Positions 1-50,397 of a DNA stretch of 50,397 bases are shown in pieces. This stretch comes from Metasolibacillus sp. (GTDB taxonomy: Bacteria > Bacillota > Bacilli > Bacillales_A > Planococcaceae). Numbering within the stretch: the first letter of the stretch is position 1; each line of letters starts with the position of its first letter. The notes beneath the pieces are model-generated. The model did no database searches, was not told the origin of the DNA, and was given only the letters and a program-made list of their open reading frames with translations. The DNA is taken from positions 1 through 50,397 of the forward strand of contig NZ_JAMBIZ010000029.1 in the NCBI RefSeq assembly GCF_025291715.1. The letters run 5' to 3'. A program made the translations under genes and the position numbers.

Positions 1-244
1 TGGTCATAGCCTTTTTTAAGATTTCTACCTCTTGTTTCAAGCGTAGATTTTCCTTTTGGATCGCAGTGACTTCAGCTGCGGTTAACTCATCTGTCCCTTC
101 AATCGGGGAATGAAGTTTAATCCACTTATAAATCGTTACCTCTGATACACCATATTCTCTTGATAGTTGATTGACCGAAGTGCCAGAGCGATAAAGCTCC
201 ACCACTGTTTGTTTGAACTCTTGATTATACTTTTTTTGACTCAT
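1..244 (-). CDS. IS3-family transposase OrfA, N-terminal part (cut by window edge)
   Basis: The reverse strand reads from an ATG at 244 as MSQKKYNQEFKQTVVELYRS and continues with a helix-turn-helix region (SGTSVNQLSREYGVSEVTIY) and a leucine-zipper-like stretch (ENLRLKQEVEILKKAM). This is the usual DNA-binding OrfA of IS3-family elements (IS150-like group), which acts with OrfB, made by frameshifting, as the DDE transposase. About 81 codons are visible and the rest lies outside the window. The IS end is probably near 297, where the upstream strand reads TGGACATAACTC, but the partner repeat is not visible. Confidence 0.85.
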   Translation of the reverse strand, partial: MSQKKYNQEFKQTVVELYRSGTSVNQLSREYGVSEVTIYKWIKLHSPIEGTDELTAAEVTAIQKENLRLKQEVEILKKAMT

Positions 245-297
245 TTCGGACACGTCCTCTCATATAAGTTATTTTACTAACTTAGTAGAGTTATGTC

Positions 298-404
298 CAC
301 GACTCTATATTACATCCACTACTAAAAAAGCACAGAAATTAAGTTTAGGGATACAAATTGTTACAATAATTGGGGTTGTTACAGCAATAGTCTTAGCCCT
401 TTAA
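298..404 (+). pseudogene. Possible 3' tail of a host gene cut by the IS3 element
   Basis: Right after the probable IS end there is an open frame ending at the TAA at 402-404. It reads as a charged segment (TTKKAQKLSLGIQ) followed by a hydrophobic stretch (IVTIIGVVTAIVLAL). This looks like the C-terminal membrane segment of a protein whose 5' part was removed by the insertion. No start codon or ribosome-binding site lies in front of it. It is too short to assign a family and could be chance. Confidence 0.3.
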
Positions 405-815
405 AAAATCATTCCTAAATTTAATAATTAGCTATAATTTAAGACTTTTGTTTTCCTAGAAAATCACCATAAATAGGAACGAAATTAGGTTGAATTAATC
501 TATTGTTATAATTTTCTGATTATTAATTGAGTTTTCACAAAATTTATCGTATATTCATATCAGTAACACATCCAACTCCTTTTTCGGAGCTAGCTGAAAT
601 ATCTCAAGTTAGAAGATTCAGTCAAAATTCAAATCGTTTGATCATAATCAGACGTATTCGCCGGGGAATTCCATTTTGGAAAGGCTCGGTATAAAAGATA
701 AGGACTCTGGAAATACCAGAGCAATTTCAAAAGTATAAAAGCTTACTAGTGGCGACTAGTGCGTAAAAATTGAATAGATATACCTCTCTTTTGTGATGCA
801 AAAGTTAGGTGGATT
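405..815. other. AT-rich non-coding stretch
   Basis: No convincing gene is seen on either strand. There is a small hairpin at 706-722 (CTCTGG / CCAGAG) with no following T-run, and a short inverted repeat around 744-760 (ACTAGT ... ACTAGT). No conserved riboswitch core was recognised. Confidence 0.5.
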
Positions 816-866
816 AAAAGCTCAACGGTAAGACCAATTATGGTCGGTGTCGTTGAGCTTTTTTGT
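816..866 (+). terminator. Intrinsic terminator-like hairpin with perfect 12-bp stem
   Basis: AAAAGCTCAACG at 816-827 pairs perfectly with CGTTGAGCTTTT at 851-862. A smaller GACCA/TGGTC hairpin is nested inside, and a T-run follows the stem. No intact gene lies directly upstream, so it may end transcripts from a lost gene. Confidence 0.65.
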
Positions 867-870
867 GTAT

Positions 871-937
871 AAATCGGTAAGGGAAAGCTGGAGAATCCGA
901 CCAGCGCGTCAGACGGACCCCTTAGCGATTTTTTTAT
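871..937 (+). terminator. Second long hairpin with T-run, adjacent to the first
   Basis: AAATCGGTAAGGG (871-883) pairs with CCCTTAGCGATTT (918-930) with one mismatch. An internal GCTGG/CCAGC hairpin lies between the arms, and a run of seven T ends at about 935. It begins only 5 bases after the previous hairpin. It could be a terminator or a structured leader of the integrase gene that follows. Confidence 0.45.
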
Positions 938-1055
938 TGGAGGATGTATCATTGCTCTGCCTCTCGCAAAAGTGAGCAGCTTAATTGAAACGAAAAACAT
1001 GCACTACCTTAAAAGAATGTGTTCGCGAAAACTAACCATGAAAGGAGGTGAGAAC

Positions 1056-1875
1056 ATGAACAGAAAAGTACGTTCAGGCAAGAAAACGATTGTGTTTCAG
1101 GTCAAAGTGGCGCTCGATTCGATTGATTATATTGGTCAGTCCAAGCGCGCTTTTCGCAGCCAAGGCATTAAAGGCATACACTCATACAAGCAAAAGAAAA
1201 ACACGTTTAGTGATTGCCAAAACTTTGTGAAGTGGGTGCGTCAGAGTTACCAAATTATAGAGTTGCAACAGCTTTCCCCAAAACACTATCATGCCTACTT
1301 TGACTTCATGCAGGAAAAGGGTTGCGGTGAAGGTCATATGTCGAATGTTGAGACTTCTCTTCGACTGTTGCAAGTGGCAACGGAAAAACAGTGGAACGTT
1401 ACATTTTGTCCGGAGAAGAGAATATTTTCTGGTCAGTCCAAATTGCAGACCCGCAATCGCTCGTATACGGATAAAGAAATCGAATTAATCGAAGAAAATT
1501 GCTCGGAGGAGGTCCAGAAAGCGGTGCAATTGATGAGCAATTTAGACTTACGTTTAAAAGAAGTCGTCAACCTTCGCGGCAAGCATTTTACGAAAAAGGA
1601 CGGTGAGTATTATTTAGAAATTACCGAAGGAGCAGGCGTGACAAAAGGCGGACGTTTCAGAAAAATCATAGTGCAGCCGCAGTTCAAAGAAGCACTACAA
1701 AATGATTTATTTTGGCTTGGCAAAGATGAATATTTAGTTGCTGTAACAGCCAATACCGTAAGCAGTGGTGTTCGTCGAGCTTGCTTAAAAGCTGGCATTC
1801 ATCAAGATGGACGTGGTTGTCATGGCTTCCGTCACAGTTATGCAAGACGAAGATTCCAAGAGCTCGCTAATAGCG
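1056..1875 (+). pseudogene. Tyrosine recombinase (phage-type integrase), C-terminus lost
   Basis: The start is the ATG at 1056, preceded by AAAGGAGGTGAGAAC. The N-terminal half resembles a SAM-like core-binding domain (about residues 30-125). The catalytic domain follows, with the first active-site Arg in NLDLRLKEVVNL and the HxxR box in CHGFRHSYARRR. The second His/Trp and the nucleophilic Tyr are missing. After about 1870 the frame runs into unrelated sequence that is the antisense of an IS66 tnpA, although the frame itself stays open to 2030. The enzyme would cut and rejoin DNA during site-specific integration or excision, but without the Tyr it should be inactive. The breakpoint is estimated. 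Confidence 0.75.
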
Positions 1876-2033
1876 ACGTGAGTCGGCTCAGTTTCCAATC
1901 TTTTCATCCAGCTATACATACTTTGAACACCTACTTGATTTTGTTTACACCAAGCTTTGACACTTGGCACTCCACTGGATCTGTAGGCATCGATGCGATC
2001 TTGCCACATTTGTTTACGTTCATCTACTGACAT
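1865..2033 (-). pseudogene. IS66-family accessory protein TnpA fragment
   Basis: From an ATG at 2033 on the minus strand the frame reads MSVDERKQMWQDRIDAYRSS, then a helix-turn-helix segment (VPSVKAWCKQNQVGVQSMYS) and WMKRLE. This is the typical start of IS66 TnpA (OrfA/TnpS-like). After roughly 55 codons the frame passes into the antisense of the integrase gene. TnpB and the DDE transposase TnpC are absent here, so this is a leftover IS66 end that truncated the integrase. Confidence 0.65.
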
Positions 2034-2096
2034 AAAAAACCCCCTAACAATTGATGTTAAGGTGATTATCACAAAACACGGTAATTATTAGAAGGT

Positions 2097-2576
2097 GTGG
2101 AGTATTTGACGCTTACGTTTGAAATATATTGGCCAGAGCTACTTTATGTTGTGTATGTGTTAAATGAATTTATAGAATCATATGAGCGCAGTACAAAGAG
2201 ACCTATGCATACTTGGGATGAAAGTCAAGCGATAGTGCGCTTGTTCCAAAGTAAAGTATTGCAACTTGCTGGAGAGACTATGCCAGAGAAGTCGTATGTT
2301 TCATTCAAAAAATGGACAGATGGCACGAGCTTATTTTCATATAAGTTTTACGCGGATTTATATACGCAGTTTGTCGATTATTTGAATTTACAGTGGATTG
2401 AGATGGATCCACCAGAACGTCCGAAAAAGCTTCACCTTATTGCTAAACGTTTAAATCAGCATTCGACAGAGTATGAAAAACTGAAAAGACACATAAATGC
2501 AGCAGCGGAAGCGGAGGGTGTATACCCAAGTGAAATCGCTTATGGTGATTATGATACGATAGCGGTTGTTTGGTGA
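2097..2576 (+). CDS. Hypothetical protein, 159 aa
   Basis: I do not recognise this family. The frame opens with GTG at 2097 and ends TGG TGA at 2576. The protein is acidic and tryptophan/tyrosine-rich (LTFEIYWPELLYVVYVLNEF near the start), looks helical, and has no signal peptide or clear membrane segment. AGAAGG sits almost against the GTG, which is a poor spacing. The gene also starts just beyond the IS66 fragment, so the true 5' end may be missing. A strong terminator follows at 2611. Confidence 0.55.
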   Translation: MEYLTLTFEIYWPELLYVVYVLNEFIESYERSTKRPMHTWDESQAIVRLFQSKVLQLAGETMPEKSYVSFKKWTDGTSLFSYKFYADLYTQFVDYLNLQWIEMDPPERPKKLHLIAKRLNQHSTEYEKLKRHINAAAEAEGVYPSEIAYGDYDTIAVVW

Positions 2577-2610
2577 TTAAGGTAAGAGAGGCTGTAATTT
2601 AATAGAAAAT

Positions 2611-2650
2611 AAAATAGACATCACTTAATGCAAAGGGCGTCTATTTTTTT
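2611..2650 (+). terminator. Intrinsic terminator after the 2097-2576 gene
   Basis: AAAATAGAC at 2611-2619 pairs with GTCTATTTT at 2639-2647, followed by T's to 2650. The 19-base loop is long for a terminator, but the position 35 bases after the stop codon fits. Confidence 0.6.
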
Positions 2651-2885
2651 AAAAAGTGTCCACTATTCGGGGTTCAGTTCAAACATTTACTATTATAAAT
2701 TCCTCTTAAGAACAGATTCAGCTCTTGTCTTCTTTGTATCAAAATAGTTGTAAATGTAGATGTATAGTAGTAATTTTTGAAGGTAGGGATATTGTTCATC
2801 ATGTTGCCCAAATTGTCAGGCAATCACCTTAATTTTTAAGTTACTTAAAAAAGCATTATCAACAACAATCTCTTCAAACCATCAA
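2651..2885 (-). mobile_element. Decayed 3' end of an IS3-family element (orfB remnant plus terminal repeat)
   Basis: Read on the minus strand, the sequence contains YNYFDTKKTRAESVLK, which resembles the C-terminal YYN-x-KR-x-Q-x-KL pattern of IS3 OrfB transposases, interrupted by stops upstream. It is followed by GAACTGAACCCCGAATAGTG GACA (split for length) near 2651-2675, which has the look of an IS3 terminal inverted repeat. No intact frame remains. The outer limit near 2885 is a guess. Confidence 0.4.
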
Positions 2886-2914
2886 CTGTTACATTCAAGC
2901 TTTGATACAACGTT

Positions 2915-3445
2915 CTATCCTTTGCCAATAAACCTCCAAACTTTCTTAACCTGCTCCATCGTAATTTGTGGTGTCACACCTTGCAACCAATGTTTGTCAT
3001 AATCTCCGGCCCAATCCAAGGGTCTTTTGGCCAACCATTGATGATCGAATAGTCGCTCCCATGTTTGTATTACTTCTTTTTGTGGAAATCCTCTTTTTTT
3101 AAAATCATCCCATTCATTTTCATCGTATGTAATGGGGCTATTGTTTAAAATGACATGCCATTCATCGAATGATGACCATAAAATTCGATCTTCAGGGATA
3201 TCTAACTTTAAAATCACCCATCTTTCTTCTTTGCGCGCAAGTGCTTTTTCGTTTCTATTTGGTCGTCTTTGCCACAACCATATAGGGTAGTTTTCCATAG
3301 CACAATGAGTGATGCGCTTTTTCATTTGCTCTATGATCCATTTGTAGGCTTCTGGAAACATCGCAAAATCCTTATGTCCTTCTAGATAGCCTTGTTCACG
3401 CATTTTTTTATAAAGCTTTTCAGGTTTGACTGTGTATACAATCAA
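2915..3445 (-). CDS. DUF3841-like protein
   Basis: This 176-residue cytoplasmic protein starts MIVYTVKPEKLYKKMREQGY, with conserved-looking aromatic blocks YPIWLWQR (about 53-60), WVILKLDIPEDRILWSSFDE (about 75-94) and WQ/H-rich C-terminal segments. The layout matches what I recall of DUF3841, whose biochemical role is not known to me. The start is a TTG at 3445 with a G-rich ribosome-binding site (GGGGGA) about 7 bases upstream. No partner gene is evident: the next gene is divergent. Confidence 0.75.
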   Translation of the reverse strand: MIVYTVKPEKLYKKMREQGYLEGHKDFAMFPEAYKWIIEQMKKRITHCAMENYPIWLWQRRPNRNEKALARKEERWVILKLDIPEDRILWSSFDEWHVILNNSPITYDENEWDDFKKRGFPQKEVIQTWERLFDHQWLAKRPLDWAGDYDKHWLQGVTPQITMEQVKKVWRFIGKG

Positions 3446-3566
3446 AATAATCCCCCCTATTGTTTTCTCTTATTGAAATATTTTACACTATTATGCTACT
3501 ATTTTTGAAACCCTTTTTCTTATCCACACGTAAATATATTAAAAAAATACCAGGGAGGTTAATTAT

Positions 3567-3932
3567 ATGTATTATGACCCAAACCCTTTAGGAAACGCTA
3601 TGTTTACAATTGTCCCACTATTAATTATTGGCGTATTTATTTTTATGGTAGTGAAAGGACTTACTCAATGGAGTGCTAATAATAACTCTCCTCGACTTAC
3701 AGTTCCTGCTACCGTTGTTACAAAAAGAACACAGGTGTCTAGAAATCATCATCATGCAAATGACCATATACATACATCATCCTCAACTTCCTATTATGTA
3801 ACATTTCAGTTTGAAAGTGGGGATCGCTCAGAATTTTCAATGAATGGCTCGGAATACGGGATGTTGGCAGAGGGGGATATTGGGAAGTTAACTTTTCAAG
3901 GAACGCGCTATCTTGGGTTTGAGCGTGTATAA
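3567..3932 (+). CDS. DUF2500-like single-pass membrane protein
   Basis: This is a 121-residue protein with one membrane segment near the N-terminus (about 10-32, MFTIVPLLIIGVFIFMVV). A linker with a His-rich patch (NHHHANDHIH, about 60-70) follows, then a small beta-rich domain (YYVTFQFESGDRSEFSMNGS ... GDIGKLTFQGTRYLGFERV). This arrangement is typical of DUF2500 proteins, whose function is unknown. The ATG at 3567 follows AGGGAGG with good spacing. The His patch may bind metal, but that is inference. Confidence 0.8.
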   Translation: MYYDPNPLGNAMFTIVPLLIIGVFIFMVVKGLTQWSANNNSPRLTVPATVVTKRTQVSRNHHHANDHIHTSSSTSYYVTFQFESGDRSEFSMNGSEYGMLAEGDIGKLTFQGTRYLGFERV

Positions 3933-3969
3933 TCAGAAGTAAAAACAAACACCTGAGGAGGTGCCATCT

Positions 3970-5589
3970 ATGAACCTAATCAACTTCGAACAACAAGTCG
4001 ATGCAAAAATTCTAAGGCGAGGTCAAGACTATTTCAATGGAGGGCAAGTTGGTCCAATTAGCAATTTAGAAGATGGGGAATATGAAATCACAATCTATGG
4101 CAGCGAACTATACGAGGTGTTGGTGACGATGGATTCAAATGCCAATATCTTGTACAGTGCATGCACATGTCCTTATGATTATGGGGATATTTGTAAACAT
4201 GAGGTCGCTGCCTTTTATGCATTGCGTGAGCTGTATGGGGAAAAGAAGAAGCCCGTAAAAATGCTCAAACAATTATTAGAGGAGCAGTCGAAAGAGAAGT
4301 TAATTGCTTGTTTATTGGATTTAAGTCGAGATATTGAAGGGGTTAGTGAACGTTTGATGTTCAAGTTTTCTGAGCAGGATGGTTCCATTGAGAGCAGTCG
4401 AAATTTAATTCGCAACTCGGTTGAGCGTTTTGCAATAGGGGGTTTTGTTTCATGGAAATATGTAGATGATGCGCTGCAAGGGGCATATACGGTGTTGGAG
4501 ACGATTAGAGAGCAAATAGAAGCTTCAAAGCTGCCATTTGCGTTACAGTTAGCCTTAATGGTGCTTGAAGAAGTAGCGGATATGATTGGTTATGCAGATG
4601 ACTCTAGCGGTGATATCAGTAATGTAATGATGAATGCACTTGGAAATGTTGAAGAAGTATGTGAGTTAGCTGTTGACTTCTCGTCAGAAGAGGAGAAAAT
4701 GACAATATTCCAATTTATTCGAAAGGCAGCGGAGAAACAAAGTTTAGCTGATTGGGAAGAGGACTTACTTTACGCGATGATTCTTTTATGTGATACGGTA
4801 GAGCGAAAAAATACATTTAAAGAAATTTTAAATCGATTAGAGCACAGTGCTGCAGAGCATCAAGATGATTGGCGTAGGAAATATGAGCTTCAAAGTGCAC
4901 AAAATATTCGTAAAGCCTTTCTTGAAAAGACAGAGGATAAGCAGACTGTTGAGGCATATATGCTACAAAATATTGCTAATGATCGTTTTAGGGAAGAGCT
5001 GCTCAAGCAAGCTGCTGCCGTAAAGGATTATAACAAGCTACTGAGTTTATTGCCCAGAGATTCACGAAAGCAATGGCTGGAGCTGGAGCTTATAGCATAC
5101 GAAGGATTAGGCGATGTGGGGAAGCAAAGGCAAATTTTGAGAGAGCTCATTGTAGAAGGTAAGCAAGATTATTATGATAAATTGAAGGCTTTATATCCAC
5201 ATGAGGAGTGGTCTGCTGTGAGAGATGAAATGCTTGACGAACTAGCAGCGCAATCTTCCATATATAGCATTTATGCGGATATTATTATTAAAGAAAAACT
5301 ATGGCAACGCCTTTTAGTTTTATGTGAGCAAAGTAGGACGGATATTGAAAGGTATTATTCATATTTAGCTGACGATTATGCAGAGGAAGCTAAAGGGATC
5401 TATAAAAAAGCAATTTTAATGGAGGCCGCTCAAGCAAGCAATCGTAGTCACTATAAAGCAGTTTGTAGACTGTTGAAAAGCTTTAAAAGAGATTGTGGGA
5501 AGACGGAGGCATATGAATTAATTGAACAACTTGCAATTACCTATAAAAAACGACCAGCGTTTTTGGATGAGTTGGGGAAGGTTAAGTGA
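3970..5589 (+). CDS. SWIM zinc-finger protein
   Basis: Of 539 residues, the N-terminus carries a SWIM motif, CxCx7CxH, at C65, C67, C75 and H77 (ACTCPYDYGDICKHEVAAF). SWIM domains bind zinc and mediate DNA or protein contacts. The rest is a long helical, repeat-like region rich in Glu, Leu and Arg, resembling TPR/HEAT-like scaffolds, with no catalytic motif seen. The ATG at 3970 is preferred over GTG 3961 because GAGGAGGTG lies 6 bases upstream of it. The gene is followed by a terminator and then the Wadjet operon, so it is probably a separate transcript. Confidence 0.85.
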   Translation: MNLINFEQQVDAKILRRGQDYFNGGQVGPISNLEDGEYEITIYGSELYEVLVTMDSNANILYSACTCPYDYGDICKHEVAAFYALRELYGEKKKPVKMLKQLLEEQSKEKLIACLLDLSRDIEGVSERLMFKFSEQDGSIESSRNLIRNSVERFAIGGFVSWKYVDDALQGAYTVLETIREQIEASKLPFALQLALMVLEEVADMIGYADDSSGDISNVMMNALGNVEEVCELAVDFSSEEEKMTIFQFIRKAAEKQSLADWEEDLLYAMILLCDTVERKNTFKEILNRLEHSAAEHQDDWRRKYELQSAQNIRKAFLEKTEDKQTVEAYMLQNIANDRFREELLKQAAAVKDYNKLLSLLPRDSRKQWLELELIAYEGLGDVGKQRQILRELIVEGKQDYYDKLKALYPHEEWSAVRDEMLDELAAQSSIYSIYADIIIKEKLWQRLLVLCEQSRTDIERYYSYLADDYAEEAKGIYKKAILMEAAQASNRSHYKAVCRLLKSFKRDCGKTEAYELIEQLAITYKKRPAFLDELGKVK

Positions 5590-5610
5590 ATTTAATATAG
5601 TTCGCACAAA

Positions 5611-5640
5611 AAGCCTGAACAATTAAGCTTGTTCAGGTTT
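5611..5640 (+). terminator. Terminator between the SWIM gene and the Wadjet operon
   Basis: CCTGAAC (5614-5620) and GTTCAGG (5631-5637) form a hairpin 25 bases after the stop codon, extended by G-T and A-T pairs and followed by TTT. Confidence 0.6.
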
Positions 5641-5684
5641 CACCGTAGTCAATTAATTTTCCTACCGCAACCTCCCTCAATCTT

Positions 5685-5693
5685 TGCTATACT
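5685..5693 (+). promoter_or_regulatory. Probable extended -10 promoter of the Wadjet operon
   Basis: TTTGCTATACT contains TGn directly before TATACT (5688-5693), an extended -10 element, 22 bases before the jetD start codon. No good -35 box is visible 17 bases upstream, as expected for this promoter class. The leader would be very short. Confidence 0.4.
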
Positions 5694-5715
5694 AATAACA
5701 ACTGGAGGGGGCAAC

Positions 5716-6750
5716 ATGAAAGACCAATTACTTCAATTTAAAAAAACATTTATCACATTAGCTGAATTAGAGCAGATTGTCGGAAGGCCTGAGACGTATG
5801 AGCAGTTTGCAGCAATTGTGCAAGATTTAGTGAATGAGCAGTTATTACAGCCTGTGAGAAATTCAGGGAACCCCCCGCAATCTCCTCAACTCTACTACAA
5901 ATATAAGATTTTGAAGCATTCTGTGAAGAAAGAGCTTCGAGAGACGATTGAACGCTTGCAATTAACACTACATGAGCGCATTTCTTTAGATGCATATTAC
6001 CGCCTTACACAAACTCAGCTTGAACAGGATTTACCATACATTGAGAAAATACATACATATTTAATGGCAGAAGGGTTACCAACATTATCAGCGCCAGCGC
6101 CAGAGCGAAGTCAACAGATTATGGGTGATGAAAAATGGATTCAATATAACGGGGGACGGCGTCTATTAGAACGACTCAGCTTATGGGCAGATATGCAAAT
6201 TGTCGATGTAAAAGAGCCGCTGCGATTTGCGCTGAACCCGCAAAATATTGGACGGTCAACTCATTACCATTTAATTGTAGAAAATAAAACGACTTATGAG
6301 GCGTTATTGCCAGCACTTTCAGCAACTTGCTTTACGACATTAATATATGGAGCAGGCTTTGAAATTGTTGGGAGCTTGAGCTTGTTTCCAAAGCAGCTGC
6401 CATTACCATATGCCAACCACATATTTTATTACTTTGGCGATATTGATTTTGCAGGCATATCGATTTGGTATTTATTGAATAAACAGCAGCATGTGGAGCT
6501 AGCAACGCCATTTTATGAAGCGGCACTTACTGATTTAGGGAAGCCAATAGCTAAAAAGCAATTAATTGATGAAGAAGCGATTCAGGCATTTATGAAACGA
6601 TTACATGAAGAGGCAAAGATGCAGTGTCAGCAATTAGTTGAACAGCGCTATTATGTGTCTCAAGAAGTGCTAACGACAGCGGAGCTACAGCAAATATGGC
6701 AGCGAATGAGTGCGGAATTAGTGGGGGATGCCAATGGAATGGAGTTTTGA
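5716..6750 (+). CDS. jetD: Wadjet nuclease subunit JetD
   Basis: JetD is the topoisomerase-VI-like (Toprim) endonuclease subunit that cleaves closed circular plasmid DNA after loop extrusion by the JetABC SMC complex. The 344-residue protein has a helical N-terminal half of the DUF3322 type and a C-terminal DUF2220/Toprim region. The latter carries the diagnostic YYFGDIDFAGISIW (about residues 237-250), whose acidic DxD residues bind metal. The ATG at 5716 follows GGAGGGGG. It is the first gene of the operon and overlaps jetA. The family and motif make the call strong, although JetD varies widely between Wadjet types. Confidence 0.9.
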   Translation: MKDQLLQFKKTFITLAELEQIVGRPETYEQFAAIVQDLVNEQLLQPVRNSGNPPQSPQLYYKYKILKHSVKKELRETIERLQLTLHERISLDAYYRLTQTQLEQDLPYIEKIHTYLMAEGLPTLSAPAPERSQQIMGDEKWIQYNGGRRLLERLSLWADMQIVDVKEPLRFALNPQNIGRSTHYHLIVENKTTYEALLPALSATCFTTLIYGAGFEIVGSLSLFPKQLPLPYANHIFYYFGDIDFAGISIWYLLNKQQHVELATPFYEAALTDLGKPIAKKQLIDEEAIQAFMKRLHEEAKMQCQQLVEQRYYVSQEVLTTAELQQIWQRMSAELVGDANGMEF

Positions 6751-8224
6751 TATTACGACAGGCTTGAGAGAGCGTATGCGGCGTATTTATTTGTTTGAGC
6801 CATTGTATGAGCTTGCAGCGAAGCAACAAAAGGATGATGATGGGCAAGATATTGATATGCGTATGCTTGGTTTGTTGACATTGCTTTATTTTTTTGAAAT
6901 GAAGCTTATGCGTGAGTCGAAAGTCGGGATAGAGGAGGCAGCGAATTATTTGCGACCGCTTATTCAGAAACGCTATAACGTTGCCGATGAGCGAGTGCAT
7001 ACGTTGTTATTAGCTGTTAAAGAAATTTTTCGACCAGCGAAGGGGCTTTATAAAACGTATTCCTTTTACAATTGGGAAACAGAAAAGGTGGAGGAGATTC
7101 CTTTTTCCTTTTTGAAAACAGATTTTTTTGATGTGAAGGAAAATCGGCAATATTACCAATTAGACGACGATGGCTTGGAGCTTATTTTTGCAACAAAAGA
7201 GTATTTTCAAGAGTTCCAACTGTCGATTCATCAGTTGATGCTACGCAAGCTGTTGGAGAAAGGCGAGCTACAAGGGGCGTTACGGCAAATTAATGAGATG
7301 CGCATGGATGTGGAGCAGCTGCACGAGCGAATGGAGAAGCTATCACATGAGATTAAGCGCAACATTATTAATATGGAGACCCAGCAGCGTTTTATGGAAG
7401 TGCTGCAAGATCGCAATTTACGTTTGCAGCGTGAAAATACCGAATTTGAGGAGCTGCATAAATTTATTGTTGATGCGAAAAAGGCATCCGAATCGACAAC
7501 GAATGAGGAGGATATGCGCGCTTTTCGAATGCTGATGAAAATTGAGGAGGCGCTGATGGCTGTGCATGAGCAGCATCGCGCATTGCTGACACATAGCTTA
7601 AAGCTTAAGCAGGAGGCGCTTGAGGCAGCAGAGCAGTCGCTTTATAGCATCGGGGTAGATAATTTTAACTTTGATCAAGAAATTGTTTCGGAAATTGTTA
7701 GTACGCCGTTGCCACTTGAGTCGATGAAAGGAATTTTAGCGCCATTTTTAAAAGTTGGGCATAAAAAAATGTGGTCATTGCTAACTATTTTTAGTGCGCA
7801 ATCGTGGTCAGAGGAAGAGCAAAGTGCTGAATTGGCACGCTATGAGGAAATTGTTGAGGAAGAGAAGCGAGAGCAGTATGCGAAGCAAATAAGGACATTA
7901 TATGGCGCTTATATGAAGTCAATGCTTGCCTTTGCCGAAGGGCATCAAAGCTGGACAGTGCAGGACTGGCTTGAGCATATAAAAGAACAGAATGATTTTT
8001 CATTGGATGCACGCTACCTTTATGATTTTTTACTGCTTTGTCATCACCGCTCACCTCTCTATAAAGATAGCAACAATGCAGATGAGCAATCGTTGCATTT
8101 GTTGATAGAGGTAACAAGTTTACTTGGCGACCGTCAATTAGTGATTGAAGAATTACCGAATATATTGCAACCTACGAAGCGTTATTCGATTCAAAATCTA
8201 CAATTCAAATGGCAGGAGGGATAA
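6734..8224 (+). CDS. jetA: Wadjet subunit JetA (MukF/kleisin-like)
   Basis: JetA is the kleisin-like subunit that bridges the JetC ATPase heads. The protein (496 aa) has winged-helix-like N-terminal sequence (FDITTGLRERMRRIYLFEPL), then a long coiled-coil central section (about residues 150-310, e.g. MRMDVEQLHERMEKLSHEIK), and a helical C-terminus. This resembles the DUF5716/PF18982 type of JetA rather than the DUF3375 type. GTGGGGG lies 6 bases before the ATG at 6734; an in-frame ATG at 6728 is also possible. It overlaps the end of jetD, indicating translational coupling. Which Wadjet type this is cannot be settled without alignment. Confidence 0.85.
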   Translation: MEWSFDITTGLRERMRRIYLFEPLYELAAKQQKDDDGQDIDMRMLGLLTLLYFFEMKLMRESKVGIEEAANYLRPLIQKRYNVADERVHTLLLAVKEIFRPAKGLYKTYSFYNWETEKVEEIPFSFLKTDFFDVKENRQYYQLDDDGLELIFATKEYFQEFQLSIHQLMLRKLLEKGELQGALRQINEMRMDVEQLHERMEKLSHEIKRNIINMETQQRFMEVLQDRNLRLQRENTEFEELHKFIVDAKKASESTTNEEDMRAFRMLMKIEEALMAVHEQHRALLTHSLKLKQEALEAAEQSLYSIGVDNFNFDQEIVSEIVSTPLPLESMKGILAPFLKVGHKKMWSLLTIFSAQSWSEEEQSAELARYEEIVEEEKREQYAKQIRTLYGAYMKSMLAFAEGHQSWTVQDWLEHIKEQNDFSLDARYLYDFLLLCHHRSPLYKDSNNADEQSLHLLIEVTSLLGDRQLVIEELPNILQPTKRYSIQNLQFKWQEG

Positions 8225-8225
8225 T

Positions 8226-8966
8226 ATGCTATATCAACAAGAGAAAGTAGAGCGTGCCTTTGAGATGTACAGTGAGCTGGCAATGGAAGGGCGTGTGACA
8301 GGAGAAGCTGTCCGCTTATTTAAAATTGATACTGACTTTCGAGCTTTAGTTGAGATGTTTTGTAAAAAAGTACAGGCCATTTGTATTGAAGTAGGTGATG
8401 AGGTGCTGCTTGTGCCTGAAACGAGGCTATCACCATTCCATGTAACAAACGAAGCGTTAAAGCGCGAATATTTTAAATCAAAAGGTCGCAATGATGATTT
8501 ATATTTAATGTATTTTGCGACGATTTGTGTGATTGGAGAGTTTTATAATGCCTTTCATTCCATTCATCCAACGCGTCCGTTTATTACAATTGAAGAGTGG
8601 ATTCAAGCGATTGATCGTCGGATGGCAACATTGCGTGAATATGATGAGGAAACATTGAAGGAGAAGGAAAAGCAGTATTCCTATCGTTGGCATATGCTGT
8701 TAGAAAAATGGGACGGGCTTGATGATGTCAAGGAAACAGCAAAGCGCCAAAGCGCCAATACGATGAGTAGAGTAAGTTTTTTACATACAACATGTCGCTT
8801 TTTGCGTGATGAAGAAATATTGATTGAAACAGGTATTGGTGAATTTGAGCTGACCGAAAAAGCGAAAGTCATTATCGGAAATTATTTTATGGATTCAGAA
8901 TATAATCGAGGAATTATCGCCTTTTTATATAGCATGAAGGAGGAAGACGATGCCGACCATTACTAA
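8226..8966 (+). CDS. jetB: Wadjet subunit JetB (MukE-like, DUF4194)
   Basis: JetB is the small winged-helix (KITE) subunit that binds JetA in the Wadjet SMC complex. The 246-residue protein is all helix and short strand, with the DUF4194-type layout. It begins MLYQQEKVERAFEMYSELAM and ends with a segment (SRVSFLHTTCRFLRDEEILI) typical of the second winged helix. The ATG at 8226 follows AGGAGGG, one base after the jetA stop codon. The 3' end overlaps jetC by 17 bases. The position between jetA and jetC is as expected. Confidence 0.87.
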   Translation: MLYQQEKVERAFEMYSELAMEGRVTGEAVRLFKIDTDFRALVEMFCKKVQAICIEVGDEVLLVPETRLSPFHVTNEALKREYFKSKGRNDDLYLMYFATICVIGEFYNAFHSIHPTRPFITIEEWIQAIDRRMATLREYDEETLKEKEKQYSYRWHMLLEKWDGLDDVKETAKRQSANTMSRVSFLHTTCRFLRDEEILIETGIGEFELTEKAKVIIGNYFMDSEYNRGIIAFLYSMKEEDDADHY

Positions 8967-11900
8967 AATTCGTTTTGCTAATGTCATTTATGAGCAAGGC
9001 TCAAAGCGCTATCATGATGAAACATTTCAATTTAACACGCATAATGGAGCGATTTTATTAGAAAATGGCGGAGGTAAGACCGTATTTATTCAAGCGGCGA
9101 TGCAGGCAATTATTCCGCATGCCACTGTTGCTAATCGCCAAATTAAAGAAACCTTTTATTTAGAGGAAGGACCTGCACATATTGCAATTGAATGGCTGCT
9201 GAACGAGCGACCACGCCAATATGTCGTGACAGCTGTTACCCTTTATACAAAAAATAATAAAGTAGAATCGCTACGTTATGTTTATGAATATGGTGAGGGC
9301 GATAAGCAGGCTATTGATGCGATACCTTTTACGAAGCGAGAAGCGGGGATGCAATATCCAGCAAGCAAGGATGATATGCAGCTTTATTTTCAAGGAATTG
9401 TACAGCAAACGCCGATGCGCGCAAAGCTTTTTCCACAGTCGATTAAGGCTTTCACCGATTATTTAGAGAGCAATTATTTTATCATTCGTGAAGAGTGGGA
9501 AAATATGATTGTGATGAATAGTGCAGAAGGCGGCATCGAAAAGGTTTTTGAGGAGTGCAAAGGGACGCAGGAGCTATTTGATCGTTTGTTGATTCCTTCT
9601 GTTGAAAATGCCGATAAGCATTTCAATCCGCTTAGTATGGCTGATCAGTTTGAAAAACAGCGCAGCAATTTAAAAAAATATAAAGAGTTTAATGAAAAGA
9701 AACTTGAATACTATGCGATGCAGGAGCGTATGGAGCAATATGTGCATAAATTCCGAGTTTATAATGATGCCTTGGTGAACTATAGGGAACAGCAGCAACA
9801 GGCGGTAGCATATGTTCACTACTTGCAGCAACAGCGAGAGCAGGCGGAGAAAGATGTGAAATTGATTGAAGAACAGCTTGCCGATTTGAAAAATGTACAG
9901 CAACAGCTTGTGCAGCGTCAGCAAGCATTAACGATTTATAAGGAGCAGGACAAGCAACGACAGCTACAAGAAGAGTTAATTGTAGCTGAAGAAAAATTCA
10001 ATCAAATTGAAAGCAAGCTCAAGGTACGTCAGCTTGACAAAGCTTCATTAGAATATGCAATAGATGCAGAAAAGCTGAAGCAAGCGGAGGAAACGATTGC
10101 CCATGCGCGTGTACTATTGCAGCAAGAAAATGAAAAAGAGGATATTGATGATTTACAAAATGAGCTAGAGCTGTACAAAGGGCAATGGCTTTATTTATTA
10201 GAAGTAAAAAAAGAACAGCTACAAAATAAATTAGCTGCAACAACACGTGATATCCAAAAGCTAAAGAATAAGGAGCTTGAAATTACCTCAAATTTAGAGG
10301 AGACACGCAAGGATATGCAAGAGGCGAGCAAGCGTGTAACTAAAAATGACACATTGATTCAAGAAAAATCGAAGCAATTAACACAGTTAAAGCGTAAGCT
10401 AGTAGCGCATGAAAATGAGCAAGTAGAGGACTTATTGAAGCAATGGATTGGGCGTGCCACACAATTAGAGCAAACAAGCCATGAGCATGAGAAACATTTG
10501 AAGGTACTGGAGCAGCAAGCGGTGGAACAGCAACAAATGAGCAAGCTGTTAGTAGAGAAACAAGTAGACTTAGAGAAGAAAATTAGTGTACTTGACCACC
10601 GACTACAGTCATTTGAGGAAGAGGAAGCATCAGTGAAAGCTCGTCTACAAACGGTCTTGCATCAAATGAGCATGACTGCACGCATTTATGACCGCGCGAT
10701 GAGCTACACAAACCAGCTACAGGAAAAAATAACGCAGTTACAAGCCGACCATGCAGAAAAACTAGTTGTGGAGCGTAAAGCGAGGCGTTATTTGGATGAC
10801 TATGGCGGGCAAAGCCAATTTTTTGCTGAGCCATATTTAGCTGAGCAAATCCAGCATTGGTCACAGTTTACACATATTCAAACAGGTGTTGATTATTTGC
10901 AATCATTAGAAGAAGCAATTGATGTGCAGCAAATTGCCTACCCATTTTGGGCGATAACGCTTATTACAACTGCAAATGAAAGGCAGGCATTGATTGATAA
11001 AGTGCATGTGCTGGCAGATAAGCTAACAACACCAATTGTTGTGTTAACACGTGAAGAGGCAAAACAGCTTGTACAAGGTGAGCCATTTGATGAGGCATGG
11101 ATTGCTCCGTTATTTTGGCGAGAGCATGTAGATAAATCTGCGTTTTTACAATGGAAGCAAAGCGCAACAGCAGAAGCGAGCTTTGTGGAAAAAGAGCGTA
11201 AGGAAATCGAAAAAAAGCTATCAGACGTGGAGCAAGCTTATACGACGCTGACAACATTTCTTGAAAAATATCCATATGAGCATTTTAAGCAGTTAAATGA
11301 GCAACACTTTGAGGCAAAGGAAGCGCATAGTAAGGCTGAATATGATTTACGTCAAGTAGAGCAAAAAATAGCAGAAACCGAAACAACGAAAAAGCAAGTA
11401 GAACAATTATTACAGCAAGAAAAAGAGGAGCTGCGCAATTTAAATTTTGAGCGTATTCCGAATGCGCAGGAGTATCAGCGTATTCACAAGCAAATCGAGC
11501 CATTACAGGCACAGAAGAAAATCGATGAAGTAGAAGTGACCCGCTTAGTGCAAGTTGTGCAGCAGCTTTCGCAAAATAAAGATAATTTGCAGCAGCAATG
11601 GCTTGATATGACATCAGAAAAGCTAAATATTGAGCACAGTATCATGCATGAAATTGAACAGCACGAAATTTACCAGCAGCGAGCAGCATTAACGGTACGT
11701 GCTACGACATTGTCTGAGCATGCATTGAAGCTAGAGGTGACACGCATAGAGGAAGCGCTCAAGAAAATGTCCGCAACAATTCAGCAATTGCAGGAGCGAA
11801 TTGATACGCATGAAAAACTAGTGCGGGATTATCGCGATTCGCTTGAGCGCAAGCTTGCGGAACATCCAGCATTGGATAAACAAATAGCTTTACCAGTCCA

Positions 11901-13356
11901 ACCTGAGGGGATGCTAAAGCAACTTCAACAAGAAATGAATCGTTTAATTGCTGCAAAGGTAGAGCCATTGAGTGCTGTGGAGCAAAAAAAGGAAGCTTTG
12001 CAATCTTTAAAAGGCAGTATTCAGACATTAATTGCGCAATATGAAGGGGAGGTGCCAGCACGCACCGCTTCGATTGAAGAGCTACAGCAAGTGTTACAGG
12101 TTGATTTTGAACGCTATGAGCAGAAGCTTACTTATACGAAAAGTGAATATACGCGTATAAATAAGCAGGCAAAAAATTTAGCGTTAGCTGAGGAGCAGTC
12201 AAAGGATAGTTATTTCCGCCATCAGCTCAATAAAATTAAGCAAATTCCATCACTATCTACTGAGCAGCAAATAGCCTTTTTATATGAATATGAAAAAGAG
12301 CTAAAGCAAATTTTCGCAAAGCTAGATGCCAATTTGAAGGAATTGCAAAGTCAGCAGCAAATGATGGATAAGGAAAAGCAGCAATTCCGTCAGTTTTGTA
12401 CTACTTTGCAAGATCACAAGCTAAGTAAAGTGACGATGGATGGCATTGAAAATCATCATACGTACAAAGCAATAATGGAGCATCAACAGCTTATCAATCA
12501 AACGATTCAGCAGGCAATTCATCTTGCTGATGCAGCGATTCAAGAGTATGACAAAGACCAGCAGCAAATTATTCAATATGCCGTACAGCAGCTTGTTAGA
12601 ATCCGACATAATTTATTGGAAATTCCTAAAAAGACGCGTATTCGAACAGAGAACGAAACAAAAGATATGTATCAATTTGTTATTCCTGAGTGGGAGGAGC
12701 ATGAGGCAAAGGACGCGATTCGCGATTATATTAACTGGATTTTAACGACGCTTGAGCAAGATAAATACCGCGATGAGTATGGCAACGAGGATGTAGCGAG
12801 CATCCGCAAATTTTTGGAAAAACATTTGCAAACAGTGCCGTTGCTGCACCAAGTGCTTGGCAATAAAAAAATGCAAGTAAAATGCCGCAAAGTAGAAAGC
12901 GAGCGCCAAATCTCTTCTAACTTCTATAGCTGGGAGCAGTCCAATAAATGGTCAGGCGGGGAAAGCTGGAGCAAAAACATGGCCCTGTATTTAGGTATTT
13001 TGAAATTTATCGCAGAAAAGTCAGGCGGCCCAATGAATACGAAACGTAATCGCGCGCTCATACTCGATAATCCTTTCGGCAAAGCATCGAGCGATCATGT
13101 ATTAAGCCCTGTATTTTATATCGCCGAGCAGCTCGGTTTCCAAATGATTGCACTAACTGCCCATGCGGAAGGTAAGTACATCGCCGACTACTTCCCAGTC
13201 GTTTACAGCTGCCGACTTCGCTCGGTACGCAACGCATCACATCAAGTGGTTCAAAAAGAGCAGCAGCTAAACAAAGCCTTCTTTGCCGACAATCAGCCAG
13301 AGGCACTGCATTATGTTGGTGAGAGGAAGCAGATGACGTTGTTTGAGGATGAGTAA
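8950..13356 (+). CDS. jetC: Wadjet SMC-like ATPase JetC
   Basis: JetC is the SbcC/MukB-like motor that extrudes DNA loops and measures circular plasmids for cleavage by JetD. The 1468-residue protein has an N-terminal Walker A (LLENGGGKTVFIQ, about 36-48), two long coiled-coil arms rich in Gln, Glu and Lys flanking a central hinge-like segment (about 600-740, containing YGGQSQFFAEPYL), and a C-terminal head. The head shows the ABC signature WSGGESWSKN (about 1333-1343) and Walker B ALILDNPFG (about 1368-1376). The ATG at 8950 follows AAGGAGGAAGACG inside jetB. The length is normal for the family and no motif is lost, so the operon looks functional. Confidence 0.93.
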   Translation: MPTITKIRFANVIYEQGSKRYHDETFQFNTHNGAILLENGGGKTVFIQAAMQAIIPHATVANRQIKETFYLEEGPAHIAIEWLLNERPRQYVVTAVTLYTKNNKVESLRYVYEYGEGDKQAIDAIPFTKREAGMQYPASKDDMQLYFQGIVQQTPMRAKLFPQSIKAFTDYLESNYFIIREEWENMIVMNSAEGGIEKVFEECKGTQELFDRLLIPSVENADKHFNPLSMADQFEKQRSNLKKYKEFNEKKLEYYAMQERMEQYVHKFRVYNDALVNYREQQQQAVAYVHYLQQQREQAEKDVKLIEEQLADLKNVQQQLVQRQQALTIYKEQDKQRQLQEELIVAEEKFNQIESKLKVRQLDKASLEYAIDAEKLKQAEETIAHARVLLQQENEKEDIDDLQNELELYKGQWLYLLEVKKEQLQNKLAATTRDIQKLKNKELEITSNLEETRKDMQEASKRVTKNDTLIQEKSKQLTQLKRKLVAHENEQVEDLLKQWIGRATQLEQTSHEHEKHLKVLEQQAVEQQQMSKLLVEKQVDLEKKISVLDHRLQSFEEEEASVKARLQTVLHQMSMTARIYDRAMSYTNQLQEKITQLQADHAEKLVVERKARRYLDDYGGQSQFFAEPYLAEQIQHWSQFTHIQTGVDYLQSLEEAIDVQQIAYPFWAITLITTANERQALIDKVHVLADKLTTPIVVLTREEAKQLVQGEPFDEAWIAPLFWREHVDKSAFLQWKQSATAEASFVEKERKEIEKKLSDVEQAYTTLTTFLEKYPYEHFKQLNEQHFEAKEAHSKAEYDLRQVEQKIAETETTKKQVEQLLQQEKEELRNLNFERIPNAQEYQRIHKQIEPLQAQKKIDEVEVTRLVQVVQQLSQNKDNLQQQWLDMTSEKLNIEHSIMHEIEQHEIYQQRAALTVRATTLSEHALKLEVTRIEEALKKMSATIQQLQERIDTHEKLVRDYRDSLERKLAEHPALDKQIALPVQPEGMLKQLQQEMNRLIAAKVEPLSAVEQKKEALQSLKGSIQTLIAQYEGEVPARTASIEELQQVLQVDFERYEQKLTYTKSEYTRINKQAKNLALAEEQSKDSYFRHQLNKIKQIPSLSTEQQIAFLYEYEKELKQIFAKLDANLKELQSQQQMMDKEKQQFRQFCTTLQDHKLSKVTMDGIENHHTYKAIMEHQQLINQTIQQAIHLADAAIQEYDKDQQQIIQYAVQQLVRIRHNLLEIPKKTRIRTENETKDMYQFVIPEWEEHEAKDAIRDYINWILTTLEQDKYRDEYGNEDVASIRKFLEKHLQTVPLLHQVLGNKKMQVKCRKVESERQISSNFYSWEQSNKWSGGESWSKNMALYLGILKFIAEKSGGPMNTKRNRALILDNPFGKASSDHVLSPVFYIAEQLGFQMIALTAHAEGKYIADYFPVVYSCRLRSVRNASHQVVQKEQQLNKAFFADNQPEALHYVGERKQMTLFEDE

Positions 13357-13452
13357 GTATGTTTAATCATTTTACTTCCCAATATTTGATTGAGTATAAA
13401 ATAGTTTTGGTTAATAATAAACTAATTGATAGCTAAATCAAGAAAGGTATGA

Positions 13453-13877
13453 TTGAAAATGCTTTCTTTAGAAGGGTACATTTCAAAAAGAAAAATAGAA
13501 GATAAGATAAATGAGTATGACATTGATTCTAGAAATGAGAATATATGGATTTGTGTGAATTATATTTTTGAATATTTTAATCAATACTCAAATACTGAAG
13601 AAATAGGACAAAGGATTGGAGTAAATATAGAATAAATATTTGGATTTTTGCTTTTAATTATTTATCTCGTTTTTTTGATAATGATAGTTTATGGCCAGCA
13701 CAACATAGGATTAAAAGTAATGAAATAGGCATAAATTATTTTTATGATTATAAGCAAAAAAATAATCTTTTTAATTTAAATACACTTTACAGTAAAATTT
13801 CAAACAAATCTTTTGTTCAAGGTAAACAGCAATACATTGAAATAATTTTCATGTATATTTGGCTTCATAATATATGA
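13453..13877 (+). pseudogene. AT-rich gene split by a frameshift, family unknown
   Basis: A first frame opens at TTG 13453 (or ATG 13459) after AAAGG and encodes about 60 residues (LSLEGYISKRKIEDKINEYD ...), ending in TAA at about 13635. The same protein seems to resume in another frame (INIWIFAFNYLSRFFDNDSL ... IIFMYIWLHNI) and stops at 13875-13877. Joined, it would be about 140 residues, rich in Asn, Ile, Tyr and Lys. The base composition is clearly more AT-rich than jetC, pointing to separate acquisition. A programmed frameshift is not excluded, but I see no slippery heptamer with a following structure. Confidence 0.45.
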
Positions 13878-13979
13878 GGAGATGAAGATAATTATTGGGA
13901 ACAATATAGCGCCATAAATCTTTAACATAGGATTTAAAACAAGCTGAATAAATGCTCAAAATGTAAGGGAGTGAAATGA

Positions 13980-14978
13980 ATGCCAATCCAATCAGCACAT
14001 CTTCAAAATTTTACAGTGTTTGAAGATATGCAAGTGCAGTTTTCAAAAGGGATTAATGTGATTGTTGGAACAAATGGAACAGGAAAAACACATTTGATGA
14101 AGGTAATGTATGGGATTTGCGAAGAAATAAGTTCCAGCCAAGAAGATGAAGTAATGGATATTGCTCTAAGTTATTTTTCTGTGGAATCTCTACAATTAGT
14201 TAAAGTTAATGCCCAACAAGCAATCGTTAGTGTAGTTCTTACTGATGAAAATTCAGCAACTTATGAAATTGATAATTCACAAAAACGTAGCAAGAATACG
14301 TTGGACGGTTTTAATTTCCATTTAGATTTTAATGTGAAATCAATCTTCATCCCTGCAAAGGAAATGCTGTCCCATTCCAAAGGTCTTTTGGCACTTTATA
14401 ATAAATATAAAATACCTTTTGATAAGACGTATGTTGATATTGTTATTAATGCTGAATTGCCTGAAGCTCGTAATATGTCTAAGTTAAATGATGCTCTATT
14501 ACAAACCATTTCCAAAGTTATTGGTGGGGAAGTGCTACATGAAAACGGCATATTTTACATTAAAAAAGCGAATGGGGCGAAAATTGAATTTCCTGTAGAA
14601 GCAGAAGGTTTACGTAAGTTTGGTTTATTGTGGAAGCTAATAAAAAATGGCTTATTTGAAAAGGATACAGTGCTTTTTTGGGATGAACCTGAAGCAAATA
14701 TCAACCCAGAGCTTATGCCCATTTTAGTTGAATTAATGTTAGAGCTTGAACGAAAAGGCGTGCAGTTATTCATTGCGACACATAGTTATAACTTAGCAAA
14801 ATATCTTGAAATTAAGCGGAGAAAAGAAGAACAAGTGCTATTCCACCATTTACATCAAACTGAGCAAGGGGTACAAGTAGACAGTAGTGTTTATTTTGGC
14901 GAATTGGAAGATAATCCAATTATAGAAGCAGATACAAAATTATTGGATGAAGTCATTGAGGGAAATTTCGATGACTAA
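13980..14978 (+). CDS. AAA/ABC-type ATPase (AAA_21/OLD-like), putative defence ATPase
   Basis: The 332-residue protein begins IQSAHLQNFTVFEDMQVQFS, the usual first strand of RecF/OLD-like ATPases. It has Walker A GTNGTGKT (30-37), a signature-like segment (PVEAEGLRKFGLLWKL, about 201-216), Walker B with adjacent catalytic Glu (VLFWDEPEANINPEL, about 231-245), and an H-loop (FIATHSYNLAKYLE, about 262-275). It lacks coiled-coil arms and a fused Toprim, so it resembles the compact ATPases of two-gene defence systems such as PARIS or Septu rather than SMC or OLD. The ATG at 13980 follows AAGGGAGTG. Its end overlaps the next gene by 8 bases (ATGACTAA), so the two are translationally coupled. The role in defence is inferred from the layout and location. 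Confidence 0.85.
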   Translation: MPIQSAHLQNFTVFEDMQVQFSKGINVIVGTNGTGKTHLMKVMYGICEEISSSQEDEVMDIALSYFSVESLQLVKVNAQQAIVSVVLTDENSATYEIDNSQKRSKNTLDGFNFHLDFNVKSIFIPAKEMLSHSKGLLALYNKYKIPFDKTYVDIVINAELPEARNMSKLNDALLQTISKVIGGEVLHENGIFYIKKANGAKIEFPVEAEGLRKFGLLWKLIKNGLFEKDTVLFWDEPEANINPELMPILVELMLELERKGVQLFIATHSYNLAKYLEIKRRKEEQVLFHHLHQTEQGVQVDSSVYFGELEDNPIIEADTKLLDEVIEGNFDD

Positions 14979-15507
14979 TTGTAAAATCGTTGTGGAAGAG
15001 AATGGACGCTTTCAGTTTGACTTTTCAGCACTTGATTATGTATGGCAATTTCACGATAGTGTTGTGAAAACAATGCTAAGCGATGTTGATTTTATTACTG
15101 AAACTGCACAAGAGGTTGTTTTTATTGAGTATAAAAATGCTAATATTAAGAATGCAGTAAATCCAGATGCAATGCTACAAAAGATAAAGCATGAAACATT
15201 TTATTCTAAAATAGCACGCAAATTTTATGATAGTTTATTGTTATTTTGGGCATGTAAAGGAAATGAAAAAGAGCTTCCAATTACATTTGTATTAATTATT
15301 GAACATCCTATTTTAGACAAAAAGCTACGAAGACAATTGAAGTTGAAAATTGAAAAACAATTGCCATTACAGTTGAATATTCCAATGATTGCAAGACAAA
15401 TGATATCAAGCTTTGAAGTATTGAGCTTGGATGAATGGCAGGAGCGATTTCCACAGATTGTAGTTAGAGAAGTTATACCAATAGATGAAACTCCTACTCA
15501 GTTTTGA
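14971..15507 (+). CDS. Small partner of the ATPase with a PD-(D/E)xK-like motif
   Basis: I do not recognise the family. The 178-residue protein has an acidic pair in LSDVDF (D38, D40), followed after about 12 residues by VVFIEYKNANI (E53, K55). This is the D-x(n)-E-x-K arrangement on two strands expected of a PD-(D/E)xK nuclease core. The region after it (KIKHETFYSKIARKFYDSLL, then LPITFVLIIEHP) fits the helix and third strand of that fold. The ATG at 14971 overlaps the ATPase stop codon (ATGACTAA), with GAGGG upstream, so production is coupled to the ATPase. A terminator overlaps its last codons, closing a two-gene operon. Nuclease activity is inference. Confidence 0.7.
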   Translation: MTNCKIVVEENGRFQFDFSALDYVWQFHDSVVKTMLSDVDFITETAQEVVFIEYKNANIKNAVNPDAMLQKIKHETFYSKIARKFYDSLLLFWACKGNEKELPITFVLIIEHPILDKKLRRQLKLKIEKQLPLQLNIPMIARQMISSFEVLSLDEWQERFPQIVVREVIPIDETPTQF

Positions 15508-15521
15508 GGTAGGAGTTTTTT
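15488..15521 (+). terminator. Strong terminator overlapping the end of the ATPase-partner operon
   Basis: AAACTCCTAC (15488-15497) pairs perfectly with GTAGGAGTTT (15509-15518), followed by T's to 15521. The stop codon at 15505-15507 lies in the loop, so coding sequence and terminator are compacted together. Confidence 0.85.
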
Positions 15522-15522
15522 A

Positions 15523-16065
15523 TTCAATGCACATGACCGCAAATCGTGCGAAGGATTATTTGAAAAGCTAGTATTATCAAAATTTATTGTTGCAGGAAAA
15601 TATGATAAGAAAAAAAACGTATTCATTTAAATATTATCGCAGCAGACGAGTTTTATACGTATTATGATGGCGTGATTTATAACATCTTGTATTCAGGTGA
15701 TGTAGGCGAGGAAGAAATGGTTACATTTGTACAGGATTTTATTGTGCAAAATACAATCCAAAAGCTTGATTTTGAGAGAAAATATGAAGGCTGGGGTTCG
15801 ATGATGTGGGTTCTTGCTGTGGTAGGTATCCTGTTAGTATGTTTTATCATATTGCTTTTTTATATTGCAAATTTAAAAGGCAAAAGTAAAAAAGTGAAGG
15901 TGCTGATATTTGGTCTTGGTTTATTATTTATCATTACGCCATTAATCAGTGGGGCAATCGCTATGATGGCTAATGTTTGTTCTTGTGCTGCCAATCGGGA
16001 TTGTAGTTTCTTTGCTCATTACGATTTATGGTATTGTCCTCTTCATAAAGGATAGAAAAAGTTAA
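15523..16065 (+). pseudogene. Multi-pass membrane protein gene with two frameshifts
   Basis: A coding-like frame without a start (HDRKSCEGLFEKLVLSKFIV) runs into an A8 run at about 15610. One extra A there would join it to the next frame (IHLNIIAADEFYTYYDGVIY), which continues as a membrane protein with segments at about WVLAVVGILLVCFIILLFYI and VLIFGLGLLFIITPLI. Near 15985 the frame breaks again: another frame supplies a convincing hydrophobic end (LPIGIVVSLLITIYGIVLFI, then KDRKS and TAA at 16063-16065). Two breaks and a missing start argue for a pseudogene. The family is unknown. Confidence 0.55.
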
Positions 16066-16083
16066 ATCAAATCCATATAAAAC

Positions 16084-16112
16084 TTGTAGGATAAGAAGGG
16101 TTATGCTACAAT
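16084..16112 (+). promoter_or_regulatory. Sigma-A promoter of the SAM riboswitch transcript
   Basis: TTGTAG (16084-16089) and TACAAT (16107-16112) are separated by 17 bases, and the riboswitch P1 stem begins 17 bases downstream of the -10 box. Both spacing and position fit a vegetative promoter. Confidence 0.6.
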
Positions 16113-16128
16113 CAACATAATTTCATAG

Positions 16129-16229
16129 CTTATCAAGAGAGATTGAGGGATTTGGCCCGATGACGTCTCAGCAACCAGCTATTTGCTAGTATGGTGCTAA
16201 ATCCAATAGGCGAATGCCTTAAAGATGAG
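16129..16229 (+). ncRNA. SAM-I (S-box) riboswitch aptamer
   Basis: The sequence carries the S-box core in order: CTTATCAAGAGA (P1 and start of P2), GAGGGA, TGGCCCGATGA, CAGCAACC, GGTGCTAAATCC and the closing AGATGAG at 16223-16229, which pairs with CTTATC. S-adenosylmethionine binding normally promotes formation of the downstream terminator and shuts off expression. A terminator hairpin follows at 16254. The regulated gene is a cyclase-family hydrolase, not an obvious methionine gene. Confidence 0.93.
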
Positions 16230-16253
16230 TGGAATACGATTATATGGCAATCG

Positions 16254-16283
16254 AAGCTCTCTTTATAAAAAGAGGGCTTTTTT
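16254..16283 (+). terminator. Riboswitch-controlled terminator
   Basis: AAGCTCTCT and AGAGGGCTT form a stem around a short loop, followed by TTTTTT. It sits 25 bases after the aptamer and 28 bases before the start codon, the normal place for a transcription-attenuation terminator. Confidence 0.85.
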
Positions 16284-16310
16284 ACATTTTATAGAAAGCA
16301 GGGATGGACG

Positions 16311-17048
16311 ATGACGAATGATTTATTACAGGCAGTTGAGCTATTAAAAGGCAAGAAATGGGTGGATTTAACGCATACATTTGGACCAGATTCTCCGCAT
16401 TTCTTTATGTTTGAGGATGCTAAGTTTGAAACGTTATTTTCACATGATGACGGCTTTTTTGCACAGCAGTTTTCATTTCCAGGGCAATATGGGACACATA
16501 TTGATCCACCAATTCATTTCGTGCGTGATGCGCGCTATTTAGATGAATTAGATTTAAAGGAGCTTGTGCTGCCACTTGTTGTCATTGATAAATCGCAAGA
16601 GGCAGAGGTGGACAATGATTTTACTTTAAGCGTTGAGGATATTTTGGCATTTGAGGCAGAGTATGGTGAAATTGAGGCAGGTACATTTGTAGCGCTGCGT
16701 ACGGATTGGAGCAAGCGTTGGCCTGATAAAGAGGCATTCAATAATAAGGATGCGGAAGGTAACAACCATATTCCAGGCTGGGGCTTTGAGGCATTGCAAT
16801 TTTTATTTAAAGAGCGCAAGGTGAGTGCAGTTGGGCATGAAACATTCGATACGGATTCCGCAGCAGATTTCCGCAAAAATGGCAATCTTCAAGGAGAATA
16901 TTTCGTGCTAGAGCAGGATACGTATCAAATCGAGCTATTAACGAACTTAGATCAATTGCCAGCGAAAGGGGCAGTCATTTTTAATATTGTGCCAAAGCCT
17001 GAAAAAGCATCTGGCTTTCCTGTGCGCTCGTTTGCGATTTTGCCATAA
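16311..17048 (+). CDS. Cyclase-family hydrolase (kynurenine-formamidase-like fold)
   Basis: The 245-residue protein matches the cyclase family (PF04199), metal-dependent amidohydrolases that include KynB and isatin hydrolase. It begins with KKWVDLTHTFGPDSPHF and has the metal-binding box GTHIDPPIHF (about residues 63-72). A later GHETFDTDSA segment (about 181-190) carries the distal His, and the C-terminus matches the family (FPVRSFAIL). The substrate cannot be read from the sequence. Control by a SAM-I riboswitch suggests a role in sulfur or one-carbon metabolism. The ATG at 16311 follows CAGGGATGG. A terminator follows, so it is monocistronic. Confidence 0.88.
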   Translation: MTNDLLQAVELLKGKKWVDLTHTFGPDSPHFFMFEDAKFETLFSHDDGFFAQQFSFPGQYGTHIDPPIHFVRDARYLDELDLKELVLPLVVIDKSQEAEVDNDFTLSVEDILAFEAEYGEIEAGTFVALRTDWSKRWPDKEAFNNKDAEGNNHIPGWGFEALQFLFKERKVSAVGHETFDTDSAADFRKNGNLQGEYFVLEQDTYQIELLTNLDQLPAKGAVIFNIVPKPEKASGFPVRSFAILP

Positions 17049-17054
17049 TGATTG

Positions 17055-17093
17055 ACGCATGGAATCAATGAAAGTTGATTTCATGTGTTTTTT
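17055..17093 (+). terminator. Terminator after the cyclase-family gene
   Basis: ACGCATGGAATCAA (17055-17068) pairs with TTGATTTCATGTGT (17075-17088) through G-T wobbles, then TTTT follows. It lies 6 bases after the stop codon. Confidence 0.75.
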
Positions 17094-17169
17094 CGTATAA
17101 GATTCTGATAAAATCGGGCGAATTATACTTGTTAAACTACTCCAATAAAAGATAGGAGATAATGAAAGT

Positions 17170-18198
17170 ATGGAAAATGAAGTTAGTTTAGTTATTGGCA
17201 CATATCAAAAAGCACAAGCTAAAGCATTGCAAATCGTTACATTCAATACAGAGAAGCTAACGATAAAGTGGCAGATAGGCGTAGCAGAAATAGATTCACC
17301 TTCTTTCGTTGAGGTTTACCAATCGACTATTTTCGCTGTCAGTGAGGAAGAAGCTGGCTTTATATACAGCTATCATTACGATGGACAACAGCTAACAATG
17401 CTTAGCCGTCAATCAACGCATGGAGCAGCACCATGTTATATACGCTATGATGCAAGCAAGCGTGCTTTGTATGTCACAAATTATGTATCTGGCTCAATAG
17501 CAGTTTTTACAGTCAATGAACAATTCGAAATTCAGCCTTGTAAGCAGCTGATTCAGCATACAGGAAGCAGTGTGAATGTGGAGCGACAAGAGGCGGCACA
17601 TGCACACTCTATTGAAATTTTACCTTTTGCTACAGATTATAAAATTGTACAAGACTTAGGCTGTGACACAATTTCCTTATATTTTACTGAACCAGATGGT
17701 ATGCTAACACTTGTAAATACTTTTCAAATGCCATTAGGAAATGGTCCGCGCCATGTAGCTTTTCATAAGGAGCATAAGCTCGTTTATGTATTAAGTGAAT
17801 TAACATCAACGGTTGATGTATTGCAATTCGATGAAAACAAGCTAACTTTTGAATTAATTCAAACGATAGCTACATTGCCTAAAGGCTTTTTAGGTGAAAA
17901 TACAGGAGCAGATATTCATATATCGCCTGCAGAGGATTATTTATTTGCATCAAATCGAGGACATGATAGCATCACTATTTTTACGATCGATGCCCAAGGG
18001 CAATTAGCATGGCATCAATGTATGCATACAGGTGGAGAAACGCCACGTAACTTCGCAGTTATTTCAGATGATTTACTCGTCATCGGCAATCAAAATACAG
18101 ATAAGCTCACAATGGCAAAGCGTGATGAGTGTAATCTGTTTGCGTTGCAGCCTGTGGAATATTTAGTAGAAAAGCCTGTTTGTGTGAAGGTATTATAA
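17170..18198 (+). CDS. Lactonase-family beta-propeller protein (6-phosphogluconolactonase-like)
   Basis: The 342-residue protein resembles the seven-bladed lactonase family (PF10282; YkgB/Pgl-like), in which characterised members hydrolyse 6-phosphogluconolactone for the pentose phosphate pathway. Family blocks visible are LVIGTY at the start, HGAAPCYIRYD, YVTNYVSGSIAVF, HAHSIEI, GNGPRHVAFH, ISPAEDYLFASNRGHDSITI and GGETPRNFAV. There is no signal peptide. The ATG at 17170 follows AGGAG. It lies between a terminator and the HipA-like pair. Actual substrate specificity is not visible. Confidence 0.88.
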   Translation: MENEVSLVIGTYQKAQAKALQIVTFNTEKLTIKWQIGVAEIDSPSFVEVYQSTIFAVSEEEAGFIYSYHYDGQQLTMLSRQSTHGAAPCYIRYDASKRALYVTNYVSGSIAVFTVNEQFEIQPCKQLIQHTGSSVNVERQEAAHAHSIEILPFATDYKIVQDLGCDTISLYFTEPDGMLTLVNTFQMPLGNGPRHVAFHKEHKLVYVLSELTSTVDVLQFDENKLTFELIQTIATLPKGFLGENTGADIHISPAEDYLFASNRGHDSITIFTIDAQGQLAWHQCMHTGGETPRNFAVISDDLLVIGNQNTDKLTMAKRDECNLFALQPVEYLVEKPVCVKVL

Positions 18199-18240
18199 GG
18201 GGATTTAAGTTATAATAGATGATTAAAGGGAGTGAATGAT

Positions 18241-19047
18241 ATGGAAAGAATTATTATTCCGTTAGAAACTGTCCCAATAATCAGTACCTCGAGTAAAGGG
18301 GATCAATCGAAATGGCAAGTTGATAATAAGTGGATTAAGCAAAATACACGTGGTTATGAAGGACAAGCAGAGGTGCTCGCATCGCTTATTCTATCATGTT
18401 CTACGTTAACAGAACGAGAATATGTTAAGTATCATCTGTGCGAAATTCTATTGCCGAATGGAGAAACATCATTAGGATGTTATTCTTATGACTTTAGAGA
18501 GAAGTTGCAGGAAGTTACCCTGGAACGCCTATTTGAAGCAAATTTTTCATCAACCGATTCGATTTTAAATAATACTGCTTTATCAACTGAAGAAAAGTTT
18601 GAACAGCTACTGCGGCAAGTTGAGCTATATACAGGAATTAATGTACGTGAGGAATTAGTTCGTATGCTTGCATTCGATGCTTTAATTTTGAATGAAGATC
18701 GCCATACAAATAATATTTTATTTTTATATAATCCGATGCAAAAATCGTGGCGACTTGCGCCAATTTTTGACAATGGGCTTAGCTTTTTATCAGACGAAAA
18801 GGATTATCCACAGGGGAAGCCATTAACTATTTTAAAACGAAAAGTGAAGGCGAAACCGCTCAATTCAAATTTTTCAAAGCAACTTGCTTTATACAAAGGG
18901 CCTGCTTTTATTAATAAAACAAAGTTATTGCGAGCACTTGAAACAATAGATATTGATTTTGGACGAGCACAGCAAGTTTTACTATCACAATTGAATGACC
19001 CTAGTTTTGCACATCTTTTTTATGAAGGACGCGTTGCTAATGATTAA
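18241..19047 (+). CDS. HipA-like kinase domain protein
   Basis: The 268-residue protein carries the HipA-type kinase catalytic region: a catalytic loop LILNEDRHTNNILFL (about 148-162) and a metal-binding APIFDNGLSFLSD (about 172-184). HipA phosphorylates glutamyl-tRNA synthetase in persistence modules; other members have other targets. It is shorter than HipA (about 440 aa) and lacks the N-terminal subdomain, starting close to a strand-rich region with WIKQNTRGYEGQAEVLASLI. ATG 18241 is chosen over GTG 18232 because AAGGGAG lies 8 bases upstream of it. A TATAAT box lies at 18211. It overlaps the next gene by 8 bases. The split layout recalls HipBST, but no HipB-like HTH gene is next to it. 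Confidence 0.8.
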   Translation: MERIIIPLETVPIISTSSKGDQSKWQVDNKWIKQNTRGYEGQAEVLASLILSCSTLTEREYVKYHLCEILLPNGETSLGCYSYDFREKLQEVTLERLFEANFSSTDSILNNTALSTEEKFEQLLRQVELYTGINVREELVRMLAFDALILNEDRHTNNILFLYNPMQKSWRLAPIFDNGLSFLSDEKDYPQGKPLTILKRKVKAKPLNSNFSKQLALYKGPAFINKTKLLRALETIDIDFGRAQQVLLSQLNDPSFAHLFYEGRVAND

Positions 19048-19417
19048 CTATATGAAATTTGATGTAATGTGGATGGATGATGTAATTGCACATGTTGATT
19101 TAAAGCCTGCCAATGGTGGAACGCCTTATGTGATAAATTATATTGATGATTTTAATAAACAATTTTCTCCGAATATGGAAGGGCATATTAGCATTGAGGA
19201 GCTAGAGATGTGGCTGAAGTGGCGCACTTTTCCTCCGACTCGTGCTAACGCACAGGAGCTGTTAGAAAGCCTAGGTTTGCAGGCATATAATCGTTGGGGC
19301 ATTGTGCGAAAAACACATGGTGTCATGGCTGATGATGAGATTTGGCTACGCTTTGATGGTGAAACTTTAACACATCGAGATGTTTGCTTGCGGAAATATT
19401 TGTATTATCCAGAATAA
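19040..19417 (+). CDS. Small partner of the HipA-like kinase
   Basis: The 125-residue protein has no signal peptide or membrane segment. Its middle reads WLKWRTFPPTRANAQELLES then LGLQAYNRWGIVRKTHGVMA and DDEIWLRF, which looks like the conserved docking segment seen beside HipA-like kinases in Firmicutes. The ATG at 19040 overlaps the kinase stop (ATGATTAA), so the two are coupled. ATG 19052 is an alternative start. By analogy with HipS it may hold the kinase in check or supply a missing subdomain. That role is inference. Confidence 0.65.
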   Translation: MINYMKFDVMWMDDVIAHVDLKPANGGTPYVINYIDDFNKQFSPNMEGHISIEELEMWLKWRTFPPTRANAQELLESLGLQAYNRWGIVRKTHGVMADDEIWLRFDGETLTHRDVCLRKYLYYPE

Positions 19418-19426
19418 TAAATAGTG

Positions 19427-19468
19427 TGGGCTTGTTGAAAAAGGATTTACCTTTTTCAAACAAGCCCA
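19427..19468. terminator. Long hairpin between convergent genes
   Basis: TGGGCTTGTTGAAAAAGG and CCTTTTTCAAACAAGCCCA pair almost perfectly with a 5-base loop. It sits 10 bases after the HipA-partner gene and before the convergent YdhR-like gene. It has no strong T-run on either side, so termination efficiency is uncertain. Confidence 0.5.
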
Positions 19469-19559
19469 TATTGCAACAATACATAAATAATCTTAAGGCT
19501 TTGGAATAGTGAGAACAATTTACAGAAAGGCTTTATATAATTTATTTTAGGCTTCCTAT

Positions 19560-19856
19560 TCAACCTTTATTAATTTCTGTCAGCTGCTCATTAATTACAA
19601 AAATCTTTGCATTTACGTTGTCGATGCCAAATCCAGCTAGCCTTTTTGTGTGCATAGCAAGATATTTTTCAGTTGCTTCCTTTGTTGCGAATTTGTAAAT
19701 ACCACCAGCCTCGCCTGTTTCGGCATTTTCTGCCCAAATTTTTGAAATAAAGCCTTCTTCATGATTGATGCTTTGTGCCAATTCAGTAAAAGCCTGTGTC
19801 ATGGCATCTCCGAATGGGCCAGCCATTTTGAAATCTACTTGTAGTAAGTAAGCCAT
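19560..19856 (-). CDS. YdhR-like putative monooxygenase
   Basis: The 98-residue protein matches the YdhR family (PF08803), small dimeric alpha-beta barrel proteins annotated as putative monooxygenases. It starts MAYLLQVDFKMAGPFGDAMT and contains INHEEGFISKIWAENAETGE and GGIYKFATKEATEKYLAMHT, typical of the family. The gene lies 12 bases after the DsbA-like gene on the same strand and probably forms an operon with it. The substrate is unknown. Confidence 0.88.
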   Translation of the reverse strand: MAYLLQVDFKMAGPFGDAMTQAFTELAQSINHEEGFISKIWAENAETGEAGGIYKFATKEATEKYLAMHTKRLAGFGIDNVNAKIFVINEQLTEINKG

Positions 19857-19868
19857 CCTTATTCTCCT

Positions 19869-20789
19869 TTATTTTTTTGTAATATAGTTTTCGCCAAGAA
19901 GCTCCTTTAATTCATAAGCATTTGAGGAAAGTTCCTCTTCTATAAAGCTTGTTATAGCAGCTTGGTCAATATCATACATAACTTCAATTTCCTTTGAGAA
20001 AAGTAGCTCCTCTTTTTCAAGTAAGCTTGCAAGTGAAGGTTGCTCTTTTGGCTGTATCTCTTCACCAACTACTTTCTGTAATCCTTGAACATAAGCTTCA
20101 AGTGGGCGACTACCAACTATTTTTACACCTTTATTTTCTTCGTTTATCATAATAATTGTTGGAAAGCCTCTTGCACCAAGCTCGCGTGTAAGTGCAAAAT
20201 CCTCGTTTAATAATTGCTGACCGATTGGACCTTCAGCCTCTGCTATAATAGCGTTACCATCGAGCCCAAGATGATCGACAATACTTATTAATACATCAAG
20301 CTCAGAAACGTTTTGATTAAACGCAAAAAGCTGCTCTCTTGTACGACGTAAATATTCATAGGCTTTTTCAGCGCCATAATTTTTAGCGATGACCTTTAAT
20401 AAACGGGATGAGGGGTAAGAAGATTGCACAGGATTATCAATCATCACTGAGCCATCAATTGGCATACGTGAATATTCGCCAACCTCTCTCCAATGTGGTG
20501 CAACGTCGGATGGTTTAGAAATACCATTCGCAGGATCAATCGGACCATCATGCCATTTTTCTAATAATCCACCAAGCACAGTGTGGAAATTAACATATTG
20601 CCCATATTGCTCTTGGAAGCGACGTAGAACAGGCTCTAACGCCCAGCAGTGTGAGCAAATTGGATCTGTTACATAATATAAATTAACTGTTTTTGCTGGT
20701 TTGTTGAAATCAATGACTGCCATTTCCTCATCGTCAGCAACACCACACACACCTGTTTGTAAATCACACATCATATTATTATTTGTCAT
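19869..20789 (-). CDS. DsbA/FrnE-like thioredoxin-fold protein
   Basis: The 306-residue cytoplasmic protein has a thioredoxin fold with active site CSHC (C45, C48) in YYVTDPICSHCWALEP. There is a helical insertion and the cis-Pro loop ARGFPTIIMI (about 208-217). It resembles DsbA-family FrnE proteins and the SpxH/YjbH group, which present Spx to ClpXP. A second Cys pair near the N-terminus (C8, C15) is not part of the active site. No signal peptide is present, so an extracellular disulfide role is unlikely. It is followed by ydhR-like and divergent from a TetR gene, which may regulate both. Confidence 0.85.
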   Translation of the reverse strand: MTNNNMMCDLQTGVCGVADDEEMAVIDFNKPAKTVNLYYVTDPICSHCWALEPVLRRFQEQYGQYVNFHTVLGGLLEKWHDGPIDPANGISKPSDVAPHWREVGEYSRMPIDGSVMIDNPVQSSYPSSRLLKVIAKNYGAEKAYEYLRRTREQLFAFNQNVSELDVLISIVDHLGLDGNAIIAEAEGPIGQQLLNEDFALTRELGARGFPTIIMINEENKGVKIVGSRPLEAYVQGLQKVVGEEIQPKEQPSLASLLEKEELLFSKEIEVMYDIDQAAITSFIEEELSSNAYELKELLGENYITKK

Positions 20790-20951
20790 TTAAGACCCTC
20801 CTAATTAATTGGTCTACTTTTTTATAAGCTGTTATAGTTGCCTTACAGCTTTATTGTAGTAATAATAAAAATAAAAAAACACCAATAGATGATTAAATAT
20901 GTTGTTTAGCCAACACATTGGCAAAATTGTCGAAAAAGTAGGAGGGATACT

Positions 20952-21503
20952 ATGACGCAAGCGAAAACAGATCCTCGTGTGCTGCGTACAAGAAAATCCA
21001 TTATGGATGCATTTATTGAGCTTTCTACTAAAAAGGAATTTAAAGATATAACGATTAAAGATATTACGATAGAGGCTATGATTAATCGCGCAACCTTTTA
21101 CGCTCATTTTGAAGATATTTATGATTTATTAGAAAAGGTTTTATCAGAAATATTTATGATTAATTTAGATGAGACGATTTTGGCTAAAAATGAGTTAAAT
21201 GAGGAAGCAGCGGTAAGTATTTTTAAAGCAATTACAAGCTTTCAGCGCTCATTATCTTCACGCTGTCATAGAGGATATGAGGAGACAATTGCACGCATAA
21301 TTAAAGATCAGCTTGAGGTTATTTTTTATAAAATGCTGTTAGCAAAGCACGACAAAGCAGATACTGAAGCATTAAAAATAGCAGCGGTTATGCTAAGCTG
21401 GGGAATGTATGGTGCCTCAGTAGAATGGCGCAGAAGTAGCATGACAATATCACCAGAGGAATTTATTAAAAAGGTAATTCCTCTTTATAAGGAGATTAAG
21501 TAA
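20952..21503 (+). CDS. TetR/AcrR-family regulator
   Basis: The 183-residue protein has an N-terminal TetR helix-turn-helix: DPRVLRTRKSIMDAFIELST, then FKDITIKDITIEAMINRATF and YAHFEDIYDLLEKV. The C-terminal ligand-binding half is helical and typical of the short AcrR/DhaS-like group. The ATG at 20952 follows TAGGAGG. It is divergent from the DsbA-like/YdhR-like pair, a common arrangement for local repression, possibly redox-linked. The ligand is unknown. Confidence 0.88.
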   Translation: MTQAKTDPRVLRTRKSIMDAFIELSTKKEFKDITIKDITIEAMINRATFYAHFEDIYDLLEKVLSEIFMINLDETILAKNELNEEAAVSIFKAITSFQRSLSSRCHRGYEETIARIIKDQLEVIFYKMLLAKHDKADTEALKIAAVMLSWGMYGASVEWRRSSMTISPEEFIKKVIPLYKEIK

Positions 21504-21518
21504 GAAGCATGTAATAAT

Positions 21519-21558
21519 AGAGCATATCAAGAAAGAAGCCCCTTTCCTGATATGCTCT
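21519..21558. terminator. Bidirectional terminator between TetR and SDR genes
   Basis: AGAGCATATCA (21519-21529) pairs perfectly with TGATATGCTCT (21548-21558), with an inner GAAAG/CTTTC stem. It sits between two convergent stop codons. T- and A-rich sequence on both sides allows use in both directions. Confidence 0.75.
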
Positions 21559-21561
21559 GTT

Positions 21562-22344
21562 TTAATATTTATATGATTGACCGCCATCAATTGGAATCAC
21601 GACACCGTTGATGAAATCAGCTTGATTCGATAATAAAAATGCTACAAGATAGCCAACTTCCTCAGGCTTACCAAAGCGTTTCATTGGGTTTGGTTTTACA
21701 AATTCTTTACCTACCTCTTCCCAGTTGTCTCCGCCGATTTGACGTAGTGAGCCTTCTACCATTGGTGTCATAATTGCGCCAGGAGCAATCGCTTTTATTG
21801 AAATACCGTATTGACCATATTCAATACCCGAATTACGTGTTAATCCAACAACACCATGTTTACTTGCTGCATAGCCAGATTGGTTACCAACACCACGAAT
21901 ACCGCCAACTGAAGCAGTATTTACAATGGAGCCGAAGCCTTGCTCTTTCATCACTTTTAATACGTAGCGCATTCCATAAAATACACCATTTAAGTTAATT
22001 GAAATTACTTTTTGGAATTCCTCAACCCCAAAATCCTCTGTTAAATTTTGTTTACCTTCGATTCCTGCATTGTTAAAAAAGCCATCAATTTTGCCGAATT
22101 TATCTACAGTTGCCTGTACATAGCCTTCAACCGCTTTTTCATCTGCCACATTTGCTGTTAATAATAGGGTTTCAGCATTTGGCTCAATTTCTACAATTTT
22201 TGCTTGTGTGTCTTTTAAACCTGCTTCATTTAAGTCAACTAATGCAAGTGTTGCACCTTCAGCAGCTAATTGTAATGCAGTAGCTTGACCTAAACCAGAG
22301 CCTGCGCCTGTTATAATAACTACTTTATTCTCAAAACGTTTCAT
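21562..22344 (-). CDS. Short-chain dehydrogenase/reductase
   Basis: The 260-residue classical SDR has the NAD(P)-binding TGAGSGLG (12-19), the NNAG motif (91-94) and the catalytic triad S145, Y158 and K162 in SGYAASKHG. The acidic D37 after the second strand (LALVDLNE) predicts NAD preference. The C-terminus ends GVVIPIDGGQSYKY, as usual. The substrate cannot be inferred. It is divergent from a TetR gene with an inverted repeat between them, so the TetR protein probably controls it. Confidence 0.9.
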   Translation of the reverse strand: MKRFENKVVIITGAGSGLGQATALQLAAEGATLALVDLNEAGLKDTQAKIVEIEPNAETLLLTANVADEKAVEGYVQATVDKFGKIDGFFNNAGIEGKQNLTEDFGVEEFQKVISINLNGVFYGMRYVLKVMKEQGFGSIVNTASVGGIRGVGNQSGYAASKHGVVGLTRNSGIEYGQYGISIKAIAPGAIMTPMVEGSLRQIGGDNWEEVGKEFVKPNPMKRFGKPEEVGYLVAFLLSNQADFINGVVIPIDGGQSYKY

Positions 22345-22430
22345 GATCTAATCTCCTCACTTCTGTTCAATAATTGCTACAAGTTCATTGTAGGCAATCA
22401 AATTGCTTTCACCAATCATTAATTGCCTTT

Positions 22431-22455
22431 AAAATGTAAAGAAATACTACATTTT
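22431..22455. promoter_or_regulatory. Inverted repeat, candidate TetR operator
   Basis: AAAATGTA (22431-22438) and TACATTTT (22448-22455) are perfect 8-base arms 9 bases apart, in the gap between the divergent SDR and TetR genes. The position suits a regulator controlling both. No second copy was seen. Confidence 0.4.
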
Positions 22456-22486
22456 TTGAAAAAGTGTCGACATTGAGGTGAGTTAT

Positions 22487-23089
22487 TTGAAAACGCATTC
22501 AGTTCAAGCAGAAAGAACAAAGCAGTTTTTGAAAAAATCATTTATAAAATTGGTTCACGAAAAAGGTTATAATGCTGTGACGGTGAAAGATATTGTGACT
22601 GATGCTGGCTATAATCGAACAACCTTTTATTTGCACTATCAAGATAAGCAGGATTTAGTAGAAGAGCTTATGCAAGAAATGGAAGCATTAATCCAGCATT
22701 ATAGTATGTGTAAATATAAAAAAGATACGCCAATTGATGTAATGAAAATGAATAATTTATCTTTTGATTTGTTCTATTTCATTTACGACCATCGTGATTA
22801 TTTTTCCTTGTTACTAGTAATGGACACATTACCTGGCATTCATCGCCAATTGCCTGATAGGCTATATTATATGTTCCTTCACCATTTTCAATTTAAATAT
22901 AATAATGCAAATACCGATGACCAACATCAAAAGCGCTACATGGCATACGGCACTGCGGGTGTGATTCAAGATTGGATTGAAAGTGGATTTATAAGTAGCC
23001 CAGCTGAAATGACCATGAAGGTAACCTCGATTTTAGGTACATTTGCAAAATATTTTACTATCCACTACGACGATGCTCAGTGCACATAG
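22487..23089 (+). CDS. TetR/AcrR-family regulator
   Basis: About 200 residues with a TetR DNA-binding domain (TKQFLKKSFIKLVHEKGYNA, VTVKDIVTDAGYNRTTFYLH, YQDKQDLVEELMQEME) and a helical C-terminal domain of the TetR_C_7-like type. TTG 22487 is preferred because GAGGTG lies 6 bases upstream; GTG 22478 would sit inside that ribosome-binding site. It is divergent from the SDR gene and is its likely regulator. Confidence 0.85.
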   Translation: MKTHSVQAERTKQFLKKSFIKLVHEKGYNAVTVKDIVTDAGYNRTTFYLHYQDKQDLVEELMQEMEALIQHYSMCKYKKDTPIDVMKMNNLSFDLFYFIYDHRDYFSLLLVMDTLPGIHRQLPDRLYYMFLHHFQFKYNNANTDDQHQKRYMAYGTAGVIQDWIESGFISSPAEMTMKVTSILGTFAKYFTIHYDDAQCT

Positions 23090-23175
23090 TTCTGGTAGTT
23101 TCTAATACCAAAACTTCAATTAATGGTTCGTTGAAATTCTGTATAGTAAAGCCTTTGATGTGACTATTTTATTCG

Positions 23176-24075
23176 TTACTCTTTTGTTTGTGTACGATAT
23201 TTATTGCGATATTGTAGTGGTGCAAGATGATAATTTTTGCGAAATAGCTCCACAAAATAGCTCACTTGATTGAAGCCTACTTCCTCGCTAATTTGTGAAA
23301 TCGATTTATTTGTATGCAAAATTAAGCTTTGTGCGATATAAAGGCGATGCTTATTAATAAATTTAATTGGCGATAAGCGTGTGTATTTTCGGAATAACTG
23401 ATTGCATGCGCTTTTATTAATGAGCGCGCAGTTCGCCAAATCATTGACCGTAATCGTATTTGAATAGTTTTCTTGTACAAATTGCAGCATTTGATTAAAA
23501 ATCGCAATTTCATGCTCCTCACTATTTTTCATTGCCACATCATAGTGTGTAAGTAGATGCTCGAGAAGTGCTGTTAAAAAGGCGATTACTGAGAAAGGTG
23601 TTGGTTTATGACCTTGCGTCCAGTTCGCAAGCCTTGCTTTTTGCTCAAGCGATAATGGCAGTAAACAAGAAGCAAATGGATTGTCTTCAAAAAATGGCTG
23701 TACATGCGCTGTCAAAAGCTTTGGATGTAAAAAGTCCAAGTCGAAGTTAATGCAAAGTGCATTTGTATTTTGATTAATCGTTTTTGAGCTATGCAGCTGC
23801 TTTTTATTGATAAGTAAAAGCGTGTTTTCAGAAATAGTTACAATTTCATGATTAATTTGATATTCAAGCGAGCCTTGATACACCCACACAATTTGCAGTG
23901 CATGATGCCAATGAATCGGTATATAATCCGAGCGTAAATGATGATATGTTTGCGTAAATAAGGCGATTGCATAATCATCAAACTGATACGTCACCTGCTC
24001 CTCTAAATCCTCTGTTAATGTAATTTCAAACGTTGTCCCATCTAAAATATTTTGCGCGACTGGCTTTGATTTCAT
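23176..24075 (-). CDS. AraC-family transcriptional regulator
   Basis: The 299-residue protein has an N-terminal cupin-like sensor domain (IPIHWHHALQIVWVYQGSLE, then ISENTLLLINKKQLHSS) and a C-terminal double helix-turn-helix (ITVNDLANCALINKSACNQL and SISQISEEVGFNQVSYFVEL, ending FRKNYHLAPLQYRNKYR). ATG 24075 is chosen over upstream starts because AAAGGGGA lies 6 bases before it. It is divergent from the carbamoylase/M20/DpaL operon, with an inverted repeat in the gap. It is probably its activator, responding to a substrate of that pathway (inference). Confidence 0.88.
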   Translation of the reverse strand: MKSKPVAQNILDGTTFEITLTEDLEEQVTYQFDDYAIALFTQTYHHLRSDYIPIHWHHALQIVWVYQGSLEYQINHEIVTISENTLLLINKKQLHSSKTINQNTNALCINFDLDFLHPKLLTAHVQPFFEDNPFASCLLPLSLEQKARLANWTQGHKPTPFSVIAFLTALLEHLLTHYDVAMKNSEEHEIAIFNQMLQFVQENYSNTITVNDLANCALINKSACNQLFRKYTRLSPIKFINKHRLYIAQSLILHTNKSISQISEEVGFNQVSYFVELFRKNYHLAPLQYRNKYRTQTKE

Positions 24076-24165
24076 CAACATTCCCCTTTTCCTCAAATTT
24101 GATAAAAATAGTTACAAAATTTATAGAAAGAATATTCCGATTATATGTATAGTAGCTGTAATAGC

Positions 24166-24203
24166 AATAGTTTAACGTATTGAAAGGAGAACGTTAACTA
24201 TTT
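24166..24203. promoter_or_regulatory. Inverted repeat upstream of the diaminopropionate operon
   Basis: AATAGTTTAACGT and ACGTTAACTATT are near-perfect inverted arms (one extra T) about 12 bases apart, between the AraC gene and the operon. It is a candidate operator or mRNA leader structure. AraC sites are usually direct repeats, so the binding protein is uncertain. Confidence 0.35.
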
Positions 24204-24240
24204 TGTATTGTAGCGAAATTTGATAAAAAGGAGAATGGCG

Positions 24241-25479
24241 ATGGCATATAGCTTACGACAAGGGGCAGTCCGTGTGATTGAGGATTTAAAGGAGCTTGCC
24301 TTATTAACTTCTAATCGAGATGGGGCACAGCGCGTTGCTTGGACGGCGTTATGGCAAACGGCACGTGATTGGTATCGCCAAAAAGCAGAGGAGCTTGGTG
24401 CGGAAGTTTCAATGGATAGTGCTGGCAATGTTTGGACGAAAATTGAAGGCGAAAGCGCAGAGGCAATTGTCATTGGAAGCCATTTAGATAGCGTGCCAAA
24501 TGGGGGCTGGCTTGACGGTGCACTAGGTGTATTAGCTGGGCTTGAGGCGTTACGACGTTATGTAACTGACAATAAAAAGCCAAGGAAAACGCTATATGTG
24601 GTCGATTGGGCAGATGAGGAAGGCGCTCGTTATGGCTATAGCTGCCTAGGCTCATCCGCAGCAAGCGGCTCTTTAAATGTGGCTGAGCTAGTAGGACGTG
24701 TTGATTTACACGGCATAGCTTTTGAAGAAGCAGCAACAGAGTTTCAAGTAATACCAGAAAGGATGCTACAAGCGCATCAGGAATTTTTAACGAGAAATAT
24801 TACAGGCTATTTAGAGCTGCATATTGAGCAAGGGCCTGTTTTAGAAAAAGAGCACAAGGATGTGGCGTGTGTATTTGGCGCAGCAGGTGTGGAGCGCCAT
24901 TATATCGATTTTGTTGGACAGGCTGCTCATGCAGGCTCATTTCCAGTAGCTATGCGTCAAGATGCCTTTCTAGCTGCGGCAGAGGCAGCATTGGAATTTA
25001 GAAAGCTTGCATTAAAATATAAGGCGGTTTGTACGGTTGGGCAAGTGCAAGTACAGCCTGATGTTGTCACAATTGTACCAGGGAAATGTACGATTTCCTT
25101 AGATATGCGTACGATAGATATGGCTGATTTGCAAAAAATGTATGAGGAAGCACAGGCTGTGACAGAAAAAATCGCGAGCGCAAATGACGTTTCAGTAGGA
25201 TGGCGAAAAATTTATTCGGTCGCACCGCAATTATTCAATGAACAGCTCATTCAGTTATGTGAAAAAGCTGTTGAAAAGGAAACAGGTGAGCCAACAAAAA
25301 TGTACTCTGGTCCTTTACACGATGCAGTTGAAATGGCAAAGCTTGTCCCAACTGTCATGATGTTTACAATGTCTGAAGGTGGCTTATCACATACAAAGGA
25401 AGAGCACACGCCAGAGCCTAAGCTACAAATCGGGATTCGTGCATTTTTACGATTAGTTCATGAGGTGATGGAAGGATAA
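24241..25479 (+). CDS. M20-family Zn hydrolase (N-carbamoyl-L-amino-acid hydrolase / allantoate amidohydrolase type)
   Basis: The 412-residue enzyme belongs to the HyuC/AllC group of M20 peptidases, which hydrolyse N-carbamoyl or ureido bonds. Metal ligands are visible: H81 and D92 in GSHLDSVPNGGWLDGALG, E126/E127 in WADEEGARYG, H194 in LELHIEQGPVLE, and the distal His in GLSHTKEEHTPE. The dimerisation domain carries GAAGVERHYIDFVGQAAHAG. ATG 24241 is 6 bases after AGGAGA. It is the first gene of a three-gene operon with an M20D hydrolase and DpaL, so its substrate may be a carbamoylated diamino acid (inference). Confidence 0.88.
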   Translation: MAYSLRQGAVRVIEDLKELALLTSNRDGAQRVAWTALWQTARDWYRQKAEELGAEVSMDSAGNVWTKIEGESAEAIVIGSHLDSVPNGGWLDGALGVLAGLEALRRYVTDNKKPRKTLYVVDWADEEGARYGYSCLGSSAASGSLNVAELVGRVDLHGIAFEEAATEFQVIPERMLQAHQEFLTRNITGYLELHIEQGPVLEKEHKDVACVFGAAGVERHYIDFVGQAAHAGSFPVAMRQDAFLAAAEAALEFRKLALKYKAVCTVGQVQVQPDVVTIVPGKCTISLDMRTIDMADLQKMYEEAQAVTEKIASANDVSVGWRKIYSVAPQLFNEQLIQLCEKAVEKETGEPTKMYSGPLHDAVEMAKLVPTVMMFTMSEGGLSHTKEEHTPEPKLQIGIRAFLRLVHEVMEG

Positions 25480-25493
25480 AGGAGGGTTTTGCT

Positions 25494-26639
25494 ATGAATT
25501 TTAAACAACAGTTAATAGAATGGCGACACCATTTACACAAGTATCCAGAAACAGCCTTTGAAGAGGTGAAAACAGCTACCTATGTAGCACAGGAGCTTCG
25601 CAAAATGGGGTTAGAGGTGCATGAAAATATTGGCGGAACGGGTGTTGTCGCTAATTTAACAGTTGGCGATGGAAAAAGAGCGATTGGCATACGTGCGGAT
25701 ATGGATGCTTTAAATTTACATGAGGTGAAGGAGCTGGCATACCGCTCTATACATCAAGGGAAAATGCATGCATGTGGACATGATGGACATATGACAACTG
25801 TATTAGGCGCAGCAAAATTGCTATCGACAGAGAAGAGCTTTAATGGCACTGTCCGCTTTATTTTTCAGCCTGCGGAGGAAATTGGCAAAGGAGCAGAGGC
25901 GATGATGGCAGATGAGTTATTTGAGCGTTTTCCAATCGATGAAATTTATGGCTTGCACAATATGCCAGGGCTGCCAGCAGGCACGATTCAAACGCGACCA
26001 GGTCCAATTATGGCGAGTGAGGATAATTTTGTTATTCGCATTAAAGGGAAGGGCTCACACGCATCGAGTCCACATATGGGCATTGACCCACTAGTCATTG
26101 CCGCAGAAATTATTTTAGCACTGCAAACGATTGTAGCACGCAATATCAATCCAAACGATACGGCGGTTGTTTCTTGTACAGAGATTCATACAGATGGCAT
26201 TCGCAATGCGATTCCTTCTAATGTAGAAATTAAAGGTGATACGAGAAGCTTTACACCAGAAGTGCAGGCAATGCTTGAAAGTCGCATGAGAAGCATTTGT
26301 GAAGGGATTTGTGCTGTGCATGGTGCTGAATGTGATTTCGAATATACGCATGAATTTTCACCAACAATCAATGAGCAACGCTGTACAGCAGTAGCAATTG
26401 AAGCAGCAAAAAAAATTGTCGGAACAGACAAAGTAAATGAAAGCTGTGAGCGATTTATGGCATCAGAGGACTTCGGCAAGTTTTTAGAGAAAATCCCTGG
26501 CTGCTTCGTGTTTTTAGGCAGTAAAGTTGAAAATGAGGAAATCATTCCATTACATAATGCGCATTATGACTATAACGATGACGTATTGGAAACGGGCGCA
26601 GCATTTTTCGCTGAAATTGTAAGGAGGCAGCTACAATGA
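25494..26639 (+). CDS. M20D amidohydrolase (N-acyl-amino-acid hydrolase)
   Basis: The 381-residue protein is of the hippurate / N-acetyl-L-amino-acid hydrolase type. The start (LIEWRHHLHKYPETAFEEVK) and metal site HACGHDGHM (92-100, with C94 and H96) are typical, as are FQPAEEIGKGAEAM and YGLHNMPGLPAG. It has the usual lid/dimerisation domain (KGKGSHASSPHMGIDPLVIA). The gene starts 14 bases after the preceding stop with AAAGGAGG, and its stop overlaps dpaL (ATGA). It likely removes an acyl group from an amino-acid substrate before the lyase acts. Confidence 0.9.
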   Translation: MNFKQQLIEWRHHLHKYPETAFEEVKTATYVAQELRKMGLEVHENIGGTGVVANLTVGDGKRAIGIRADMDALNLHEVKELAYRSIHQGKMHACGHDGHMTTVLGAAKLLSTEKSFNGTVRFIFQPAEEIGKGAEAMMADELFERFPIDEIYGLHNMPGLPAGTIQTRPGPIMASEDNFVIRIKGKGSHASSPHMGIDPLVIAAEIILALQTIVARNINPNDTAVVSCTEIHTDGIRNAIPSNVEIKGDTRSFTPEVQAMLESRMRSICEGICAVHGAECDFEYTHEFSPTINEQRCTAVAIEAAKKIVGTDKVNESCERFMASEDFGKFLEKIPGCFVFLGSKVENEEIIPLHNAHYDYNDDVLETGAAFFAEIVRRQLQ

Positions 26640-27829
26640 AATTAATAAAATATGAGCGTCAACAAAATCCGAGCACAAGCGTGGAGTTTTTAGGATTAAA
26701 GGAAGCACAAAAAGTGCAAGCATTCCATCAAAGCTTTCCACAATATGAGCCAACGCCTTTAGCAATGTTAGATCAACTAGCGAAAGAATTGTATGTCAGC
26801 AAGCTTTTTATCAAAGATGAGTCCTATCGATTTGACTTAAATGCCTTTAAAGCATTAGGTGGCTCTTATGCTATTGGACAATATTTAGCTAAAAAATTAA
26901 ATATAGAGCCAACTGAATTAACATACGACAAATTAGTTTCACCAGAAGTAAAGGCACAATTAGGTGAGCTAACATTTATTACAGCAACAGATGGCAATCA
27001 TGGGCGAGGGGTAGCATGGACGGCGAAGCAGTTACAGCAAAAATCAGTTGTCTATATGCCGAAGGGCTCTTCTCAGGAAAGGCTGAACCATATTAAAGCA
27101 TTAGGGGCAGATGCCTCTATTACAGACTTGAACTATGATGATACAGTTCGTTTAGCAGCTGAGCATGCAGAGCAAAATAATTGGGTTTTAGTGCAGGATA
27201 CAGCGTGGGAAAACTATGAGGAAATTCCAAGGCATATTATGCAAGGTTATATGACGATGGTTGTAGAGGCATATGAGCAGCTAAAAGAATTAGGTGAAAA
27301 GCCAACACATATTTTCATTCAAGCAGGTGTTGGCTCAATGGCAGCTGCAGTTCAAGGCTTCTTTGCAGACGTCTATGGTGAAGATCGCCCAATAACAGTT
27401 ATTGTTGAACCAGATAAGGCGGATTGCTTATTTAAAACAGCTAAAGCAAATGATGGTCAGCTACATTATGTAAAAGGCGATATGGATACGATTATGGCAG
27501 GGCTTGCCTGTGGAGAGCCAAGTACATTAGGCTGGGCAATTTTAAAGGATTATGCGGATGCCTTTCTTTCCTGTTCTGACAATATTGCTGCGCAAGGGAT
27601 GAGGGTTTTAGCTGCGCCGATGAAGGGTGACATACAAGTGATTTCAGGTGAATCGGGAGCTGTTGGCGTAGGTGCTGCTAGTGAAATATTGAGAAGAAGT
27701 GAGTATGCACATTTAAAAGAGCAATTAATGATTAACGAAGCTTCCAAAATATTATTTTTCAGTACAGAAGGTGATACGGACGCAGCGCATTTTAAAAAGG
27801 TTGTATGGGATGGAGCATACTCCATATAA
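26636..27829 (+). CDS. dpaL: Diaminopropionate ammonia-lyase
   Basis: The 397-residue PLP enzyme of fold type II converts 2,3-diaminopropionate to pyruvate and two ammonia. The PLP Schiff-base Lys is K72 in FDLNAFKALGGSYA; other family blocks are TATDGNHGRGVAWTAKQL, GSSQERLNHIKALGA, DTAWENYEEIPRHIMQGY and the glycine-rich phosphate loop QAGVGSMAAAV. The length is normal. The ATG overlaps the previous stop (ATGA). With the two upstream hydrolases it forms a pathway that would free and then degrade diaminopropionate as a nitrogen and carbon source, similar in logic to the E. coli ygeXY region. Confidence 0.93.
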   Translation: MKLIKYERQQNPSTSVEFLGLKEAQKVQAFHQSFPQYEPTPLAMLDQLAKELYVSKLFIKDESYRFDLNAFKALGGSYAIGQYLAKKLNIEPTELTYDKLVSPEVKAQLGELTFITATDGNHGRGVAWTAKQLQQKSVVYMPKGSSQERLNHIKALGADASITDLNYDDTVRLAAEHAEQNNWVLVQDTAWENYEEIPRHIMQGYMTMVVEAYEQLKELGEKPTHIFIQAGVGSMAAAVQGFFADVYGEDRPITVIVEPDKADCLFKTAKANDGQLHYVKGDMDTIMAGLACGEPSTLGWAILKDYADAFLSCSDNIAAQGMRVLAAPMKGDIQVISGESGAVGVGAASEILRRSEYAHLKEQLMINEASKILFFSTEGDTDAAHFKKVVWDGAYSI

Positions 27830-27837
27830 TATAAAGC

Positions 27838-27865
27838 AAAAATCCGAATTATCGTTCGGATTTTT
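27838..27865 (+). terminator. Terminator after dpaL
   Basis: AAAAATCCGAA and TTCGGATTTTT form a perfect stem with a 6-base loop, starting 9 bases after the stop codon. The T-run is part of the stem and continues with TTTC. Confidence 0.88.
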
Positions 27866-27950
27866 CTTTCGTTAAAAAAAGATACTTCCAAAATACATCT
27901 TTTTTATAGTATGATTGTCTCATATGGGAATTTGAAAAGGGGAATTTACT

Positions 27951-29663
27951 ATGAAGCTAAGAAAATCACTAACTTTTCAACTTGGGACAATTATCGCTAG
28001 TATTTTAGTCGTGATGTTGGGGATTAGTTCATTTGCGACATATATCACAGCTTATAAGAAAATATATGAGGCTGCAGGAATAGAAGCATATGGCTGTGCA
28101 AATATTACGACAGGCTTAATTGCAGCGGCTGATATTGAGCAGGCTCTAGCAGGAAATGATGCGAAGAAGCAAGAAATAAGCGATGCGCTTAATTGGACAA
28201 TTGCACATAAAGATATTTTTCAAACGCAATATATTTTAACGCTTGATGGGTCATTGCTAGCACTTGATCAGCATCTTGCGCAAGCAGGCTTTACTATTGG
28301 TGAGTCATTCCATATGGATGAAAAAGCTGTAAGCGCTTTATTAGAGCATAAGCATCCAACGTATTCTGAAATTTATGAATTTGGCGGAATGGAGCGCCTA
28401 TCAGGCTATGCACCTATTTTTAAAGACCATGACCCAACGCAAGAAATTATTGCGATTAGTGTCATTGATTTTGATGCAAACATTGTCAAAGAACGCACAT
28501 GGGATGTTGTGCGTAATGGTATTTTAATTAGCATTTTCCCGATGTTTTTAGCTTCGGTTATTACAGGCTTCTTAATTCGCCGTAAAGTGAAGCCAATCAG
28601 CGTATTAATTCAGCAGGCGAAGGAAATTGCAAATGGCAATTTAGCTGTTGAAAAAACATCCATTAAAAATCACGATGAAGTGGGCGACTTAGCTTTAACT
28701 TTAAATCAAATGACAGATAATTTACAAAGCATGATTTTAACAATGCGACAAACGGCATATACACTATCGAATAATGCAGAGAAATCGGCAAAAACTTTGG
28801 ATAGCATGACGCATACGATGCAAGGTGTTGCCAATCATATTAGTGAGGTCACAGGCTCGATTACTGGTGGCATGCATCATGCAGAAAAAGCGAGCGATGC
28901 GCTGGTTGATTTAGCAAAGGAACTACAAACGATGAAAGTAAAGGCCGACCATACTGTAGAAAATTCGCATACTACATTGCAAATTGCGCGAGATGGAGAG
29001 CAGCGCGCATTAGATATTAACAATGATATCGCCTTGATTCAAAAAGGCTCTGATGAAGTAAGTCAAACAGTTGAAAATTTAGTTGCCTCTGCAACAAAAA
29101 TTCAAGCGATTACGACAACGATTACTGAAATTGCAGCACAAACGAATTTATTAGCGCTCAACGCATCAATTGAATCAGCACGCGCTGGTGAGCATGGTAA
29201 AGGCTTTGCTGTTGTCGCTGAGGAAGTAAGAAAGCTAGCTGAACAATCGAATCGTGAAGTATCGCAGGTTGAAGCATTAGTACAGGACATTATGGTAAAT
29301 ATTGAGCATGTTATTGCATCATCCAAGGACAACACGAAATATATTGAGCAAGGTACAGAAACCGTCAAGCTTACAACCGAATCTTTACACGCCATTTCGC
29401 AGGCTGTAACAGAAACGGTTGAAGAGATTATCGAAATGTCCTCAATAATGACAGCGGAGGCAGAAAAATCACAGCATGTCGTGCAAATGATTCAGCACTT
29501 AACGGCCAATATAGCTGAAATTGAAGCAACGATGAACAACTTAACAAATGCTGCACAGCAAACGACAGACAGCATCGACGAAGTAGCACAAAGCTCAAAT
29601 GAAACAAACGAAATGGCGCAAGCGCTAAATGAGCATGTAAAGGCATTTACGTTGAAATCATAA
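27951..29663 (+). CDS. Methyl-accepting chemotaxis protein (membrane)
   Basis: The 570-residue chemoreceptor has TM1 (about 9-30), an extracellular sensor of about 150 residues resembling a single Cache domain, TM2 (about 188-207), a HAMP domain ([20 protein letters not shown] onward) and a long signalling helix. The CheA/CheW-binding tip is highly conserved ([20 protein letters not shown], then [20 protein letters not shown]). The ligand is unknown. Its position directly after the diaminopropionate operon might indicate sensing of a related amino acid, but it has its own ribosome-binding site (AAGGGG) and follows a terminator. Confidence 0.93.
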
Positions 29664-29689
29664 AGTAAATCCAACTATAGGAGGTAACT

Positions 29690-29902
29690 ATGGCAGACAT
29701 TAAATACGAAATTATTGAGCATATCGGTGTACTTTCACAATCACCAAAAGGCTGGAAAAAGGAATTAAATCGTATTAGCTGGAATGGCAATGCACCAAAA
29801 TATGATATTCGTGAATGGGCACCAGAACATGAGAAAATGGGAAAAGGGATTACGTTGTCGGAGGAAGAAGTACAGATTTTAAAGGAATTGTTAGCTAAAT
29901 AG
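29690..29902 (+). CDS. YdbC/PC4-like ssDNA-binding protein
   Basis: The 70-residue protein matches the YdbC group of the PC4 coactivator fold: IKYEIIEHIGVLSQSPKGWK, ELNRISWNGNAPKYDIREWA and GKGITLSEEEVQILKELL. Members bind single-stranded DNA; the Lactococcus YdbC homologue does so as a dimer. The gene is 26 bases after the chemoreceptor, with TAGGAGG, and ends at a strong terminator. Confidence 0.92.
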   Translation: MADIKYEIIEHIGVLSQSPKGWKKELNRISWNGNAPKYDIREWAPEHEKMGKGITLSEEEVQILKELLAK

Positions 29903-29911
29903 TTTATGATA

Positions 29912-29943
29912 AAAGCCACCTCTTTTTTAGAGGTGGTTTTATT
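29912..29943 (+). terminator. Terminator after the YdbC-like gene
   Basis: AAGCCACCTCT and AGAGGTGGTTTT form a strong stem with a T-rich loop, 10 bases after the stop codon. Confidence 0.88.
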
Positions 29944-30033
29944 ATCAACGAAAAGCAATTACAAGCTTTCTTTAAGTTTCCAAATCTAATAATTTACTCT
30001 ATTAAACCCATATTTTGAATTCGAGATATTATC

Positions 30034-30062
30034 TTGTGGAAAGTAATTTGAAATGCTACACT
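30034..30062 (+). promoter_or_regulatory. Sigma-A promoter of the nucleotidase gene
   Basis: TTGTGG (30034-30039) and TACACT (30057-30062) are 17 bases apart, 48 bases before the ATG of the secreted nucleotidase. Match quality is moderate. Confidence 0.4.
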
Positions 30063-30109
30063 AGTTAAATAAATTTAAAGATTCAGAATGAAAAGGAGAG
30101 ATTTAAGAA

Positions 30110-32350
30110 ATGGGGAAAATTAATAAGAGTATAGCGATGCTTAGTATTGCTGTCTTAATTTTTGCTACAAGTATTTTCTTTACACAATCAACCGCTAGTG
30201 CACAAGAAGACAAGGATATACATATTACGCTTCTTGCAACATCGGACATTCACGGGCGCTCTATGCCTTGGGATTATGCAACAGATGGAGAGAATTTAAC
30301 GGGGAGCTTGACACAGCTATACACAATTATTAAAAAAGTTCGTCAAGAAAACCCAAATACAATTTTATTGGAAAATGGCGATTTAATACAAGATAATTCT
30401 GCTGAATTATTTAATGACCAACCGCAATCTCCAATGATGGTTGCAGCAAATGAAATGGGCTATGAAGCTTGGACATATGGCAATCATGAGTTTAATTTCG
30501 GCTTGGATGTATTAGATAAAGTTTCTAGCCAATTTAATGGCGAGCGCCTTGCAGGAAATGTTTATAAGGAAAATGGAGAACGTTATTTACCGGCCTATAC
30601 AATTATTGAACGTGAAGGCGTGAAAATCGGTGTAATTGGAATGGTTACACCATTAATTACAGAGTATGAAAAAGGTACAAATCATTTAGATGGATTAGTT
30701 GTAAAAAATCCAGTAGATGAAACGAAAAAAGCAGTGAAAGAATTAGAAGGCAAAGTAGATGTGATGATTGGTCTTATGCATATGGGCTTGGAAAATGAAA
30801 ACGGTGTTCCAGGAACAGGTGTTAAAGAAATGGCGAATGCTGTGCCAGAGCTTGCTGCTATTTTTGCAGGACACAACCATGTATTGATTAATAAAGAAGA
30901 AGTGAACGGCGTTGTTATCACAGAGCCTAATCGATATGGAACGCATATTTCACGTATTGATTTAACGTTTACACGTGAAGGTGAGCAGCTAACATTAAAA
31001 GAAAAGGATGCATCGACAATTCCTGTAAAAAACGATGATGGTACATTTGTTGAGTCAGACAAGGGATTAGAAGAAATCTTAAAGCCTTATCATGAATTTG
31101 CACGTGCAGATGCAAATGTTGAAGTAGCTCAACTAAAAGGAACAGATCTTGTGCCTGATAATGAAATCAAAGGTATTCCTTCTGTACACATTCAAGAAAC
31201 GCCTTTATCAGATTTCTTCCATGAAGTAATGCTTCATTACAGTAAGGCAGATGTGGTTGCACATCAAATTGATAATGATAAAGCGTCATTGGATGTAGGA
31301 CCGATTAAGAAAAAGGATATCGCTTATAATTATCAATTTGCTGGTGGAGAAGTATCTGTTTATGAAGTAACAGGTCAAGATTTAAAGGATTATATGGAAT
31401 GGGCTGTTGGTTATTTCAATAGCACACGCGATGGAGATGTAACGGTTAGCTTTGATAAAACGCGACGTGCATCTAAATATAGCACAAATGACTATTTCGG
31501 TAATGTTCAGTATGATATTGATTTAACAGAGCTAGCAGGCAACAGAATCAAAAATCTTCGCAAATTAGATGGCACACCAATTAAGATGGAAGACAATTTA
31601 ACACTTGGTATGAATGCATACCGAATGGACTTCCTTGTATCTAAAGGTCAAGCACTTGAAGGGCGCAAATTTAATATGATTTGGTCTTCGAAAGAGGAAA
31701 GTGCTTATGGGGAAACAGGTGGTACAATTCGTAATTTAGCGATTCGCTATTTGAAAGAAGAAATGAACGGTGTCTATGAGCCTGTTATTAAGGATAACTG
31801 GAAAATTATCGGCGTTGATACAACATCGCCTGCTCGTGCGGCAGTTGTTGAGCTAATCAATAAAGATATTTTAACAGTACCAACATCAGAGGATGGCAAA
31901 TATACAAATATCGCTTCGATTAATATTAAAGATGCGATTACAGCAGAAGAAATTGCAACATTAGCAACAAAAGCTGGTGTAGATGCAGATCAATTCAAGA
32001 ATGTAAAAACGACAGGTGAGTTTTATCAGCAGCTTGTAAAAGCAATGAATGCACCTACAGCTGAGCCAGAAAAAGAGGCAGAGAAGCCTGTAGAAAAGCC
32101 AGCACCAGAAAAGCAACAGCCTGAAAAATCAAAGCCTACTGTAACACAGCCAAAATCAACTAAAGGTATTGTGACAGCTTATCACTTAAACGTTCGTTCA
32201 AATCCATCGAACACAGGAAAAGTATATGGAACGATTGCAAAAAATACAGAAATTACGATTTTAGGTAATGAAAAAGGCTGGTACAAAATTTCTTATAAAG
32301 GTAAAACAGCCTACGTTTATAGCAAATATGTAAAGGTTAAAAGCAAGTAG
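30110..32350 (+). CDS. Secreted 5'-nucleotidase / cyclic phosphodiesterase with SH3 domain
   Basis: The 746-residue exported enzyme of the UshA/YfkN type releases phosphate from extracellular nucleotides. A signal peptide (about 1-31) ends at STASAQE. The metallophosphatase domain shows ATSDIHGR, LENGDLIQDN, YGNHEFNFGLDVL, LMHMGLENE and FAGHNHV. The 5'-nucleotidase C-terminal domain follows (about 340-560), then a linker rich in Pro, Glu and Lys (about 645-685). A bacterial SH3 domain ends the protein (GIVTAYHLNVRSNPSNTGKV onward) and should bind the cell wall. No LPxTG is present. It is monocistronic between terminators. Confidence 0.92.
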   Translation: MGKINKSIAMLSIAVLIFATSIFFTQSTASAQEDKDIHITLLATSDIHGRSMPWDYATDGENLTGSLTQLYTIIKKVRQENPNTILLENGDLIQDNSAELFNDQPQSPMMVAANEMGYEAWTYGNHEFNFGLDVLDKVSSQFNGERLAGNVYKENGERYLPAYTIIEREGVKIGVIGMVTPLITEYEKGTNHLDGLVVKNPVDETKKAVKELEGKVDVMIGLMHMGLENENGVPGTGVKEMANAVPELAAIFAGHNHVLINKEEVNGVVITEPNRYGTHISRIDLTFTREGEQLTLKEKDASTIPVKNDDGTFVESDKGLEEILKPYHEFARADANVEVAQLKGTDLVPDNEIKGIPSVHIQETPLSDFFHEVMLHYSKADVVAHQIDNDKASLDVGPIKKKDIAYNYQFAGGEVSVYEVTGQDLKDYMEWAVGYFNSTRDGDVTVSFDKTRRASKYSTNDYFGNVQYDIDLTELAGNRIKNLRKLDGTPIKMEDNLTLGMNAYRMDFLVSKGQALEGRKFNMIWSSKEESAYGETGGTIRNLAIRYLKEEMNGVYEPVIKDNWKIIGVDTTSPARAAVVELINKDILTVPTSEDGKYTNIASINIKDAITAEEIATLATKAGVDADQFKNVKTTGEFYQQLVKAMNAPTAEPEKEAEKPVEKPAPEKQQPEKSKPTVTQPKSTKGIVTAYHLNVRSNPSNTGKVYGTIAKNTEITILGNEKGWYKISYKGKTAYVYSKYVKVKSK

Positions 32351-32356
32351 TATAGG

Positions 32357-32395
32357 GAGAAGCAGCCAATGATGAAATTGGTTGCTTCTTTCTTT
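32357..32395 (+). terminator. Terminator after the nucleotidase
   Basis: GAAGCAGCCAAT and ATTGGTTGCTTC pair with one G-T wobble around a 6-base loop, followed by TTTCTTT, 9 bases after the stop codon. Confidence 0.85.
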
Positions 32396-32476
32396 ATAGA
32401 TAATTGTATATTCCAGCCGACGTTTCAAAAGTCATTTTCCAGCTTATCCTTTATAATAATAAAAAGAGGTGATACG

Positions 32477-33796
32477 ATGCTTAGTGAACTCAGCAATTTA
32501 ATCATATTTGCGACTGTTTGCTTAATTGCTGCTCTGTTATTTATCTTTTCATTAAAATCATATTTAATGCAAGTAAATGTGCGACGCCATTTAAAGAAGG
32601 AGTTACGGCTGAATCGTGCAGAGATTAGGCAGACGAAGGGCAATAAGGCGCAGCGCTTTGAGGCGTATAAGCGTGTCTACAATAATGCGGTTTATAATGG
32701 GCGTCGTTTTAGAACAAGGCGCAAGCAGAGGAAGTATGAGCAACGTCTAAACGATGAACTGAATTTAATGGTTAAAAATCCATTGACAGCACTTTTCTCA
32801 TGGTTAAAGTCAGTCGTGTTCGGCACGGCGACAGTTACTTTACTGCTTTCTAGCCTATTGTTTGGCTCAATTGCTGTAGATGAATTTAGGGCATCCTCTT
32901 TAACATTGCCAACAGTAAATCCGCAAATTGCGTTGAAGCTAGATAGCGATTTTAATTTTGATTTGGAGCAGCAGGTCAATCAATTGTTGAATATGTTTAC
33001 GGAGAAGCCTTCAAGCTTTAATGTTGAGAAGGTTGCAACAGCCAATATTGCACCTGTTTATAAGGAGAGCGATTACCCAGCAGCAGTTACGAACGGAGAG
33101 CAGCTTGGACAGGCGATGGCCTACCATATGGGGCAATTTGAAAGCGATTTTATGATTGAATATTACGGCGATGCAACTGATTTGCAGCAAATCGTCAATG
33201 CTGCGATGAATTGGCTAGAGGGGCATGAGCCTTATTTATCGCGTTTACGTAGAGAGCTATCTTGGCAAGCGACAGATTATCGCAACGGATACGTGGAGTT
33301 TAAAATTGAAGTAACATACGATATGACAGCAGAGCAAAATGCACTTGTCAAAGGGATAGTGAAACAAATTGTTAGTGCAATGCCTAGTGATTTATCCAAT
33401 GTAGATAAGGTGAAATATGTAAATGATTATATTGTAACGAATACAAAATACAATTTGAATAGCCAGGAAAGCCCATATACACCGTATTCAATTTTAGTGA
33501 ATGGTGAAGGTGTATGCGAAGGCTATGCGTTAACGGCTTTGCTTTTATTAGAGGAGCTAAATATAGAGACAAAATATATTTCTGGTGAGGTCACTTCTGG
33601 CGAGCTACATGCCTGGAATTTAGTGAAGCTGGATGATGAGTGGTATCACTTAGATGTAACATGGAATGACCCTGTTCCAGACCAAGGCAGCAAGGTGTTT
33701 TACAATTATTTTCTAATTTCAGATGAGCAAATTTCAAAGGACCATTTTTGGGATACCGCGAAATACCCTACTACTGCAAGTGAGGGCTATATGTAA
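32477..33796 (+). CDS. Membrane-anchored transglutaminase-like protein
   Basis: The 439-residue protein has an N-terminal membrane segment (about 9-27), a very basic cytoplasmic stretch (about 38-90, RRHLKKELRLNRAEIRQTKG), a second membrane segment (about 108-130) and an external C-terminal domain. That domain carries a transglutaminase-like Cys-His-Asp triad: C347 in NGEGVCEGYA, H378 in ELHAWNLV and D393 in WYHLDVTWNDP. Such proteins act as peptidases or cross-linkers at the cell surface; the substrate is unknown. ATG 32477 is preferred as AAGAGGTGA lies just upstream. It ends in a terminator. Confidence 0.85.
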   Translation: MLSELSNLIIFATVCLIAALLFIFSLKSYLMQVNVRRHLKKELRLNRAEIRQTKGNKAQRFEAYKRVYNNAVYNGRRFRTRRKQRKYEQRLNDELNLMVKNPLTALFSWLKSVVFGTATVTLLLSSLLFGSIAVDEFRASSLTLPTVNPQIALKLDSDFNFDLEQQVNQLLNMFTEKPSSFNVEKVATANIAPVYKESDYPAAVTNGEQLGQAMAYHMGQFESDFMIEYYGDATDLQQIVNAAMNWLEGHEPYLSRLRRELSWQATDYRNGYVEFKIEVTYDMTAEQNALVKGIVKQIVSAMPSDLSNVDKVKYVNDYIVTNTKYNLNSQESPYTPYSILVNGEGVCEGYALTALLLLEELNIETKYISGEVTSGELHAWNLVKLDDEWYHLDVTWNDPVPDQGSKVFYNYFLISDEQISKDHFWDTAKYPTTASEGYM

Positions 33797-33830
33797 AAGG
33801 AATGCTATATAAAAAGCATTCCTTTTATTT
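33795..33830 (+). terminator. Terminator overlapping the transglutaminase-like stop codon
   Basis: AAAAGGAATGCT (33795-33806) and AGCATTCCTTTT (33815-33826) form a perfect 12-base stem beginning inside the TAA stop codon. Confidence 0.88.
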
Positions 33831-33849
33831 GTGGATAAACTAGGGTATT

Positions 33850-34009
33850 CGCAAATAAAGTGAGCAAGTCGCAAATAAATCAGGGAAAGCGCAAATAAAC
33901 TGGGAAAGTCGCAAATATATCTGAGAAAACGCAAATAAAGTGAGAAAGTCGCAAATAAATCAGAGAAAGCGCAAATAAATTAGAGAAAATACAAATAAAC
34001 CATAGAAAG
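33850..34009. repeat. Tandem array of eight 20-bp units
   Basis: Eight direct units of exactly 20 bases start at 33850, 33870, 33890, 33910, 33930, 33950, 33970 and 33990. The first half is nearly constant (CGCAAATAAA) and the second half varies around TCAGAGAAAG. Units 1 and 5, and 2 and 6, are the most alike, which suggests an 80-base duplication within the array. The last unit has a changed start (TACAAATAAA) and a decayed ninth begins at 34010. It is non-coding and lies between a terminator and the next gene. There are no spacers, so it is not CRISPR. Confidence 0.9.
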
Positions 34010-34091
34010 CACAAAAAGTAAGGTATCATCGTATACTTCAAATAGGCTGCAACGAAAAAGAATTTTCGCTAATAAGAAAAGGAGGAAAGCC

Positions 34092-34730
34092 TTGCTGAAT
34101 GTAATCGGTGAAGCATTTTTTAAACAATATATTGACCGAGAGTATCATATAAAGGGAATCAAGTGGTATGTATGGGTATGTTCGCTTAGTCTTATTGCCC
34201 TGATGATGTTTTTTATACTTTATGCATATCCAAACACGCAAAAGTTTAGATGTATTGTTGGTGGAGTAGTGTGTGGTGTAGCATCAGTTATTTATTTTAA
34301 GCATGAAAAAAATAAAAACACATATGCTCAGCTAGGTGATGAGAAAGCAACATTTCAAAAAAATATTCAGTTAATAAAAAAAATATTAATAGAAAATCAT
34401 ATACTCAGACTTGAGCAGCTAAACATATTAATTAGCTTGGCAGATACTGAATTATCTGGCTTACGTTTAAGCGAAAAATTAAGGAAATGGCTGTATGGGA
34501 TTATTTCAGCGATTTTGATTCCAAGCACAACGTTTGTTTCAACGCTGATTGGCAATTATGAGCAAACAATTAATTATATATTGCAAGTTTTTTCACTGGT
34601 TTTAATGCTATTAGTTATTTATCAACCCATTAAATATTTATTGTATTGGTCACTTGATACAGAATTTAATCAAATGCTCGTACTGAAGCGTTATCTAGAA
34701 GATGTGAAGATGATGGATTATGTGAGATGA
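34092..34730 (+). CDS. Hypothetical multi-pass membrane protein
   Basis: I do not recognise the family. The 212-residue protein has two membrane segments near the N-terminus (WYVWVCSLSLIALMMFFILY and IVGGVVCGVASVIYF), a charged cytoplasmic helix (about 75-135), and two more segments (GIISAILIPSTTFVSTLIG and ILQVFSLVLMLLVIY). The start is TTG 34092, six bases after AGGAGG. It follows the tandem repeat array and appears monocistronic. Confidence 0.7.
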   Translation: MLNVIGEAFFKQYIDREYHIKGIKWYVWVCSLSLIALMMFFILYAYPNTQKFRCIVGGVVCGVASVIYFKHEKNKNTYAQLGDEKATFQKNIQLIKKILIENHILRLEQLNILISLADTELSGLRLSEKLRKWLYGIISAILIPSTTFVSTLIGNYEQTINYILQVFSLVLMLLVIYQPIKYLLYWSLDTEFNQMLVLKRYLEDVKMMDYVR

Positions 34731-34836
34731 TGCGAGAAATAACAGTCGGAAGTTGAATTAATTGTGGCATATGATGTCAACATACATATAGTAAGTGCAG
34801 AGGGCAAAACATGGCCCAGAATAGGAGTGATGAAAT

Positions 34837-35127
34837 ATGTATGGAAATTATCAGCCACATCCATCGCATATGTATCCACAGGGAACACAGCCAAATACTT
34901 GCAACAATGGGGGGCCAAATAATTTACAGCAACAAACGCTTGCAGCGATTGCACCAGTTGTTCATCATGGATTATGTGAAGCGCAGTATTTAGGATATCA
35001 GCATGCATTAACAGAAGCAGTAGCGATTGGCTATTTAATAGGGAAAGGCTATAGCTTTGAGGCAACATGGAAATTAGTTGAATCTTGGTGGAGAGCACCA
35101 GGAAGTCCTTTACCACAGCCATATTAA
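34837..35127 (+). CDS. Hypothetical small protein with Asn/Gln/Pro-rich N-terminus
   Basis: The 96-residue protein has a low-complexity N-terminal third rich in Asn, Gln, Pro, His and Gly (YGNYQPHPSHMYPQGTQPNT). A helical part (LAAIAPVVHHGLCEAQYLGY to AIGYLIGKGYSFEATWKLVE) follows, ending in a Pro-rich tail. The composition is reminiscent of spore-coat or exosporium-associated small proteins, but I cannot assign it. ATG 34837 follows AGGAGTGA. A terminator follows at 35141. Confidence 0.65.
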   Translation: MYGNYQPHPSHMYPQGTQPNTCNNGGPNNLQQQTLAAIAPVVHHGLCEAQYLGYQHALTEAVAIGYLIGKGYSFEATWKLVESWWRAPGSPLPQPY

Positions 35128-35140
35128 TAGAAATTTAACA

Positions 35141-35180
35141 GAGGGGCGTCTAGAAAGTTTACTTTCTAGACGTCTCTTTT
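35141..35180. terminator. Bidirectional terminator
   Basis: GGCGTCTAGAAAGT and ACTTTCTAGACGTC form a long stem with a two-base loop, followed by TCTTTT. It separates two convergent genes and should serve the small + strand gene. Confidence 0.8.
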
Positions 35181-35185
35181 CGCTC

Positions 35186-36715
35186 TTATTGCAATGGTAA
35201 AAAGCTAGACTGCCAGAGGCCGTTTTGATTTTGAACCATGCGCCACATACCCAAATCTCCATTAGGTAAGTTGAAGATAATGGCGCCTTCGCTTCCTTCA
35301 AATTGAAACTCGCCATTTTGTAGAAGCTGTGCATAGTAAATAGCATAACGACGCTCATTTTCCAAATGGGATAATGAGTTATTTTGACGTATATGCTGGT
35401 CCTCTGTCCATTGCACATGCTCTGGATTTGTTGTATACATGCGATAATCGGCTCGTTTGTCGACTATAAATCGCGCATAGAGCTGAGTGCGTACATAAGT
35501 AATGGGGTCAATATGCTGAAACACTTCTAGATTGTTTGAGCTTTTGAATTCGTTATATAAATTGCGTTCCTCTTCTGTCCAATGCTTTTCCATACTTTTA
35601 CTATCATAGCCTAGCACTTTTGCATCAACCTGTTCAAATGAGACTTTCTCGATTTTATCCAGAGACCAGTTATCAGGAATAACAAAAATTTCATTGTCAG
35701 AAAGCTGTGTAACTGGATAATTATAAAAGAAAATTTCTTGTGCATTGCTTGGATTTTTAAATTTTTCAATATAACTTTCGTAGACCGTTTCGCCCATTAT
35801 TTTTGCATACATATGATGATAAGGGATTGGTATTGTATTAATAACGACAGTACCGTTAGTAATTTCAATCGTTTCATTAGGTAAGCCGAGGATGCGGCTC
35901 ACCACCTGTTGACCATCTTTATCCGTATATAAAATAACATCTGAACGATCTAATGTATCAAATTTTGGATCAACGACAATAGGGTATTGCATATATTCTT
36001 GATTGCCTTGCTCCATCGTATTATTTGTTAATTTAATAGCGTATTGTTCTTCTGTTAATGAGTCAATCAATGGAATATGTTTAATTGAATCATCATGATA
36101 TATGTCACCAGCTAGCCGCTCCCATACATTATTTTTATCTTGGACAACAATACGTGCAGCCTTGTCACTAACAGCAAACCAGTAAGTAAGCCCGTCCTCA
36201 AGAGGAATCAAAGTTGCCTTTTGCTCACCGACAATTATTTGCTGAAGCATGGCTGTTTCAATAACACCTGCATACATATATGGTGCTTGCACAGTTGAGC
36301 CCCAGAATTCTTTGCCTAAATAGGGCTTGCTTTGCGTACCTGTCGTTTGTCTCCATTGCCAACCATTTTGATATTCAAAATAGGCTAAATAAACTTTTTC
36401 CTCCTCATTTCGTTCAATAAAGGCAACGAGCGCATCGTTGTCTTTTAAATAATTGAATTGTTGAAAAATGATTTCATAATTGACATCTTTCATTTTGCTT
36501 TCAAAATAACGTGTAAACTGTGCCTGTTGATCATTTGGCTGCTTGACACTAATAAATAGTACTAATAAAGCGACAAAGCTTGCTACAACAAATAAAGGAG
36601 TCCAATTTTTCCTTTTAGGCTCTTGAATTTGCTGTATGATATAGTTTATATTTTTTTCGGTGAAACGCTCTTTTTCTTCCAATACTTCTTTGAGCTCTCG
36701 CTTAATATTATTCAT
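35186..36715 (-). CDS. Anti-sigma-factor-like membrane protein with a degenerate signal-peptidase (S26-like) domain
   Basis: The 509-residue protein has a charged cytoplasmic N-terminus (1-37), one membrane segment (about 39-57) and a large external part. At about 241-370 it resembles type I signal peptidase: DTLDRSDVILY matches the GDxVLV box, VVSRILGLPNETIEITNGTV matches KRVxGLPGDxIxxxxGxLYING, and NEIFVIPDNWSLD matches the FVxGDNxxxSxDSR box. The catalytic Ser (SMxP) is not present, and the general-base Lys is Ser (VVSR), so it should not be a peptidase. ATG 36715 follows GGGAGGTG inside the end of the sigma-factor gene. This coupling suggests it is the cognate anti-sigma factor. Confidence 0.7.
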   Translation of the reverse strand: MNNIKRELKEVLEEKERFTEKNINYIIQQIQEPKRKNWTPLFVVASFVALLVLFISVKQPNDQQAQFTRYFESKMKDVNYEIIFQQFNYLKDNDALVAFIERNEEEKVYLAYFEYQNGWQWRQTTGTQSKPYLGKEFWGSTVQAPYMYAGVIETAMLQQIIVGEQKATLIPLEDGLTYWFAVSDKAARIVVQDKNNVWERLAGDIYHDDSIKHIPLIDSLTEEQYAIKLTNNTMEQGNQEYMQYPIVVDPKFDTLDRSDVILYTDKDGQQVVSRILGLPNETIEITNGTVVINTIPIPYHHMYAKIMGETVYESYIEKFKNPSNAQEIFFYNYPVTQLSDNEIFVIPDNWSLDKIEKVSFEQVDAKVLGYDSKSMEKHWTEEERNLYNEFKSSNNLEVFQHIDPITYVRTQLYARFIVDKRADYRMYTTNPEHVQWTEDQHIRQNNSLSHLENERRYAIYYAQLLQNGEFQFEGSEGAIIFNLPNGDLGMWRMVQNQNGLWQSSFLPLQ

Positions 36716-37226
36716 ATAAATCACCTCCCAATTGAAGCTCACTCAGCGATATTTTCAATAAATTGCGGCCGCGCCTTAATCTTGTTTTGACCGTATTTTC
36801 AGAAATGTTGAGGAGTGTCGCAATTTCGAGACTTGTCATTTCTTCATAATAAAAGAGAACAATCGCTTCACGGTATTTAATAGGTAGTTCTAGTACCGCC
36901 TTTGCAATAGAGCGCTGTTCCAGTTTTTTGAATGTTTCCTGCTCACTTGATGGCAATGTTTGTTGCTTTTGTTTCCAAAAGCTTTCTAAAATGCGTAATC
37001 TATTTTTGGTGCTGCGTAAATGGTCGCAGCTTTTATGTATCGTCATTTTGGCTAGATACGTTTTGATGCTTGATTGCCCTTTAAATTGCTGTGATTGAAA
37101 ATATTTAATGAAGACATCCTGCACAATATCCTCCGCAATGGTCCAATTTTTCACATAGACATAGGATAGGCGTGTTAAATAATCGCCATATAGGCGTATT
37201 AATTCTCTCATTTCATCTGTATGCAA
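36708..37226 (-). CDS. ECF-type RNA polymerase sigma factor
   Basis: About 172 residues with sigma region 2 (LIRLYGDYLTRLSYVYVKNW, AEDIVQDVFIKYFQSQQFKG) and region 4 (LPIKYREAIVLFYYEEMTSL, EIATLLNISENTVKTRLRRG). It directs RNA polymerase to stress-type promoters. The start is probably TTG 37226, eight bases after AAAGGAGG; ATG 37211 is an alternative. The stop overlaps the membrane protein gene that follows. No self-type ECF promoter (AAC...CGT) was identified with confidence upstream. Confidence 0.9.
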   Translation of the reverse strand: MHTDEMRELIRLYGDYLTRLSYVYVKNWTIAEDIVQDVFIKYFQSQQFKGQSSIKTYLAKMTIHKSCDHLRSTKNRLRILESFWKQKQQTLPSSEQETFKKLEQRSIAKAVLELPIKYREAIVLFYYEEMTSLEIATLLNISENTVKTRLRRGRNLLKISLSELQLGGDLYE

Positions 37227-37483
37227 AGTGTGATGCCTCCTTTCTTCATGCAATAGACGGGTGAGGTGCAAGAATAGTTTCAAATTGTTAGTGTATTTTT
37301 AAAAAGTACAGTTGTATTATTGTAATATACAATGTAAATCGTATTTCAGCATACTTTACTAGCAGAAGATAAATTGAGCTATCTAAACAATTACTGAATG
37401 ATATAGCGGATGTCACACATTTTTTCAAGCTTAAATTATCAATATTTCCATGCTATAATTTGAGCAAGAAGGAGGTGAGGAAC

Positions 37484-38095
37484 ATGAATAATGAAATAGT
37501 AATGATGGAAATGCTACAAAAGCTAGTAGTGAGCGTTGATGACATGCAACAAAATATGAATAGACGTTTCGATCAAGTTGAAGCACGCCTTGAAAATGTG
37601 GAGACACGATTAACGAATGTAGAAGAGCGTTTAGAGAACGTGGAAACACGATTAACGAATGTAGAAGAGCGTTTGGAGAATGTGGAAACACGATTAGCAG
37701 ATGTGGAAGTGCGCCTTGAAAATGTAGAGACAAGACTAGCCAATGTAGAAGTACGTCTTGAAAATGTGGAGACAAGGCTGGCAGATGTGGAAGTACGTCT
37801 TGAAAATGTAGAGACAGGGCTGGCAGATGTAGAAATACGTCTTGAAAAGGTAGAAACAGATTTAGTGGATGTAAAGGTACATTTAGACAACGTAGAGATG
37901 AATTTACAAACGCTAAATACTCGTGTGGGAGCATTGGAGAAAACGAATGGTGGCTTAGGTGAAATGTTTGAGTACACTGTACAGTTTCAACAAGAGGCGA
38001 CTAGTAAAATTCATGAAGTATTACAATTCCACGCACACAAAATTACTGAAAATGAGAAGAGCATTTTCTTTTTGAAACATAGGTTATCCTCTTAA
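37484..38095 (+). CDS. Heptad-repeat coiled-coil protein
   Basis: The 203-residue protein is dominated by about fifteen consecutive heptads from roughly residue 26 to 130, alternating RLENVET and RLTNVEE/RLADVEV. The regular pattern with no breaks predicts a long straight coiled coil of about 15 nm, probably trimeric or dimeric. A short non-repeat C-terminus follows (GALEKTNGGLGEMFEYTVQF, then HEVLQFHAHKITENEKSIFF). At DNA level the units are 21-base direct repeats, so copy number may change by slippage. No signal peptide or membrane anchor is seen. ATG 37484 follows AAGGAGGTGAGG. The function is unknown. Confidence 0.85.
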   Translation: MNNEIVMMEMLQKLVVSVDDMQQNMNRRFDQVEARLENVETRLTNVEERLENVETRLTNVEERLENVETRLADVEVRLENVETRLANVEVRLENVETRLADVEVRLENVETGLADVEIRLEKVETDLVDVKVHLDNVEMNLQTLNTRVGALEKTNGGLGEMFEYTVQFQQEATSKIHEVLQFHAHKITENEKSIFFLKHRLSS

Positions 38096-38211
38096 TAACT
38101 TCATATTGATTAGACCTCATTTAATTTTTTAAACTAACATCGTATTTTTTCGAATTTTTATTTCATTTTGTACTTGAGGCTGAAAGGCTTACATTTGGTT
38201 AAGCCCATAAT

Positions 38212-38252
38212 AAAAGCGGCTTATCATCTTTTAAAAAGTTGAAGCCGCTTTT
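38212..38252. terminator. Bidirectional terminator between coiled-coil and chemoreceptor genes
   Basis: AAAAGCGGCTT and AAGCCGCTTTT form a perfect stem with a 19-base loop just after the chemoreceptor stop codon on the minus strand; T's follow in both directions. Confidence 0.75.
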
Positions 38253-38256
38253 CATT

Positions 38257-39081
38257 TTATTTCAATGTACTTTGCATAAATGTTTTCATATCATAACTTA
38301 AAGTAGTCAGCTCTTCAATAATTTCGCTAAAATCTTGAACTAGCTGAGCTTGTTCATTTGTAGCTTCATTGATTTGCCCTAGATTTTGCTTTAAGTTTTC
38401 TAAGTTGCGGTTAATATTTTTTAACGAGCCCTCAATATTTTCAGTTGCATTTGATGTTTCTTGAGACATTTTGCGAACTTCCTGCGCTACAATGTTGAAG
38501 CCTGCGCCATGTTGACCTGCGCGTGCTGCTTCAATGGAAGCATTTAAGCCAAGTAAGTTTGTTTGGCGAGAGATATTTTTGATTAAATCTGTAATACCAT
38601 TGGTTTTTTCAGCATCCTCAAGCGTATGCTGAGCTTGGCGATTAATCTCTTCACTTGTAGCAGCTAGCTCTTCAGAGTGGGAAGCAATTGTATGTACTTT
38701 GTCTTGCAAGTTTGTAACAATCATATTCATTTGCTCCATATAATGCTCAAGCTTTACCATATTATCAATTGGCAAGCCAAAAGCAAGTGCCCCTACTACT
38801 TTACCATTTTCACGAATTGGAAATGAGAAAGCATTCACTGCCACACCGTAAACATCCTGAGGAATAATCACATCTGCATTTTTCCCATTGAAGGCAAGAA
38901 ATACGTTATCATCGTTAGGATTAATAGAATCCCCATCTTTATAACCAGTATCAACTCGCTTACCAGCTAAATATTTAATCATTTTGTTATCTTCTTTTCG
39001 ACAGACAGCGACAATGGCTTCTTCTTTCAATGCAAGGTGCATATAAGGGGCGGACATTGCAAGTGCTTCAATAATGTTCAT
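38257..39081 (-). CDS. Soluble methyl-accepting chemotaxis-like protein
   Basis: The 274-residue protein has no membrane segment. An N-terminal sensor of about 110 residues ([20 protein letters not shown] ... [20 protein letters not shown]) resembles a PAS/Cache-like fold. It is joined to a short signalling domain with the tip [20 protein letters not shown] then [20 protein letters not shown]. The signalling helix is much shorter than in membrane receptors. ATG 39081 follows GGAGGAATT. Such short cytosolic receptors often sense redox or metabolic signals; the cue is unknown here. Confidence 0.88.
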
Positions 39082-39212
39082 GCGTAATTCCTCCAAATTT
39101 CGTTAATAAAATGGCAATAATTACTTTTACTTTAACATAACGCTACATAATACTAAATAACGAATTAATAAAAAAATAAAAATATAGTAAGCGATTTAAT
39201 TTTACATACACA

Positions 39213-39252
39213 AAATTAGGCTGTCTGCAAAGATGATTCTTCCCAAACAGCC
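39213..39252 (-). terminator. Terminator of the YkvI-like gene
   Basis: On the minus strand GGCTGTTTG and CAGACAGCC form a stem with one mismatch, followed by TAATTTT. It lies 18 bases after the YkvI-like stop codon. Confidence 0.5.
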
Positions 39253-39269
39253 CTCCATCATGATGAAAC

Positions 39270-40310
39270 TCATTTTTTTCTAAGCCATGCTAGAACGATA
39301 ACGAAAATAAGGGCAAATCCTAAATATCCCATTGAAGCATATACTTTACCTACTAATTTTGTAAAGCCTATAAAACTGGCAAGGAATCCTGCCGTACCAA
39401 CGAGAACTAGCGCAGGCTTAAACATTTGATGATCTGGTGCTACAAAACGTACTGTGAACGCATAAAACATACCAACAGCTGTGTTGTACATCATACCGAG
39501 TAAGGCAATGGCCATTAAAATGCCAACGAACGGATGAATTTGATTTGCTAAAGCAAGTGTTGGCATATCGACACCTGCCACAACATCTATTTTCACAAGC
39601 ATTGTCACATTGATTAAAATAATAAGCATACCAAGCATAATACCGCCAAAAATCCCACCGAGACCAGCTACTTTGCGGTCCTTTACTGTTCCGCCCATCA
39701 CAATAAGCATGGCTGCACCTGCTGCAAGATTATAAGAAACGTACAAAAGTGCACTAACTAACCAATTAGAGCTTGCAGATGCCTGTGTTTTAGCAAGTTG
39801 ATCTGCCTCTGAAAGGGAAACATCCATCGTAAACAATGAATAGATTAAAATAATAAAAATGATTGCCATTAAATAAGGTGTAAGAGCTGCGATGATATTA
39901 ATAATGTTTTTAACATTTAAAAGCAATGTGCCAATTGTTAAAAGCACCATAATAATACTACCAACCATCGTAGGGATGCCGAACATTTGATGGAAGGTTG
40001 CACCAGAGCCAGCAAACATAACGACTGCGACCCCGAATAGGAAAAAGGTAATTAAAAAGTCGAGTGCAAGACCAAGATAGCGACCACCAATGTAATAAAT
40101 AACACCTTTATGTGAAGTTGTTTGAAGCTGTGAGCCAAGCTGCGCTAATGTCATACCTAAAAATGAAAAGGCAAATGTAGCTAGCAATGCACCGATAATT
40201 CCGATGAAGCCGAAGCTTGTGAAAAATTGCATAATTTCTTGACCTGATGCAAAGCCAGCTCCAACAATGAGTCCGACAAACGCTCCGCCAATTTGTAAGC
40301 TTTTTTTCAT
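39270..40310 (-). CDS. YkvI-family membrane transporter-like protein
   Basis: The 346-residue protein has about ten membrane segments and begins KKSLQIGGAFVGLIVGAGFA then SGQEIMQFF, the YkvI-family signature in an APC/LeuT-like fold. It probably transports an amino acid or related compound. ATG 40310 is 6-8 bases after AAGGAGTG. It lies downstream of the racemase/acetyltransferase/M20 cluster on the same strand, but a terminator-like hairpin separates it, so it may be only partly co-transcribed. Substrate unknown. Confidence 0.85.
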   Translation of the reverse strand: MKKSLQIGGAFVGLIVGAGFASGQEIMQFFTSFGFIGIIGALLATFAFSFLGMTLAQLGSQLQTTSHKGVIYYIGGRYLGLALDFLITFFLFGVAVVMFAGSGATFHQMFGIPTMVGSIIMVLLTIGTLLLNVKNIINIIAALTPYLMAIIFIILIYSLFTMDVSLSEADQLAKTQASASSNWLVSALLYVSYNLAAGAAMLIVMGGTVKDRKVAGLGGIFGGIMLGMLIILINVTMLVKIDVVAGVDMPTLALANQIHPFVGILMAIALLGMMYNTAVGMFYAFTVRFVAPDHQMFKPALVLVGTAGFLASFIGFTKLVGKVYASMGYLGFALIFVIVLAWLRKK

Positions 40311-40378
40311 TGTTTCACTCCTTATTTTAGTTAGAAAATTCTGATTTTTAATAAGCGAATAATTCAAGTATTTTCTTA

Positions 40379-40425
40379 AAATAGCTGCCTAGAAAGTTAT
40401 ATTAACTTATTTTCTAAGCAGCTAT
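40379..40425 (-). terminator. Hairpin between the racemase and YkvI-like genes
   Basis: AGCTGCCTAGAAA (40383-40395) and TTTCTAAGCAGCT (40411-40423) pair with one G-T wobble; on the minus strand TTTT follows. It may reduce read-through into the YkvI-like gene. Confidence 0.6.
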
Positions 40426-40428
40426 CAA

Positions 40429-41535
40429 TTAGCGATAAATCTTTTTTGCTACAGTGTAGGATTCAACAGTTTCTCTATTAATCTCATAGCCGATACCTAC
40501 TGATTGAGGCACTTGGATATAGCCGTTTTCAGCGATAACCTCTGGTTCGATAATATCCTTTTCCCAATAGCGACTCGAGCTTGCTGTATCACCAGGTAGG
40601 ATGAAGTTTGGTAGCGCTGTGAGTGCGACATTGTGCGCGCGACCTACACCAGATTCCAGCATGCCACCACACCATACAGGGATACCCGCAGCAGCGCAAT
40701 AATCATGAATTTTCTTAGCCTCTGTTAAGCCGCCAACGCGACCGATTTTAATGTTAATAATTTTAGTAGAGCCTAGCTCAACAGCCTTGCGGGCATCTTC
40801 AAGCGAATGGATGCTTTCATCTAGGCAAATCGGTGTAGCTAGCTGCTGCTGTAATTTTGCATGGTCAATAATATCATCTGAAGCTAAAGGCTGTTCAATC
40901 ATTGTTAAGTTAAATTCATCTAATTGCTTTAGTAATTGTGCATCCTCTAAGCGATAGGCTGAGTTCGCATCCGCCATAATCGCCACATTTGGGAAGGCGT
41001 TGCGCAATGAACGCATCACTTCAACATCCCAGCCCGGCTTTACTTTCACTTTAATGCGCTTATAGCCTTCTTGTACGTAGCCTCCAACTAATTCAACAAG
41101 CTCTTCAATTGAATTTTGAATGCCGATACTAATACCTACTTCGATTTTATCTTTTGTTCCACCAAGAGCTTGTGCTAATGATTGGTTCGTTTGTTGTGCA
41201 TAAATATCCCAAACAGCACCTTCAATCGTCGATTTTGCCATATTGTTTTTACGAATAGCTGAAAAAATATCACTTACTTCATCTGGATGAGTAATCTCCT
41301 TATTTAAAATAAGTGGAATTAAAAAATCCTCCAGCATATGCCAGTTTGTTTTCATCGTTTCCTCGTTATACCATGGTGAATCGAAGGCAACAGACTCGCC
41401 CCAACCAATTGTACCTGACTCATCCTTTGCCTCTAACAGTAAAAAGTTTTTCGTCGTAAATGTGCCAAAGCTTGTTGTAAAGGGAGACTTTAACTCCATT
41501 TGTAAATGGCGTATCGTCATTTCAGTAATTTTCAT
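40429..41535 (-). CDS. N-acylamino-acid racemase / o-succinylbenzoate synthase (enolase superfamily)
   Basis: The 368-residue enzyme of the OSBS/NSAR subgroup has all catalytic residues at the usual places: Lys in [11 protein letters not shown] (162-166), metal ligands D189 (MADANSAY), E214 (IEQPL) and D239 (CLDESIH), and K263 in [10 protein letters not shown]. Members either make o-succinylbenzoate for menaquinone or racemise N-succinylamino acids. No menaquinone genes are nearby. The gene is directly coupled to a GNAT and an M20 hydrolase, so racemisation of N-succinyl- or N-acylamino acids is the likely role. It starts one base downstream of the GNAT stop. Confidence 0.9.
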
Positions 41536-42357
41536 TTATATTTCCTCCAGTGTTAAAGCTGATTTTTTCACAAAAATATATTGATTCCATTGTGATTGCT
41601 TTTCTATACGAACGGCTGCATAGCCTGCTGCAAATAGCTCTTGAAAAATTTTCCGTGTAGCAAGCCGCCAATGCAATGCATGCTCCTGACTTTGCCTTTT
41701 TAATGCTTGAAAATCCTGCGGAACAGGTAAGGAATAGCTCTGCGCATCATAAATTGTGTGTAAATTGTGTGTGTGCCTGGCACCTAAAGTGGGTAACCCT
41801 TGTTCATCTATTACGATCTCACCAAGAGGAATAGGTGCTGGAGCTAAAGGCTGATGTTTGTGCACCACATAATCGCTTGTCAAATGCCAATGAACTTCAA
41901 AGCGATCGGAAGGTAGTCCTTTATTAAAGCCGTCCTGCATTTCTCCATAGCAATTTTCAATATACGTATCACAAATGCCGTTGAGCTTTGTTAAATTTAA
42001 AAAGCCGTTACGTGTTTCGAGTGGGTCATATGTCCATGTCATTAGTTCATAGCCTTTTTGAATGGCGATATTGCGCTGAGCTAGCTTTAATTGCTCACCA
42101 ATTTGCTGTGAGCGATAGGCATTATCAATACCTAGCATATGTGAGCATAAATAGCTTTTCTCATTTTTCCAGCCAGCGAAGGCGTAGCTAAAGCCAATTA
42201 ACTTATCAGCATCAAAGGCCCCAACGATGATACCACCATTTTTTACGACAGTAAATGTTTGATGTGTTGGAATAGGGGAGATGCCCCAGACTTTCCACTC
42301 TAGCTGCTGCACGAGCTCCATTTCCTCAATCGTTGTTAGCTCTCTAATTGCAATCAT
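41536..42357 (-). CDS. GNAT-family N-acyltransferase
   Basis: The 273-residue protein has a GNAT acetyl-CoA-type fold: SHMLGIDNAYRSQQIGEQLK (about 75-95) is motif A, with the usual R/Q-x-x-G pattern, and LMTWTYDPLETRNGFLNLTK follows. The long C-terminal part is typical of the group found beside N-succinylamino-acid racemases, where it succinylates D-amino acids. ATG 42357 overlaps the preceding M20 stop (TGATG) and the gene abuts the racemase, so the three enzymes are made together. Acyl donor and amino-acid preference are not visible. Confidence 0.82.
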   Translation of the reverse strand: MIAIRELTTIEEMELVQQLEWKVWGISPIPTHQTFTVVKNGGIIVGAFDADKLIGFSYAFAGWKNEKSYLCSHMLGIDNAYRSQQIGEQLKLAQRNIAIQKGYELMTWTYDPLETRNGFLNLTKLNGICDTYIENCYGEMQDGFNKGLPSDRFEVHWHLTSDYVVHKHQPLAPAPIPLGEIVIDEQGLPTLGARHTHNLHTIYDAQSYSLPVPQDFQALKRQSQEHALHWRLATRKIFQELFAAGYAAVRIEKQSQWNQYIFVKKSALTLEEI

Positions 42358-43490
42358 CAGCACTCGCTTCCTTTTACTTTTTGTAATGTCAATAATAAAG
42401 CTTTCATAATAATTTCAGCTCCAACATGTAAACGCTCTTTGTTAAAGGTCATCAGTGGGTGATGAAGCCCTGGCGTAACACCACAGCCTAAGCCCAGCAT
42501 TGTTGTTTTCAAATGTGGCTGCTCATAGGCATAATAGTGGAAATCTTCTCCACCTGGTGTCACGACATCGCCAGCGCAATATTGCTCTCCAACTGTTTCG
42601 ATAATTGCCTGCTTCATAATGGCTTTCGCTTCATCATGTACTTGCGCTGCTACAATTTGTGCCGCACAAGTTGTTTCAATTCTAGCCCCGTAAAGTGTTT
42701 CCACTGCCGTGACAGCTTTATGGAAGCCATTTGTTAATGCTTCCATTGTTTCGTTTGTTTGGGCGCGTGCATCGATACTGAATGTCGCACTACCTGGGAT
42801 GATATTGGCTGAGGAGCCTCCTGCCTGAAGCTGTGTCATTTTAATAGATGCCGATTGCGTTGGGCTAATCCAATGACGTTTCATTGCATCAATAAGGGCC
42901 GCAGCTACTTCTATTGCATTAATTCCTTGCTCAGGGCGAGCACCATGTGCCTCAATTCCTGTAATGGTGCCTGTAAACATTTTAGCCGCACCATGATAAA
43001 GTGCAGGTGTGTGCACGCCATCTGGAATTTCAACTAATGGTCTTACATGTGTGCCAAATAAATATTCAAGTGGTGCAGTTACACCTTGTTGAATGACAGC
43101 TTTTGCCCCTTGCCCCTTTTCCTCAGCAGGCTGAAAAATAATGCGCACAGCGCCAGAGAGGCGATCCTTTTGCTCGTTTAATAATAATGCTACGCCAAGA
43201 GCTATCGTCATATGCCCATCATGTCCACAAGAATGATGGGCTTGAAATTTCCCTCCAACCTCCTGCCAAAGTGCGTCCATATCTGTACGGAAGCCTACTT
43301 TCGGAACGCCTTTACCTATATCAACATAGAGGCCTGTCATATTGTCAAACGTATGTGGCTCTAAACCTTCATCCTTTAAAAGCTGCGCAATATAAGCAGT
43401 TGTCTCAACTTCCTGCCAGCTAATTTCTGGATTTGCATGTAAATGAGTAAATATTTTGTCCATTTGATTTGTAATTGTTTGTACGGTCAT
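42357..43490 (-). CDS. M20-family amidohydrolase (N-acyl-L-amino-acid hydrolase)
   Basis: The 377-residue metallohydrolase has HLHANPEISWQEVETTAY, the metal site HHSCGHDGHM, FQPAEEKGQGAKAVIQ and TPGGEDFHYYAYEQPH. It should remove the acyl (probably succinyl) group from the L-isomer in the pathway formed with the GNAT and racemase. ATG 43490 has GGAG 9 bases upstream; ATG 43505 lacks one. It overlaps or abuts the RpiR regulator gene upstream and the GNAT gene downstream. Confidence 0.86.
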   Translation of the reverse strand: MTVQTITNQMDKIFTHLHANPEISWQEVETTAYIAQLLKDEGLEPHTFDNMTGLYVDIGKGVPKVGFRTDMDALWQEVGGKFQAHHSCGHDGHMTIALGVALLLNEQKDRLSGAVRIIFQPAEEKGQGAKAVIQQGVTAPLEYLFGTHVRPLVEIPDGVHTPALYHGAAKMFTGTITGIEAHGARPEQGINAIEVAAALIDAMKRHWISPTQSASIKMTQLQAGGSSANIIPGSATFSIDARAQTNETMEALTNGFHKAVTAVETLYGARIETTCAAQIVAAQVHDEAKAIMKQAIIETVGEQYCAGDVVTPGGEDFHYYAYEQPHLKTTMLGLGCGVTPGLHHPLMTFNKERLHVGAEIIMKALLLTLQKVKGSEC

Positions 43491-43495
43491 TTTGT

Positions 43496-44353
43496 TCAAC
43501 TCCATCTGTTTGCTAAAAAGCTATTTTGAAAATCATCATAATTGATCCGTTGTTGATTATAGTATGGGATATCGTGTGACATCATGCCTGCTACTAACGT
43601 ATTGAGAAATGCCATTAAGACGGGCATTAAGTCAATTGTTGAAAGCTCTACCTGCTGTAAAACAAATGTTTCGTGCGCATATGGATGAATCGGTGCGACA
43701 TTTGTATCTGTAATCGCAATAATATAAGCACCGCGCTGCTGAAATTGCTCAGCAATTTCAATTGGCTCCTTATAATAGCGATGTAAGGAAACGACAATTG
43801 CCACAGCCGTTTCGTCAACTTCCTGCAATGTTCGAATTAAGGTGCTTGTATCTGTATGTACAAGCTTCACCCCTGGTCGCAGCATATTGAGTGTAAACTG
43901 TAGCCATTGTGTCGCAAAAATAGAGCCACCAGCTCCAATTAAGTAAATAGTGCCTGCTTCATGGATTTTCTTTGTCACTTCATGAAATTGCTGTGGGTCA
44001 ATTTGCGTTGCAACATTGGCGATTTGCTTGCTCATTTGCCCCATTACTTTTTCACAAAGCTGCTCGCCTGGTAATGCTTTCTTTGAGGCAACATAATTAC
44101 CTAATGTACTATTTGTATTATGCTCAAATAAGTATTCTCTCCATTTTTGTTGAAGCTGTACATAGCCGTCCAATCCGACTGAATAGCAAAAGCGTATCAC
44201 CGTTGTTTCACTTGCTCCTGCCTTTTTTCCGACTTCTGCAGCGGAGTGCATACTAATAAAAGATGGATTATTTAATACGAAGTTGGCAACTTTTTGCTGC
44301 GACTTCGATAGTGTACTGAAATGCTGTTCAATTTTCTTTTTAATGGATATCAA
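43496..44353 (-). CDS. RpiR/MurR-family regulator
   Basis: The 285-residue protein has an N-terminal HTH_6 domain (LSKSQQKVANFVLNNPSFIS, GKKAGASETTVIRFCYSVGL) and a C-terminal SIS domain (AGTIYLIGAGGSIFATQWLQ onward). SIS domains usually bind phosphosugars, but RpiR proteins also control amino-acid genes. It leads the operon with the M20, GNAT and racemase genes and should control it. The start is TTG 44353, about ten bases after AAGGAG. An inverted repeat lies 28 bases upstream. Confidence 0.88.
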   Translation of the reverse strand: MISIKKKIEQHFSTLSKSQQKVANFVLNNPSFISMHSAAEVGKKAGASETTVIRFCYSVGLDGYVQLQQKWREYLFEHNTNSTLGNYVASKKALPGEQLCEKVMGQMSKQIANVATQIDPQQFHEVTKKIHEAGTIYLIGAGGSIFATQWLQFTLNMLRPGVKLVHTDTSTLIRTLQEVDETAVAIVVSLHRYYKEPIEIAEQFQQRGAYIIAITDTNVAPIHPYAHETFVLQQVELSTIDLMPVLMAFLNTLVAGMMSHDIPYYNQQRINYDDFQNSFLANRWS

Positions 44354-44380
44354 AAGGAAGTCACTCCTTCATTTTTTATT

Positions 44381-44404
44381 AAATTGAAGTATAGGCTTCA
44401 ATTT
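44381..44404. promoter_or_regulatory. Perfect inverted repeat, candidate RpiR operator
   Basis: AAATTGAAG and CTTCAATTT are perfect 9-base arms with a 6-base centre, just upstream of the RpiR gene. RpiR-family sites are often such palindromes, and the position fits autoregulation of the operon. Confidence 0.5.
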
Positions 44405-44482
44405 ATCATAAATAGTGTAATCATGCAATTAGTTTTCTGAAAGTTCTTTTAATTAATCTGACATCTTTAAAAAATATAAAAC

Positions 44483-44525
44483 TGGATATTTTGTAATGGT
44501 CAAAATATGATAACCTAAATTTAGG
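44483..44525 (+). promoter_or_regulatory. Promoter and palindrome upstream of pdxS
   Basis: TGGATA (44483-44488) and TATGAT (44506-44511) are 17 bases apart. A perfect 12-base palindrome CCTAAATTTAGG (44514-44525) directly follows the -10 box, where a repressor would block transcription. The binding protein is unknown. Confidence 0.4.
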
Positions 44526-44543
44526 AAAAGGAGGAAGATAGAA

Positions 44544-45386
44544 ATGATGAACTATGGTGGCGTAATTATGGATGTTATTAATGCAGAGCAGGCAAGGATT
44601 GCGGAGGCGGCAGGAGCAGTAGCTGTAATGGCTTTAGAGCGTGTGCCGTCAGATATACGTGCAGCTGGTGGAGTGGCGCGCATGGCAGATCCACGAATTA
44701 TTAAAGAAGTACAAGAGGCTGTTGCAATTCCTGTTATGGCAAAGGCACGTATCGGTCATATTTCAGAGGCACGTGTGCTAGAGGCATTGAATATTGATTT
44801 TGTTGATGAAAGTGAAGTATTATCACCAGCAGACGAGGAATTCCATTTATTAAAAAGCTCGTTCAAAGTATCATTTGTATGCGGTGCACGTAATCTTGGC
44901 GAGGCAGCAAGACGCATTGGTGAAGGCGCAAAAATGCTGCGCACAAAAGGAGAGCCAGGTACAGGAAATATCGTGGAGGCAGTGCGTCATTTACGTGAGG
45001 TGAATGCGCAAGTGCAAAAAATCATTCATCTAGATTCCGCAGAATTAATGACAGAGGCAAGGGAGCTTGGCGCACCATATGAAGTATTACTAGCAATTAA
45101 AGAGGCAAAGCGTTTACCAGTTATCAATTATGCGGCAGGAGGTGTAGCAACACCAGCCGATGCAGCGTTAATGATGGAATTAGGGGCAGATGGTGTATTT
45201 GTAGGGTCAGGCATTTTTAAATCGGAAAACCCTGAGCAATTTGCGAAGGCAATCGTGCAAGCAACAGCGAATTATCAAGATTATGAGCTGATTGCTCATT
45301 TATCAAATGGCCTAGGTACACCAATGAAGGGAATTGACTTATCTACATTGCCAACACATGAAAGAATGGCTACGCGTGGTTTATAA
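44544..45386 (+). CDS. pdxS: PdxS-like pyridoxal 5'-phosphate synthase subunit, N-terminally short
   Basis: The 280-residue protein is closely PdxS-like: [12 protein letters not shown] at the start, [16 protein letters not shown], the phosphate loop [19 protein letters not shown] and [20 protein letters not shown]. Catalytic residues correspond to D10, K67 and K135 (B. subtilis D24, K81, K149). About 14 N-terminal residues of normal PdxS are absent; the first codons after AAAGGAGGA already read [11 protein letters not shown]. No pdxT glutaminase gene follows. Either it uses a distant PdxT or free ammonia, or it is a specialised paralogue. Confidence 0.85.
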
Positions 45387-45392
45387 GGAAGA

Positions 45393-45432
45393 GGCTGTTG
45401 GGGAAGTTTATACTTCTTCACAGTCTTTTCTA
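45393..45432 (+). terminator. Probable terminator after pdxS
   Basis: GGCTGTTGGGGAAGT and ACTTCTTCACAGTC form an imperfect stem around TTAT, followed by TTTTCT, seven bases after the stop codon. Confidence 0.5.
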
Positions 45433-45499
45433 TATTTATGAATCTATAAGGAAAGGAGCAACGTATATTAGTTAATTAGAAAACGAAAGGAGAGATAAG

Positions 45500-45994
45500 A
45501 TGAAACAGCTTTATATTAAACAAAAAGTATTGAGCCTAAGTGGGAAGTTTACTGTGAAAAATGCCAAAGGAGAGGATGTCTATTTCGTTGACGGGAGCTT
45601 TTTGCAAATTCCGAAGACGTATACAATATTTGATACATCGCGAGCTGAGGTGGCAGTAATCACAAAAAAGGTTTTTAGCTTTTTGCCAACGTTTTTTGTT
45701 GAAGTGAATGGACGAGAAATGGTGAAAATTAAAAAGGAATTCAGCTTTTTAAAGGCACGTTATTCCATTGAAGCAGAAGGCATTGAAGTACGTGGTAATT
45801 GGTTTGATATGAATTTTACATTATTAAAGCATGGCGAAGTAGTTGGCAGTGTGAATAAAGAATGGTTTACATGGGGCGATAGCTATAAGGTAGAGGTGCT
45901 AGATGAAGCACTGGAGAAGCTGATTATCGCAATTGTTGTAGCCATTGATTGTGTAAAGGCGGATCATGCAGCGGCGGCATCAGCAGCAACGTAA
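45500..45994 (+). CDS. LURP-one-related (scramblase-like fold) protein
   Basis: The 164-residue protein matches the LURP-one/YxjI family, a Tubby-like beta barrel around a hydrophobic helix. It begins KQLYIKQKVLSLSGKFTVKN, repeats strand pairs (YTIFDTSRAEVAVITKKVFS, then EVNGREMVKIKKEFSFLKAR), and ends with the central hydrophobic helix (KLIIAIVVAIDCVKADHAAA). A membrane-associated role is usual, but no molecular function is established. The ATG follows GAAAGGAGAGATAAG. It is monocistronic. Confidence 0.9.
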   Translation: MKQLYIKQKVLSLSGKFTVKNAKGEDVYFVDGSFLQIPKTYTIFDTSRAEVAVITKKVFSFLPTFFVEVNGREMVKIKKEFSFLKARYSIEAEGIEVRGNWFDMNFTLLKHGEVVGSVNKEWFTWGDSYKVEVLDEALEKLIIAIVVAIDCVKADHAAAASAAT

Positions 45995-46044
45995 AAAAAT
46001 GTGCAAGCAGCCGTTGTGAGTAGATTTTTAGAGGAATGATTAAA

Positions 46045-46075
46045 TTGCGACTTCATGTAATATATGAAGTCGCAA
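46045..46075. terminator. Hairpin between convergent genes
   Basis: TTGCGACTTCAT and ATGAAGTCGCAA are perfect 12-base arms around a 7-base loop, between the LURP-one gene and the cobK fragment. There is no clear T-run, so it may be a terminator or a mobile palindrome. Confidence 0.4.
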
Positions 46076-46112
46076 CGTCACGTTTTGTAAGGGAGTTTAG
46101 TATAATCGATTT

Positions 46113-46397
46113 TTACATAACAAGCTGGGGATGCTCGTAACGCACATAGGAGACACCACAATTGAAGGCAGCCTCCATTGCGGTTTTTGATGCTTCCTTA
46201 GCGAATGGGTGACTTGCATCGACAACACAAGTAACTTCGTGCTCTGTAATCATATCAACCATTTCATGAACAGATAAAGAATTCATTAAAAAAGTCCCAG
46301 TTAAACAAGTGTTTTGTGTGATGACACGATGCCCTTGCTGCTGCAATGTAATGGCTAATTCACGTGTTTCATTTATTCCTTCTATAAATAAAATCAT
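46113..46397 (-). pseudogene. cobK: Truncated cobalt-precorrin-6A reductase (CobK/CbiJ), N-terminal fragment
   Basis: This 94-residue frame matches only the first third of CobK/CbiJ (about 250 aa), the NAD(P)H-dependent reductase of cobalamin synthesis: ILFIEGINETRELAITLQQQ, VVDASHPFAKEASKTAMEAA and YVRYEHPQLVM, then a stop. The family's usual GGT near the start is replaced by EGI. The ATG follows AAGGAGGG. A complete cobalamin riboswitch and a terminator lie upstream on the same strand. No other cob genes follow, so it looks like the remnant of a lost operon. Confidence 0.7.
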
Positions 46398-46420
46398 ATG
46401 CACCCTCCTTATACTAAACT

Positions 46421-46458
46421 AAAAAAAGCTGTATCTCTAAAGTAAAGAGATACAGGCT
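46421..46458 (-). terminator. Terminator downstream of the cobalamin riboswitch
   Basis: On the minus strand CTGTATCTCT pairs with AGAGATACAG around a short loop, followed by a run of seven T. It sits between the riboswitch and the cobK fragment and is the likely expression platform. Confidence 0.82.
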
Positions 46459-46559
46459 ATGAGATTTCATGTTGAAAAAGCGTGTATATGCTAATGTATA
46501 CACATTTTTGTACATTCGATGTCTCGCCTATACTTCTCCCTCCGAAAAGCAAGTGACCA

Positions 46560-46735
46560 ATTAAATAAGCAGGTTTCCTGGCTCGTGCTTCGTTTTACTT
46601 TCACATCTTCCCATTCCATTGAACAGTGATTGGCGTGATTTCATCTGCACTTACAGTAGCGGGGGCTGCATTAGCTTTTCACTAATTTCCCTTTTACCTC
46701 AGCATTGCTAAGCACTCATTTAACCATCATATTCG
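46560..46735 (-). ncRNA. Cobalamin (adenosylcobalamin) riboswitch
   Basis: On the minus strand the conserved core appears in order: GAGGTAAAAGGGAA, GTGAAAAGCTAATGC, AGCCCCCGCTACTGTAAG, TCACTG (near 46627-46632), TGGGAAGATG and GAGCCAGGAAACCTGCT. These are the hallmarks of the B12 riboswitch. It normally represses downstream genes when B12 is present. The only downstream gene is a truncated cobK. The ECF transporter genes lie upstream of it in transcription order, not downstream. Confidence 0.93.
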
Positions 46736-46813
46736 ATTATGTTTTTACAATAACATATTTCCCCAAGATTTCAATAGTTTTTTGTCTCCATTCAGCAAGC
46801 TAAACCGTTTGCA

Positions 46814-47509
46814 CTACTGTAATAATCCGTATTTCGTTTTGATGCGCTCCAGCTTCTCACGTATAGGCTTTTCTAATAATAATAAAAAGATAACATTTGA
46901 TATTGCGTAAACAATCATAAAGGGCACAGCGGAGGTTAAGGCAATAATGTAAGCACTCCAGCTAAATACCCCGTACATTGAGATTGTTCCCCAAATGTCC
47001 ATACCGAAAGAGAAAAAAATACCTGCAAACATACCAAATAGAATTAAAGGGATTTTTTTATGCATGATGCCAGTTTTCCCTAGTAGCCCTGCAATAAAGC
47101 CAATCATTCCCCACATAAACATTTGGAATGGCGTCCAAGGCCCTTGTCCGAAAAACATATTGGATACTAGGGCAGAAATAGCGCCTGTTAAAAAGCCTGC
47201 CTCTGCCCCAAGTGAAAAGCCTGTGATAGCAGTAATTGCTGCAACAGGCTTGAAGCCTGGTGTCACAACAAACAATGCGCGCCCGGCTACCGAAATGGCG
47301 GACATGACAGCAATCACTAAAATTTCACGTGGCTGTGGCTTACGGCGTTCAAAGGATAGGAAGAACGGGACAGATGCTAAAATGATAATGACAATCGAAA
47401 TAAAATAATATTTTCTATCAGCAAATAGCGTAATCCCCGCATATAAAGTAAGTGGAATAGCAATGAAAATAACAAAGAGTGAAATAGCTAAACGCATGTT
47501 TTTTGACAT
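46814..47509 (-). CDS. ECF transporter S component (possibly for a cobamide)
   Basis: The 231-residue membrane protein has about six segments and the AxxxA pattern in VMSAISVAGRALFVV used to bind the T component. GFKPVAAITAITGFSLGAEA and GPWTPFQMFMWGMIGF are typical of S components of the CbrT-like group. It determines substrate specificity for the energy-coupling factor. The gene overlaps the ATPase gene by 22 bases. Nearness to a B12 riboswitch suggests a cobalamin precursor, but that is inference. Confidence 0.82.
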   Translation of the reverse strand: MSKNMRLAISLFVIFIAIPLTLYAGITLFADRKYYFISIVIIILASVPFFLSFERRKPQPREILVIAVMSAISVAGRALFVVTPGFKPVAAITAITGFSLGAEAGFLTGAISALVSNMFFGQGPWTPFQMFMWGMIGFIAGLLGKTGIMHKKIPLILFGMFAGIFFSFGMDIWGTISMYGVFSWSAYIIALTSAVPFMIVYAISNVIFLLLLEKPIREKLERIKTKYGLLQ

Positions 47510-49134
47510 AGTGTAACGACATCCTCACATGTAATGGCATTGTTCAATTGTTCCCGTGATATGCGGTGTGCGGCTGTCGTATAAAAGCTATTGCCACTAT
47601 AAAATGCACGTGGCTCATCCTCTGACACGATGCTGCCATCGAAAAATAGGGCACATCTGCTGCTATATTGCGCTGAAAATTCAATATCATGTGTCACCAT
47701 AATAATCGTCATCCCTTTTGTCTGTAAATCCTTTAAAATATTGGCCAATTCTTCTTTTGCCTGTGCATCAAGTCCCTTTGTTGGCTCGTCCAGTAACAAA
47801 ATTTTTGGTTCGATTAACAACAGCTTAGCGAGCGCTAGCTTTTGCTGCTCACCACCACTTAAATCATATGGATGGCGCTTGACTAGATGCGTCAATTGGA
47901 ATAATTGAATCGTTTCCTGCATTTTTTCTTTCGTTATTTTATGTAAATGAGCCATATCCTCAAGCTCCTGTTGCACGGTTTTTTGAACAAATAAAGTTTT
48001 TGGATCCTGTGGCAGCAATGTTAAATAGTGCTGATATAATTGCTTATTGCTATAGCTTTTTAATGGCCTATTAAATAAAGTGACCTTGCCACGATAAGGC
48101 TTTTGAAGCCCTGCTAAAATGGATAATACCGTGGATTTACCAGTTCCATTGCCACCGAGTATTGTTAAAAACTCCTGCTCCTTTACTTGTAAATTGAAAT
48201 GATAGACGATATCCTGTCCATTTTTTTCATAGCGAAAGGCAATATCCCTTGCCTCCAATACAATATTCTCTTTATTTTGCTGTATGATGGGAGGCAGCGC
48301 AATTGCGGGAATTTGTTGCTCCTTCAGCCAACGCTGTCCTTCACGAATGGTCAAAGGAGTCAGTCCTTCACCATTCAATGAATGAAAAATTTTTGTGGCT
48401 GTCGGTAAAGCTGTAATCATTGCATGATTTGCTGGTAATGTCTTTAAAATTTCGCGTGGGGAACCATCAAATAAAATTGTTCCTTTATCCATTATCAGCA
48501 CACGATCAGCGAGTGGAAGTACCTCCTCAAGGCGATGCTCAATCAAAATAATTGTAATGCCCAGCTCTTTGTTTAAGCGATGCAATGTTTGAATAAATTC
48601 CAATGCTGCAATCGGGTCAAGCTGTGATGTCGGCTCGTCTAACAGTAGTAATTTTGGCTGCATAACCATAATAGAGGCTAAATTTAATAATTGCTTTTGT
48701 CCGCCAGAAAGCTCAGTTGTCTTTTGATGGAACCATTTTTGAATGCCGAAAAAGTTAGCCATTTCCGCTACTCTACGGCGAATTGTCGCTGAATTCACAC
48801 CAAGACTTTCTAAGCCAAAGGCAAGCTCATGCCATACTTTATCTGTAACAATTTGATTATCAGGATTTTGAAAAACATAGCCAATATCAGCTGCTGCTAC
48901 TTCTGCATCGAGCTGCTCTAAATCACAGCCTTGATAAAAAATATGACCTGTCCTGTTGCCATGTGGACGTAGCTCACGCTTAAAATGGCGTAGCAGCGTG
49001 CTTTTGCCACAGCCAGATTGTCCGATGAATGCAATGAATTCACCTTGCTGAATCGTTAAATCAATATTTTTTAATACGGGCTCTGTCTCATTTGGATATG
49101 TAAAGCTTACATTGTCGATTTTAACGATCGCCAT
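47488..49134 (-). CDS. ECF transporter ATPase, fused tandem A components
   Basis: The 548-residue protein contains two complete ABC ATPase domains. Domain 1 (about 1-235) has GQSGCGKST, TELSGGQKQLLNLASIM and LLLLDEPTSQLDP. Domain 2 (about 290-525) has LGGNGTGKSTVLSILAG, YDLSGGEQQKLALAKLL and LLLDEPTKGLD. Usually EcfA1 and EcfA2 are separate proteins; here they are fused. It powers vitamin uptake with the T and S components. It overlaps both neighbours on the same strand, forming the operon T-A-S. Confidence 0.9.
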   Translation of the reverse strand: MAIVKIDNVSFTYPNETEPVLKNIDLTIQQGEFIAFIGQSGCGKSTLLRHFKRELRPHGNRTGHIFYQGCDLEQLDAEVAAADIGYVFQNPDNQIVTDKVWHELAFGLESLGVNSATIRRRVAEMANFFGIQKWFHQKTTELSGGQKQLLNLASIMVMQPKLLLLDEPTSQLDPIAALEFIQTLHRLNKELGITIILIEHRLEEVLPLADRVLIMDKGTILFDGSPREILKTLPANHAMITALPTATKIFHSLNGEGLTPLTIREGQRWLKEQQIPAIALPPIIQQNKENIVLEARDIAFRYEKNGQDIVYHFNLQVKEQEFLTILGGNGTGKSTVLSILAGLQKPYRGKVTLFNRPLKSYSNKQLYQHYLTLLPQDPKTLFVQKTVQQELEDMAHLHKITKEKMQETIQLFQLTHLVKRHPYDLSGGEQQKLALAKLLLIEPKILLLDEPTKGLDAQAKEELANILKDLQTKGMTIIMVTHDIEFSAQYSSRCALFFDGSIVSEDEPRAFYSGNSFYTTAAHRISREQLNNAITCEDVVTLCQKTCV

Positions 49135-49740
49135 TTGAACGCCTCCCTTATTTCGATAATGAGTGGGATAGAGAGCAGCAACAAGTAGCTACTGTAAAAT
49201 AAAATGCTCCCAATATCCCAGTTGAGTGCACTAAAGGTTGGATAAAAATAAAAGGTTGTTGCACCAATAAAGCCAGCAGCTAAATTCGTAAGAAAAAGCA
49301 CTAAAATTATTGCTAAAACGACGCCATCACGACGTTCAAAGACAAACAATGAGAAAACTGATCGCTTCTTAATGCCATAACCACGAGCCTTCATAGAATC
49401 CGCTGTATCAATCGCATTGTCCAATGCCCAAGTAATTAATATAGATAGGATGCGTACGATACATTTAATTCGATGCCAAAGGGAACCAGCTGTATAATCC
49501 ATACCGATTACTTTTTGTGCTTGGACAATTTGTGCTAGCTGATGACGAAAGCGTGGCACTAAGCGCAATGAAATGGACAATGTAAGTGATAGGGCTGGCG
49601 ATACCTTGCCGAATAAATAAATAAATTTATCAGATGTCATCACAGTGTTGTAGCTGCTAAACCATAGCATTACTGCTACAAGCATTGTGGCAATGGCAAG
49701 TCCATACATGATGGCTTCTACAGTATCAATGAGTATTTGG
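49107..49740 (-). pseudogene. ECF transporter T component, 5' end lost at an IS junction
   Basis: About 210 residues of an EcfT-type protein remain: hydrophobic segments (YGLAIATMLVAVMLWFSS), LSLTLSISLRLVPRFRHQL and the coupling-helix motif DSMKARGYG, where the EcfA-binding Ala-Arg-Gly lies. N-terminal membrane segments expected of EcfT (about 260 aa) are missing. Upstream of about 49740 the frame is antisense to an IS3-type transposase. The promoter of the T-A-S operon is therefore also lost, unless the IS supplies one. Function is doubtful. Confidence 0.75.
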
Positions 49741-49742
49741 CT

Positions 49743-50397
49743 GGTAAAACACCCAGACAGATTTTTAGCGAATATGGCTTTGATATCGAAGTGCTCGGGA
49801 TGAAGCGTGTTGAACAAGCTTCTTCATGTTGGCGAAAAGCGTATGATCAAAATGGATTAATTGGTCTGACAGATACGCGAAAAACGAGCTCGGGCAGACC
49901 GTTACAGCGTGAATTAACCATGACAGAAATGGTAGAAAGACAAGCAGCTCGTATTGAATTATGAGAAGGACAAATCGAGCTACTAAAAAAGCTCGAAGTG
50001 ACCGAAAGGAGGCTGCTCAGCGACAGTCAAATACAAAGCGCACGTAAAGTATTTCAACTCATTGCAGATACGCTTAAGCAGGTTCCATTTAAACGCATGG
50101 TGACGTATTTTTGTACGCTTTTAAACGTCTCTCGTTCAGGCTATTATCGCTTTTTAGAGACAGAAGAAGCACGAGCTGTAAAGGAAAAACGAGATGAAGA
50201 AGCACGCGACCAGATCTTAAAAGCCTTTAAGCGTCGTGGTTATAAGAAAGGTTCACGCTCGATTAAAATGACGCTTGAACAAGATTTTGATCTCGTCATG
50301 AACCGAAAGAAAATCCAGCGTATTATGCGTAAATATGGCATCGTTTGCCCACATCGTAAACCGAATCCCTATAAACAAATGGCGAAAGCAACGAAAG
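49743..50397 (+). mobile_element. IS3-family transposase, N-terminally truncated, with in-frame stop, cut by window edge
   Basis: The frame reads AGKTPRQIFSEYGFDIEVLG, then a second HTH/zipper region (SCWRKAYDQNGLIGLTDTRK, SGRPLQRELT), and meets TGA at 49962-49964 within a leucine-rich stretch (RIEL stop EGQIELLKKLE), where Leu is expected. It then continues in the same frame as an OrfB-like start (TLKQVPFKRMVTYFCTLLNV SRSGYYRF, then KRRGYKKGSRSIKMTLEQDF). The expected N-terminus of OrfA is absent. It differs from the OrfA at position 1. It is a decayed copy joined to the EcfT gene. Confidence 0.8.

Follow-up and report, generated by a model that had tools for sequence, protein, structure and literature searches.

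A copy of the candidate two-gene defence system HEC-02 downstream of a Wadjet type III operon in Metasolibacillus sp.

Judged by sequence, the two overlapping genes that follow a complete Wadjet type III operon in Metasolibacillus sp. are a new copy of HEC-02, an already catalogued candidate defence system whose effect would be antiviral. The genes were analysed in a window of 50,397 nucleotides, which is the whole of the stretch of DNA presented. An earlier note had proposed them as a candidate undescribed two-gene defence system; the two-gene operon, the probable nuclease and the defence neighbourhood were upheld, while the word undescribed has to be dropped, because models of both proteins, named HEC-02A and HEC-02B, are present in the PADLOC database and the class is in print. 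The pair is thus of a kind that is known, though apparently little studied.

The locus and its assignment to HEC-02

Both open reading frames (ORFs) were confirmed (Table 1), and the small gene begins within ATGACTAA at the end of the ATPase gene, such that the two form an overlapping operon as the earlier note had described. In the sequence, the ribosome-binding sequence AGGGAG lies 5' of HEC-02A, and GAGGGA lies within the HEC-02A gene, 5' of the HEC-02B start. An alternative in-frame start of HEC-02B at 14947, inside the ATPase gene in the other frame, would give a protein of 186 aa. Because homologues vary in this respect, with a comparable upstream ATG in some and the shorter start only in L007, L009 and L004, the start at 14971 is preferred but not proven.

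The proposed terminator, which closes the operon inside the second gene, was recovered as a hairpin spanning the stop codon (15505-15507) and followed by a T run. The hairpin has a stability of -16.4 kcal/mol (z -4.14), and 0 of 200 shuffles were equally stable; it is absent from the output of a simple terminator scan, probably because of a bulge. Moreover, the Wadjet operon is complete, with JetD3, JetA3, JetB3 and JetC3 adjacent, and ends 623 bp before HEC-02A, consistent with the distance of 0.6 kb given earlier. The AT-rich setting is likewise evident: the GC content of 13001-16000 is 32.6-33.6%, which makes these the three lowest of 50 one-kb bins, the remaining bins having 34.0-43.9%.

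Table 1. Features of the HEC-02 locus, in positions of the window
Feature	Position	Strand	Remarks
Wadjet type III operon, complete (JetD3, JetA3, JetB3, JetC3, adjacent)	5629..13356	+	PADLOC
HEC-02A	13980..14978	+	332-aa OLD/Rad50-like ABC ATPase; PADLOC, AlphaFold2, Foldseek
Walker A, residues 30-37 (GTNGTGKT)	14067..14090	+	G30, G35 and K36 in 44/45 homologues, one gap
Walker B and D-loop, residues 232-243 (LFWDEPEANINP)	14673..14708	+	D235, E236, E238 and P243 in 45/45
H-loop (THS) histidine H268	14781..14783	+	45/45 homologues
ATGACTAA overlap, 8 bases	14971..14978	+	HEC-02B start inside HEC-02A end
HEC-02B	14971..15507	+	178-aa probable PD-(D/E)xK nuclease; PADLOC, conservation, model
E10 of HEC-02B	14998..15000	+	invariant, 45/45
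D40 of the predicted PD-(D/E)xK motif	15088..15090	+	D in 37, E in 8 of 45
E53-Y-K55 of the predicted PD-(D/E)xK motif	15127..15135	+	E53 and K55 in 45/45
Intrinsic terminator hairpin, then T run	15487..15519	+	spans HEC-02B stop codon
Probable right edge of acquired segment	15520		homology to pair-less G782 (L093) resumes after terminator

The assignment was made by a profile scan with PADLOC-DB v2.0.0 (2023). HEC-02A matched PDLC04213 with an E value of 9.3e-112 (residues 1-329 of 332, profile positions 1-333 of 337), and HEC-02B matched PDLC04217 with an E value of 4.7e-74 (residues 4-168 of 178, profile positions 3-167 of 169). The best matches of the ATPase outside HEC-02 were far weaker, i.e. 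AriA (1.6e-20), AbiLi (1.2e-15) and PD-T4-4_A (3.5e-13). Since both proteins match their models over nearly the full length and their genes are adjacent, the pair belongs to the catalogued candidate system. These matches exclude an undescribed two-gene system and amount to a clear match to a named system, which the earlier note itself had set against its proposal. Two labels in the database, PDLC04145 and PDLC04146, look swapped compared to the other HEC-02 models: HEC-02A is the label of the 170-position model, although this model matches the small partner, and HEC-02B is that of the 344-position model, which matches the ATPase.

A full-text search of the available papers with the one spelling HEC-02 gave one unrelated paper and no relevant one naming the system. 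According to the excerpted text of PMC12988326, HECs are 'Hma-embedded candidates', several of which are antiviral in a preprint cited there; excerpts of papers citing the Payne et al. preprint trace the HEC names to it, and the members named in this related literature, as excerpted and with PMC12988326 included, are HEC-05 or HEC-06. While the HECs are thus Hma-embedded by name, the copy described here stands after Wadjet III.

The right edge of the insertion likely lies at the terminator, as judged by alignment to one genome. This same-genus genome (G782, L093) does not carry the pair, and it matches the window at about 78% identity over 15520-15600 and 15601-17049; compared with L093, the window lacks about 0.9 kb at the junction of 15600 and 15601. 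In two further same-genus stretches, alignment with the window starts no earlier than 16050 or 16055. Judged by its position, the 127-aa ORF 3' of the operon is the end of a 379-aa gene of L093, and 15520-16055 would be a remnant of this gene, which is intact in L093 and cut at the probable edge. The pair is followed downstream by two genes, one a membrane-type ORF and the other a putative cyclase. On the other side, the gap between Wadjet and the pair (13357-13979) holds open-frame fragments in two frames, including a 60-aa ORF at 13453-13635, which are possibly a decayed small gene. Elsewhere in the window, 3961-5589 encodes a 542-aa protein with a match to the SWIM zinc finger (E 2.4e-4) directly before JetD. 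A same-species genome (L018) has a different 334-aa gene at this position, and a search of low sensitivity did not find the SWIM protein in four relatives. Finally, 18232-19417 contains a HipA_C-like gene (271 aa) and, after it, an overlapping 140-aa ORF, with a partial match to the PADLOC candidate PDC-M03A (E 8e-14).

The ATPase and its predicted nuclease partner

HEC-02A was described earlier as having all motifs of an OLD/RecF-like ATPase and neither arms nor Toprim, and both parts of this description hold. The Walker A, Walker B/D-loop and H-loop motifs are present and conserved in homologues, and F147, G183, E209-G210, K213 and L220 are further invariant positions among the 45 homologues. 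Pfam matches are to generic AAA/ABC domains, with no Toprim among the 13 families matching at E <= 1. In the structure model (pLDDT 86.5) the longest helix has 18 residues, and no long coiled-coil arms are predicted. The folds closest to this model, at E about 1e-14, are those of Rad50 heads and of Septu PtuA, and SMC heads are also among its nearest folds.

The arrangement D40...E53-x-K55, which the earlier note had pointed out in the small protein, is present and conserved. We aligned 45 HEC-02B proteins with a median pairwise identity of 20%; E53 and K55 are found in 45 of 45, position 40 is always acidic and K84 is present in 44, with one gap. These homologues were chosen with a family profile, and the set is therefore biased towards conservation. 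After a redundancy cut at 90% identity, the (D/E)...ExK residues are conserved in 43 of 43 proteins, and this conservation rules out a chance occurrence of the motif. In one more distant partner outside the 45-protein set, encoded at 7048-7596 of a BREX-2 locus (L099), ExR replaces ExK at the presumed active site. Moreover, comparison with a Lysinibacillus relative gave a dN of 0.14 and a dS of 1.9, showing that HEC-02B is under constraint.

AlphaFold2 with 14 sequences gave five models of HEC-02B with pLDDT 61.7-80.6, the best having a pLDDT of 80.6 and a pTM of 0.79. In the best model, D40 is placed just before a strand (41-44) and E53 and K55 at the end of a second strand (49-55), followed by a helix (75-96) and a strand (104-110). 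The order strand, strand, long helix, strand with these residues is the one expected for a PD-(D/E)xK core.

Individual fold matches to the model are weak. Foldseek returned 436 matches at E <= 10, the best at E 0.10 and none reaching E 0.001. BspD6I enzymes head the best 50 of these 436, with TM scores of about 0.33-0.37. Tallied by protein title and not by aligned domain, 29 of the best 50 of 436 are proteins that we take to contain PD-(D/E)xK nuclease domains, namely BspD6I (8), bunyavirus or arenavirus endonucleases (5), Hjc (4), HincII (3), McrBC, RecBCD and R2 elements (2 each) and Cdn1, HamAB and Avs4 (1 each); the other rows among the best 50 include plainly unrelated proteins. The top PDB profile match was a DUF1887-family protein, aligned over the D...ExK stretch with an E value of 0.26, which is not significant. 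Pfam gave no significant match in HEC-02B, whether to a nuclease family or to another, and NCBIfam and PHROGs gave nothing useful either. Altogether, the conserved residues and the topology of the model suggest that HEC-02B is likely a PD-(D/E)xK nuclease, with a predicted activity, and the earlier reading of the partner as such a nuclease is graded as probable.

Distribution, pairing and genomic neighbourhoods

The HEC-02 family is sparse. Among 398 genomes of the window's class, PDLC04217 matched in 4, counting that of the window itself. An alignment profile matched in 5 of 398 genomes of the phylum (one the window's own, one a chance match). With the window's genome counted again, it matched in 6 of 261 genomes of the window's family and in 3 of 5 of the genus. 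In another class of the phylum it matched in 25 of 380 genomes, several matches there being weak or partial. Other matches to the HEC-02B profile were dropped as chance: L011 had no ORF match, L016/L023 reads as a glycosyltransferase and L059 is a different 470-aa protein. Searching plasmids and phages with the window's HEC-02B by tblastn gave no match; a distant HEC-02B member found two plasmids and no phage, and HEC-02A found eight plasmids and two unverified phage records.

Pairing of HEC-02A and HEC-02B is near-obligate. The 45 pairs comprise HEC-02B proteins, de-duplicated by their last 60 residues, with the ATPase directly upstream; 43 of them remain at the 90% identity cut, and one has a HEC-02B frame of 72 residues. 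Taking the first possible start codon, the gaps between the two genes range from -80 to +9 bp. Left out of this set, having no accepted ATPase beside HEC-02B, were L049, in which the stretch ends 329 bases upstream, L088, in which it is cut, the broken or truncated copies L055 and L063 and a second pair in L039 with a different ATPase that falls below the cut. In L022, the ATPase gene is split (5885-8247): about 1.3 kb containing a 408-aa ORF separates about its first 60 codons from the rest, as an insertion would do.

In the reverse direction, a search for the ATPase in 151 genomes from a single family gave 23 loci (E <= 1e-40), and at 18 of these the profile detected a HEC-02B. The rest consist of one locus with a clear ExK partner, one with a fragment and three with no profile-detected partner; of these three, the ATPase is partial or interrupted in two, and in L085 it is followed by short frames only. 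Among viral contigs found via the ATPase, nine of ten loci have a HEC-02B (one a short frame; two alike), while L034, a very distant ATPase on a viral contig, has none. HEC-02B was also detectable in six of eight later plasmid or phage records, and none was detectable beside the ATPase of L097. Finally, the identity matrices of the two proteins correlate with r = 0.77, the maximum of 2000 permutations being 0.27, which supports co-inheritance of HEC-02A and HEC-02B and is not by itself a sign of physical interaction.

The neighbours of the pair are often defence genes. A same-species genome also has the pair after Wadjet III, with 98.5% identity over 5675-17048 of the window, and in Sporosarcina it lies about 0.1 kb 3' of the type I restriction genes HsdM-HsdS-HsdR. 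Several copies lie in BREX loci: between BrxC and PglX on the IMG/VR contigs L027 and L031, between brxC and pglX on a Methylomonas plasmid, in the same gene order (with mostly hypothetical names) on a Sphingobium plasmid, and after pglX, separated from pglZ by one gene, in a BREX-2 locus on a Polaromonas plasmid. On the IMG/VR contig L026, the pair lies between PglXI and BrxHI, followed by PglZ and preceded by a HEC-01 pair. The BREX-type locus of this contig (its positions 1387-7532) hence carries both HEC-01 and HEC-02 pairs. HEC-01B of this contig was considered as a relative of HEC-02B, and the comparison gave no support.

By annotation, L095, L096 and L100 have no evident defence neighbour. 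Tested in PADLOC, the neighbours in L019, L021 and L039 matched weakly or not at all except for the second L039 pair, those in L022 gave weak matches, and one of two in L005 matched DrmD and the other nothing. For many loci this survey extended over a flank of no more than 1.5 kb, and of the longer ones it left out L007, L009, L010, L020, L025, L028 and L030.

Proposed working and comparison with known systems

We consider it probable that, in the HEC-02 copy described here, an infection-sensing ATPase controls a toxic nuclease and that the pair supplements a primary defence as a backup. HEC-02A would dimerise via its ABC heads, bind HEC-02B and hold it inactive. Detection of an infection cue by HEC-02A would release or activate HEC-02B, which may then cut nucleic acid at a metal site formed by E10, D40 and E53-x-K55. 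HEC-02B would thereby stop the infection, probably at a cost to the cell, in an abortive outcome. The primary system would be Wadjet here and BREX or type I restriction elsewhere. By analogy with WonAB, which arrests translation, and with PARIS and Septu, which cleave tRNA, a cellular RNA such as tRNA is a more likely target of HEC-02B than phage DNA.

Alternatively, HEC-02B could attack invading DNA directly, being loaded by the ATPase on phage or plasmid DNA in a Rad50/SbcC-like or restriction-like manner, with no abortive damage to RNA. PD-(D/E)xK enzymes are mostly DNases, and Wadjet, BREX and type I restriction-modification, next to which the pair is found, act on DNA; moreover, the folds closest to HEC-02A include Rad50 and SMC heads. 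Nevertheless, we regard direct attack on DNA as possible rather than likely, given that the HEC-02A model has no long arms, that the pair has no methylase of its own and that the look-alike WonAB spares genomic DNA and stops translation according to the excerpted PMC12137116. A module of the toxin-antitoxin kind, in which a nuclease toxin and an ATPase antitoxin stabilise an island or plasmid and any defence effect is secondary, would agree with the short overlapping pair and with the plasmid copies, two of which are near toxin-antitoxin genes. We find this improbable, because several copies lie between core genes inside BREX operons, where addiction cassettes are not usually placed, and because the same-species copy is on a 3.96-Mb contig that is presumably the chromosome.

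Lastly, HEC-02B might have the fold and no nuclease role, as a degenerate or sensor domain. The weak fold scores, the change of D40 to E in 8 of 45 proteins and the ExR of L099 would fit, and inactive REase domains exist in defence systems (PMC12839542, in excerpt). By contrast, E10, E53 and K55 are kept in 45 of 45, as is typical when an active site is retained, and we hold the loss of the nuclease role to be very improbable.

A more speculative reading, which we rate as rather unlikely, is that HEC-02 is a tripwire for DNA-targeting defences, the ATPase detecting that the primary system is blocked by a phage anti-restriction protein and unleashing a compact E-D-ExK nuclease on cellular RNA. 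This idea draws on the places where HEC-02 is found, namely within BREX operons (BREX-1, BREX-2 and one of another BREX type) and next to Wadjet and type I restriction, and it likens the sensing to the detection of Ocr by PARIS. If true, restriction would have in HEC-02 a second guard, one whose nuclease differs in fold. The repeated placement of relatives in BREX operons also makes the idea of a built-in backup effector directly testable. Being compact and self-contained, with a predicted active site that is clear, the copy in the window is a good test case.

Among characterised systems, WonAB of Vibrio cholerae WASA-1 is alike in combining an ABC ATPase with OLD features and a PD-(D/E)xK nuclease, the nucleases being compared here by description only and from excerpts of PMC12137116. 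As excerpted there, WonAB was proven experimentally to abort phage infection, protection needs both genes and is lost in ATP-site and nuclease mutants, and overproduction of WonB leaves genomic DNA intact and stops translation. HEC-02A is more compact than WonA, with 200 residues from K36 to E236 compared to K34 to E300 in WonA (same excerpts). The published primer of the WonAB study had no match in the viral contigs. In the excerpted text, its authors relate WonAB to the operons of an OLD-ABC ATPase and a novel REase (Krishnan et al. 2020, via PMC12137116), which share the domain pairing of HEC-02 as far as a comparison by description goes, and they suggest that ATPase sensors with nuclease effectors make up a larger family. 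According to excerpts of PMC12839542, BREX and BREX-related systems contain OLD-ABC ATPases paired with HNH, PD-(D/E)XK or PIN nucleases, for which a backup role in BREX is proposed; compared by description, the PD-(D/E)XK modules share both the pairing and the BREX location with HEC-02.

PD-T4-4 has an ATPase distantly related to HEC-02A, for which the HEC-02A model scores far better, and its nuclease model is not among the 12 PADLOC families that match HEC-02B at E <= 0.1. About 7 kb from the HEC-02 pair of a same-genus genome (L039) lies a second ATPase and small D...ExK pair (15692-17363). Its ATPase is best matched by PD-T4-4_A (E 7e-24), and its small protein shares the signature D...ExK...K..DS and has no PADLOC match at E <= 1e-5.

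PARIS has the split design of ATPase and nuclease in common with HEC-02, and its AriA is related to HEC-02A; it detects Ocr and cleaves tRNA (PMC12839542), cleavage being by AriB (PMC12409363; both in excerpt). By contrast, HEC-02B has no DUF4435 or Toprim (Pfam, E <= 1) and no AriB match (PADLOC, E <= 0.1). Similarly, PtuA of Septu, a system that cleaves tRNA-Tyr (PMC13096335, in excerpt), is among the closest solved folds of HEC-02A, whereas HEC-02B is PD-(D/E)xK-like, with no HNH or PtuB match in Pfam and PADLOC. OLD nucleases (classes 1-3) and GajA differ in having Toprim fused to the ATPase, and in Gabija a UvrD-like GajB adjoins GajA, for which HEC-02B has no match. As the earlier note had found, the pair does not fit PARIS, Septu, Gabija or OLD, and the Pfam and PADLOC results together with the HEC-02A model exclude its membership in them. 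Pairs of an ATPase and a small nuclease recur in bacterial immunity, as in PARIS, Septu and WonAB. The catalogued HEC-02 has the same genes in the same order and with the same lengths as the pair in the window, its profiles are matched nearly from end to end, and none of the features tested differs.
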